NCBI GenBank assembly: GCA_944382785.1
Contig: CALWNO010000022.1
Coordinates: 1-43,083 of the forward strand
Direction: 5' to 3'
DNA length: 43,083 nucleotides
DNA from: an uncultured Gemmiger sp.
Lineage (GTDB): Bacteria > Bacillota > Clostridia > Oscillospirales > Ruminococcaceae
Notes under the pieces: generated by a model
Seen by the model: the letters and a program-made list of their open reading frames with translations, nothing else
Database searches by the model: none
Told to the model about the DNA's origin: nothing
Position numbers and translations under genes: made by a program
Shown: piece after piece, positions 1 through 43,083 of the stretch
How the letters are laid out: every line of letters starts with the position of its first letter
Numbering within the stretch: position 1 is the first letter of the stretch

Positions 1-24
1 CTGGGAGGGGGCTAAAACAGTGGC

Positions 25-53
25 TTGACCGGTGAGGCGATACTTTATATTAC
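25..53 (+). promoter_or_regulatory. Sigma-A-type promoter of the jet operon
   Basis: A -35 box TTGACC (25-30) and a -10 box TATTAC (48-53) are separated by exactly 17 nt, about 70 nt before jetA. The -35 matches consensus at 5 of 6 positions and the -10 at 4 of 6. It is the only good promoter I see before jetA, and the four jet genes overlap, so it probably drives all of them. Inferred from sequence only. Confidence 0.55.
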
Positions 54-121
54 CTTCACCATTTCATTCAACGATAATAAACCAAAGGACTGTAGAATAG
101 TGAGCAAAGGGATGGAGAGCT

Positions 122-1549
122 ATGAAGCTGTTTGAAAAAATTCCGGCAAGTTTCTTTTCCATCTTGGCCTCTCCGAACCGGGAACTGTATTGGACCGCGC
201 TGGTTACGCTGCATCATCTGTTGGAATATGACCTGAATATTCCGGTAGAGGATTATTGTATCGCGTTGGGCGATACACTGTCCGATATGGAGCTGACGGC
301 GGAAGACGCTCTGGATGAGGAAGAACAGCGGCTGATCCGGCAACCCAACGGAAAGGTCCGGTGGATCATCCATCGGCTCAAACGTGCCGGGTGGCTGGAT
401 ACTGAATATCGGGATGGCACCTTTGAGGAGGTCATTGCGCCGCGGGATTATGCCGATCAGATGATCCGCCTTTTGCTGGAGTTAGAGCAATCCGAGACGA
501 AAGAGTACAATTCGCTGGTATTTTCCACCTACAGCGGATTGAAGCAGGCCTACGAAGAAAAATCCGACCGTATGTATGAGGCTTTGCTGACCGCCCGAAG
601 AAATACAGCAGAGCTTTTGCAGGATTTAAAAAGCCTTTACCATAATATCCGATACTATCATCAGATCATCGGACAGGCCGTGGACGTGAACCAGTTGCTG
701 CACGACTACTATGACGAATATAAGGGAATGCTGGACAGGATCTATCATCCCATCAAGACGATGGATTCCTTGCCCCATTACCGGCAGCCCATCCTGGATA
801 TCCTCAACGCCTTGCTGGTGGATGATGAGATCATGGAACGTGCGGTGGGCCGGATGGTGCAACTCCACCCGGACGAGGATCCGGCAGAGGCACGCCGTAC
901 GCTGGATGGCTACATACAGGAACTATTGAGCAGCTATTCCAATGTGGAAGATATTTTACGGCAGATCGACCGCAAACACCGGGCCTATACACGGGAATCG
1001 GTGGACAGCATCAAGTACCGTATGTCGGCAGACCACAGCATTGCGGGCAAACTGACCGACCTGCTGCGGGTCTTGTCTGAAACGACTGCAGGAAAACAAC
1101 GGGAAGCGATGCTGGACTGGATGCAAAAGGGGATCCAGTGTGAGAATCAAGCCTTTGCCGATGGAGGTTCGCTGTGGCATCCTACTGTGCGCAGCCGAAG
1201 AAGTGGTGCTCCGGATCGGCTTGTGCAGGACCCTTCCCCGGAAGAAGAACGGGAATTGTTGCAAACCTTCCAGTCGGACCGGAGCCGGCGGTACTCCATT
1301 GCCCGGGCATGGCAGTATCTTGCACATATGTTGGAAGACCGCGAGATGGTAACCAGTGAGGAACTGACACTGGAGAAGGATGACCAGTTTGTCTGGCTGC
1401 TGATGGCTGCTGTGCGCTCTACCGATCGCAATGCACCCTTTTCGGTGGAATTTTTGCCGGGAGAGACCGAGAACAATGGATACCGTATTCCTCATATGCG
1501 GATCAGCCGGCGAGGAACCATCAGAAGGGCGAAAAAGGAGGAACTCTGA
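122..1549 (+). CDS. jetA: Wadjet anti-plasmid protein JetA (kleisin-like subunit)
   Basis: The 475-residue product opens with MKLFEKIPASFFSILASP, typical of the DUF5716-like JetA family, which I associate with type III Wadjet (the subtype is from memory). In Wadjet, JetA is the MukF-like kleisin that links the SMC motor JetC to JetB. The complex extrudes DNA loops and lets JetD cut small circular plasmids. The body is mostly charged helical sequence with no enzymatic motif, as expected for a kleisin. The start ATG follows a GGAGA ribosome binding site. The stop TGA shares one base with the jetB start (TGATG), so the two genes are translationally coupled. The order jetA-jetB-jetC-jetD is intact, which supports the call more strongly than this sequence alone. 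Confidence 0.88.
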   Translation: MKLFEKIPASFFSILASPNRELYWTALVTLHHLLEYDLNIPVEDYCIALGDTLSDMELTAEDALDEEEQRLIRQPNGKVRWIIHRLKRAGWLDTEYRDGTFEEVIAPRDYADQMIRLLLELEQSETKEYNSLVFSTYSGLKQAYEEKSDRMYEALLTARRNTAELLQDLKSLYHNIRYYHQIIGQAVDVNQLLHDYYDEYKGMLDRIYHPIKTMDSLPHYRQPILDILNALLVDDEIMERAVGRMVQLHPDEDPAEARRTLDGYIQELLSSYSNVEDILRQIDRKHRAYTRESVDSIKYRMSADHSIAGKLTDLLRVLSETTAGKQREAMLDWMQKGIQCENQAFADGGSLWHPTVRSRRSGAPDRLVQDPSPEEERELLQTFQSDRSRRYSIARAWQYLAHMLEDREMVTSEELTLEKDDQFVWLLMAAVRSTDRNAPFSVEFLPGETENNGYRIPHMRISRRGTIRRAKKEEL

Positions 1550-2211
1550 TGTGGATGGAAGAATATGAAGCCTTGAATGCAACGGAAAAATCAGAGTTCC
1601 GCCGCCTTGCCAACGCGCTGCTCTCCCGCACCTATTTACTGCGCAATGTCTATGATGATCAGAAAAAAATGATGGATCTGAACAGTGATTATCGTACAGC
1701 GCGGCGCTTTTTCACGATTTTGCAGGGATACTTTTCTCTGGCGGGGTGGGACCTGTACCGGGACGATGAATATGGAGTGATCTATCTGCGCAATCAGCAA
1801 GGGAGCAACCGGGCCCGATTCAGCGCCTTCACCACGATGTTTCTGTACATGCTTCGCCTGATTTATGAGGAAAACCGGCAACAGGTGGAATTGCATCATG
1901 ATGTACGCACGGATACCTTTGCTGTCATCCACAAGATGAATGCTTTTGGGCTGCTGAAAGACGGACGTTCCACAGCCAAGGACCGGCTGGAAGCCCAGAA
2001 GACCCTGGTCCGGTATCAGGTGATCGCCAAAATCGATGGAGGATGGAAAACGGATGGCAACAAGTTGCTGATCTACCCGACCATTTTGTTTTTCCTGCCA
2101 AACAGTGAAATTGACGCCATGAGCCGGCAACTGCAGGAGATGCGCAAACAGTCTCAGCAAGAGGCGAGTGACCAAGAGGCAACAAGTGAGGAAGGGGAGG
2201 AATCCCTATGA
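1549..2211 (+). CDS. jetB: Wadjet protein JetB (KITE/MukE-like subunit)
   Basis: This 220-residue protein lies between JetA and JetC, the position of JetB (DUF4194-type, MukE-like winged-helix dimer that binds the kleisin). Residues 1-190 alternate helices and short strands; the last 25 residues are a Glu/Gln-rich tail. The start ATG has a strong AAAAAGGAGG site 8 nt upstream, inside the end of jetA. The stop overlaps the jetC start as ATGA (2208-2211). No catalytic motif is visible, which fits a structural role. The call rests on size, order, coupling and general resemblance; I could not test the family match directly. Confidence 0.85.
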   Translation: MWMEEYEALNATEKSEFRRLANALLSRTYLLRNVYDDQKKMMDLNSDYRTARRFFTILQGYFSLAGWDLYRDDEYGVIYLRNQQGSNRARFSAFTTMFLYMLRLIYEENRQQVELHHDVRTDTFAVIHKMNAFGLLKDGRSTAKDRLEAQKTLVRYQVIAKIDGGWKTDGNKLLIYPTILFFLPNSEIDAMSRQLQEMRKQSQQEASDQEATSEEGEESL

Positions 2212-5200
2212 AACGATTGAAGCGGATGCTGCTGGTTAACTGGTACTTTTTTCAGAAAGAAGTCATCGAGTTTGATACCTTGACATTCCTGACGGGGAAA
2301 AACGGCACGGGAAAATCCACCATTATCGATGCCCTGCAGCTGGTGCTGCTGTCGGATACAAGCGGTGGTTTCTTCAACAAATCGGCCAACGGAAAGTCCC
2401 GGCGGACGCTGATCGGTTATCTGCGGGGAGAACTGTCGGACGATGAAGCGGGCGGCTTTACCTACCTTCGTAACGATCGTTTTACCAGCTATGTAGTGCT
2501 GGAGTTCTATGATGAAGAAAAGAGCCGGTACTTTACGGCCGGCTGCTGCTTTGATGTATATTCCGATAACGACACACCCCATGTATTCTTCGGCTACTAT
2601 GGCGCGATGCCGGAAAATCTCTACATTATAGATGGCCTTCCCATGTCCATTGAAAGATTGCGCCGATGGATGCGCAGCGAACACCCGGAATCCACCCACA
2701 TGGTAACTGCTACAAACAAGGAATTCCGGGATTATTTATATGGTAAGCTGGGCGGTCTGCAAGCCAAGTTTGCGGATCTTTTCAAAAAAGCGGTACCCTT
2801 TACCCCCATCTCGGACATCCAGACCTTCATCACCGAGTTTGTGTTTGGTCATGAGCAGCCGGTGGACATCCATGCCATGCAGGAGACCATCGAGAGCTAT
2901 ACCCAGATGGAACAGGAAGCCGACCGATTGCAGGAGCGCCGGGAGTTGCTGGAAGAGATTGCTGAACAGCATGGAGAATACCAGCGGTTCCGCAACCAGA
3001 TCCAGACCAATCAATACATAGCCGACCGTGCCGACTGCGATCTGGCAGCCCAGGAGACCGAAGCCAAAAAACAGGCTTTGGCCAGGAAAACCCAGAAGCT
3101 GGAACAGGATCGCCTTGCGGTAAAGGAAAAGCAGCGGCAGCGGGAAGAAATCAATATAGAGTATATCCATGTCAAAACAGAGTTGGCCTCTTCCGGCTTA
3201 CAGCAGCATATTGAGGAGTTGGAAAAAGCCCAAGAGGATCTGAAGCGTCAGATGGACAACTGGCAAACGGAGTATAATAAGCGTAACCAAGCCTTTACCC
3301 ACCTGACAGCCAAGTGGAAAGAAGTGCTGCGCGGCTGTGACGCGCTGCCCACTGAGCAGACCGAGGCGCTGGGGGAGCGCACCAAGGTAAGCCTGGAAAC
3401 CTTTGTGCAACAGAGGGGGGCGGCAGTGCAGGCGGTGGCAACACTGACCGGCAAAGAGCTGTCGGCCATCGAACTGCCGGATGCGGAAATAGCTGATCGC
3501 GCCATAGGGGCGCTGGATCGCGGCATTGTAGCCCTGCAAGGCAACGTGGATCAGGATCAGCGGGAAGCGGCACAGGCTATTACTACTCTGGTGGAGGAAC
3601 AGAAATCTCTGCAAGCCGGGCGGCAACACTATCCCGACTCTGTCACCGCGCTGCGGCAAGCTCTAGAAGAGCGTCTAACGGCACAGGCGCAGGGCGGGGC
3701 GTCTGTACGGATGGTGGCCGAATTATGGGATGTGCGGGACCCGGACTGGCGCAACGCCGTGGAAGGGTACCTGAATACCCAGCGCTATAACCTGCTGGTG
3801 GCAGAGGAGTCCTACCAGGCAGCGGCAGCCATTTATAACGACGTTAAGGATGCGCTCCATATCCACGGGGTGGCGGTGGTAGACATTGGAGCCATCCGCC
3901 GGATGCATCCCGAACGGCGGCCGGGAAGCCTTGCGGAGGAGATCGTAACGCGGGACGCCGATGCCCGTCTGTATGCGGATTTCCTTTTGGGGCGTGTGAT
4001 GAAATGCAAAAACCTGGGAGAACACAACCGACAGGAAATCTCCATCACAAAGGAATGTATGCTGTACCAGCAAAAGGCCATCCGTCATTTGAACCCCAAA
4101 GTCTGGGCCCATCCGCTGCTGGGCCAGGGCGCACGCCTGCTGCGGCTGCGGCAGATCAAGGAAGAACTGACCTGCAAGCGCAAGACCAGTGAGCAGCTGT
4201 CCCGCTGGATTGTGGCAATAACAAGGATTGCGCGGCGGCAAGGGCTGGGAACTTCGGATCTGGAAGATTGGGAAACGGCCCGGCAGATGCTGACCCGCAT
4301 TCCGGCAGCCCGGAAAGAATGGGAGGAAAAACAGGCTGAACTGGATGCCATTGACCGGGAACCGTTATTTGCCCTGCAGGAAAATGAACAACAACTGTAC
4401 CGAGCATTGACGGAATATGATAACCAGATCGCCGCGCTCCAACGTTCCATCGGGGATCAGGAGGGAAAATGTCACGATCTGGAAACACAACAGATCCCCC
4501 AGGCCCAGGCCAATCAGGCGCGGCTTTGGCACAGTCTGGAAGAGACCTACCCGGCGGATTGGCGTCAGCAGACGGGAGAACCGCGGTACCAGCAGGAAAT
4601 TGCCACCCATGCCGGACTGGATGCCGTCAGTGCCAATTTCCGGCGCAGTGCCTCCGCTGCCAAAACTTCTGCGGATAAAGCGTGGAGCGCCCTGCGGGAT
4701 GCCAGAATGGATTATAACCGTCGCTACCAGATGGGATTGGATGTGGAAAAGCAGGGCAATGCGGCCTTTGATGCGGTTTTGCAGGAAATCCGGGAAAATC
4801 GTCTGCCCGCGTATCTGGACAAAATCCGTGACGCCAAGGAAAAGGCAATGGAACAGTTCCAGGAGGAGTTTCTCGGTGTATTGCATACCAACATCAGCAA
4901 TGCAGAAAGAGCCATCCGGGACTTGAACTATGCGTTGCGCACACCTTTCTCGGAGGATGCCTACGCCTTCCAGGTAAAGCCGAACCCGGAATACCGCCGC
5001 TTCTATGATATGCTCACTGACCGCATGAATCTGGAAAGCTATACTCTTTTTGCCGAGCAATTCCGGCAAAAGTATGCGGCGGAGATCGAAGAACTGTTCG
5101 GTATTCTTACCGATACCAACACCGGTGACATTGACAAGCGGGTGGAGAAGTACACGAACTATCGTACCTACCTACAATTTGATCTCACAGTAACCACGCC

Positions 5201-5567
5201 GGACGGCCTAGTACAGCGTCTTTCCCGCATGATGGAGAAGAAATCCGGCGGCGAAACCCAGACGCCCTTTTACATTGCGGTGCTGGCATCTTTTGCCCAG
5301 CTCTACCGTATGGACCGTGACCCCCGCGGCAGTACCATCCGCCTGATCGTCTTTGATGAGGCCTTCTCCAAAATGGACGGCGAACGCATCGCCCAAAGTA
5401 TGAAGATCCTGCGGGATTTCCACTTCCAGGTGATTCTGTCGGCGCCCCCGGATAAGATCGGCGACATTTCCACCCTGGTGGACCGAAACCTGTGCGTGAT
5501 GCGCAAAGGACATACCACTATTGTCCGTGCTTTTGACCCGCGGGAGGAAGCATATGTTGAGTCTTGA
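2208..5567 (+). CDS. jetC: Wadjet SMC-like ATPase JetC
   Basis: This 1119-residue SMC/MukB-type motor has a Walker A motif GKNGTGKST at residues 30-38. Long Glu/Gln/Arg-rich coiled-coil arms run at roughly 220-480 and 630-850, with a globular hinge near 490-600 between them. The C-terminal ATPase half carries the signature KKSGGETQ (about residue 1008) and Walker B LIVFDEAFSKMDG (about 1045). In Wadjet, JetC hydrolyses ATP to extrude DNA loops and so sense small circular DNA. The start ATG overlaps the jetB stop and follows a GGGGAGGAAT site. The 3' end overlaps jetD by 14 nt. All ATPase motifs are intact, so the protein should be functional. Confidence 0.93.
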   Translation: MKRLKRMLLVNWYFFQKEVIEFDTLTFLTGKNGTGKSTIIDALQLVLLSDTSGGFFNKSANGKSRRTLIGYLRGELSDDEAGGFTYLRNDRFTSYVVLEFYDEEKSRYFTAGCCFDVYSDNDTPHVFFGYYGAMPENLYIIDGLPMSIERLRRWMRSEHPESTHMVTATNKEFRDYLYGKLGGLQAKFADLFKKAVPFTPISDIQTFITEFVFGHEQPVDIHAMQETIESYTQMEQEADRLQERRELLEEIAEQHGEYQRFRNQIQTNQYIADRADCDLAAQETEAKKQALARKTQKLEQDRLAVKEKQRQREEINIEYIHVKTELASSGLQQHIEELEKAQEDLKRQMDNWQTEYNKRNQAFTHLTAKWKEVLRGCDALPTEQTEALGERTKVSLETFVQQRGAAVQAVATLTGKELSAIELPDAEIADRAIGALDRGIVALQGNVDQDQREAAQAITTLVEEQKSLQAGRQHYPDSVTALRQALEERLTAQAQGGASVRMVAELWDVRDPDWRNAVEGYLNTQRYNLLVAEESYQAAAAIYNDVKDALHIHGVAVVDIGAIRRMHPERRPGSLAEEIVTRDADARLYADFLLGRVMKCKNLGEHNRQEISITKECMLYQQKAIRHLNPKVWAHPLLGQGARLLRLRQIKEELTCKRKTSEQLSRWIVAITRIARRQGLGTSDLEDWETARQMLTRIPAARKEWEEKQAELDAIDREPLFALQENEQQLYRALTEYDNQIAALQRSIGDQEGKCHDLETQQIPQAQANQARLWHSLEETYPADWRQQTGEPRYQQEIATHAGLDAVSANFRRSASAAKTSADKAWSALRDARMDYNRRYQMGLDVEKQGNAAFDAVLQEIRENRLPAYLDKIRDAKEKAMEQFQEEFLGVLHTNISNAERAIRDLNYALRTPFSEDAYAFQVKPNPEYRRFYDMLTDRMNLESYTLFAEQFRQKYAAEIEELFGILTDTNTGDIDKRVEKYTNYRTYLQFDLTVTTPDGLVQRLSRMMEKKSGGETQTPFYIAVLASFAQLYRMDRDPRGSTIRLIVFDEAFSKMDGERIAQSMKILRDFHFQVILSAPPDKIGDISTLVDRNLCVMRKGHTTIVRAFDPREEAYVES

Positions 5568-6807
5568 AATTGCGTTGCTGAATGCTCTGCTGGACCGCTA
5601 CGAACGAAGCCGTGGCTTTAAGGAAAACCGCAGTCAACAGCGGCGGATTCAGCTTCAGATGTATGGCGGCAGCAAAACGGATTTTCCTGCCTATGATATT
5701 GAGGACAACTCAGCCCGGATGGCTATCAACGAAGCGGCCGGGAAGCTGGCAGAGCAGGGTGTGATCGAATTGGAGTGGATGCGCGGCCAGGAGGGGCATA
5801 TCCTGCGCCGGATCGCGCTGTGCCCGGGGGCGCTGTCAGATGCATATCACCGCACCGGCCGGAAACCGCTGGCCGATACAGTGGGGCAACTGGAAAGACG
5901 GCTGATGCAGGTACAGCAGTCATCCTCGGCACCTTGGGTCTGCCGGTATCTGCAGGAGGAACTGAATTTTCTGGAAAAGAACCGGCGTCCGAGAGCGGCC
6001 TTCCCGTCGGAGGAAGCCGAGCAAAACGACTGGCTGACAGTGCTGGAAATGCTGGGAACACGGGCACCAGAGCAGCCGCTTCTGGAACGGGTGTTTTCCC
6101 TGCGATACCTGGGAAGCAGCAAGGCATTTGAAAAGCACCACCGCGCCCGGTTGCTGGGCGTGCTGCGCAAGGATCTTCCGTTGGATACCGAGGAGATGAG
6201 CGAGGAGGAACTGTTGCGCCAGGCAGGACTGGAAAAATATCCCGAATGGTTTTCCTTCTGTGGTGCGGTGCAGCTGATCTGGCCGGACGGAAAAGCGCTA
6301 GATATGGCTCCTTTGCGGGATGGCCTCCAGATCAGCGCGGCAGACACCCCACAGGTACAGATTTCCTACGCCCCACAGGTCCGCACCCTACTGTTTGTGG
6401 AAAACAAGGCCAACTATTTTGACACCATCCGCAAGCACCCTTCTCCGGAGCGGGTCGTGGTGTTTCATGGCGGGTGCTACAGCCCCCAGCGGGGCCGGTT
6501 TTTCCAGCAGCTCTGCCGAGCGGCGGGACCCCAAATCCAGCTGCTCCACTGGGGAGATATCGACTGTGGTGGTTTTCAGATGGACAGCCGTTTGCGTCGA
6601 GAGATTGATTCTCGTATCCGGCCCTGGCGTATGGATGTGGAACAGCTCCGGGCGCACCGGGCGCAGGCAGAACCGTTCTCCGAAGCATACGCGGCAAAAC
6701 TGGAACGCCTTCTGCAAGACCCCTGTTTGCAAGACAGCCGGGAGGTTCTGTTGTATATGTTGCAGCATCATCTTCGGCTGGAACAGGAAGCTCTTCTGGA
6801 GGAGTGA
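5554..6807 (+). CDS. jetD: Wadjet nuclease JetD (DUF3322/DUF2220, TOPRIM fold)
   Basis: This 417-residue protein has an N-terminal DNA-binding-like region and a C-terminal TOPRIM-type nuclease domain. The metal-binding residues are visible: the glutamate in LLFVENKANY (about residue 282) and the acidic pair in HWGDIDCGGF (about 335). JetD cleaves plasmid DNA once the JetABC motor stalls. I place the start at 5554, preceded by GGGAGGAAG with a good spacer, not at the in-frame TTG at 5521, which lacks a ribosome binding site. The gene overlaps the jetC end by 14 nt. It completes the locus; the next gene begins 66 nt later and is not a known Wadjet part. Confidence 0.9.
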   Translation: MLSLEIALLNALLDRYERSRGFKENRSQQRRIQLQMYGGSKTDFPAYDIEDNSARMAINEAAGKLAEQGVIELEWMRGQEGHILRRIALCPGALSDAYHRTGRKPLADTVGQLERRLMQVQQSSSAPWVCRYLQEELNFLEKNRRPRAAFPSEEAEQNDWLTVLEMLGTRAPEQPLLERVFSLRYLGSSKAFEKHHRARLLGVLRKDLPLDTEEMSEEELLRQAGLEKYPEWFSFCGAVQLIWPDGKALDMAPLRDGLQISAADTPQVQISYAPQVRTLLFVENKANYFDTIRKHPSPERVVVFHGGCYSPQRGRFFQQLCRAAGPQIQLLHWGDIDCGGFQMDSRLRREIDSRIRPWRMDVEQLRAHRAQAEPFSEAYAAKLERLLQDPCLQDSREVLLYMLQHHLRLEQEALLEE

Positions 6808-6873
6808 AATTATCAATTTTGGTAAAGACTGTCAACAATTTTCTGTGAAATTTCATTTGGAAGCGAGGGAAAA

Positions 6874-7392
6874 ATGGATCAATTTCAATCTGCAGATTTG
6901 GGCAAGATAAAAAGCGGAATCGTTACTGAAACCTCAAGATTTGGCCTTATTGTAAACTCCGAAGGAAAAACAGTTTTTATCCCAGCTTCACTTTCGGCTG
7001 TTTTGAGATCTGATGAATGGCCGGACGAAGTTTTTGAAGCTGTGTTGCATCGGTTTGGCAACAAATTCATTACATTCCAATTGATGCAATCGAAATCCAT
7101 GATTGTTGGCTCCATTACAGGCGCGGTCACCCAACTAAAACAAGCAGCAAAACCGATGCCTTTTTCTGACATTCATGCGGGAGTTGTATACGAAGGACGT
7201 ATCGAAAACATCTGCCAATATGGGGTTTTCGTTGACATAGGAAATGTCACTGTATTCGTACACAAAACCTGCTTGCTGAATCCAGGTGAGTGCCCTTTGG
7301 ATTTTTATATTCCAGGGAATCGAATTGTGGTGCGCATCACTGAAATCGATGGCGCAAAGGAGCGCGTATCAGGAGAAGAATATCATCCGTAA
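6874..7392 (+). CDS. S1-domain (OB-fold) RNA-binding-like protein
   Basis: The 172-residue product has a clear S1/OB-fold domain at about residues 101-168: GVVYEGRIENICQYGVFVDI, then VTVFVHK and a final beta strand ending in ITEIDGAKERVSG. The first 85 residues contain a second, diverged beta-rich segment (KSGIVTETSRFGLIVNSEGK) that may be another OB fold. The base composition is clearly more AT-rich than the jet genes and the following helicase gene, which suggests separate acquisition. It sits 66 nt after jetD and about 200 nt before the DUF4011 gene. The ribosome binding site is weak (GCGAGGGA). S1 domains bind single-stranded RNA; the role in this island is unknown. Confidence 0.75.
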   Translation: MDQFQSADLGKIKSGIVTETSRFGLIVNSEGKTVFIPASLSAVLRSDEWPDEVFEAVLHRFGNKFITFQLMQSKSMIVGSITGAVTQLKQAAKPMPFSDIHAGVVYEGRIENICQYGVFVDIGNVTVFVHKTCLLNPGECPLDFYIPGNRIVVRITEIDGAKERVSGEEYHP

Positions 7393-7405
7393 AGGAAGGA
7401 AAGCA

Positions 7406-7437
7406 AACACTCTTGCGAAGTTTTCCGCAGGAGTGTT
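7406..7437. terminator. Stem-loop after the S1 gene
   Basis: AACACTC (7406-7412) pairs with GAGTGTT (7431-7437), and the pairing continues inward through TTGCG/CGCAG to make a 12-bp stem with an 8-nt loop. No T-run follows on the + strand, so this is at best a weak terminator of the jet/S1 transcript or an mRNA 3' end structure. Confidence 0.45.
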
Positions 7438-7504
7438 CGCCTTAACCGCCACTCAATACAGGGACCTTTTAACAGCCACACGGCAGAATGGGAGTTCCTG
7501 GCGC

Positions 7505-7533
7505 TTGCGGCCATTCTCTTACCGGGCTATAAT
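7505..7533 (+). promoter_or_regulatory. Promoter of the DUF4011 helicase gene
   Basis: A -35 box TTGCGG (7505-7510), a 17-nt spacer and a perfect -10 box TATAAT (7528-7533) precede the GTG start at 7591 by about 58 nt. The large gene therefore seems to be expressed separately from the jet operon. Inference from motif and spacing. Confidence 0.65.
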
Positions 7534-7590
7534 GGAAGAAACTATCGATTCTTGATGCAATCGTCCGGAATTTGTAAGGAGGTATCCGGA

Positions 7591-10500
7591 GTGAACGATA
7601 CCAACGCGGAACAAATCAAAGAGGCACCGGCCGTTCAGCTGATTCCGCAGCTGACGCCGGTGATCAACTATGCCTTACAGCAGAACCGGCTGCCGATTCT
7701 GCCCCAGGTCACCATTCAAAACCATACGGATACAGCGCTCTCCGGAGTAACCCTGACTGTGGAAAGCAACCCGGCCATGTTGCTGCCCTTTACACAGCAG
7801 ATCGAACAGATCCCGCCCCAATCCGAATATACGCTGCAGGGACTGGATGTACAGGCTGACCCCGCCTACCTGGCAGGACTGACTGAGCGGGTGCGGGGGC
7901 GTATTACGCTCAAGCTGACCTGTGGCACCGATACGCTGACGGAATACAGCACCGAAGCCACTGCCCTTGCTTTTGATGAATGGCACGGGACGGCCTTTTA
8001 TCCGGAATTGCTCTGCGCCTTTATCACGCCGAACCACCCGGAAATCACCAAATTGGCCGCACGGACGGCAGACTATCTGGGAAAATGGAGCGACAATCCC
8101 TCGCTGGATGCCTACCAGAGGAAAAATCCCAACCGGGTGCGGATGCAGGCTGCAGCGGCCTATGCGGCCCTGCAGGAACAGAACATCGTCTATTCGGTGC
8201 CGCCCGCCAGCTTTGAAGCCGTGGGGCAGCGCGTGAGGTTGTGTGATGCGGTGATCCAGCAAAAAATGGGCACCTGTCTGGACCTAACTTTATTGTATGC
8301 GGCTGTGCTGGAGGCCATCGGTCTGCATCCCTTGCTGATTTTGCAGCCAGGGCATATTTTTGCAGGGGTATGGCTGGAAGAGCAAACCTTCCCCGAAGCG
8401 GTGCAGGACGACCCCAGTCTGCTGACCAAGCGTCTGGCGGACGGCATCGGCGAGGTGGCCGTGGTGGAATGCACGGCCCTGACGGCGGGAAAATCCCTGG
8501 ACTTTGACGGGGCCTGTGCGGCAGCAGAGCGGGAACTAGCTGAACCCATTGAGTACATTATAGATGTGAGCCGTGCCCGCCTGAGCGGTATCCATCCATT
8601 GCCGCAGCGCATCCTGACCGATACCGGCTGGCATATCGAAACGGCGCAGCGGGATTCGTCGGAAGTTACCGGCGCCCCACAGGAACGCGCAGAAAACATC
8701 AAGGTGGAAGAGGGAACTGCGCCCAAACCGTCGGGGAAAATTGCCCAGTGGGAACGTAAACTGTTGGATCTGGGACTGCGCAACCCGCTGATTCATCTGC
8801 GCCTGACCAAGCGGGTCATCCCCATTCTGACCGATTCCCTGGGACGGTTGGAAGATGCCCTTTCCGACGGGGAGGAATACGGGATCGGTCCTCGCCCGGC
8901 GGAATGGGAACAGAAGGAGGCGGATCGACGCGACCCGGAACAATATGCAGATCTGGGACCGTATCAAGCGTTGATCCACTCGGAGTTTGAGAACCACCGG
9001 CTGCGTTCCGCCTTGAGCGCAGCGGAGCTTTCTCAGGCAATTACCGGTTTGTATCGGGCAGCGCGCACCTCCCTGGAGGAAAACGGCGCGAACACGCTGT
9101 ATCTGTCGCTGGGTCTTTTGCGCTGGTATGAAACCAAAACCAGTGAGCGGCCGCGCTACGCCCCCATTGTGTTGCTGCCGGTGGAGATCGTACGAAAATC
9201 CGCCAATAAAGGCTATGTCATTCGCCTGCGGGAGGAAGAACCCCAGCTGAACATTACCATGCTGGAAATGCTCAAACAGGATTTCGGCATCACAGTAAGC
9301 GGACTGGACCCTCTGCCCCAGGACGAGCACGGCGTGGATCTGCGCACCGTGTATACCACCCTGCGCCGGGCCGTGATGGCACAACCCCGGTGGGATGTGA
9401 TCGAAGCTGCCTTTCTAGGCATCTTCTCCTTTACCCAGTTTGTCATGTGGAACGATATGCGCAACCGGGTGGAAGATCTACAGCGCAACAAGATTGTGCG
9501 AAGCCTGGTGGAAGGAAAGCTGACCTGGACACCGCAGCCTATGCAGCCGGATGCAGCCGTGGATGAAAAGGGCGCTCTGCTGCCCATCCCGGCGGATGCG
9601 TCGCAGCTGTATGCCATTGAGCAGGCTGCGGCCGGGCAGAGTTTTGTGCTGCACGGACCTCCGGGAACTGGCAAGTCCCAGACCATCACGGCGCTGATTG
9701 CCAACGCCCTGGCGCAAGGGAAAACCGTGCTGTTTGTGGCGGAAAAGATGGCAGCACTTTCGGTGGTGCAGAACCGGCTGGAAAAAATTGGAATTGGTCC
9801 GTTCTGTCTGCAGCTGCATTCCAATAAATCCAAAAAGCGAGATGTGCTGGACCAGCTGAAAGCAGCCTCCGAAGTAGCCCATGGCCAGCCGCGGGAGTCC
9901 TGGAAAAAACAGGCCGAGGAAGCCGCCAAACTGCGCAGTGATCTGGATGCCTATGCCCACGCACTGCACAAACAGCGCGCCTGCGGTTCCAGCCTGTTTG
10001 AACTGGTCAGCCAGTACGAGGATTGTAAAACCGCCCCTAGTGTGGTGCAACTGCCGGCTTCTTTTGCAGCGGAAGCAACGGGGGACTCTCTGCGCGCCCA
10101 AGAGCGGCTGTTGGGACAGCTTACCGCCGCCTGCCAGGAAGTTGGCAATCCAGCGCAGCATCCGCTTCGCTGGATGGGACGCACCGATTATACCCTTTCC
10201 CTTGGAACAGACCTGGCGGCGGCACTGGAAAAGATGACCGCAGCGCTGGATGCGTTGGAACAGGCAGGAAATGCTCTGTCCGCCAAAACGGCCCGGTCCA
10301 CGCAAACGGTGGAAGACTGGAAACAGCTCTGTCAGCTGGCGGAAGTACTACTGGCATGGCAGCAGCTCCCCTGGGCAAAGTTGCCGGAAACAGCCGTGGA
10401 TGCAGACCATCTCACCCAAATGGAGCAATACGCCGATCATACAGAAGCGGCACGGAAGCTGGCAGCGACGCTGGCTGAGCGTTGGCAGGAAAGCTTTTTG

Positions 10501-13368
10501 CAGCAGGATGCAGCCACCTGGAAAAACGCCTGGACACAGGCAGGACTACAGTGGTTGATTCCCAGATGGTTTGCCCAAAACCGGATCTGCAAATTGCTGG
10601 CTCCCTATGCTAAGGAAATGGTCCAGCGGGATGCCTTGCAGGCCGATCTGGATACCCTGGCACAATGGCAGCAGGAAGAGCAGGCAGCGGAGACACTGCG
10701 AAACTCACTGCAGCCGCTGCTGCAGCTGCTGGAACCGGAGCAGACGGAGCCGGAAATGCTGCGTACGCTGGCGGCAACAACCCGACAGCTGAACGCCCGC
10801 TTGCAGGAACTTGGTGCGGGAAAGACAAAGTCTTTGCTCGCCCAGGATGAGGAAGCCACTGGACGCCTCTGCGAAGAACTGCTGCAGGCCCAGGCGCAGA
10901 AAAAAGCCGCCTGGCAGGGGCTGAAGCCGCTGCTTTGCCACACCCAGGGATTTGCCTCGCAAACCCCGCCAGTAATGCGGGAAAACATCCGGATTATGCT
11001 GGAACACCTGGACACCGCAAAGGACTGGTGTGTGTGGAGCCAGACCTGCGAAACTGCGCGGGAGGCGGGCATGGAGCCGCTGGCCGAGGCTTTGTGCCAC
11101 GGTTTGCAGCCGGAACAAGCGGCACCCGTATGGCATCGCGCGGTTTCCATCGCACTGATTCTCTCGGTGGTGGAAAGCGAACCTGTTCTGCGGCAGTTCC
11201 GCGGCAGTGTGTTCAATGAGACCATCCGCCAGTTCAAGGAGCTGGATGCCCATCTGACCGAATTGGCCCGGACCGAAATCTACTGCCGTCTGGCGGCCCA
11301 GGTGCCGGACTTTACTCAGGCAGCAGCCAACAGTTCCGAGGTGGGCATTCTGCAGCGCGCCATCCGCAGCGGTGGGCGCGGCATGAGCATCCGCCATCTG
11401 TTCGAAGAGATTCCTACCTTGCTGCCGAAACTTTGCCCTTGTATGCTGATGAGCCCCCTTTCGGTGGCGCAATATCTGGACCCCCACCAGCCGCCGTTTG
11501 ATCTGGTGGTGTTTGATGAGGCGTCCCAGCTTCCCACCTGCAAAGCGGTTGGCGTTCTGGCGCGGGGCAAAAACGCCGTGATCGTGGGAGATCCCAAACA
11601 GATGCCGCCCACCAGTTTCTTTACAAGCAATACAGTGGACGAGGAAAATCTGGAACATGAAGATCTGGAAAGCATTCTGGATGACTGCCTGGCATTGAAT
11701 ATGCCCCAGAGCCATCTGCTCTGGCATTACCGCAGCCGTCATGAGAGTTTGATCGCCTTCAGCAACCGGGAGTTCTACGACAACAAACTGTATACTTTCC
11801 CGTCGGCGGATGACCGGCAGAGCCGTGTGCGGCTGATCCATGTGGACGGCTGGTTTGACCGCGGCAAGACGCGCCAGAATCTGGCGGAGGCGCAGGCGGT
11901 TGTGAAAGAACTGTCCCGGCGGGCCCATGACCCGCAGCAGGCGGGATATAGCGTGGGCGTTGTCACTTTCAATGTGCAGCAGCAAACGCTGATCAGCGAT
12001 CTGTTGGATGAAGCCTGCAAAACCGATTCCCAGCTGGAAAGCTGGGCCTTTGACGCTGCGGAGCCGCTGTTCATCAAAAACCTGGAGAATGTGCAGGGCG
12101 ACGAGCGGGATGTCATCCTCTTTTCCATTGGATACGGACCGGACAAGCAGGGTAAGATGACGATGAATTTTGGACCTCTGAACCGGGAAGGCGGCTGGCG
12201 CCGTCTGAACGTGGCGGTTTCCCGTGCAAGGAGAGAGATGGTCGTTTTTGCTACCCTGCGGCCGGAACAGATCAACTTGTCCGGTACTTCCGCAAAGGGC
12301 GTGGCGGCCCTCAAAGACTTTCTCAACTACGCAGCGGACGGAAGTCTGCAGGAAACGGCAGTTTCCGCCACGGAAAGCCACACGGTCCACGGAATCGCGC
12401 GGGATATCTGCAACGAACTGGCAAAGAACGGCTGGAAAACCCACTGCATGGTGGGCCATTCTCAGTACCGCCTGGATATCGGCGTGATTGACCCGGCTCA
12501 TCCGGGACAGTATCTCCTGGGAATCCTTCTGGACGGAAACACCTACCGGGATGCCCGTACCACCCGTGACCGGGAGCTGGCACAGGAAGCTGTATTGGAA
12601 GGCCTTGGATGGGAGCTGCATCGGATCTGGACGATGGACTGGCTGGAAAGCCGCAAGAAAGAACTGAACCGCCTGTTGGAGCATCTGCAGGCACTGAAAA
12701 ACAAACCGCACACCGCGCCAACGCTCCCTGCGGCAGAACCGGCGCCGGTGCGGCTGGCCAATAAACCGGATCTTGTGCAAGCTCCGGCAAAGAAAGCTGC
12801 CCAGCCGCCGATCTACCGTGCGACGCGGCTTCCTGCGTATGCGCTGGATGCAGATGCCTTCCTGGAACCTCAGAATCAGAAACGAATCATCCGGGCGCTG
12901 GCTGATGTTCTGGAACGGGAAGCACCCATCCGGGAAAGTCTGCTGATCCGCCGTGTGACCCAAAGCTTTGGCATTGCCCGTGCAGGGTCCCGCATTCAGA
13001 GGTATCTTGTACAGATGCTTTCTGCGGCAAAGCTGCAGACCACAACGCAGAATGGGGAGCGCTTTTATTGGACGCCCAAACAAAATCCCGACCACTATGA
13101 AATATACCGTACGGCCGGAGAAGGCGACAATAAACGGGATGCGCGGGATCTTCCGCAGCAGGAAATTGCCAATGCGGCTGTAGCTGTTTTGCAGAATCAG
13201 ATTGGCCTTCCGGAAGAGGACCTTGTGCGGGAAACGGCCCGCCTGCTGGGCTATACCCGGCTGGGCACTTCGGTAAAGCCTGCTATGGAAGCCGGCATTG
13301 CCTATGGGCAGCAAAAGGGAATCCTTTGCCAGTCCCGTCCGGGGTATTACACCTTGGCAGATTCATAA
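7591..13368 (+). CDS. DUF4011-type SF1 helicase-nuclease (Hhe-like defence protein)
   Basis: This giant 1925-residue protein has several modules. Residues about 1-130 are beta-rich. A transglutaminase-like stretch follows, with Cys near 229 (TCLDLTLLYA) and His near 254 (PGHIFAGVWL). A DUF4011-type region spans roughly 390-640. The SF1 (UPF1/AAA_11-12-like) helicase has Walker A GPPGTGKSQT at about 689 and a DEAS box (VVFDEASQLP) near 1308. A Vsr/MTES-type nuclease-like domain lies near 1595-1700 (QYRLDIGVIDP), and a DUF3320-like tail near 1770-1830. Proteins of this make-up, such as Hhe, act as single-gene phage-defence systems. I choose GTG 7591 because AAGGAGG lies 8 nt upstream; the ORF is open further upstream to 7552. 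Domain borders are approximate. Confidence 0.85.
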   Translation: MNDTNAEQIKEAPAVQLIPQLTPVINYALQQNRLPILPQVTIQNHTDTALSGVTLTVESNPAMLLPFTQQIEQIPPQSEYTLQGLDVQADPAYLAGLTERVRGRITLKLTCGTDTLTEYSTEATALAFDEWHGTAFYPELLCAFITPNHPEITKLAARTADYLGKWSDNPSLDAYQRKNPNRVRMQAAAAYAALQEQNIVYSVPPASFEAVGQRVRLCDAVIQQKMGTCLDLTLLYAAVLEAIGLHPLLILQPGHIFAGVWLEEQTFPEAVQDDPSLLTKRLADGIGEVAVVECTALTAGKSLDFDGACAAAERELAEPIEYIIDVSRARLSGIHPLPQRILTDTGWHIETAQRDSSEVTGAPQERAENIKVEEGTAPKPSGKIAQWERKLLDLGLRNPLIHLRLTKRVIPILTDSLGRLEDALSDGEEYGIGPRPAEWEQKEADRRDPEQYADLGPYQALIHSEFENHRLRSALSAAELSQAITGLYRAARTSLEENGANTLYLSLGLLRWYETKTSERPRYAPIVLLPVEIVRKSANKGYVIRLREEEPQLNITMLEMLKQDFGITVSGLDPLPQDEHGVDLRTVYTTLRRAVMAQPRWDVIEAAFLGIFSFTQFVMWNDMRNRVEDLQRNKIVRSLVEGKLTWTPQPMQPDAAVDEKGALLPIPADASQLYAIEQAAAGQSFVLHGPPGTGKSQTITALIANALAQGKTVLFVAEKMAALSVVQNRLEKIGIGPFCLQLHSNKSKKRDVLDQLKAASEVAHGQPRESWKKQAEEAAKLRSDLDAYAHALHKQRACGSSLFELVSQYEDCKTAPSVVQLPASFAAEATGDSLRAQERLLGQLTAACQEVGNPAQHPLRWMGRTDYTLSLGTDLAAALEKMTAALDALEQAGNALSAKTARSTQTVEDWKQLCQLAEVLLAWQQLPWAKLPETAVDADHLTQMEQYADHTEAARKLAATLAERWQESFLQQDAATWKNAWTQAGLQWLIPRWFAQNRICKLLAPYAKEMVQRDALQADLDTLAQWQQEEQAAETLRNSLQPLLQLLEPEQTEPEMLRTLAATTRQLNARLQELGAGKTKSLLAQDEEATGRLCEELLQAQAQKKAAWQGLKPLLCHTQGFASQTPPVMRENIRIMLEHLDTAKDWCVWSQTCETAREAGMEPLAEALCHGLQPEQAAPVWHRAVSIALILSVVESEPVLRQFRGSVFNETIRQFKELDAHLTELARTEIYCRLAAQVPDFTQAAANSSEVGILQRAIRSGGRGMSIRHLFEEIPTLLPKLCPCMLMSPLSVAQYLDPHQPPFDLVVFDEASQLPTCKAVGVLARGKNAVIVGDPKQMPPTSFFTSNTVDEENLEHEDLESILDDCLALNMPQSHLLWHYRSRHESLIAFSNREFYDNKLYTFPSADDRQSRVRLIHVDGWFDRGKTRQNLAEAQAVVKELSRRAHDPQQAGYSVGVVTFNVQQQTLISDLLDEACKTDSQLESWAFDAAEPLFIKNLENVQGDERDVILFSIGYGPDKQGKMTMNFGPLNREGGWRRLNVAVSRARREMVVFATLRPEQINLSGTSAKGVAALKDFLNYAADGSLQETAVSATESHTVHGIARDICNELAKNGWKTHCMVGHSQYRLDIGVIDPAHPGQYLLGILLDGNTYRDARTTRDRELAQEAVLEGLGWELHRIWTMDWLESRKKELNRLLEHLQALKNKPHTAPTLPAAEPAPVRLANKPDLVQAPAKKAAQPPIYRATRLPAYALDADAFLEPQNQKRIIRALADVLEREAPIRESLLIRRVTQSFGIARAGSRIQRYLVQMLSAAKLQTTTQNGERFYWTPKQNPDHYEIYRTAGEGDNKRDARDLPQQEIANAAVAVLQNQIGLPEEDLVRETARLLGYTRLGTSVKPAMEAGIAYGQQKGILCQSRPGYYTLADS

Positions 13369-13392
13369 TTTTCAGGTCTAATTCCTTTACCG

Positions 13393-13428
13393 AAAAAGTC
13401 ACCGTTCAAAAATGAACGGTGACTTTTT
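13393..13428. terminator. Bidirectional terminator between convergent defence genes
   Basis: A 16-bp stem (13393-13408 with 13413-13428) closes a 4-nt loop. It starts with AAAAA and ends with TTTTT, so it forms an intrinsic terminator on both strands. It lies between the end of the helicase gene (+) and the end of hsdR (-), exactly where one is needed. Confidence 0.9.
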
Positions 13429-13480
13429 ATATATAGAGTAAATAATTTGTCGACACGCCCATACACAAGCAGCCAAATCT

Positions 13481-16400
13481 TCACGCCGCCGCGTTGGCGT
13501 TGATGCTGTCGATGGCGTGTTTGACTTTCGCCCAGAGGGACAGGTCGGTGAAAACCTCCACCACGCTGCCCTGGTCGGTGAAGGGCGGCTCCTGCAGCAC
13601 AGACAGGTCCTTCATCACACCGTTCTTGACGATGTACTCCACGATCTGGTTGACAAAATAGATCTGGCGGCTGTCCAGGTTCGCCCCGGCCAGGTATTCC
13701 GCAAAGGCGTTCTTGGCGGCGTTCATGTCCATGCCCACGATCTCCCGCACAAACTCGCCCAGGGGTTTCTGGCCGCATTCCGCCTCGTAGTCCTGGCGGG
13801 TGCCCACATCGGACCATAGGATTTTTTCCAGCTCGGCCACGTCCTGTTCGGTCAGGGGGATGTTGGAGCGCAGTTTGGCCACGGCCACGTTGTCCTGGTG
13901 CTGGCGCAGATAAAACTCCGCCTTGGCCTTGTAGTTTTTCAGGTCGTCGTTTTCCAGGTCGGATTCCTTCCATTCCACCGAGAGCAGATCATCGGTGAAG
14001 TTGGTCAGGTAGGGAGTCACGCCCCGGGGCAGATACTTCATCAGGTCGCGCAGGGATTTTCGGATGTGTTCAAACTCGTTGATACCCGCGTTTTCCAGAT
14101 AGTCGGTGTGCAGGATCTTCTCGATCAGATCCGACTGTTCCCGGATCTCCGGGATGTTGGCCACCCCGGCCACAGCTGTCACCTTTTTGCGCAGGTCCTT
14201 GCGGGCGCGGGTGTAGGTTTTGCCCACCAGATAGGCCAGTTCGATGCCGTACATGAGGGCGTCGAACCGCACGGCGCTGGCCTCATCCGCATCGGGCAGA
14301 ATCAGCGGGGCCACTTCCTCTTTCAGGTCCAGGGTGTCCTCATAGGTGAGGGCCAGATACCCCTGGGGCTCGCTGAACTTTTCCACATACCGCAGATGCT
14401 GGCGCACGGCGAAGTTTTCCCGGTCCAGCTCCCGGGCCTTGGCCAGCATTTCCTCCACCAGAGCCTGGCGGAAGGGAATCAGCTCCTCGGTCTGGTAGGC
14501 CAGGTCCTGCAATTTGAAGATAATCTGTGCTTTCAGAGAAAAAATGGCGCTTTGCAGGGGCATCTGGTTGGCGCCGGCCCGCTCCTTCTTCATGCGGAAG
14601 AACTCAAAGTTGCCGCACAGGTCGAAGGTGTAGAATTTGTCCTTGTCCTTGCCGTCCATCAGCCCCGGGCACAGGCGGGTGCCGCGGCCGATCATCTGCC
14701 AGAATTTGGCCTTGCTCATCACCTTTTTGAAGAACACCAGGTTCAGCACTTCGGGCACATCGATGCCGGTGTCCAGCATATCCACCGAGATGGCGATCTG
14801 GGGCAGCTTCCCGGCGTCGGAAAATTCATCGATGGCGCTCTGGGCGTAGGTCATATAGTTGTCGATGACCTTGGCGTACCCGGACAGGTGGGGGTACTGC
14901 TTGTTAAAGACGTCCCGGATTGTTTCGGCGTGGCGGTGGTTCTTGGCAAAGATGATGGTCTTGCCCAGCTTTTCGCCGTAGTCTATTTTCAGCCCGTGGG
15001 TCATCAGCAGGTCGAGGGCCTTGCGGATGGTATCCTCGTTGAAGAGCCATTCGTTGAGGGCGGAGGACTGGATGCGTTCGGGGAGTTCGCCGTTTTCGTC
15101 GGTGAAGGTAGCCTCGTACTCGGCCTTTTCCTCGGGGGATAGCTCGTCGTAGACGATGCCCTGTTCCAGGAATTTGAGTTTGCTTTCCACCGTGCGGTAG
15201 TCCACGAGAAACCCGTCCTTGACGGCCTGGGCCAGCTCATAGCCGTAGGTGGGCACGCCGTTCTGCAGCTCAAAGACTTCGTAGGTATTTTTGTCGATCT
15301 CGTCCTTGGGGGTGGCGGTCAGGCCGACCAGCGGGGCGTCGAAGTAGTTGAAGATGTCCCGGTATTTGTTGTAGATGGAGCGGTGGGCCTCGTCGCAGAT
15401 GACCAGATCGAAGTGGCCCACCGTGAAGAGTTTGCCCTCCTCGTCGTGGACGGTGTCGATGCAGTTCATCATGGTCTGGTAGGTGGAAAAGACACAGTGG
15501 GCGGCGGCGTTGTCCTTTTCCTCGCAGAGGTTGGTGACCGACAGATCGGGCAGCAGGTTCACAACGCTGCGTTTGGCCTGGGTGACCAGAGAATTGCGGT
15601 CGGCCAGAAAGAGGATGTTTTTCACCCAGCCACGGCGCAGCAGCACATCGCACAGGGCAATGACGGTGCGGGTCTTGCCGGAGCCGGTGGCCATGACCAG
15701 CAGGGCCTTGCGGCGGTTCTGGGCAAGGGCCTGGCAGGTGGCCTTGATGGCGCCCTCCTGGTACCAGCGCCCGGCGATGTTGCGGTCCACCCGGATGTTG
15801 TCCAGTGGTGTGCGCATGGTGCGCAGATTGAAGAGTTTTTCCAGGTCCCGCCGGGAATAGAAGGCAGCCACCCGACGCTCGGGGTAGGTGCCATCTTCCA
15901 GTCGAGTATCAAAGCCGTTGGTCAGAAAGATGACCGGGCGGCGTCCGCATTGCTTTTCCAAAAGGTCGGCGTAGAGTTTGGCCTGCTGGCGGCCCCGGGC
16001 GGGGTCCACACAAGTTTTCTTCGCCTCAATGACGGCCAGGGGGCGGTGGGCGTCGTCGTAGAGCACATAGTCGGCAAAGCCCTCCCCTGCCCGGTTGGGC
16101 ATACCGGGGATGGGGACTTCGTTGAGCCAGTTTTTGCCCTCCACCCAGCCGGCATCCCGCAGCATGGCGTCAATGTAGAGCTTGCGGGTCTTGTACTCGG
16201 ACAGATCCAGCGGTTTGGGGGTATAGCCGGGCTGCTGGGCAGCGCGCCGTTCGGACAGTTCCTTGCGCAGGGCCTGGTTTTCCGCCATCAGGGCGTCCAG
16301 GTCCACCTCGGGCGCCGCAGGCACCGGCCCGCCGGGCTGCCGGGAGAGCAGGGCGGGGTTGAAGGTGCCGGGGGTGTAGTGGGTTCCGTAACAGCAGGCC

Positions 16401-16765
16401 ACAAAGTCCATGAAGTACCAGAGGTTTTCCAGGCAGAGGGCGGCCTCCTCGGGGGTGACGGGCTTGCGGTCGGCGTGGTTGGCGGAGTTGCCGGTCTGGC
16501 GTATGTAGTTCAGACGCCGCCACAGGTCCTTGTCCACAATGTCGCGGAATTCCTCGGCGTTCAGCAGGCTGACCAGCCGATCGTCATAGGGAGTAACCAG
16601 CCCCGAATCCACCGAGTACATCCATTTGACCGCAAACTCCATGGCCCGGCGACAGTTCACCGCGCAGGCCGCCGGGTCGATGGCATAGATTTTTTCCGCC
16701 GCCACCGCTGCCTGGGCAAAGGAGGCAAACTGTGGCTCGGAAAGGAGAAAATCGAAGTTGGTCAT
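13481..16765 (-). CDS. hsdR: Type I restriction enzyme R subunit (HsdR)
   Basis: This 1094-residue protein has an N-terminal DUF4145-like region (1-150). The HSDR_N nuclease domain has the PD-(D/E)XK residues D232, E247 and K249 (ADYVLYD then VIEAKK). The SF2 translocase has Walker A ATGSGKT (359-365), DEAH box (458-461), LTATPKD and a C-terminal helicase lobe with IGRGTRL. HsdR translocates and cuts DNA that the HsdM/HsdS complex finds unmethylated. It is the last gene of the operon and ends about 50 nt before the shared terminator. GC content is high, like hsdM and unlike the three genes just upstream. The start lies 6 nt after the stop of the DUF4238-like gene, so the two are probably co-translated. 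Confidence 0.95.
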   Translation of the reverse strand: MTNFDFLLSEPQFASFAQAAVAAEKIYAIDPAACAVNCRRAMEFAVKWMYSVDSGLVTPYDDRLVSLLNAEEFRDIVDKDLWRRLNYIRQTGNSANHADRKPVTPEEAALCLENLWYFMDFVACCYGTHYTPGTFNPALLSRQPGGPVPAAPEVDLDALMAENQALRKELSERRAAQQPGYTPKPLDLSEYKTRKLYIDAMLRDAGWVEGKNWLNEVPIPGMPNRAGEGFADYVLYDDAHRPLAVIEAKKTCVDPARGRQQAKLYADLLEKQCGRRPVIFLTNGFDTRLEDGTYPERRVAAFYSRRDLEKLFNLRTMRTPLDNIRVDRNIAGRWYQEGAIKATCQALAQNRRKALLVMATGSGKTRTVIALCDVLLRRGWVKNILFLADRNSLVTQAKRSVVNLLPDLSVTNLCEEKDNAAAHCVFSTYQTMMNCIDTVHDEEGKLFTVGHFDLVICDEAHRSIYNKYRDIFNYFDAPLVGLTATPKDEIDKNTYEVFELQNGVPTYGYELAQAVKDGFLVDYRTVESKLKFLEQGIVYDELSPEEKAEYEATFTDENGELPERIQSSALNEWLFNEDTIRKALDLLMTHGLKIDYGEKLGKTIIFAKNHRHAETIRDVFNKQYPHLSGYAKVIDNYMTYAQSAIDEFSDAGKLPQIAISVDMLDTGIDVPEVLNLVFFKKVMSKAKFWQMIGRGTRLCPGLMDGKDKDKFYTFDLCGNFEFFRMKKERAGANQMPLQSAIFSLKAQIIFKLQDLAYQTEELIPFRQALVEEMLAKARELDRENFAVRQHLRYVEKFSEPQGYLALTYEDTLDLKEEVAPLILPDADEASAVRFDALMYGIELAYLVGKTYTRARKDLRKKVTAVAGVANIPEIREQSDLIEKILHTDYLENAGINEFEHIRKSLRDLMKYLPRGVTPYLTNFTDDLLSVEWKESDLENDDLKNYKAKAEFYLRQHQDNVAVAKLRSNIPLTEQDVAELEKILWSDVGTRQDYEAECGQKPLGEFVREIVGMDMNAAKNAFAEYLAGANLDSRQIYFVNQIVEYIVKNGVMKDLSVLQEPPFTDQGSVVEVFTDLSLWAKVKHAIDSINANAAA

Positions 16766-16771
16766 GGTGGG

Positions 16772-17590
16772 TCACATCCATTCTCGAGTAGTACGAATTG
16801 CAATAGCATCATGTGAAGAAAAGAAAGGGACTTGCCTGACCAAAGATAGAAGATACCTTTCGTTAGGTTCTGTTTTGGCCAAGGCAACTATACATTTTTT
16901 ATCATGTTGCTCTATACGGCACAGATTCAAATAATTTATGTCCTTATACTTGGCACAGAAGTAGCCACAGTCATCGGCATTCGACACCCAGAGCAAGAAA
17001 CGCCTTTCGCTAATAGGGAACATGAATCCAAAATGTCCTAATGCTTCCTTGTTTTTATCAGGGCAAATGAACAGAAAAACCATGCCGTCTGTAAGAATAA
17101 GTGGAGGGCAAATATATTGTGGATGAACTTCTACCAGTAGCAAATTAGAGGGAAATCTAATGCCCGTATCAAAAACATGGGATAATATAAGGTCAGAGTC
17201 GTCTTCTGCTCTTTTACTGCTTCGCTGAAGCAAAAAGTTTTGCAGAAGAAGTTTTGATATGAGCTTCTTCTTTTTCTCGTTCTCTATGACAACGCTATTA
17301 AACTGTGCCTCTACAAGACCACAAGAACCCAGTATTTTTTGTCTCGCAATAGGCCAATGGACGAGTTCTTTAAGTAATGGTGCTAGCTTGTTTTCGTAGC
17401 TATCTCCACTTAGAACATTTTCTAAATTCTGCCCCCAGGGTTTATACCTCGAAAATAGATTTTTTATATTTCGGATCTCTGCCGTTGCTGTGGAAAAATC
17501 ATATTGTAAGAAGGTACGTGGGCCATCTTTAGCTGTAAAATTTCTAGAAATCATTTGAGACAGATAATGCATATTTTTGGTTTTGCTCAT
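16772..17590 (-). CDS. DUF4238-like protein, cargo gene of the type I R-M operon
   Basis: The 272-residue protein opens with a motif (KNMHYLSQMISRNFTAKDG) that resembles the HYVPQFYLRNF start of DUF4238 proteins. It ends with an ERYLLS-type segment also seen in that family. No catalytic residues are obvious. DUF4238 proteins have been reported in defence islands, but their activity is not known to me. I place the start at 17590, with GGAAG 8 nt upstream; an in-frame ATG at 17605 is the alternative but has no ribosome binding site. The gene is much more AT-rich than hsdR and hsdM and has poor codon match to them, suggesting recent transfer. It lies 63 nt after the gene upstream and 6 nt before hsdR. 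Confidence 0.65.
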   Translation of the reverse strand: MSKTKNMHYLSQMISRNFTAKDGPRTFLQYDFSTATAEIRNIKNLFSRYKPWGQNLENVLSGDSYENKLAPLLKELVHWPIARQKILGSCGLVEAQFNSVVIENEKKKKLISKLLLQNFLLQRSSKRAEDDSDLILSHVFDTGIRFPSNLLLVEVHPQYICPPLILTDGMVFLFICPDKNKEALGHFGFMFPISERRFLLWVSNADDCGYFCAKYKDINYLNLCRIEQHDKKCIVALAKTEPNERYLLSLVRQVPFFSSHDAIAIRTTREWM

Positions 17591-17653
17591 ATTATACACT
17601 TCCATCAAAAATCTATCACAAAGCTAGCATCCTTCCAAACAAAGATCAGCTTA

Positions 17654-18598
17654 CTAATTATCACCTACTGCTGTTGCTATGTATTTGCGGAGCGCTTCTT
17701 CAATTTTCTTTTTGCCTGCAATCGTATTTTCGTAAAAAATGGTTCTATAGCCGCTCACGTCAAAGGGCAAATTGGTTCTTTTTTGCCTGTCTGCAAGAAG
17801 AATTGTCGTTTTTCTTAATGCATGCGCATATCCCAGTTCATAAAAAACATTTGGGTTATCCATTGTAATATCACATATTATAACAGAGGCCGCCTGAATT
17901 TCTCGAATAATATCATTTATAATAGGTGTAGAAGCATAATTTTCATCAGCTCTGATAGCTTCCAAGCCTAATTTTTCAGATTGTGGCTTGATAACATCCT
18001 GATACAAATCATCAAACGCCTGTTCAAATTTCATCACACAAAATACACTAGGCTTTTTTGTCTGCATTTTAATGTTCTCTATGCGCGCTTTTGCTCCATT
18101 ACAGACATATAAACCACAAACACCTGCAAAATCATTCGTGGCATCCATATATTCCAGAACCTTGATATCATTCAAATATAATACTATGGTTTTATTTCCG
18201 ACTTCCACACAAATCGAGTATTTAGTTTTATCAAAAATCGCATTTGGCCTGCCGCCATAAGCGGGCGTCCCCCAGTTTTTCCCACTAAGGAAATCAACAG
18301 ACCATCCACAAACTTGGTTTCTGATTCCAACTTGATAAAAGGATAATTCACTATTCTGATTTTTGAAATTCAGTTCGATGCCTGCGCGGGTATCTGGAAA
18401 AACCGCATCAAAGGATATTTCAAAAGATATCTTTCCTTCACGGAAATCGCCTAAAAGAATGTCTCCAAACATGGAATGCTTTTCCCCGATATTTGTTGTC
18501 GGATTAACCAATCCCACTTGTTGCCCCTCGAAATCAAGGATAGTAGGTTGTTTTTTAGATTCCTTAAAGGTTCCACTATTAACAATATACTTTAGCAC
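17654..18598 (-). CDS. Jelly-roll-like plus deoxyribosyltransferase/TIR-like fusion protein
   Basis: This 314-residue, two-part protein is a putative defence effector. Residues about 40-180 are beta-rich and resemble concanavalin-like/DUF1080-type jelly-roll domains (REGKISFEISFDAVF, KTIVLYLNDIKVLEY). Residues 184-314 form a Rossmann-like domain with the hallmark CDITMDNPNVFYELGYAHAL (D243, N248, N250, E254), as in nucleoside 2-deoxyribosyltransferases and TIR-like NAD-cleaving domains, where the Glu is catalytic. A nucleotide-consuming effector joined to a sensor is a reasonable inference. The start is GTG with AAGGTGA just upstream. It is AT-rich and sits 36 nt after the HEPN-like gene. A complete catalytic site cannot be proved by eye. 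Confidence 0.7.
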   Translation of the reverse strand: MLKYIVNSGTFKESKKQPTILDFEGQQVGLVNPTTNIGEKHSMFGDILLGDFREGKISFEISFDAVFPDTRAGIELNFKNQNSELSFYQVGIRNQVCGWSVDFLSGKNWGTPAYGGRPNAIFDKTKYSICVEVGNKTIVLYLNDIKVLEYMDATNDFAGVCGLYVCNGAKARIENIKMQTKKPSVFCVMKFEQAFDDLYQDVIKPQSEKLGLEAIRADENYASTPIINDIIREIQAASVIICDITMDNPNVFYELGYAHALRKTTILLADRQKRTNLPFDVSGYRTIFYENTIAGKKKIEEALRKYIATAVGDN

Positions 18599-18634
18599 AA
18601 TATCACCTTCTTTAATGGATGTCAGCGAGGTGTG

Positions 18635-19501
18635 TTATTCTACCGGCGGCAAGACCGTAAGGCCAAGTGCAATTTTGCTATCGTGGTCGCCAAATTTATG
18701 CCATTCCTTGTTTTGAGTAGCTGTACAAAACAGAAATGCTTTTTGTGACACATTTTTTGGTTCTAATGAAATAACAAATTTATTGGAATTGTAAAACTGA
18801 GAACAATCCGTTTTTAGCATACTCCACTTAATAGTATATTCCTCTTTTCTAAAAGAAGAGTCAACTTCAACCTCTACGGAGTACTTGTCTCCGCATTGAA
18901 GATTTTGGGGAACGTTGAAAGTCACACCAAGCGAGTTCTTTTCTTTATCTCCTACATAAAATACGTTTCCCAGCGAATCAGAAACCCGAATGATTTGAGG
19001 TACATTAAACATCTTTTCTTCGCCCCGTGCCTTATAATATTTTTTTAACCCTTCGACAAAGTCTTGAGAATAACATATTGCTTGTTCAGCTTGACGCACT
19101 GAAATCGGATTTGCATGCGATACCGCATTTCGAATGGGAACCAGCCGATTCAAGAATTCAAAAGCTTCGGTATTACCTTGAGGATACACATAATCTAATG
19201 CCTTCTTAAAATATTTTTCATACCAATCTTTTTTGCAAAGAAAGTAAATAAGTTGATCGATAAATAAAGCATCTACTGGTCGGGGGAAACGTTCTGGTTC
19301 TTTCTTTCTCATATTGGAAACATGTTCACGAATTTCTTTTTTTACCAGGGACTCACCGTTAGGCAAGCACTTCTCTATGTAATTTTCTCCATAATTCTCT
19401 ACCATTTTTTCCTGTACTAAGCGCCTTCCCCACATCTCAACAGCTTCTATATTCTGTCTGCAAAAAGTGCGAAGCTCTTCTTGTGTATATTTGTAGTACA
19501 T
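18635..19501 (-). CDS. HEPN-like protein with RNxxxH motif, cargo gene in the R-M operon
   Basis: The 288-residue protein has a helical N-terminal region (1-160) with IRNAVSHA at 123-130. R124-N125-x3-H129 fits the RX4-6H ribonuclease motif of HEPN domains, and the flanking helices resemble Swt1-like or MAE_28990-like HEPN domains. Residues about 165-288 are beta-rich and of unknown fold, perhaps an Ig-like sensor domain. HEPN proteins commonly act as RNA-cutting toxins in abortive infection. The start has AGGTGA 4-5 nt upstream and lies 3 nt after the hsdS stop, so expression is tied to the R-M genes. The gene is AT-rich. Catalytic activity is inferred from the motif only. Confidence 0.7.
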   Translation of the reverse strand: MYYKYTQEELRTFCRQNIEAVEMWGRRLVQEKMVENYGENYIEKCLPNGESLVKKEIREHVSNMRKKEPERFPRPVDALFIDQLIYFLCKKDWYEKYFKKALDYVYPQGNTEAFEFLNRLVPIRNAVSHANPISVRQAEQAICYSQDFVEGLKKYYKARGEEKMFNVPQIIRVSDSLGNVFYVGDKEKNSLGVTFNVPQNLQCGDKYSVEVEVDSSFRKEEYTIKWSMLKTDCSQFYNSNKFVISLEPKNVSQKAFLFCTATQNKEWHKFGDHDSKIALGLTVLPPVE

Positions 19502-19504
19502 GGT

Positions 19505-20626
19505 TCACCTGCCCCTAAAATACTGTTGCATAAGGGAGCTTTTTAATACTTCCAACATGTTAATGCTTGCCGCAATTGTTTCCTTCAACTTTGTCATGTT
19601 ATTTACAAAATTTCCCAACTGTATTTGCTGAGACATAGGAGGAACTAAAATTTGTAATATTCGCAAATCTGACAAATTAATCTGTTGAAGAGTAGCTCCT
19701 CTGGTGTGTTCTTGGATATAGTTTTGGCTTTCGTCTGTGTTGAGATATGTATTTAGATAGACGGGATTGATTTTATTGCGATCGTATCGAACAACAGCAA
19801 TACCCCGCGTCACATTCATACCAGTACAATCATGGTTTGATAAGGCGGTAATGCCAGTTGTCCCTCGAACAGTAATTAATAACTCGTCACCTGTCAACTC
19901 GGTTTTTTTAAAGGCATCACCAATTGACCGATCAATATGCTTGATGGATTCCATAGAGATTTTTCCATCCACTAAATCTACCGGGCGGATGACACCCATA
20001 TCACCGGTTCCATCATTGCCTGGCTGTACAATTCCATAGGATAACCCTGCGCCCTCGACAATAAGGTCAATGAGAGGTTTGCGTGGATAATTACAATCCC
20101 CGAACATCTCCACAAAGCGGGATTTGACCAGCAGGTCCAGCTTGTCCAGCTGGGCGCGGCGTTGGGCAATCAGGTCGGTGACCTTGTCCAAAACGGCGGC
20201 AATGCGGCGCTGTTCTTCTATGGGTGGCAGGTAAAACGGCAAAGCATCGAATACAGGTTTTGTCAGATGCTTCATCGTGGCACCGTGCGCTGATGTGGCG
20301 GCCTTTTCCAGAATTTCACCTGCTTGATGGACAAAAAAACTTTTATCTACTTTGGCCTTATCAAAAACAACTTTGAAGATGTGCTGGTTTAAAACCGCTT
20401 TCTCGCCATGCCAGATATATACGCCCAAACTTGCCGACCACGAGATTAAAACATCGCCATTATTGACTTCATATTTTGGCGCGTATTTTCCATTGTATCG
20501 GTTTGTTTGGTAGGAGTTCCCGCTTAAATCTTGGATGCGAATAATGGGAACACCCTCATCAGACCAATCTTCCGGCTTAAACGGGTAGCCGTTAATATAA
20601 GTCGCAATTTCCCCCAACTTCGCCAT
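19505..20626 (-). CDS. hsdS: Type I restriction specificity subunit (HsdS)
   Basis: The 373-residue protein contains two target recognition domains (about 1-130 and 190-330), each followed by a conserved coiled-coil spacer: PPIEEQRRIAAVLDKVTDLI in the middle and PPMSQQIQLGNFV near the end. It picks the DNA sequence that HsdM methylates and HsdR defends. Composition is mosaic: the central spacer is GC-rich like hsdM, while both recognition domains, especially the second (below about 20060), are AT-rich. That is the usual sign of domain exchange. The start ATG overlaps the hsdM stop (TGATG) and follows GGAGGGG. A GTG three bases upstream is the alternative start. Confidence 0.93.
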   Translation of the reverse strand: MAKLGEIATYINGYPFKPEDWSDEGVPIIRIQDLSGNSYQTNRYNGKYAPKYEVNNGDVLISWSASLGVYIWHGEKAVLNQHIFKVVFDKAKVDKSFFVHQAGEILEKAATSAHGATMKHLTKPVFDALPFYLPPIEEQRRIAAVLDKVTDLIAQRRAQLDKLDLLVKSRFVEMFGDCNYPRKPLIDLIVEGAGLSYGIVQPGNDGTGDMGVIRPVDLVDGKISMESIKHIDRSIGDAFKKTELTGDELLITVRGTTGITALSNHDCTGMNVTRGIAVVRYDRNKINPVYLNTYLNTDESQNYIQEHTRGATLQQINLSDLRILQILVPPMSQQIQLGNFVNNMTKLKETIAASINMLEVLKSSLMQQYFRGR

Positions 20627-22122
20627 CACAGCATCCCCTCCAGTTCCGCCAGGCCCTGGGTGATCTGCATTTCCAGCTCGTGCAGATCGGCCAGAATCTC
20701 GGTCGTAGGCGGGTACTCCACCGGCACATACTCCACCTGCTTGTACTTGTTGATGGAAAGGTCATACCCGTTTTGGGCGATCTCCGCCTTGGGCACCAGA
20801 AAGGACTGCTCGGTGCGGGCGCGGTCGGTTTCCGCCGCCCGGTTGTGGAACCGGGCAATAATATCGGGGATGTCGTTCTCCTTGACTTCGGTGCGCTTGT
20901 CGTCCAGGGAAAAACCGTCCGCCTTCATATCATAGAACCACACCTCATCGGTGCCGCCGTGGCCTGTCTTGGTGAACACCAGCACCGCCGTGGACACCCC
21001 CGCGTAGGGCTTGAACACCCCGCTGGGCATGGAGATCACCGCCTCCAGACGGTGGTTCTCCACAATCTCCTTGCGGATGGCCTTGTGTGCCGTGGAGGAA
21101 CCGAACAGCACCCCGTCCGGCACGATGCAGGCACACCGGCCGCCCACTTTCAGCATCCGCAGAAACAGCGCCAGGAACAAAAGCTCGGTCTTTTTGGTCT
21201 TGCACAGTTTGAGCAGATCGGTGGAAACAATGTCGGCGTCCAGGCTGCCTTTGAAGGGCGGATTGGCCAGAATCAGGGAATAGGCCTCCCGGTCGGTGTT
21301 CTGGTCCGAAAGGCTGTCCCGGTACTCAATGGACGGGTTATCAATGCCATGGGTCATCATGTTCATGGCGCCGATGCGCAGCATGGTGCGGTCCATATCG
21401 TAGCCGTGGAACATCCGGTTCATGTAATGGTCCTTGTGGGCCCGGTCAAAGAAGATCTCTTTTTTGTAGTTCTCTTTCAGGTAGTGCCCGGCCTCCACCA
21501 GAAAGCCGCCCGTGCCGCAGGCCGGGTCGCAGATGACCTCATCGGGCTGGGGGTCCATCATCTCCACCATCATACGGATGATATGCCGCGGCGTGCGGAA
21601 CTGGCCGTTCACCCCCGCGGTGGACAGCTTGGAAAGCAGATATTCGTAAATATCCCCCCGTACATCGGTGCTGCTGGCCTGGCGGGACTGCTCATAAATC
21701 TCATCCATCGCCGTGACAACCTTGTCCAGCATCAGCGGCGTGGGAATCTTGAAAATCGCATCCCCCATGTATTTGGCGTAGGCGCTGTCCTTGTCGCCGT
21801 GCAGCCCCTTGATGAAGGGAAACACCCATTCCTGCATCACCGTGTACATCTGCTGGGCCGGAAAGTCCCGGAACACCGACCATTTCAGCTGCTCGCCGGG
21901 GATACTCCGCTCCCCGATGGTGACCTTGTCCGCAAAAATGCTCTTGTGGGGCAGGCCCAGCATGGCGCTCTCCTTGGCGCGCTGGTTGTCCGCCGCGTCC
22001 AGGTCGTGGATAAACATCAGGTAGGTCATCTGCTCCACCACGTCCAGCGGATTGGTGATGCCCCCGGTCCAGAAAATTTCCCACAGGCTGTTGATTTTAT
22101 TCTTCAGTTCGTTGTCCAGCAT
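20626..22122 (-). CDS. hsdM: Type I N6-adenine DNA methyltransferase subunit (HsdM)
   Basis: The 498-residue protein has an N-terminal helical HsdM_N region (1-150) and a catalytic domain. S-adenosylmethionine motif I DPACGTGGF is at 199-207 and motif IV NPPF at 287-290, the N6-adenine pattern. It methylates host DNA at the site chosen by HsdS and is required for restriction by HsdR. The start ATG has AAGGAG 6-7 nt upstream. It is the first gene of the operon, behind the promoter at 22251-22279. The stop overlaps the hsdS start. All key residues are present, so it should be active. Confidence 0.97.
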   Translation of the reverse strand: MLDNELKNKINSLWEIFWTGGITNPLDVVEQMTYLMFIHDLDAADNQRAKESAMLGLPHKSIFADKVTIGERSIPGEQLKWSVFRDFPAQQMYTVMQEWVFPFIKGLHGDKDSAYAKYMGDAIFKIPTPLMLDKVVTAMDEIYEQSRQASSTDVRGDIYEYLLSKLSTAGVNGQFRTPRHIIRMMVEMMDPQPDEVICDPACGTGGFLVEAGHYLKENYKKEIFFDRAHKDHYMNRMFHGYDMDRTMLRIGAMNMMTHGIDNPSIEYRDSLSDQNTDREAYSLILANPPFKGSLDADIVSTDLLKLCKTKKTELLFLALFLRMLKVGGRCACIVPDGVLFGSSTAHKAIRKEIVENHRLEAVISMPSGVFKPYAGVSTAVLVFTKTGHGGTDEVWFYDMKADGFSLDDKRTEVKENDIPDIIARFHNRAAETDRARTEQSFLVPKAEIAQNGYDLSINKYKQVEYVPVEYPPTTEILADLHELEMQITQGLAELEGML

Positions 22123-22250
22123 ACCGTACTCCTTGTTTGGATTCTGCGCGGGAAAGGGTCTGCCCTCCCTGCGCCGTGCGCCGCCTGCCTATCCCTTCGG
22201 CGCCATCCCGCCCCCCCGGCCACCGGCCCGGTGGAAGTATATATAAGTAT

Positions 22251-22279
22251 AGTCTAACAAGCCCGCAATAGCCCGTCAA
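22251..22279 (-). promoter_or_regulatory. Promoter of the type I R-M operon
   Basis: Read on the - strand, TTGACG (22274-22279), a 17-nt spacer and TAGACT (22251-22256) form a sigma-A promoter, leaving a leader of about 120 nt before hsdM. A second option, TTGCGG-17-TATATA, overlaps it. I see no clear operator in the C-rich leader (22123-22245). Confidence 0.55.
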
Positions 22280-22335
22280 GGTTCTGCCGTTTGCCGCTTT
22301 GCCGAAGGAAAAACGCTGGCGCGGGGGACCTCCCG

Positions 22336-23151
22336 TCACAACCCTTCGACAAACTTTCCGATCAGCTCATTCACCTCGTCCGGTGCATCGGTGTTGGCAT
22401 TGTGCCCAGCACCGGGGATCCACACCAGCGGGATGCCGGTGTTTTTGTGCCAGGCTTTGTTGTATCGGATGCAGGAACCGGCATGATCTTTTTCTCCGCA
22501 GATCAGCAGCGCCGGACAGGGAATTTTGTAGGGAAGGTCGGCTTCCATGGCTTCGGCCAGCATCCGCATCCCATGGCCTGACAATCTGGCATACCGTTCC
22601 TGGTCGCCGTCGTAGGTCATCATCATTTCGTGCATCAGGGCCTGTCCATAGGAGGAGGTGGCCACCCCTTTCGACCCGGTTTTCAGTAGGGACTTCCACG
22701 GGTAATGGCGATAGACCGGCTCCATCCGTTTCAGCAGCCACAGTTCGATGCCCGTCACATACTTTCGCTGCAGAGGGGCCGAATCAATGGCCACAAAGCC
22801 CTTCAATTTCTGAGGAAACAATTCCGCATAGGCCTGTCCTACATAGCCGCCCATAGACTGCCCCACGATCACCGGCTGGCACAGAGCTTCCCGGCAGAGA
22901 ATCTCGTCCAGCCATCTTGCCTTGTCCATCAGGGAAAAGGTCAGCCGGAAGGGCCAGGAAGCGGCATGGCCGGGGGCGTCCCATACCAGCAGATTGTATT
23001 TCCCTTCGAAACAGGCAATCTGTTTGTCAAACAGCCGGTGGTCAGCGGTCAGCCCCGGCAGAAAAACCAGGGTGATGGCTGTGGGGCCGCAGTCACGATT
23101 CACCCAGTAATGAATCTTGCCACAGGGCGTTTCGTAGAGCTTTTCCTGCAT
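22336..23151 (-). CDS. Alpha/beta-hydrolase fold protein
   Basis: A 271-residue alpha/beta hydrolase. The nucleophile elbow GQSMGG carries Ser99. A catalytic acid lies in LICGEKDHAG and the histidine in PGAGHNAN near the C-terminus, so the Ser-Asp-His triad is complete. The oxyanion region LPGLTADHR follows strand 3. The substrate is unknown; esterase, peptidase or C-C hydrolase are possible. I place the start at 23151 because AGGAGGTG is correctly spaced before it; the in-frame GTG at 23160 falls inside that site. The gene lies upstream of hsdM in the same direction but 213 nt away, and hsdM has its own promoter, so the two need not be linked in function. Confidence 0.9.
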   Translation of the reverse strand: MQEKLYETPCGKIHYWVNRDCGPTAITLVFLPGLTADHRLFDKQIACFEGKYNLLVWDAPGHAASWPFRLTFSLMDKARWLDEILCREALCQPVIVGQSMGGYVGQAYAELFPQKLKGFVAIDSAPLQRKYVTGIELWLLKRMEPVYRHYPWKSLLKTGSKGVATSSYGQALMHEMMMTYDGDQERYARLSGHGMRMLAEAMEADLPYKIPCPALLICGEKDHAGSCIRYNKAWHKNTGIPLVWIPGAGHNANTDAPDEVNELIGKFVEGL

Positions 23152-23180
23152 GGCTGTCACCTCCTGCGATTTCTGCTTTC

Positions 23181-23186
23181 ATTATA
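23181..23186 (-). promoter_or_regulatory. -10 box of the alpha/beta hydrolase gene
   Basis: A perfect TATAAT on the - strand lies 29 nt before the hydrolase start. No good -35 is visible at 17 nt, so this promoter may be weak or need an activator. Confidence 0.4.
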
Positions 23187-23241
23187 CAGCAGACTCGGGG
23201 AAAGCACAGCCCCCGGCATCTGTTTATCATCCCAAAAATCA

Positions 23242-23274
23242 GCGCCGGAACCGTACCACCCACGCTTCCGGCGC
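23242..23274. repeat. GCGCCGGAA hairpin (family copy 1)
   Basis: GCGCCGGAA (23242-23250) pairs with TTCCGGCGC (23266-23274) and is followed by CTTTTCTTG. The same sequence forms hairpins at 28164-28202 and 29504-29543, and a half copy lies at 32648. This copy sits between two divergent promoters, so it does not end either neighbouring gene. Confidence 0.7.
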
Positions 23275-23280
23275 CTTTTC

Positions 23281-23309
23281 TTGTATTGTTTTGCCGCGGA
23301 CAGTATAAT
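23281..23309 (+). promoter_or_regulatory. Promoter of the two-component/ABC operon
   Basis: TTGTAT (23281-23286), a 17-nt spacer and a perfect TATAAT (23304-23309) lie 34 nt before the response regulator start. The -35 box is poor, which fits a promoter that may be self-activated by its regulator. Confidence 0.6.
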
Positions 23310-23343
23310 AAAGCCAAACCAATCCAACTTAAGGGAGGCAGCC

Positions 23344-24030
23344 ATGAAACGGATTTTCTTTGTGGAGGATGATGCCAGTCTGCGCAGCGGACTGACCTTT
23401 GCGCTGGAAAAGCAGGGCTATGCCGTGACGGCGGCCGCTACCAGAGCCGAGGCGGAATCCCTCTGGCGGGCGGACGCCTTTGACCTGGTGATCCTCGACG
23501 TATCCCTGCCCGACGGGTCGGGGTACGACCTCTGCCACAAAATCCGGCAGACCTCCCAGGTGCCGCTGATCTTCCTCACGGCGGCCGACGAGGAGACCGA
23601 GGTCATCATGGGGCTGGACCTGGGCGGGGACGACTACATCACCAAGCCCTTCAAGCTGGCGGTGTTCTTTTCCCGGGTGAACGCCCTGCTGCGGCGCAGC
23701 GCCCGGTTCCCCCAAACCGGCCGGCAGCTGGTTTCGGGCGGGGTCACGGTGGACCTTTTGCAGCAGACGGTGACGCGAAACGGCGCCCCCGTGGACCTGA
23801 CGGCCACCGAGTACAAGCTGCTCTGTTTTCTCATGGAAAATCCGGGCCAGGTGCTTTCCGCCGACCAGATTCTCGGGCGGCTGTGGGACTGCGAGGAGCG
23901 GTACATCGACAGCAGCACCCTGACGGTCTACATCCGGCGGCTGCGGACCAAAATCGAGGAGGACCCCGCCCACCCACAGAAGATTCTGACGGTGCGGGGG
24001 ATGGGCTACAAATGGAGTGTGACGCCATGA
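23344..24030 (+). CDS. OmpR-family response regulator
   Basis: The 228-residue protein has an N-terminal receiver domain: acidic pair D9/D10, phosphorylated aspartate D52 in LVILDVSLPDG, and K101 in YITKPF. A C-terminal winged-helix DNA-binding domain (about 130-225) contains LTATEYKLLCFLMENPGQVL and the recognition helix STLTVYIRRLRTKI. It should be phosphorylated by the adjacent kinase and control the downstream ABC transporter, as in antibiotic- or peptide-sensing modules. The start follows GGGAGG. The stop overlaps the kinase start as ATGA (24027-24030). Confidence 0.95.
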   Translation: MKRIFFVEDDASLRSGLTFALEKQGYAVTAAATRAEAESLWRADAFDLVILDVSLPDGSGYDLCHKIRQTSQVPLIFLTAADEETEVIMGLDLGGDDYITKPFKLAVFFSRVNALLRRSARFPQTGRQLVSGGVTVDLLQQTVTRNGAPVDLTATEYKLLCFLMENPGQVLSADQILGRLWDCEERYIDSSTLTVYIRRLRTKIEEDPAHPQKILTVRGMGYKWSVTP

Positions 24031-25076
24031 ACTACGCCATGCGGATGCTGGCCAACCGGAACACCCGGCGGCTGTTCGAGGGCACAGCCGGGGCGGTTGT
24101 GCTGTTTACGGTGGCCGCTGCGGCTGCGGCGGTCTGGGGGCGGCCCCACGCGGCTGCCCTGGTGGTGGGGGCAGGGGCCTGCCTGGTGCTTGTGCTGCTG
24201 GGCGGGCTCTATCTCTATTTCCGGAACCAGGAACGGATTCTCGAAGAGGCGGTGTCCCAGGTGCAGGCGTATCTGGCTGGGAACACCGACGCCCGCCTGC
24301 CTTGCGAGGAGGAGGGGGAACTCTACCGCCTCTTCCAGGAGGTGAACTCCCTGGCGGCCATCCTCAACGCCCACGCCGAGCAGGAGAACGCCGCCCGGGT
24401 GTTTTTAAAAGACACCCTTTCGAACATCTCCCACCAGCTGAAAACGCCCCTGGCCGCGCTGAACATCTATAACGGACTGCTCCAGCAGGAAGCGGAAAAT
24501 CTGCCCGCCATCCGGGACTTTGCCGACAGATCCGAGCAGGAGCTGGACCGGATGGACAACCTCGTGCAGAACCTTCTGAAAATCGCCAGACTGGACGCCG
24601 GTACCACCCCGCTGGAAAAGGCGGAGGAGCCGGTAGCCGGGCTGATGGAAGCGGTGCGGCGGCAGTTTTCCTGGCGGGCCAGTCAGGAGGGCAAGACGCT
24701 GGAATTGGCGGGGGCGGATGACGTGACGCTGGTCTGCGACCGGGTCTGGATGCTCGAAGCGGTGGGCAATCTCGTGAAAAACGCCCTGGACCACACCGAA
24801 GCCGGGGACACGGTAAAAATCGAATGGAAATCCTTTGCCTCCACGGTGCAGATCACGGTGGCGGACACCGGCAGCGGCATCCACCCGGAAGATCTGCCCC
24901 ACATCTTCAAGCGGTTTTACCGTAGCCGGTTTTCCCGGGACAACCAGGGAGTAGGGCTGGGCCTGCCGCTGGCCAAGGCCATTGTGGAGGCCCACGACGG
25001 CACGATTCAGGCCGAGAGCGAACTGGGCCGGGGAACTGTCTTTACCCTGCGGTTCTGGATTCCTGCAAAATTGTAG
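24027..25076 (+). CDS. Sensor histidine kinase
   Basis: The 349-residue membrane kinase has two hydrophobic segments (about 21-38 and 42-65) with almost no extracellular loop, so it probably senses at the membrane or through its transporter, as intramembrane-sensing kinases do. The H-box SNISHQLKTPL places the phosphorylated His at 136. The ATPase part shows the N-box (NLVKNALDH), DTGSGI, and GVGLGLPLAK. Its partner is the response regulator whose gene it overlaps by 4 nt. The next gene, the ABC ATPase, starts 73 nt later, so the operon continues. Confidence 0.94.
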   Translation: MNYAMRMLANRNTRRLFEGTAGAVVLFTVAAAAAAVWGRPHAAALVVGAGACLVLVLLGGLYLYFRNQERILEEAVSQVQAYLAGNTDARLPCEEEGELYRLFQEVNSLAAILNAHAEQENAARVFLKDTLSNISHQLKTPLAALNIYNGLLQQEAENLPAIRDFADRSEQELDRMDNLVQNLLKIARLDAGTTPLEKAEEPVAGLMEAVRRQFSWRASQEGKTLELAGADDVTLVCDRVWMLEAVGNLVKNALDHTEAGDTVKIEWKSFASTVQITVADTGSGIHPEDLPHIFKRFYRSRFSRDNQGVGLGLPLAKAIVEAHDGTIQAESELGRGTVFTLRFWIPAKL

Positions 25077-25149
25077 GGAAAACGTCGGGTGCCTGTAGGC
25101 TGGGGGTGGTAGACTATCCCCAGTTTCCAAGAAAGAGGTGTCTGACACA

Positions 25150-25829
<680 letters not shown>

Positions 25830-25833
<4 letters not shown>

Positions 25834-28148
25834 AGAGCTATTTGGGCCTGATTCCTCTTTCCGCAAAGGTGCGCCGCCGCCAGAACCGGATGACGGTGCT
25901 CTGCATCCTTATGGCGGTGCTGCTGGTCACAGCCATCTTCAGCATGGCGGATATGGCCATCCGGATGGAGACCGCCCGGGTCATCGAAGAACATGGCCAC
26001 TGGCACGCCATGCTCCGATCCCTGCCCGAGGAAACCGCCGACGCCGTCACCGCCGAACCCGAGGTGAAAGCCTTTGCCCGGTACGACGGGCTGAACTACA
26101 CCCTGTCGGAGGACTACACCATGGGCGGCAAGCCCTGCGTGGTGGTGGGCGGCGACGAGGCCATCCTGACCGAGATTTATGACGACCTGGCCGAGGGGCA
26201 CTTCCCGCAGTCCCCGGATGAAATTCTCCTCTCCCGGCGGGCCAAGGCAATGCTCTCGGTGGAGGTGGGGGACCAGGTCACCCTCCACACCCCGGCGGGA
26301 GAGTTCGTCTATACCATTTCGGGTTTTGGGGCCGATGTGACGATCAGCAGCGACGCCAGCGTGGTGGGGGCGGTCCTCAACTGGGACGCCTTTGCAAGCC
26401 TGGCCGACGCCGAAGGCTACACCCCGGCCCCGGTCTGGTTTGTGCGGCTGGCCGACGGCGCCAACGCCCGCAAGGTGCTGGACCGGTGGCGGCAGCAGTA
26501 CGGCCTTACCGACGAGACCCTCTCGGAGAATACCGCCCTGCTGGGGCTTTCCGGCTTCAGCAGCGATTCCTATGTGATGGGGATGTATCTGGTGGCCGCC
26601 GTCCTCTTCGTGCTGGTGCTGGCGGCGGGGGTCTTTATGATTGCGGGCAGCCTGAACAGCCAGACCGCCCAGCGCACCCAGTTTTACGGGATGCTGCGCT
26701 GTATCGGCGCCAGCAAGGCCCAGATCATGCGGCTGGTCCGGTGGGAGGCCCTCTACTGGTGCAGGACCGCCGTGCCCCTGGGGGTGGCGGCTGGCATCCT
26801 GCTCACCTGGGGACTCTGTGCCCTGCTGCGGTTTGGCGCCGGGTCGGAGTTTGTCAAAATCCCCCTCTTCGCCGTCAGCCCGGTGGGCATTGTCTGCGGC
26901 GTGGTGGTGGGGGTGCTCACCGTGCTGCTCTCCTCCCTGGCACCGGCCCGGCGGGCCGCAGGTGTCAGCCCGGTGGCGGCGGTCAGCGGCAACGACGGCC
27001 GGGGCAGTCGCGCCGCGCGGCCCATTCGTCGGACGGGCCGACGTGTGGAAGTTACGCTGGGTATCCACCATGCGGTGGAATCCCGCAAAAACTTGCTGCT
27101 CATGACCGGCTCCTTCGCCCTGAGCATCCTGCTGATCCTCGCCTTCTCGGTGATGGTCCAGTGGGTCCAGCTGGCCCTGAATCCCTTGCAGCCCTGGGCC
27201 CCCGATGTCTTTTACAGCAGCCCCACTAACGCCTGCGAAATTCCCACCGACTTTGCCGACCAGGTGGCGGCGCAGCCCGGCGTGAAACGGGCCTTCGGGC
27301 GGATGTATGCCAGCCTGGAGGCAGAGTACCAGGGCAAGACCGGCCCCATTGATCTCATCTCCTACGAGGAACAGCAGTTCCATTGGGCCGAAGGCAGCCT
27401 GACCGCGGGGGACCTGGATGCTGTACGGAACGGCGAAGGGGTGCTCACGGTGTTCGACAAGAGCAACTCCCTGCGGGTGGGCGATACGATTCAGGTCGGT
27501 GATACCGCCCTGCCGGTGCTGGGGGTGCTGGAGGACAGTCCCTTCTCCGCCGACGACCACCCCACCGTCATCTGCTCCGAGGCTCTGTTTACGGAACTCA
27601 CCGGGCAGACCGGCTATGCGGTACTGGACGTCCAGCTGACCGCCGACGCAACCCGGGAGACAGTGACCGAACTCCAGGCCATGGCGGGAAGCTGGGATTT
27701 CTATGACCGGATGGACCTCAACCGGGACACCCGCAACACCTACTGGATGTTCTGCCTCTTTGTCTACGGGTTCCTGGCCATCATCACGCTGATCACGATG
27801 ATCCATACGGTGAACAGCATCTCGCTGAGTGTGGCCGCCCGCACCCGGCAGTACGGGGCCATGCGGGCGGTGGGGATGGCCGCCTCCCAGCTGAAAACCA
27901 TGATTTTTGCCGAGGCCGCCACCTACACAGTGCTGGGCTTCGCAGCGGGCTGCGTCCTGGGACTGCCGCTGCACGCCTTCCTCTATCACCAGATGATCAC
28001 CCGCTACTGGGGGGTGGCCTGGCAGCTGCCCCTTGGCACCATCGGCGGCATCGTGGCGCTGCTCGTCTTTACCTCGCTGGCGGCACCCTTTGCCCCCGCC
28101 CGGCGGGTCTGCCGCCTGTCGGTGGCCGGGAGCATTAACGAACTGTAA
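25830..28148 (+). CDS. FtsX-family ABC transporter permease
   Basis: A 772-residue permease with two FtsX-type units. There is an N-terminal membrane segment (about 22-42), an extracytoplasmic domain to about 240, three membrane segments (about 250-375), a second extracytoplasmic domain (about 440-620), and three C-terminal membrane segments ending at 760. It lacks the single large BceB-type domain, so it is closer to the duplicated-FtsX permeases. It should work with the ATPase that overlaps it. Substrates of such pairs are often antimicrobial peptides or lipoproteins; none can be named here. GGGAGGTG precedes the ATG. Confidence 0.92.
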
Positions 28149-28163
28149 CCGTATACAAACAAC

Positions 28164-28202
28164 AGCGCCGGAATCTGTACACCTTGCACAGATTCCGGCG
28201 CT
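28164..28202. terminator. Stem-loop after the ABC operon (GCGCCGGAA family copy 2)
   Basis: A perfect 15-bp stem (28164-28178 with 28188-28202) with a 9-nt loop starts 16 nt after the permease stop. The T-run after it is short (TTG), so it may protect the mRNA end as much as terminate. The left arm shares AGCGCCGGAA with the hairpins at 23242 and 29504. Confidence 0.65.
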
Positions 28203-28230
28203 TTGCTGTGGGCAGGACACTCTCTCTGCC

Positions 28231-28280
28231 GTAAGTACCAAACACTCCTGTAAGTATCGCACTTTTATGTGCGTACTTGT
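28231..28280 (+). promoter_or_regulatory. Palindromic operator before the nitroreductase gene
   Basis: GTAAGTAC (28231-28238) and GTAAGTAT (28250-28257) are direct half-sites, and GTGCGTACTT (28269-28278) is the inverted partner of the second. The palindrome overlaps the -35 box. GTAAGTA..TACTT half-sites resemble HxlR-family operators, which often control nitroreductases. No such regulator gene is in the window. Confidence 0.5.
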
Positions 28281-28305
28281 ATTCTGGTCTCCGCCTTGCT
28301 AGGAT
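28277..28305 (+). promoter_or_regulatory. Promoter of the nitroreductase gene
   Basis: TTGTAT (28277-28282), a 17-nt spacer and TAGGAT (28300-28305) lie 33 nt before the start codon. The -35 box lies inside the palindromic operator, which suggests repression by promoter blocking. Confidence 0.55.
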
Positions 28306-28338
28306 GGAACTGTCCCCAGACAAAGGAGGAAAACCTGT

Positions 28339-28857
28339 ATGAACTTTTTACAATTGGCGGCGGACCGGTATTCGGTTCGTTCTTTCTCGCCCAAGGCCAT
28401 TCCCCGGGAGGAACTGGAAAAGATTCTCCGGGCGGGGCAGCTGGCCCCCACGGCGGTGAACTACCAGCCCCAGAAAATCTACGTACTGCAAAGCAGAGAA
28501 GCGCTGGCCACCATCCGTGCCCTGACCCGTTTCACCTACGATGCTCCGGTGGTGCTGCTCTGCTGCGCCGACCTGTCCAAAGCGTGGCATAGCCCGGCGG
28601 AACCGGGGTACAACACCGGCGAGATGGATGTCTCCATCGTCTGCACCCAGATGATGCTGGAGGCCTGGGAGCTGGGCATCGGTTCGGTGTGGGTGCGCGG
28701 CTTTGACGCGCGGGAAGTGGCCAAAGCCTTCGCGCTGCCGGAGCAGATCCGGCCCATCTGTCTTTTGCCCATCGGTTACCCCAGCCAGGACAGCGTCCCC
28801 TATGCCCGGTGGCATAACAGCCGCCGCCCGCTGTCCGAGACGGTAGAGGAGCGGTAA
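28339..28857 (+). CDS. Nitroreductase-family flavoprotein
   Basis: This 172-residue FMN-dependent NAD(P)H oxidoreductase of the nitroreductase fold shows the N-terminal FMN-phosphate motif DRYSVRSFSP, the segment AGQLAPTAVNYQP, and the C-terminal glycine-rich LPIGYPS. It lacks the ferredoxin part found in longer relatives. Its start follows AAAGGAGG. The promoter carries a palindromic operator, so induction by a redox or electrophile stress is likely. The NTF2-like gene follows after 78 nt without a visible promoter and may be co-transcribed. Confidence 0.93.
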   Translation: MNFLQLAADRYSVRSFSPKAIPREELEKILRAGQLAPTAVNYQPQKIYVLQSREALATIRALTRFTYDAPVVLLCCADLSKAWHSPAEPGYNTGEMDVSIVCTQMMLEAWELGIGSVWVRGFDAREVAKAFALPEQIRPICLLPIGYPSQDSVPYARWHNSRRPLSETVEER

Positions 28858-28935
28858 CAAAATTTCTGGTTTTCCTGGGACCATCCGGCCCCGGAATGCA
28901 ATACAACACCCATCTGAGAAAGGGAGGAACCCCAA

Positions 28936-29274
28936 ATGAGCACTGCCAAACTTCAGGACTATCAGGAAATTCTTCGTGTGGCTCAGCTGTATGTGGACGG
29001 CTGCGCGAAAGGCGACGGCGCTATGATGCAGCCCGCCTTCCACGAGAACGCCACCATCAACGGCGCCCCCATCCAGACGCTGTTTGACGGCGCCACCCAG
29101 GCCGGGGCCACTGACTCCCACGCCCAGGTGGACATCCTGGATGTGGTCAACGATGTGGCGGCCATCCGCATCACGCTGGAAAACTACTTCGGTGCCGATT
29201 ATGTGGACTTCCACGCCCTGAAAAAGGGCCCGGACGGCTGGAAAATCATGGCCAAGGTATTCACCGAAGCCTGA
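28936..29274 (+). CDS. NTF2-like (SnoaL/lumazine-binding-like) small protein
   Basis: The 112-residue protein has the alpha+beta cone pattern of NTF2-like proteins: an N-terminal helix (LRVAQLYVDGCAKGD), HENATINGAP, then long strands (VDILDVVNDVAAIRITLENY, DYVDFHALKKGPDGWKIMAK). It resembles the putative lumazine-binding proteins that are often next to oxidoreductases. The substrate is unknown. GGGAGG precedes the ATG with normal spacing. A strong terminator follows. Confidence 0.82.
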   Translation: MSTAKLQDYQEILRVAQLYVDGCAKGDGAMMQPAFHENATINGAPIQTLFDGATQAGATDSHAQVDILDVVNDVAAIRITLENYFGADYVDFHALKKGPDGWKIMAKVFTEA

Positions 29275-29296
29275 GCCGCTGTCCTTCCGATATACA

Positions 29297-29341
29297 AAAA
29301 AGACCTTTCCGCCCCGCGTAGGGGGCAGAGAGGTCTTTTTC
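29297..29341 (+). terminator. Intrinsic terminator of the nitroreductase/NTF2 operon
   Basis: AAAAGACCT pairs with AGGTCTTTT around a GC-rich inner stem (CCGCCCC...GGGGGC) and is followed by a T-run (29336-29341). The leading A-run means it could also work on the - strand. Confidence 0.85.
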
Positions 29342-29419
29342 TTGTGCGGGCCAGCCCATACAGGTGGCCTGGAGTATCCACAGGTCGCAACTGCCGATTC
29401 AGGCAAGACAGGACGGCTT

Positions 29420-29543
29420 GACCACCATCTGACCACTCCTTCCTCCCAGCCGGTTCCGTGTATCGTTTTTTACGTTCCAACATTCTTTTATAACCACCAC
29501 AAACAGCGCCGGAAGTTGTGCATACTACACAATTCCCGGCGCT
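29420..29543 (+). repeat. Dispersed ~100-bp intergenic repeat, copy A
   Basis: From GACCACCATCTGACCACTCC through CCCAGCCGGTTCCGT and CATTCTTTTATAACC to CAGCGCCGGAAGTTGTG, this stretch matches 32563-32662 with a few substitutions. It ends in a complete 16-bp hairpin with two mismatches (29504-29519 with 29528-29543). The function is unknown. It directly precedes the tRNA fragment. Together with the terminators it fills the gap 29275-29676. Confidence 0.8.
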
Positions 29544-29574
29544 GGTTCATGTTATTTGCCTGTCTGTCACAGTT

Positions 29575-29619
29575 CTCCGACCCGAAAGGCCGCAGGTTCG
29601 AATCCTGTCAGCCGCACCA
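29575..29619 (+). other. 3' fragment of a tRNA-Arg(CCG) gene, likely attachment-site scar
   Basis: The sequence runs from an anticodon loop CTCCGAC (29575-29581) through CCGAA, a 5-nt variable loop, a perfect T-arm (GCAGG-TTCGAAT-CCTGT, 29592-29608), acceptor strand CAGCCGC, discriminator A and encoded CCA (29617-29619). The required 5' partner strands (GCGGCTG and TTCGG) are absent upstream, and repeat copy A is there instead. A tRNA 3' half starting at the anticodon loop is the usual leftover of tRNA-targeting integrases (attL/attR). The Arg(CCG) identity is inferred from the loop. Confidence 0.75.
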
Positions 29620-29624
29620 AGAGC

Positions 29625-29660
29625 AAGGCCCCGCAGCAAACGCTGCGGGGCCTTTGTTTT
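29625..29660 (+). terminator. Intrinsic terminator after the tRNA fragment
   Basis: AAGGCCCCGCAG (29625-29636) pairs with CTGCGGGGCCTT (29643-29654) and is followed by TGTTTT. It is placed as the terminator of the original tRNA gene would be. Confidence 0.8.
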
Positions 29661-29676
29661 GTTTGCCACACAAAAT

Positions 29677-29936
29677 TCAAGTCATTCGTCCAAAATACTC
29701 CGCCAGCTTCCGTTCGGCTTCTTTGTCGGTGTAGCCACCCCGGGCTGGATCTGCATCTGGCACACTGCCCAGTGGTAGACGTCCCATCCCAGATAGATCA
29801 TGCTGTTCTGGCAGATGTCGAAGAAGGGATACTGGGAGTAGAGATACCCTGCCTTCTCAGCGCCGAAGCTTTCGCTGAACAGATCAATGAAAAGATCCTC
29901 GGCAGCGCTGCCGGATACGGCTTGATACTTAGGCAT
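29677..29936 (-). pseudogene. Decayed gene remnant, possibly a helicase with N-terminal nuclease domain
   Basis: The first 36 residues (SGSAAEDLFIDLFSESFGA, then YLYSQYPFFDI) resemble the start of large DEAD/DEAH helicases with an N-terminal nuclease-like domain. The open frame then runs on to a nonsense tail (84 residues in all, ending at 29682). A shifted frame encodes a protein-like C-terminus, GGYTDKEAERKLAEYFGRMT, stopping at 29677-29679. The simplest reading is a large internal deletion that joined the two ends out of frame. The start overlaps the DUF6998 gene by 8 nt, so it was the last gene of that operon. The family guess is weak; the frame break is visible. Confidence 0.5.
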
Positions 29937-30405
29937 GGGCAGTCACCTCACCGATTTCCGGCAGCCGCTTATCCACCGGGACTTCCGCCTGCAGCTTGCG
30001 GAGCGCTGCCAGCGAGATAGGCCGCTGGCCGTTCTTCTGCTTTTTCCCGCAGTGGTCCCAGGCCAGCGGGCCGGGACCGTTGTATTCCTCGGTAAAGGTG
30101 CCGTCGGGGTGAATCTTCAGCACGAGCAGCCAATCCGGTTCGCTGGACAGCGCCACCCGGTCAATCTGGGTGGCCTTGATCTGCACAAGGCGTCCGTCGG
30201 GGGCTTTGGCGTCGTGGGTTTCTGCCCCCGACGTGAACAGCTCCAGGCCATAACAGCTGGCGGCCAAAGCTTCCCCGATGCTGCCGATCATGTGGCCGTC
30301 CGGTGTGTAATGTCTGCCGGGAAAAAGCTGTTCCAGTTCCCGGGAGATGGCATACAGTGCTTTGATCTTTTCGGCCACCGAGGTCTGCAAAGAAACAGGG
30401 GTCAT
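29929..30405 (-). CDS. DUF6998-like, PD-(D/E)XK-type nuclease-fold protein
   Basis: The 158-residue protein carries FPGRHYTPDGHMIGSIGEA and ETHDAKAPDGRLVQIKATQ, features of DUF6998. E45, D65/D70 and Q75-x-K77 fit a PD-(D/E)XK nuclease core of the QxK variety. I therefore predict a metal-dependent nuclease or an inactive relative. The start at 30405 has AAGGAAGGA upstream and overlaps the stop of the MazG-HhH fusion gene as ATGA. The gene after it is broken. Being locked into an operon with a nucleotide pyrophosphohydrolase/DNA-glycosylase-like fusion suggests a DNA repair or defence job; that is inference. Confidence 0.72.
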   Translation of the reverse strand: MTPVSLQTSVAEKIKALYAISRELEQLFPGRHYTPDGHMIGSIGEALAASCYGLELFTSGAETHDAKAPDGRLVQIKATQIDRVALSSEPDWLLVLKIHPDGTFTEEYNGPGPLAWDHCGKKQKNGQRPISLAALRKLQAEVPVDKRLPEIGEVTAHA

Positions 30406-31469
30406 TCGTATCCTTCCTTTCGGGTACAGAATTTGCGCACAACACAGGCATCGCATTGCGGGGTAGCGGTGCAGATCTCCCCATAATGACTGGCGCAGTA
30501 GCTCCAAAGGATGCTGTCGATCTCCACCATGGGCAGATGCAGCTGCTCACTCATTTTTCGGACAATGGCCACAGCCTCGGAGACACCGGCCTGTTCCTGC
30601 TCGGATTCCCCCATACGGTCGGCACCAAGAAACCGGCAGACGTGGATGTCGGGCTTGACCCCGTCGATGCCCACATTGCGCAGATATTCCCAGGCAAGGG
30701 CCGGGCCGATGCTGTATAACTTATGTGGCCCTGCGGCAAGGTCCCGGACGATTTCTTCTGGTGGTGCCGAGGTCACATAGGCATCCAGACTGCTATATTC
30801 AGCGGCGATCTTCCGAAGTTTTTCAATGTTTTCGCCCAGATGGTTCATCTGGCGATTGGTACACTGACTGGCGCAGGAAAGCTGTTTCAGTCCTGCTGTA
30901 AAATAGCTGCCCTCCCGGGCCAGGATGGCCTGTTCATCATAGTGGAAGAACAACTCGTCCACCTGTGGCAGTTTGGGAGCCACACGGTGCCACTGGGTGT
31001 GGGCACTCAGTTGCGCATAGAGAAATCCCCGCAGATGTTCCCGGAAAGAGAACACCTTGCCCTGCTGCCGCTGGCGGACCAGCTGGGGAAAGGTGGTGGA
31101 GTACAGCTTGCCGGATGCCTGCAGAAAATCCCGCATCACCAGCAGATAGCGGTAATCCTCTTTCTTACGCACCGAAGTCAACAGGATGCGTTTTTCAAAC
31201 CCACCCCGCCGGGCGGCCTTGTCTGCCCGCATCTGTTCCAGCTGCTCCGGCGTCCAGCCCCGGGCCCGGACCACAGCCCGCATGACCTCCAGCAGGTCGG
31301 CCAGTTCTTCCAGGGATTTGCTCTCCTGATATTCGGCCAGCTCCTCGTTCAGCTTTTCGTCCAGCAGCTGAAGGTACGCTTCGTCGGAGAGGGTTTCCCA
31401 GGTACAGGTTTTGCCGTCTGCTTCGATGATCTCCGGGATGCGGTCCCGGACCAGTTTATGATATTGCAT
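30402..31469 (-). CDS. MazG-like pyrophosphohydrolase fused to an HhH/FeS DNA-glycosylase-like domain
   Basis: In this 355-residue fusion, residues 1-75 match the short MazG-like/PRA-PH type (YHKLVRDRIPEII, with E43-x2-E46 and E55-x2-D58 as metal ligands), which hydrolyses nucleoside triphosphates. Residues about 240-355 have a helix-hairpin-helix (YSIGPALAWEYLRNVGI), the aspartate in VKPDIHVCRFLG, and C333-x5-C339-x2-C342-x5-C348, close to the 4Fe-4S loop of endonuclease III/MutY. The lysine used by endonuclease III is replaced in the hairpin. Residues 90-230 are unassigned and helical. The start follows the GNAT gene by 11 nt. There is no stop between the halves, so this is a true fusion in this sequence. 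Confidence 0.78.
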   Translation of the reverse strand: MQYHKLVRDRIPEIIEADGKTCTWETLSDEAYLQLLDEKLNEELAEYQESKSLEELADLLEVMRAVVRARGWTPEQLEQMRADKAARRGGFEKRILLTSVRKKEDYRYLLVMRDFLQASGKLYSTTFPQLVRQRQQGKVFSFREHLRGFLYAQLSAHTQWHRVAPKLPQVDELFFHYDEQAILAREGSYFTAGLKQLSCASQCTNRQMNHLGENIEKLRKIAAEYSSLDAYVTSAPPEEIVRDLAAGPHKLYSIGPALAWEYLRNVGIDGVKPDIHVCRFLGADRMGESEQEQAGVSEAVAIVRKMSEQLHLPMVEIDSILWSYCASHYGEICTATPQCDACVVRKFCTRKEGYE

Positions 31470-31480
31470 GCTCTATCTCG

Positions 31481-31750
31481 TCACCCCAACAGATCCCGCT
31501 CCTCGGGGTGCGTCTCAAACCAATGTATGGCGTAGGAGCAGGTAGGCCTTGCCTTGCGGCCGTCCCGGCGCAGAGTATCAGCAACCGCACGCAGCAGCTG
31601 TCCGGCGATCCCCTGCCCCCGCAGAGAACCGTCCACAAAGGTGTGGTTGATGACAGCAACGCCCTCCTGCTCCGGGAAGGTTACTTCTGCCAGAAGTTTT
31701 CCTGTTTCATCCGTGGCAAAAATCCGGCCGGGTTCTTTGCGAAACTCCAT
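31481..31750 (-). CDS. Small GNAT acetyltransferase (YjdJ-like)
   Basis: The 89-residue protein has the short GNAT fold of the Acetyltransf_CG type: NHTFVDGSLRGQGIAGQLL includes the Q/R-x2-G-x-A acetyl-CoA pyrophosphate loop (RGQGIA), followed by the helix LRAVADTLRRDG and a C-terminal strand (PTCSYAIHWFETHPE). The substrate is unknown. The start at 31750 has AGAGGTGA 6 nt upstream. It is the first gene of the leftward operon GNAT - MazG-HhH - DUF6998 - remnant. Confidence 0.85.
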   Translation of the reverse strand: MEFRKEPGRIFATDETGKLLAEVTFPEQEGVAVINHTFVDGSLRGQGIAGQLLRAVADTLRRDGRKARPTCSYAIHWFETHPEERDLLG

Positions 31751-31800
31751 AATTATCACCTCTGCCCTCAGTGTAGCAAAGAAATCGGGCAAGAGCAACA

Positions 31801-32118
31801 GCCTATTCCTGGCACGCCGGCAGGGATAGGGCGGTGGGAAGTCTATGTGACACAGCGCATCGGATTGAACGGGAGAGAGCCGAGACGCCGGTCTTTGACA
31901 AGGGAGCCGACAGCGTGGACTTTGCCCTGGTCACCCGGGTGCGGCCGGGAGATATCATCACTACCCAGGATTATGGCCTTGCCTGTATGTGCACGGCCTG
32001 CCACCATGAAAACAAAAAGCTCCTCCGACCCGAAAGGCCCGCCATACGCACGAGGGAGCAGGATGAGGCATTCGCCAGAGCGCTGGAAACCATGCTAAAA
32101 CGCAAGTTGATGCTGTGA
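31801..32118 (+). pseudogene. Decayed UPF0178 (YqxD/YaiI) gene fragment
   Basis: Translation gives LCDTAHRIERE, then DKGADSVDFALVTRVRPGDI and TTQDYGLACM, which is the core of UPF0178/DUF188 proteins. The N-terminal DADACPV motif is missing. About 30 residues that should follow TQDYG are also absent, although the final basic segment (RTREQDEAFARALE) remains. The family is normally about 150 residues. There is no proper start or ribosome binding site. It starts just upstream of the divergent GNAT gene, so a rearrangement probably removed its 5' end. Confidence 0.7.
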
Positions 32119-32299
32119 GAATTTTTCTGTTGAAAAGGAACACCGTTTATGGAGCCGCCATGGGGAGGGCGACGCTTCCGGACCGCTCCAGACCAGTCCC
32201 GGTCACGGGTATTCGGGCAGATACGGACCCATTTTCCCGCCGTCACCGAAGAGAGGATGTGGACCGTGCTGGGCGGACGATGAAGGAAGTAGCACCCTT

Positions 32300-32533
32300 A
32301 TGAAATGGACCTTTGAGATTGCCGGTCCGGACGGAGACTGCCGTCTGTTCGGCATGAATATTTTCCGATATTCCTGGCGGGACTGCAGAGAAACCGCCGA
32401 CGTGATCGACCCGCACCATGGTGTCCTCAAACGGTTCCACGTCTATGAGGTGACCATCGAGGGGCAGACGCACCGCTTCGCTGCCGGAGAATTTTCCAAC
32501 GGAGTTTTCGGGTTTTATCTGCCGGAAGCATGA
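32300..32533 (+). CDS. Small hypothetical protein
   Basis: The 77-residue protein is beta-rich (MKWTFEIAGPDGDCRLFGM, HVYEVTIEGQTHRFAAGEFS). I do not recognise a family. The ATG is preceded by GAAGGAAG about 10 nt upstream, and the composition looks coding. It lies in the scar region between the UPF0178 remnant and repeat copy B. The 180 nt before it (32119-32299) hold no convincing feature. Confidence 0.55.
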   Translation: MKWTFEIAGPDGDCRLFGMNIFRYSWRDCRETADVIDPHHGVLKRFHVYEVTIEGQTHRFAAGEFSNGVFGFYLPEA

Positions 32534-32562
32534 GCGGCTTCTCCGGCGGTCGGTCCCTTTCT

Positions 32563-32662
32563 GACCACCCTCTGACCACTTCTTCCTCCCAGCCGGTTCC
32601 GTTTATCTTGTTTCACGCGCCCACATTCTTTTATAACCGCCACAACCAGCGCCGGAAATGTG
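32563..32662 (+). repeat. Dispersed ~100-bp intergenic repeat, copy B
   Basis: It matches copy A (29420-29520) over its whole length, including TCCTCCCAGCCGGTTCCGT and ACATTCTTTTATAACC. It stops after the left arm of the terminal hairpin (AGCGCCGGAA at 32648); the right arm is replaced by the 3' end of another gene. This marks a recombination breakpoint near 32658. Confidence 0.8.
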
Positions 32663-32770
32663 CTGATGGGCGGCGGGCTGGGCTACTTCATCACCGGCGG
32701 CGTGTCCATGGTCATCTTCTTCTTTGTGTTCAAAATCATTTTCCCGGAAGGGGAACAAAACCGGGCCTGA
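32657..32770 (+). pseudogene. 3' fragment of a membrane protein gene
   Basis: The frame reads MGGGLGYFITGGVSMVIFFF and then VFKIIFPEGEQNRA before a stop: one clear transmembrane segment with a short polar tail. There is no ribosome binding site, and repeat copy B runs directly into it, so this is a truncated gene end. The terminator at 32840 probably belonged to it. The parent family is not identifiable. Confidence 0.55.
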
Positions 32771-32839
32771 AGGGCAGCGGAAAACAAGCGGGATGGAATA
32801 TGCCTGCCGCCTGACAGAGTCTTGGCCCACCTCCCCTGC

Positions 32840-32872
32840 GAGCAGCATCTTTTTTGGATGCTGCTCTTTTTT
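32840..32872 (+). terminator. Intrinsic terminator upstream of the sigma factor gene
   Basis: GAGCAGCATC (32840-32849) pairs with GATGCTGCTC (32857-32866), followed by TTTTTT. It insulates the ECF promoter at 32882 from upstream transcription. Confidence 0.9.
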
Positions 32873-32881
32873 GTGCCTATG

Positions 32882-32910
32882 TGCAACCAAATCTGTTCCC
32901 GCCGCGTATA
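32882..32910 (+). promoter_or_regulatory. ECF-type, probably autoregulatory promoter
   Basis: TGCAACC (32882-32888), a 16-nt spacer and CGTATA (32905-32910) follow the AACC/CGT pattern of ECF sigma factor promoters, not sigma-A. Transcription would start near 32917, leaving about 39 nt before the GTG start. Confidence 0.55.
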
Positions 32911-32955
32911 GAAGAGTGAAACATGTTTCAGAGAAATGCGAAAGAAGGTGAACTT

Positions 32956-33510
32956 GTGGAGGACAAAAAGCTTCTGCTGGGCCTGCAGCAAAAGGAGGAA
33001 CAGGCGCTGGCGGAGTGTGTCCGGCAGTACGGCGCTTACGCAGCGGCGGTGGTGCGGGCCGCCGGGCCGGGATTGTCGCCCCAGGATGTGGAGGAAGCCG
33101 CCGCGGAAGCCTTTGTCAAGCTGTGGCAAAGCGCCGCCCGCCTGGACGGCGCCAAGGGCACCCTGAAAAGTTATCTGGGCGCTGTCTGCCGCAATGAGGC
33201 CCGCAGCCGTTTGCGGACTTTGCGGCCGACGGAACCCTTGCAGGAGGATTTTCTGGCCCCGGCCGAACAGGCGGTGCAGGATCTGGAACGCCGGGAGCTG
33301 GAGCAGCTGACCCGCCAGGCGCTGGACAGCCTGGACACACAAACGCGGGAGATTTTTCTGCGGTACTATTACCGCCGGGAAAAGACCGCCCGGATCGCCC
33401 GGGATCTGGGGCTGAATCTTTCGACGGTCAAGACGCGGCTGGCCCGCGGCCGGGAAAAACTGCGGGCCCTGTTACAGGAAAGAGGTGTTACCCGTGAAGA
33501 CGTGGTTTGA
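32956..33510 (+). CDS. ECF-family RNA polymerase sigma factor
   Basis: The 184-residue sigma-70 family protein has region 2 at about 20-90 (DVEEAAAEAFVKLWQSAARL and GTLKSYLGAVCRNEARSRLR) and region 4 at about 120-175, with a helix-turn-helix (TARIARDLGLNLSTVKTRLA). I choose GTG 32956 because AAGGTG lies 5 nt upstream. The in-frame ATG at 32923 would fall almost on the predicted transcription start. The gene overlaps the next one by 17 nt. That partner is a membrane protein typical of the cognate anti-sigma factor. Confidence 0.9.
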   Translation: MEDKKLLLGLQQKEEQALAECVRQYGAYAAAVVRAAGPGLSPQDVEEAAAEAFVKLWQSAARLDGAKGTLKSYLGAVCRNEARSRLRTLRPTEPLQEDFLAPAEQAVQDLERRELEQLTRQALDSLDTQTREIFLRYYYRREKTARIARDLGLNLSTVKTRLARGREKLRALLQERGVTREDVV

Positions 33511-34555
33511 TTGGATGGACAACTACTATCTGCCCCAACCGCAGCCGGAGGAGGCCCGACCGGGGGAAACGGATCGGATTCTGGCGCTGGTGCGCTGCAA
33601 AGCAGGCCTGCCGGCAGAACCGAACCCCCGGTCCGCCCGTCCCCGCCGGCTGTGGGCCCTGGCCGCGGCCGCCGTCCTGGCGGTCTGCCTGGGGACCGGC
33701 ACCCTGGCCTCCGGTGTGTTTCCCTGGAAGTCGGTGGGGGATTTCTTCGGCGCCGACGCACAGCAGCAGGCCGCCGACCTGGGCATGCCCGGGGAAGGAC
33801 TGGATCTTTCCCAGACAAAAGGCGGTGTGACCCTCACCCTGGAGGGCATCCTGGATGACGGAGCAACGGCGTATATTCCCGCCCGGCTCACCCTGGAGGA
33901 GGGGCAGTATGACCCGGCCCTGTCCTACTCTGTGTTTGCGGTCCTGAACACCGCCGACCCGCTGGAAAACCAGCCCGACGGCGTGGGCTGCCAGCCTCTG
34001 GAGGACTCCGACCTCACCGACACCACCGTCCCCCTCATGCTCACAGCCAGCCATGAGGGACTGCAGGCCGGGGAGGAAGTCCGGCTGGAGATCCTGGCCA
34101 TCTTCGGCAACACCGAAGCGGACGACGGCAGCACCCGGACGGACTGGACCTGGGAGGAGGGCATGACCTTCTCCTTTACCCTGCCAAAATCCCAGCCGGT
34201 GGTGACGGTACAGGCACCGGCCGGGACTGTGGAGCCCGGGACCGGCGTTCCCATCGCCCAGATACGCCTCACTCCCATGAGCGTGGAGGTCATCTTTGGG
34301 GAACATCCGGAGGATTCCGCCGTGCGGGTCACCCTGAGCCGGGTTCCCCTCACCCTCACCTTCACGGACGGCACCACCCTCGCTCTGCCCGAAGGATGGG
34401 AAGATGGGGGCGCGCGCAGCGCCGAGGGCTCCAGTACCGGCTCGGCGACCTTTGACGGGCCGTACTACGCGGTGGGCTGCCGGTTCGACGCCCTGGTGGA
34501 CCCTGCTTCGGTCACGGCGGTGACCGTGAACGGGGTAGAGATCCCTCTCTCCTGA
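33494..34555 (+). CDS. DUF4179-like membrane protein, putative anti-sigma factor
   Basis: The 353-residue protein has a short cytoplasmic N-terminus (about 1-50, the likely sigma-binding part), one transmembrane segment (about 52-72, LWALAAAAVLAVCLGTG), and a large beta-rich external domain (about 80-353). The DUF4179 type is commonly coded right after ECF sigma genes. GTG 33494 follows AAAGAGGTG and overlaps the sigma gene by 17 nt, so the pair is coupled. The signal that releases the sigma factor is unknown. Confidence 0.78.
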   Translation: MKTWFDWMDNYYLPQPQPEEARPGETDRILALVRCKAGLPAEPNPRSARPRRLWALAAAAVLAVCLGTGTLASGVFPWKSVGDFFGADAQQQAADLGMPGEGLDLSQTKGGVTLTLEGILDDGATAYIPARLTLEEGQYDPALSYSVFAVLNTADPLENQPDGVGCQPLEDSDLTDTTVPLMLTASHEGLQAGEEVRLEILAIFGNTEADDGSTRTDWTWEEGMTFSFTLPKSQPVVTVQAPAGTVEPGTGVPIAQIRLTPMSVEVIFGEHPEDSAVRVTLSRVPLTLTFTDGTTLALPEGWEDGGARSAEGSSTGSATFDGPYYAVGCRFDALVDPASVTAVTVNGVEIPLS

Positions 34556-34645
34556 ACAGCGGCCCTGCCCGACGGTATTTTGCGCAGAAAACCCAGTTTT
34601 TTACAAAAAACAGCGATTATTTTATGGAAAAGAGAAGTCCTCCTG

Positions 34646-34674
34646 TGGAAACCCGCCTGCCTGTGTGTTAAAAT
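34646..34674 (+). promoter_or_regulatory. Promoter of the lipoprotein gene
   Basis: TGGAAA (34646-34651), a 17-nt spacer and TAAAAT (34669-34674) give four and five matches to sigma-A consensus, 46 nt before the start codon. Confidence 0.5.
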
Positions 34675-34720
34675 GGTGAAAATACAACAGAATTTCCCGC
34701 ACAGGGAGGAGGAGAACAGG

Positions 34721-36124
34721 ATGAGGAGGAAAACAACCGGCTTTGTACTGGCACTGGCGGCAGGCGCCGCCCTGGTTTTGTCCGGCTGCGGTCCCATGAC
34801 GCCAAAAAAGCTGGCGGCCAAGGTGGAGAAGGCGGTGGAACAGACCCCCTACAGCCAGGCCGAACTGGACATGACCCTGGAGATGTCCCTGGCGGAGCCA
34901 ACCACCGGCATTGAGATGGATGTGGGGTTCCAGATCGGCGGGGAGATGCAGGTGAGCTACGACCCGTCCACGGTCTATGAAAACCTGGACTGCACCATCG
35001 AGATCATGGGTCTGCGGGTGCCCTCCTCCATGGAAGTCTACACCCTGCAGGAAGGGGACAAGCTGGCCACCTACACCAACACCGCGGGCAGCTGGACCCG
35101 GTCGGAATCCGACCCCGCCGCCCAGACCAGTGAGACCGCATCCATCGCCCTGTGGGATCTGCCCGCCGACCAGCTGACCATTGACGAGGAGGTCACCGAG
35201 CTGGACGGTACCCCCGCCTACTGCCTGACCGGCACGGTGAGCGGCCAGCAGCTGTCCCAGGCCATGGGGTTCCTGTTCAACAGCCTGGGGGATACCGGCG
35301 GCCTGCCGGACCAGGACATGCTGCTGGAGGACGCCCCCGCAGACATCGACTGGGACCAGGTATCCGCCCAGATGGTGGCCTATGTGGATTCCAATACCTA
35401 CCTGCCCCTGCGGGAGGAGATCACCCTCAGCGGCCTGGATGAGGCCATGGACCTGCCGCAGACGGAGGGCAGCGTCTCCCTCCAGATCAAGAACACCCGG
35501 ATGACGGTGACCTACACCTCCTATGAGCCGGTGTCCCCCTGCGTGCTGCCCGAAGGCGCCAAGGAGGCCGCCGCCCAGAACCAGCGGCTGCTGGAGGGCA
35601 ACCCGGACAACGGGGACGGCACCTACACCCTGCAGGAAAGCGGCTTTTATGTGGATATCCAGGCCCCGGAAGGCTACACCCTGGCGGGCACGAACTACGA
35701 CGAGGTGGATTTTTACAACGAGGAGCTGGACCGTACAGTCCGCTACCAGGTCTACATCACCGCGGATTCCAACGACCTGTGGTTCTGGCAGATGGTCTGT
35801 GATGAGGAGAGCCTGTATGCCGGGGAGGTCTTCACCAACGGCCGGATGGCATCCAAGTACCTGACCACGGACAATTTCACATACTGTGTGGACGGCTTCA
35901 CCTACCCGGGAGAAAACTATACCGCGGGCAACTACTATGCCTGGGCCAACCTGGACGATACCTTCTACGGCTGGGTGGTGGTCACCATCTATGACGGCGG
36001 CAAAAAACAGGATTCCGCCATCACCACCCCGGAGATCCAGGATCTGCTGGATCTGGCGACCCCCTACCAGCTGCCCGAAGCCCAGTCCCAGGTGGAGGAC
36101 CTGCTGAACAAACTGGAACTGTGA
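34721..36124 (+). CDS. Secreted lipoprotein of unknown function
   Basis: The 467-residue protein has a type II signal peptide: basic start MRRK, a hydrophobic core, and lipobox LVLSGC with Cys23. The mature part has an N-terminal domain (about 40-290; VGFQIGGEMQVSYDP, SMEVYTLQEGDKLATYTNT) similar in pattern to the LolA/LppX-like beta-domains of Clostridia lipoproteins. A second beta-rich, Tyr-rich domain spans about 300-450. It is acidic, as many exported proteins are. AGGGAGGAGG precedes the ATG. It has its own promoter and terminator and follows the sigma/anti-sigma pair by 165 nt, so membership of that regulon is possible. Confidence 0.85.
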   Translation: MRRKTTGFVLALAAGAALVLSGCGPMTPKKLAAKVEKAVEQTPYSQAELDMTLEMSLAEPTTGIEMDVGFQIGGEMQVSYDPSTVYENLDCTIEIMGLRVPSSMEVYTLQEGDKLATYTNTAGSWTRSESDPAAQTSETASIALWDLPADQLTIDEEVTELDGTPAYCLTGTVSGQQLSQAMGFLFNSLGDTGGLPDQDMLLEDAPADIDWDQVSAQMVAYVDSNTYLPLREEITLSGLDEAMDLPQTEGSVSLQIKNTRMTVTYTSYEPVSPCVLPEGAKEAAAQNQRLLEGNPDNGDGTYTLQESGFYVDIQAPEGYTLAGTNYDEVDFYNEELDRTVRYQVYITADSNDLWFWQMVCDEESLYAGEVFTNGRMASKYLTTDNFTYCVDGFTYPGENYTAGNYYAWANLDDTFYGWVVVTIYDGGKKQDSAITTPEIQDLLDLATPYQLPEAQSQVEDLLNKLEL

Positions 36125-36150
36125 TCCCTGCCCGGCGCATGACCGCAAAC

Positions 36151-36189
36151 AAAGGCCGCAGGCTCGTACATGAGCCTGCGGCCTTTTTT
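36151..36189 (+). terminator. Intrinsic terminator, bidirectional-looking
   Basis: AAAGGCCGCAGGCTC pairs with GAGCCTGCGGCCTTT around a 6-nt loop and is followed by a long T-run. It separates the lipoprotein gene (+) from the convergent DraG-HD gene (-). Confidence 0.92.
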
Positions 36190-36219
36190 TACCTTTGTCT
36201 GCCCCGCCCGGGCGCCGTA

Positions 36220-38112
36220 TCAGAAGTACAGGTGCCGGACAGGAATATCGCATTCCCGGAGCAGGGCTTCCACCCGGCTGCAGCTGCAGCCCTCCTCCGC
36301 CCAGCGGGCCAGGTTTTCCGGCAGCGTGTGTCCGGGGTCCAGGTGCATGCGCAGTCTCCCTGCCTGATCCCCGTCCAGTTCGTAGCGGGTCTTTTCCTCC
36401 ACCCCGATATCCAGGCTGTACTTTACCACCGAGCGGTGCTGGTCGTAGAACACCGAGAGGGCAAAGGGCTTGTCCTGGGAGAGAGGGATCACCTTGCAGA
36501 ACAGCTTCCGGTCGGGGAAGTACCGGTCATCCTCCAGGATGGCCCGGGCCATGAGGTATTTCACCAACCGCCGCCGGTCCCGGTCGGTCACCCGGTCCAG
36601 GCGGTACAGGTTGCTGTTGTGGGCAAGGTCCGCCATCTTCACCCGCCGGGCGATGGGATTTGCCCGCAGCCGCTCCACATATTCCAGGTAGTTGGCATGG
36701 GGGTCCCGGGTCAGGAGCTGCAGCGCCTTCAGCACCGGTTCCGGGAATCCCGCCTGCCGCAGCTCTTCCACCGTGCAGGCGGTGTCCTCCAGCACATCAT
36801 GGAGCAGGGCGGTACAGACCTCCGCCTCCGTCTCCATCTGTTCGGCCAGGTGGAGGGGGTGGATGATATAGGGCAGCCCGCTCTTGTCCTTCTGGTGTTT
36901 GTGGGCGGCACAGCAGATCTGCAGCGCCTTTTTGGTCATGGGGGTGTAGAACAGTCCCACCGGACGCAGGGGCTTTACAGGTTCCGGCCGGGGAGGTTCT
37001 GGCTCCGTGCGGGGCTTTTCTGCGGGGACAGCGGGGCCTTCCACCGCCTCAAAGAGCTGGTCGGCCATCTTCTCAATGACATCCCGCAGCTCCAGATCCT
37101 CCAGGTCAAAGGCGGATTCCACCGCCTCCCTGCCCAGCCAGGCCCCCAGGATGTTGCCGCAGATGGCCCCGGTGGAGTCGCTGTCCCCCTTGTGGTTGAC
37201 GGCGGCCCGGATGGCGGCGGCAAAGTCATCCTGGTACCGCACGGCGCAGAACACCGCAATGGCCAGGGCTTCCTCCGCCACCCAGCCCTCGCCCAGGGCG
37301 TGGATGCCGTCCAGATCAGAGACCGAGGGCGTGAGGGCCATCTGTATGGCCCGCTCCACCAGATTGTGGGCAACCTGATCTCCCGGGAAACCAACGCCGC
37401 ACAGCTTCTCCAGGCGGCAGTCTTTGGGGCGCTCCATCTGTACCAGCTCCAGGATGATCTGGGCCAGCATGCTGGAACTGGCCCAGGCCAGTTCGTGTCC
37501 GTGGGTCAAAGCGGCGTCCATCCATGCCATCCTGTGGGCGCCGATGAATTCGTCTCCCCCGGAGTGGTCAGGGTCATAGTGGACCGCCAGGCCAAAGGGC
37601 GCCGCCCGCATGACGGTGCCGCAGCCCTTGCTGTTGTTCACCGGCTCCTTCGGCGTGCCGCCGTTGGGACTGTGGCGGATGGCATTCAGGCAGCTCATGC
37701 CCGGGGCCCGTCGGGCGTGCATGCGGGGGTCCCGGTACACCCACATTTTCGGATGCTCCGGGTCATCCATCCGGTCCGTCTCTCCCTGGGTGCCCAGCCA
37801 TTCCCGGTAGGCCTCCCACACGTTCTCCCGCAGCGTGCCTCCCTGCTGTTTCGTGTAAACGATGGCGTTGGCGGCAAAGAGGGTCATCTGGGTGTCGTCG
37901 GAGATGCGGGCCGGGTGCCCCGCCTGTGCCAGGGTCCGGATGCCCTCGGGGCCGTACTTGGCCCGGATGCTGCTCTCCCCCATGAATTCCACCGGGTAGC
38001 CCAGGGCATCCCCCACCGCGCCGCCCAGAAGGCAGCCAATATACCGGCTGCGCTTGGCCTGGCGGGCGGTCTCCGCCTGGGCAGGACGGGTCTGATCCTT
38101 GTTCTGGTCCAT
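36220..38112 (-). CDS. ADP-ribosylglycohydrolase fused to a SpoT-like HD domain
   Basis: In this 630-residue fusion, residues about 22-370 are an ADP-ribosylglycohydrolase (DraG/ARH family): GCLLGGAVGDALGYPVEF, the metal-binding ISDDTQ (D72, D73) and GDSDSTGAICGN. This part removes ADP-ribose from proteins or nucleic acids. After a Pro/Glu linker (about 372-392), residues about 400-500 form an HD hydrolase: HKHQKDKSGLPYIIHPLHLA and LLHDVLEDT, as in the (p)ppGpp hydrolase half of SpoT. A further 120 residues are unassigned. The start has AAAGGAG 5 nt upstream; the reading frame is open further upstream without a ribosome binding site. The promoter is at 38225-38253. Confidence 0.88.
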   Translation of the reverse strand: MDQNKDQTRPAQAETARQAKRSRYIGCLLGGAVGDALGYPVEFMGESSIRAKYGPEGIRTLAQAGHPARISDDTQMTLFAANAIVYTKQQGGTLRENVWEAYREWLGTQGETDRMDDPEHPKMWVYRDPRMHARRAPGMSCLNAIRHSPNGGTPKEPVNNSKGCGTVMRAAPFGLAVHYDPDHSGGDEFIGAHRMAWMDAALTHGHELAWASSSMLAQIILELVQMERPKDCRLEKLCGVGFPGDQVAHNLVERAIQMALTPSVSDLDGIHALGEGWVAEEALAIAVFCAVRYQDDFAAAIRAAVNHKGDSDSTGAICGNILGAWLGREAVESAFDLEDLELRDVIEKMADQLFEAVEGPAVPAEKPRTEPEPPRPEPVKPLRPVGLFYTPMTKKALQICCAAHKHQKDKSGLPYIIHPLHLAEQMETEAEVCTALLHDVLEDTACTVEELRQAGFPEPVLKALQLLTRDPHANYLEYVERLRANPIARRVKMADLAHNSNLYRLDRVTDRDRRRLVKYLMARAILEDDRYFPDRKLFCKVIPLSQDKPFALSVFYDQHRSVVKYSLDIGVEEKTRYELDGDQAGRLRMHLDPGHTLPENLARWAEEGCSCSRVEALLRECDIPVRHLYF

Positions 38113-38224
38113 CTTGTCTCCTTTCTTGCGGCCGCTGGGAAATGGGGTTTCCCCGCGGCAAGGTGCTGCGGCAGGGCGGGTCTGCCCTGGCCACGGATTG
38201 ATGATACAGATTCTTTTTACCAAC

Positions 38225-38253
38225 AGTATACCGGGTCTCCTCCCGCCCGTCAA
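38225..38253 (-). promoter_or_regulatory. Promoter of the DraG-HD gene
   Basis: On the - strand, TTGACG (38248-38253), 17 nt and TATACT (38225-38230) form a near-consensus sigma-A promoter with a leader of about 105 nt. Confidence 0.75.
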
Positions 38254-38273
38254 CGGAGAGCGGAGCAGCACAA

Positions 38274-38300
38274 AGGGCCCGGACGGAATGTCCGGGCCCT
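38274..38300 (-). terminator. Terminator of the degV-like gene
   Basis: AGGGCCCGGAC and GTCCGGGCCCT form an 11-bp stem with a 5-nt loop; on the - strand TTTGTG follows. The short T-run makes it moderately strong. Confidence 0.7.
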
Positions 38301-38332
38301 CCTGCTTGCTTATGGAACGGGGCGGGGGTCTG

Positions 38333-39202
38333 TTACCGTTTGCTGCCCACCCAGAACAGAGCCACGGTGCCGGGGCCGCTGTGGGCACCGATGACCGGGC
38401 CGATGTCCCCGATGTGCAGGTCCTTCACCCCCAGGGCCCGCAGCTTGTCCGCCACGTAGTCGCAGTCGGCGCGGCAGTCGCCGTGGCTCAGGAATACCGT
38501 GCCACCGGTCACATCCAGGGCGGTGGCCTGGTAATGCTTGACCAGAGCGTCCAGGCTGGCGCGGCGGCCGCGGACCTTCTCCATGGGGATCAGGTGACCT
38601 TCATCGTCCACGTGCAGCACCGGCTTGATGCCCAGCAAGGTGCCCGCCACGGCGGCGGCGCCGCTGCACCGGCCGCCCCGCTTGAGGAACATCAGGTCGT
38701 CCACCGTGAACCAGGCGCAGACGGTGGGGGCCAGCTTGCGGGCGTAGTCCGCCACCTCGTCCAGAGAGGCGCCGCCCTGGGCGTACTTGCCCACCAGATA
38801 GCTGAACAGCCCTTCGCCCATGCTGGCCTGGAGGGAGTCCACGCATACGATGCGCCGGTCAGGGAATTTTTCCAGCAGCTCCTGGGCAGCCAGGTTGGAC
38901 GCCTGGTAGGTGCCGGACAGCCCGCTGGAGAAAGCCAGATAGAGAATATCGGTGCCCTGTTCCAGCACCGGGGTGAAGGCATCCTCAAACTCGGCCAGGG
39001 TCACCTGGCTGGTGGTGGACATGCTGCCGTTGCGCAGCTTGTTGTAAAAGTCCGAAAGGGGCATTTCCCGACCATCGGGATAGTTGCGGTAGGTGGCGCC
39101 GTCCAGGGTGAAGGTCATGGGCAGCACCTGCAGCCCCGCCGCCTCGATGAGGGCGGGGGTCAGATCCCCGGTGGAGTCGGTAAAGATCACAAAATTTGCC
39201 AT
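38333..39202 (-). CDS. DegV-family fatty-acid-binding protein
   Basis: The 289-residue DegV-fold protein opens with FVIFTDSTGDLTPALIEAAG. It also shows TSQVTLAEFEDAF, the SSGLSGTYQ loop, VDSLQASMGEGL and LMFLKRGGRCSG. DegV/FakB proteins bind a fatty acid and present it to the kinase FakA. I see no FakA gene in the window. The start at 39202 (MANFVIF) has AAAGGAG 9 nt upstream; the frame is open further upstream but without a start signal. It has its own promoter and terminator. Confidence 0.95.
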   Translation of the reverse strand: MANFVIFTDSTGDLTPALIEAAGLQVLPMTFTLDGATYRNYPDGREMPLSDFYNKLRNGSMSTTSQVTLAEFEDAFTPVLEQGTDILYLAFSSGLSGTYQASNLAAQELLEKFPDRRIVCVDSLQASMGEGLFSYLVGKYAQGGASLDEVADYARKLAPTVCAWFTVDDLMFLKRGGRCSGAAAVAGTLLGIKPVLHVDDEGHLIPMEKVRGRRASLDALVKHYQATALDVTGGTVFLSHGDCRADCDYVADKLRALGVKDLHIGDIGPVIGAHSGPGTVALFWVGSKR

Positions 39203-39275
39203 AGTCAAACGCTCCTTTATCCATCTGCTCCGCCCCGCAGGAACTTCCGGCGGGACTGTTGTTTTCCTACTGCTT

Positions 39276-39281
39276 ACTATA
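39276..39281 (-). promoter_or_regulatory. -10 box of the degV-like gene
   Basis: TATAGT on the - strand lies 73 nt before the DegV start. The best -35 at 17 nt (TTTCAA) is weak. Confidence 0.4.
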
Positions 39282-39331
39282 CCACACATTTCCCCGGTTT
39301 GAAAAGGCCCGGGCAACACCCCCGGGGCAGC

Positions 39332-39356
39332 AAAAAAGGACGGGTGCACCCCGTCC
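39332..39356 (-). terminator. Terminator of the DMT-DUF5662-YbaK operon
   Basis: GGACGGG and CCCGTCC form the stem; on the - strand it is followed by TTTTTT (complement of 39332-39337). It begins 15 nt after the YbaK stop. Confidence 0.88.
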
Positions 39357-39371
39357 TCTGCCTTTTGTGTA

Positions 39372-39854
39372 TCAGCCTTGTTCCTGCCAGCCCTTGCCCA
39401 CGTTCACCCAGCCCGCAAACTCCTGGGCGGCCTGTTCCAGTTCCGGGATGGTCAGCCGCACGGCGCTGTGGTCGGTGCCCGCGGCGGGGTAGACGATATC
39501 GAACCGGCGCAGGCTCTCATCCAGGTAGACCGGCACCCCGGCCACATGGTCAAAGGGGCAGACCCCGCCCATGGGATGGCCCACCAGGGCGGGCAGCTGG
39601 TCGGGGGGGATCATCACCGCCTTGGTGCCGAACCGGGCCTTGTACAGGCTGTTGTTCACCCTGGCGTCCCCCGCCATGACCACCAGGATGGCGCCCTCCT
39701 TTGTGAGGAAGGCCATGGTCTTGGCGATGCGGGCTTCCTCGCACCCCAGGTCGGCGGCGGCCTGGGCCACCGTGCCGCTGCATTCCGACAGGTTCATGGC
39801 CCGGTCCCCCAGGCCGAACTGTTCCAGGTACTGCTGTACCTTCTCAAAAGACAT
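39372..39854 (-). CDS. YbaK/EbsC-family aminoacyl-tRNA deacylase
   Basis: The 160-residue protein has the YbaK/ProX pattern: KTMAFLTKEGAILVVMAGD with the conserved lysine in IAKTMAF, DARVNNSLYKARFGTK, and GHPMGGVCPFDH. Such proteins hydrolyse mischarged tRNA in trans; which amino acid is not predictable here. The length is normal. GGGGAGAG lies before the ATG. It is the last gene of a three-gene leftward operon and starts 16 nt after the DUF5662 gene. Confidence 0.93.
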   Translation of the reverse strand: MSFEKVQQYLEQFGLGDRAMNLSECSGTVAQAAADLGCEEARIAKTMAFLTKEGAILVVMAGDARVNNSLYKARFGTKAVMIPPDQLPALVGHPMGGVCPFDHVAGVPVYLDESLRRFDIVYPAAGTDHSAVRLTIPELEQAAQEFAGWVNVGKGWQEQG

Positions 39855-39870
39855 GATGCTCTCTCCCCTC

Positions 39871-40410
39871 TTACTTCGCCTTACCCAGCAGCTTTGTGCG
39901 CACGTAATGGAAACAGGCGTCCTCCCCCTGGTCTTTCAGGATGGTCAAAGCCGTTTCCAGCTGAGCCCGGCTGTCCGGGTGCATGACGTAATGGTCCTTG
40001 CTGCGGTCGTAGTACTCCCAGGCCGCGGCGTCGGTGTAGTTGTCCCCCATATAGTTGCGGCTGGCGGCGATCCGGTCGCAGATCATCTCGGCCACATACC
40101 GCTCGGGCATCCGCATCCCCGCCAGGGCGTGGTCTCCGCTGGGAGAATAGTCGATCCAGTATTCCAGGTGGTGTCTGTTCCGGCCCTTGTGGTGGAGCCA
40201 GGCGGCGCTGTACCCTTCCGCCTTGCGCTGGGCGTTGTTGGGGCTGCAGTTGCCCTGCCAGTACTTGGCCCCGGCCAGAAATTCTACCGGGGACAGCTTG
40301 CTCAGGTCATGGAGCAGCCCCTGGCGGTAGAGCCCGCACTTGAAGCAGTAGTGCAGGACCAGCATCTTGTGATGGTGGATGGTTTTATAGTGCTTGATAG
40401 GGTGCCACAC
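39871..40410 (-). CDS. DUF5662 protein (HD-like hydrolase of unknown substrate)
   Basis: The 179-residue DUF5662 protein has a histidine-rich start (HPIKHYKTIHHHKMLVLHY), then LLHDLSKLSPVEF (HD pair), HHKGRNRHHLEYW and a final DICDR-type helix (AEMICDRIAAS). The spacing of H, HD and HH suggests an HD-like metal site. No substrate is known to me. The start is GTG with AAAGGAGG 9 nt upstream. It lies between the DMT permease and YbaK, both co-directional. Confidence 0.9.
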   Translation of the reverse strand: MWHPIKHYKTIHHHKMLVLHYCFKCGLYRQGLLHDLSKLSPVEFLAGAKYWQGNCSPNNAQRKAEGYSAAWLHHKGRNRHHLEYWIDYSPSGDHALAGMRMPERYVAEMICDRIAASRNYMGDNYTDAAAWEYYDRSKDHYVMHPDSRAQLETALTILKDQGEDACFHYVRTKLLGKAK

Positions 40411-40455
40411 AGGCTGCCGCCTCCTTTGGTTGTGGTGGGTTGTTGCCGCCGGGGA

Positions 40456-41406
40456 TCAGGACCGGGGTGCCGGTTGGGCGGCGGGCTCCTCCGCGGGTTT
40501 GCGGCCGGGGAGCTGGGCCCCCACGATGGCCGCAAACATCAGGCAGCAGCCGGCGGTCTCCACCGGGGTGAGGGTCTGGTGCAGCACCACCCATCCGGCC
40601 AGGGCGCTGAATACGCTTTCCAGGCACATGGCCAGGCTGGCGATGGTGGGGTCCAGCTTTTTCTGGCCGATGATCTGCAGGGTGTAGCCCACCCCGCTGG
40701 ACAGAAAGCCGCAGTAGGCGATGGACACCGCCGCCCCGGTAAGCTGTTCCAGGGTGGGGGCCTCAAAAATAAACATGAAGATGGTGGAGAGCACCGCAGT
40801 CATCAGGAATTCCGCAAAGCTGAGCTGGACGCCGTCCAGCTTGGGGCCGAAGTGGTCCACCAGCAGGATCTGGAAGCTGAAGAGCAGGGCGCAAAGGAGC
40901 AGCTGCCATTCGCCGCCGGTGAGGGAGAGGGTATCCCGCCCGGCCATGCACAGCAGGTAGAGCCCGGCCACGCTGACGGCCACACAGGCCCACAGTTTGG
41001 CCCCGGGGCGGCGGCCTGCAAACAGGCCCAGGGCGGGAACGATCACCACATACAACGCGGTAAGGAACCCGGCCTTGGCAGTGCTGGTGGTGCCGATGCC
41101 CATCTGCTGGGCGGCGGAGGCTGCAAAGAGGGCGGTACCGCAGAACACCCCGCCCAGGATCAGGGTCTTGGGTTTGATCCAGAAGGGCAGGCGGGAGCCC
41201 TGACGGCGGCGGATGCCGTGGCGCACGAAGATCAGACCCAGCAGAAAAGCACAGGCCAGCCAGCTGCGGGCGGCCAGAAAGGTGTAGGCCCCCACATAGC
41301 CGCTGCCCACGCTCTGGGCCACAAAGGCAACGCCCCAGATCAGGGCGCCCAGGACCAGCAGCAGGGTATTGCGCAGCTGGGTACGGTCGAAGGTGGGATG
41401 GTGCAT
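40456..41406 (-). CDS. DMT-superfamily (EamA) permease
   Basis: The 316-residue membrane protein has ten predicted transmembrane segments in two EamA repeats (e.g. LRNTLLLVLGALIWGVAFVA, SFAEFLMTAVLSTIFMFIF). EamA proteins export amino acids, nucleosides or other small metabolites; the substrate is not predictable. The start at 41406 has AGGAGG 11 nt upstream. It is the first gene of the DMT-DUF5662-YbaK operon. The 34-bp tandem repeats of the large repeat element begin directly upstream, so its promoter must lie in or beyond them. Confidence 0.92.
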   Translation of the reverse strand: MHHPTFDRTQLRNTLLLVLGALIWGVAFVAQSVGSGYVGAYTFLAARSWLACAFLLGLIFVRHGIRRRQGSRLPFWIKPKTLILGGVFCGTALFAASAAQQMGIGTTSTAKAGFLTALYVVIVPALGLFAGRRPGAKLWACVAVSVAGLYLLCMAGRDTLSLTGGEWQLLLCALLFSFQILLVDHFGPKLDGVQLSFAEFLMTAVLSTIFMFIFEAPTLEQLTGAAVSIAYCGFLSSGVGYTLQIIGQKKLDPTIASLAMCLESVFSALAGWVVLHQTLTPVETAGCCLMFAAIVGAQLPGRKPAEEPAAQPAPRS

Positions 41407-41423
41407 GGAAAAGATTCCTCCTG

Positions 41424-41527
41424 TTTTTGGCAGACTTATACCTGCCAGAGTGGTTATTCTTTTTTGGCAGACGGGTGTCTGCCGGGGTAGTTCTTTTTTG
41501 GGCAGACGGCAGCCTGCCGGAGAGTCC
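41424..41527 (+). repeat. Three tandem ~34-36-bp repeats
   Basis: Units at 41424-41459, 41460-41493 and 41494-41527 share TTTTTTGGCAGAC, a short inverted CTGCC, and a purine-rich end (GGGGTAGTTC or similar). Each unit can form a small GGCAG/CTGCC hairpin. A fourth unit begins at 42978, and inverted relatives occur near 42112-42135. There are no spacers between units, so this is not a CRISPR array. Confidence 0.75.
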
Positions 41528-42140
41528 TTCCTTTTGTGACCAAAAGGAAGCGAAAAGTCCCGCCGTTCCGATGCGGCGGCCGCCGGCTGGGGCTGCGGCC
41601 CCAGACCCCAAGATGCGGCCACCTGACGACGGCCTTCTCACCGGTCTGGGGACCGGTGAGCAAGGAAAATGATTTAATACCATTTTCCGGTAACAACTGC
41701 TAGCGGAAGCCATCCGGCAAGGTTACACCTAACCCGGTTGCGCTCTACTGGTTTACCAGCTGCCTTTTGGCCACGTCATTAAAATCCATTCCTTGCTCAG
41801 GCCCCCCAGGGCCTGAGTAGGCCGTCGTCAGGTGGCCGCACTCCCCGGGTCCAGGGCCGCAGCCCTGGTCGGCGTCCACCGCCTCGAAACGGTGGCGGTT
41901 TGCCCCGCAGGGGCAAGCAACGCGCAGCGTTGTTTCCGAAATTGGTGGCCGCGTTCAGCGGCAATCTAGAGGTTGCTACCTAAATTTGCGGCGGCAAAAA
42001 GCGACAACTCTCCGGTAAGCACCCGCTTGCCGATAAAACAACAACACTACGGTGGCACTTTTTCGCTTCCTTTTCGGGCACGAAAAGGAAGGACCAAACG
42101 GCAAGCAACCGTCTGCCAAAAAGGAACAACTATCCCGCAG
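41495..42140. repeat. Large near-palindromic non-coding repeat element
   Basis: The left arm (41515-41635) and right arm (41819-42110) are inverted copies. A perfect 22-bp pair (41614-41635 with 41819-41840) flanks hairpins 41637-41660 and 41796-41817 and an inner 7-bp pair (41661-41667 with 41789-41795), giving a cloverleaf- or cruciform-like fold. Outside these, CCGGCTGGGGCTGCGGCCCC-type sequence and the CTTCCTTTT hairpins (41527-41550; 42066-42091) also mirror each other. No protein-like frame was found between 41407 and 42223. The left arm recurs at 42978-43083. Whether it is a MITE-like element, a structured RNA or a recombination product is open. Confidence 0.75.
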
Positions 42141-42182
42141 ACTGCCGTTACCCCGGCAGCCCACCGTCCCATCCGGGACGGC

Positions 42183-42210
42183 AAAAAAAGGAGCCGGCCC
42201 GGGGGCCGGC
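42183..42210 (-). terminator. Terminator of the C-terminal lipoprotein gene
   Basis: GCCGGCC (42193-42199) and GGCCGGC (42204-42210) form a GC stem; on the - strand TCC and seven Ts follow (complement of 42183-42189). It starts 14 nt after the stop codon. Confidence 0.9.
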
Positions 42211-42223
42211 CGCTTTGCCGTGA

Positions 42224-42832
42224 TCAGGATTCGTCGTTTTCGACGGTGGTCATCTCCTCGCTGCCCACACCGGTGACGGTCATGCCGCCGGTAATGTAGT
42301 AGCTGCCGGAGTCATAGCTGATGTAGACCTTGTACATCTTGCCGGGGGTCAGGCCGGAGATGGTGGCGGTGGAGCAGTCGCCGCCGGTGGCAAAGTATAC
42401 GGTGGTACCCTGCACATAGCTGGTCTGGGTGCGGTCGTCGGACAGCTCCCAGATGGCGGCCTTGAACTCGTTGATGGTGGCGGAGTCGGTGGTGGCGTAG
42501 CCGGTGACGGTCACGCTGTCGCCGCCGGCCACAAAGTAGTCGGTGCTGCGGTTGGCAATGCCGTTGAAGGCGATGTACAGCGTGTCGCCGTGGACCTCGT
42601 TCACAAAGCGGCCGCCGGTCTCCATGCCCTCGGGGAAGGTGACGCTGCCGCCGGCCTCGGCCCTGGTTTCGGGGGCTTCGTCCTCGTCACCGGCGTTCTC
42701 ATCCCGGAAGCCCAGGACGGTGGCGGTGGTCAGAATGGCGTTGGACAGCATTTCCTTGGGGCTGCAGGCGGACAGGGTCAGGGCCATGACCCCGGCCAGA
42801 ACCAGGGCGCCCAGACGTTTTTTCAGGCTCAT
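42224..42832 (-). CDS. Small secreted lipoprotein
   Basis: The 202-residue protein has a lipoprotein signal peptide: KKR basic start, hydrophobic core and lipobox LTLSAC with Cys23. An acidic linker follows (about 45-60), then a single beta-sandwich-like domain (about 65-200) rich in Gly, Thr and Tyr (VHGDTLYIAFNG, GKMYKVYISYDSGSYYITGG). No family is recognised. The start has GGAGGG 8 nt upstream; the open frame extends further but lacks a start signal. A strong promoter and terminator frame the gene, so it is a single-gene unit. Confidence 0.85.
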   Translation of the reverse strand: MSLKKRLGALVLAGVMALTLSACSPKEMLSNAILTTATVLGFRDENAGDEDEAPETRAEAGGSVTFPEGMETGGRFVNEVHGDTLYIAFNGIANRSTDYFVAGGDSVTVTGYATTDSATINEFKAAIWELSDDRTQTSYVQGTTVYFATGGDCSTATISGLTPGKMYKVYISYDSGSYYITGGMTVTGVGSEEMTTVENDES

Positions 42833-42908
42833 ATCAGTACCCTCCAGGGGAAACTCAGATGGTGCGCGGTGGGCAGGATACACCCCCGCAGTTTGAAAAT
42901 CTCAGTTT

Positions 42909-42937
42909 ATTATACCCGATTTTGCCCGCTGGTACAA
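42909..42937 (-). promoter_or_regulatory. Promoter of the small lipoprotein gene
   Basis: On the - strand TTGTAC (42932-42937), a 17-nt spacer and a perfect TATAAT (42909-42914) lie about 77 nt before the start codon. Confidence 0.75.
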
Positions 42938-42977
42938 GGGGGCGGGGGGAAATTCACATGTAAACAGTGGTGGGAGC

Positions 42978-43083
42978 TTTTTGGCAGGCGACTGCTTGCG
43001 GGAGAGTCCTTCCTTTTGTGACCAAAAGGAAGCGAAAAGTCCCACCGTTCCGATGCGGTGGACGCCGGCTGGGGCTGCGGCCC
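42978..43083 (+). repeat. Second copy of the repeat element's left arm, cut by the window end
   Basis: This stretch matches 41495-41601 almost base for base: TTTTTGGCAG..., AGAGTCCTTCCTTTTGTGACC, AAAAGGAAGCGAAAAGTCCC and GGCTGGGGCTGCGGCCC, with a few substitutions. The repeat element is therefore present at least twice in 1.5 kb, in the same orientation. It continues beyond the window. Confidence 0.85.

Follow-up and report, generated by a model that had tools for sequence, protein, structure and literature searches.

Variable, AT-rich cargo between hsdS and hsdR in a family of type I restriction-modification operons, with a three-gene example from an uncultured Gemmiger species

The junction between hsdS and hsdR appears to be a variable cargo slot in a family of type I restriction-modification (R-M) operons, and on balance its cargo most likely consists of additional defence effectors that act beside restriction. 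The starting point was one operon in the window, that is, the whole stretch of 43,083 nucleotides from an uncultured Gemmiger sp. that was analysed. According to the mechanism that we propose, AT-rich modules, many of them defence genes, would spread horizontally and replace each other in the slot, the exchange proceeding by recombination within the conserved ends of the neighbours, the 3' end of hsdS and the 5' end of hsdR. The cargo would be expressed through the operon's transcription and would work as further phage-defence effectors next to restriction, not as one machine guarded by the R-M system. The three genes of the window, named A, B and C, would be the cargo of this one genome. Should the slot operate in this way, this hsd family would mark a predictable address for untested defence genes.

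Layout and base composition of the operon

On the minus strand the genes follow in the order hsdM, hsdS, A, B, C, hsdR, and all frames are intact, co-directional and tightly spaced. The hsdM gene (20626..22122) encodes a type I methyltransferase subunit of 498 aa (PADLOC MTase_I, E 1.3e-183), hsdS (19505..20629) a specificity subunit of 374 aa (Specificity_I, E 5.5e-73), and hsdR (13481..16765) a restriction subunit of 1094 aa (REase_I, E 4.2e-154) with an N-terminal DUF4145 domain (Pfam E 1.8e-13) and a helicase core. The slot between hsdS and hsdR occupies 16766..19504 (2739 bp). It holds gene A (18635..19501; 288 aa), HEPN-like by its RNxxxH motif; gene B (17654..18598; 314 aa), which joins a beta-rich N-terminal part to an NMP N-glycosidase/TIR-like C-terminal domain; and gene C (16772..17608), weakly DUF4238-like, whose product has 278 aa if translation starts at TTG and 272 aa if it starts at the ATG at 17590. 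The gaps hsdS-A, A-B, B-C and C-hsdR are 3, 36, 63 and 6 nt, the 63 nt assuming that C starts at ATG 17590 and becoming 45 nt with TTG 17608. Gene order, positions and gaps agree with those of an earlier sequence-only reading of the same DNA.

That reading had also described the trio as far more AT-rich than hsdM and hsdR, which is borne out by GC contents of 0.37–0.38 vs. 0.59–0.60. The GC (GC3) values are 0.373 (0.332) for A, 0.372 (0.324) for B and 0.384 (0.362) for C, as compared to 0.587 (0.834) for hsdM and 0.602 (0.831) for hsdR. The composition of hsdS is intermediate, 0.439 (0.459), and drops to 0.35–0.36 close to its 3' end. The AT-rich stretch has one border within hsdS, and the other, at the start of hsdR, is sharp. 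When the segment was resampled 500 times with a Markov model, stop-free stretches reached at most 155 aa, so the frames of A, B and C (278–314 aa) are longer than expected by chance. These data support the view that A, B and C are compositionally foreign cargo embedded in the operon. A search for an internal cargo promoter gave no clear signal, with 13 promoter-like sites in 13300–22500 vs. 9.1 (sd 3.0) in shuffles; the cargo is presumably co-transcribed with the hsd genes.

The hsdS-hsdR junction in related operons

Relatives of hsdR were searched in 295 genomes of the order at E ≤ 1e-50, which gave 37 matches in 35 genomes, own included, i.e., 36 non-own matches in 34 other genomes. After exclusion of four partial matches (G022, G075, G245, G011) before counting, flanks 5' of hsdR were taken for 32 of the 36; 30 of these allowed the end of hsdS and the start of hsdR to be located and were compared with the slot of this genome. 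Genes of the relatives are mechanical open reading frames (cargo of at least 60 aa), the ends of hsdS and hsdM were placed by hand, and the interval ends of L041, L046, L048 and L049 are the start of the hsdR match, not a checked start codon.

The hsdS-hsdR interval measures at least 300 bp in 28 of the 30 operons, with a median of 1313 and a maximum of 4370 bp. Two slots (L041 and L049) are empty, and one (L021) contains just a tyrosine recombinase and a second hsdS, non-hsd cargo being present in 27 of the 30. Two flanks at contig edges (L025, L038) likewise carry a gene ahead of hsdR. Half of the slots of at least 300 bp (14/28) hold a single gene of at least 100 aa. The intervals of the related operons are mostly coding. 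The gap between hsdM and hsdS has a median of −4 and reaches at least 300 bp in 8 of 26 operons, some of which may reflect misplaced hsdS starts; the extra length in these eight limits the slot reading, so insertion is not confined to one junction.

The AT bias of the trio recurs in the related slots. In all 28 cases the interval has a lower GC content than the initial 1000 bp of hsdR (mean 0.348 vs. 0.514), and in 26 of 26 hsdS is AT-richer than hsdR. The GC contents of interval and hsdR are correlated (Spearman 0.55), which makes one common foreign source unlikely.

The content of the slot turned out to be highly diverse. The 62 frames of at least 60 aa from the 32 flanks form, together with A, B and C, 65 proteins in 51 blastp families. 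With two recombinases, two second hsdS and two hsdR-fragment frames excluded, 59 proteins (A–C included) fall into 48 families, and only 14 of 435 locus pairs have a family in common. The nearest operons (L018, L019, L020 and L038, from three genomes) have an hsdR 82–83% identical, yet no cargo family is common to the window, L018, L019, L020 and the part of L038 that lies on its contig before the contig ends, or is found in any two of them.

A Pfam scan covered 50 of the 51 cargo proteins of at least 100 aa, the omitted one (L044:980-1468) sharing 53% identity with the DUF559 protein that L035 carries. A family above the cut-off was assigned to 21 of the 50 and none to the other 29. AbiH was found in L027, L036 and L044, and DUF2971 in L033, L043, L047 and L048. 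Further assignments are SIR2_2 (L023), FRG (L018), DUF6161 (L025), HAD (L031), Trypsin_2 (L032), DUF2806 (L034), DUF559 (L035), AAA_21 (L045) and DUF4062 (L047). SLFN_AlbA_2, DUF6602 and DUF4238 occur together in the slot of L042, and that of L028 contains a complete MNT-HEPN pair (Polbeta, E 6.7e-15, and NTase_sub_bind, E 1.4e-27). The trypsin-like and HAD cargo is not typical of defence.

In the case of PADLOC, 147 models (a count of models, not of proteins) were matched by at least one of 51 cargo proteins. Ten cargo proteins were tried singly at E ≤ 1e-4, and four gave a match: PDC-S47 (L019), PDC-S25 and ThsA (L023), AbiZ (L025) and PDC-S31 (L033); the six tried from L026, L030, L034, L037, L039 and L042 matched no model at this threshold. 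Taken by their sequence matches, the AbiH, SIR2_2, MNT-HEPN, Schlafen/AlbA, AAA_21, DUF2971 and DUF4238 proteins found with Pfam and those assigned to AbiZ and PDC-S25 by PADLOC support the view that the hsdS-hsdR junction of the relatives often holds defence-type genes.

The borders of the slot are conserved. MQ-x-x-F or IQ-x-x-F lies at or close to the C-terminus of the hsdS product in 29 of the 30 loci, often with GGTGA coming after it, and hsdR mostly starts with MTNFDF or MPNFSF. Four intervals contain pieces of the flanking genes that look like recombination scars: N-terminal pieces of hsdR in L018 (33 aa), L035 (68 aa) and L047 (42 aa), and a C-terminal piece of hsdS in L026 (37 aa), which overlaps the end of the first cargo gene by 14 bases. 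All four sit between two cargo genes. In L047 the second cargo gene is immediately preceded by 16 bases that match the tail of hsdS (QKALMQGYF) and onto which the hsdR piece joins directly, as if a unit of hsdS end, cargo and hsdR had become attached to an older hsdR start. Such a pattern is the expected leftover of recombination in the flanking hsd ends. The scars suggest a simple route by which such genes may move, through homology in the flanking hsd genes, for which a mobile element would be unnecessary.

Two further matches, in L029 (17 aa on the other strand, E 0.003) and L033 (17 nt, E 0.006), are too weak to be regarded as scars, and in L021 and L045 it is the second hsdS of the locus that gives the hsdS match. 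The window itself was found to contain no flanking-gene scar; the full match of the 20 bases before hsdR in this search is trivial, since the query contained them.

A bolder reading takes the junction for a dedicated capture platform comparable to an integron or prophage defence hotspot. The hsdS 3' and hsdR 5' ends would be universal homology arms for wholesale exchange between species, truncated or fused hsd ends would be left between stacked modules, and the trio would be one undescribed combination among dozens. We put this forward tentatively, and on the doubtful side.

The proteins A, B and C

The residues named in the sequence-only reading, R124, N125 and H129 in A and E254 in B, are found in these positions. 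Its domain labels fared unevenly: TIR-like for B stands and HEPN for A stands by motif, whereas the jelly-roll and DUF4238 labels are weak, with scores below the cut-off.

R124, N125 and H129 of A constitute the RNxxxH motif, and the HEPN catalytic motif Rx4-6H is present. The HEPN label of A rests on this motif, from which an RNase activity is predicted. The Pfam match to HEPN_Swt1 (E 0.1) is below the cut-off, the C-terminal part has no recognised domain, and a single-sequence structure model (pLDDT 40.9) is unusable. The motif RNxxxH occurs in four of 58 proteins of the cargo and window (A and proteins of L020, L028 and L030) vs. 0.59 expected by shuffling; the carriers in L020 and L030 form one blastp family. 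No relatives of A were found in viral contigs, plasmids, phages or a scan of genome contigs, and among the 295 genomes of the order A occurs in its own genome only. A match in a sample of 299 genomes of the phylum (E 0.0067, 57 residues, with an internal stop) was rejected as chance.

In B, the residues from about 181 to 312, which include E254, make up the NMP N-glycosidase/TIR-like domain. B matches the PADLOC TIR effector PDLC00733 (E 8.6e-14) and, under the family cut-off, Pfam Nuc_deoxyrib_tr (E 5.2e-5). The C-terminal half gives fold matches to the NMP N-glycosidases MilB (13.8) and DNPH1 (13.6) and to the TIR domains of RPS4 (12.5) and SPARTA (11.8), and E254 aligns with the Glu of another NMP N-glycosidase, BlsM, in a weak match (E 0.12). 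It is well supported that this domain belongs to the TIR/nucleoside deoxyribosyltransferase-like superfamily, and B is a putative nucleotide N-glycosidase or NADase. Although the fold is common to these proteins and the C-terminal half of B, B differs from them by its extra N-terminal part. The latter (residues about 1–180) is beta-rich and weakly jelly-roll-like, with Pfam 3keto-disac_hyd (E 0.0038) below the cut-off; its model is of low confidence, and the CBM66 and galectin-like rows of Foldseek are a hint. We propose that this part may sense infection, upon which the N-glycosidic bond of NMP/dNMP or NAD+ would be cleaved. The combination of a TIR/NMP-glycosidase-type domain with a beta-rich putative sensor makes B a candidate nucleotide-cleaving effector.

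Relatives of B are mostly partial. None of the 95 plasmid records that match B does so across 80% of its length, and among the 20 plasmid matches listed B is matched from residue 163 onward. Twelve other genomes of the 299 in the phylum sample match B, 11 of them only from residue 156 onward. The sole full-length relative among the 298 other genomes of this sample is 35% identical (locus L050), and in the 19.5 kb around it neither A or C nor any of hsdM, hsdS and hsdR is matched significantly (best E 0.50). Because of this neighbourhood, B appears able at least to stand without A and C. A scan of genome contigs with alignment A1 gave one locus (L051); its contig equals that of L004/L050 in length (122,649), and the two are probably the same. 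Viral contigs yielded no relative of B in a pattern scan; such scans, which were part of the searches for relatives of all three proteins, detect close relatives only.

Gene C would be a separate small defence protein. It scores E 0.01 and 15.7 bits against Pfam DUF4238 (PF14022), where the cut-off is 27, and its BLASTP comparison with a true DUF4238 protein in the slot of L042 (E 8.7e-32) gives no significant alignment (E 0.20), so membership of DUF4238 was dropped. No relatives of C were found in plasmids, viral contigs or phages, and among 245 genomes of the class it occurs in its own genome only. A match in the 299-genome phylum sample (E 0.0046) to a 594-aa membrane-protein-like frame was rejected.

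The sequence-only reading had taken the trio for an embedded abortive-infection module and proposed to look for homologues that occur together. An embedded defence module is retained insofar as the cargo is foreign and defence-type genes lie at the same junction in relatives; a single obligate three-gene system is not. The co-occurrence search revealed no second trio, A and C have no convincing relatives, the full-length relative of B has neither A, C nor hsd genes in the 19.5 kb around it, and half of the slots of at least 300 bp hold a single gene of at least 100 aa. From these sequences the trio cannot be shown to be a recurring unit. Its description as not a named system holds within the libraries searched, where neither A nor C matches a PADLOC model at E ≤ 1e-4.

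Explanations for the cargo and relation to known systems

The sequence-only reading had suggested that a block or loss of the R-M system might trigger the module. In such a PrrC-like arrangement the R-M complex would restrain A, and perhaps B, the toxins being freed upon phage neutralising restriction or R-M loss. The tight packing of the genes between hsdS and hsdR and the HEPN motif of A are in line with this. PrrC of EcoprrI, like A a HEPN-type RNase within a type I hsd locus, is described as tied to a type Ic R-M enzyme and switched on by the phage peptide Stp that neutralises it (PMC2610378), and a guard model has been proposed for R-M-linked HEPN proteins generally (PMC3710099). However, PrrC is a HEPN domain fused to an ABC ATPase, whereas A has no ATPase domain above the cut-off and is accompanied by B and C, and A was not assigned to PrrC. 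In addition, operons with 82–83% identical HsdR hold unrelated cargo, which is hard to fit with a specific contact between cargo and HsdR and argues for self-acting cargo that shares the operon's expression. TgvAB of Vibrio cholerae, another system embedded in a type I cluster, is reported to keep a similar pattern of protection after mutation of the HsdR nuclease (PMC11411939). We consider the guard explanation unlikely and assume that the cargo would protect against phage independently of HsdR.

Another explanation is that the cargo consists of neutral or selfish passengers, an AT-rich stretch built up in an insertion-tolerant operon and having no defence role. The cargo proteins to which Pfam assigned no family would fit it, as would the extra sequence between hsdM and hsdS in some operons. 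Nevertheless, the frames are uninterrupted, lie close together and run in the direction of the operon, the intervals are mostly coding, and known anti-phage families recur in the slot, so this explanation is still less likely than a guard. Least probable of all is that the cargo stabilises the operon as a toxin-antitoxin or addiction module, with one of A, B and C as toxin and another as antitoxin: the MNT-HEPN pair of L028 and the HEPN-like motif of A would suit it, but A, B and C match no nucleotidyltransferase or other antitoxin-type family, are alike in size and rather large, and B has a full-length relative without A and C. The trio was also considered as CBASS and rejected, none of the six genes of the operon being a CD-NTase cyclase.

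Cargo embedded in a type I operon is an arrangement already known from other bacteria, to which the trio adds a case; the cargo density and its turnover in this hsd family, together with the scars, merit further attention. One close precedent is DarTG2, which lies between hsdS and hsdR in the RptR/RRDM island of enteropathogenic E. coli, a site called a potential recombination hotspot (PMC12255303). The same type I junction holds defence genes there, but with other cargo, in another host group and, as that source describes it, under the RptR repressor; the present survey is confined to a single hsd family of one order and contributes the scars. Type I loci of C. jejuni likewise have extra genes among the hsd genes, rlo between hsdR and hsdS and mlo between hsdS and hsdM (2005 work summarised in PMC5183652), but belong to another phylum. 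TgvAB is a two-gene defence system within a type I R-M cluster on VPI-2 and is described as GmrSD-related type IV restriction (PMC11411939), whereas A, B and C gave no match to a domain of this type. Among the papers listed by searches of open-licence PMC, a single one of which combined two of the trio's domains with the R-M system, there was no report of A-B-C.

A preprint by Payne et al. (2024), as described in PMC12988326 and PMC10855318, reports a guilt-by-embedding survey of phage-defence candidates, that is, defence genes nested in other defence operons, which generalises the idea. Several slot cargos match PDC models of this kind; A and C match none at E ≤ 1e-4, and B matches TIR effector models. 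A DUF4238 single-gene system is known from P2-like phages (PMC9122126); C is a sub-cut-off match to this family, and the slot of L042 contains a true member of it.

Defence genes of the contig

The Wadjet system at window positions 122-6807 (+ strand) has four genes and looks complete. Its profile matches are to JetA (E 1.9e-100) and JetD (E 4.6e-22), and the two middle genes encode a DUF4194 protein and an SbcC/SMC-like ATPase, which from their positions we take to be JetB and JetC, respectively. A giant protein with DUF4011, SF1 helicase and MTES_1575 nuclease regions is encoded at 7552-13368 (+ strand) and matches the NCBIfam antiphage ProA family with 2124.6 bits, exceeding the cut-off of 1500. 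Since the Wadjet system, this ProA-type protein and the R-M operon lie together, the contig is, judging by its gene content, a defence island.

Cargo in related operons, and a relative of gene B

In two related operons, the interval between hsdS and hsdR holds a putative tyrosine recombinase, identified by eye, followed by a second partial hsdS (L021:7860-9963 and L045:8391-10014), as expected for specificity switching via inversion or exchange. In a third, the entire interval is occupied by a nucleotidyltransferase and NTase-binding HEPN-type pair, an MNT-HEPN toxin-antitoxin (L028:1019-1724, - strand).

L050:9148-10495, within 19.5 kb that gave no significant match to hsd genes, holds the full-length relative of gene B, which follows a 130-aa gene. 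A Pfam scan gave no match for the latter; the two possibly form a two-gene unit. A frame resembling an IS200/REP-type transposase lies some 4 kb upstream.

The N-terminal domain of HsdR

HsdR (window 13481-16765, - strand) carries DUF4145 at residues 22-114 (E 1.8e-13). PMC3710099 lists DUF4145, in fusion with restriction helicases, among HEPN families, thus HsdR itself may hold a HEPN-type domain. The hsdR coding start is also the piece recovered as a scar between cargo genes in three other operons.
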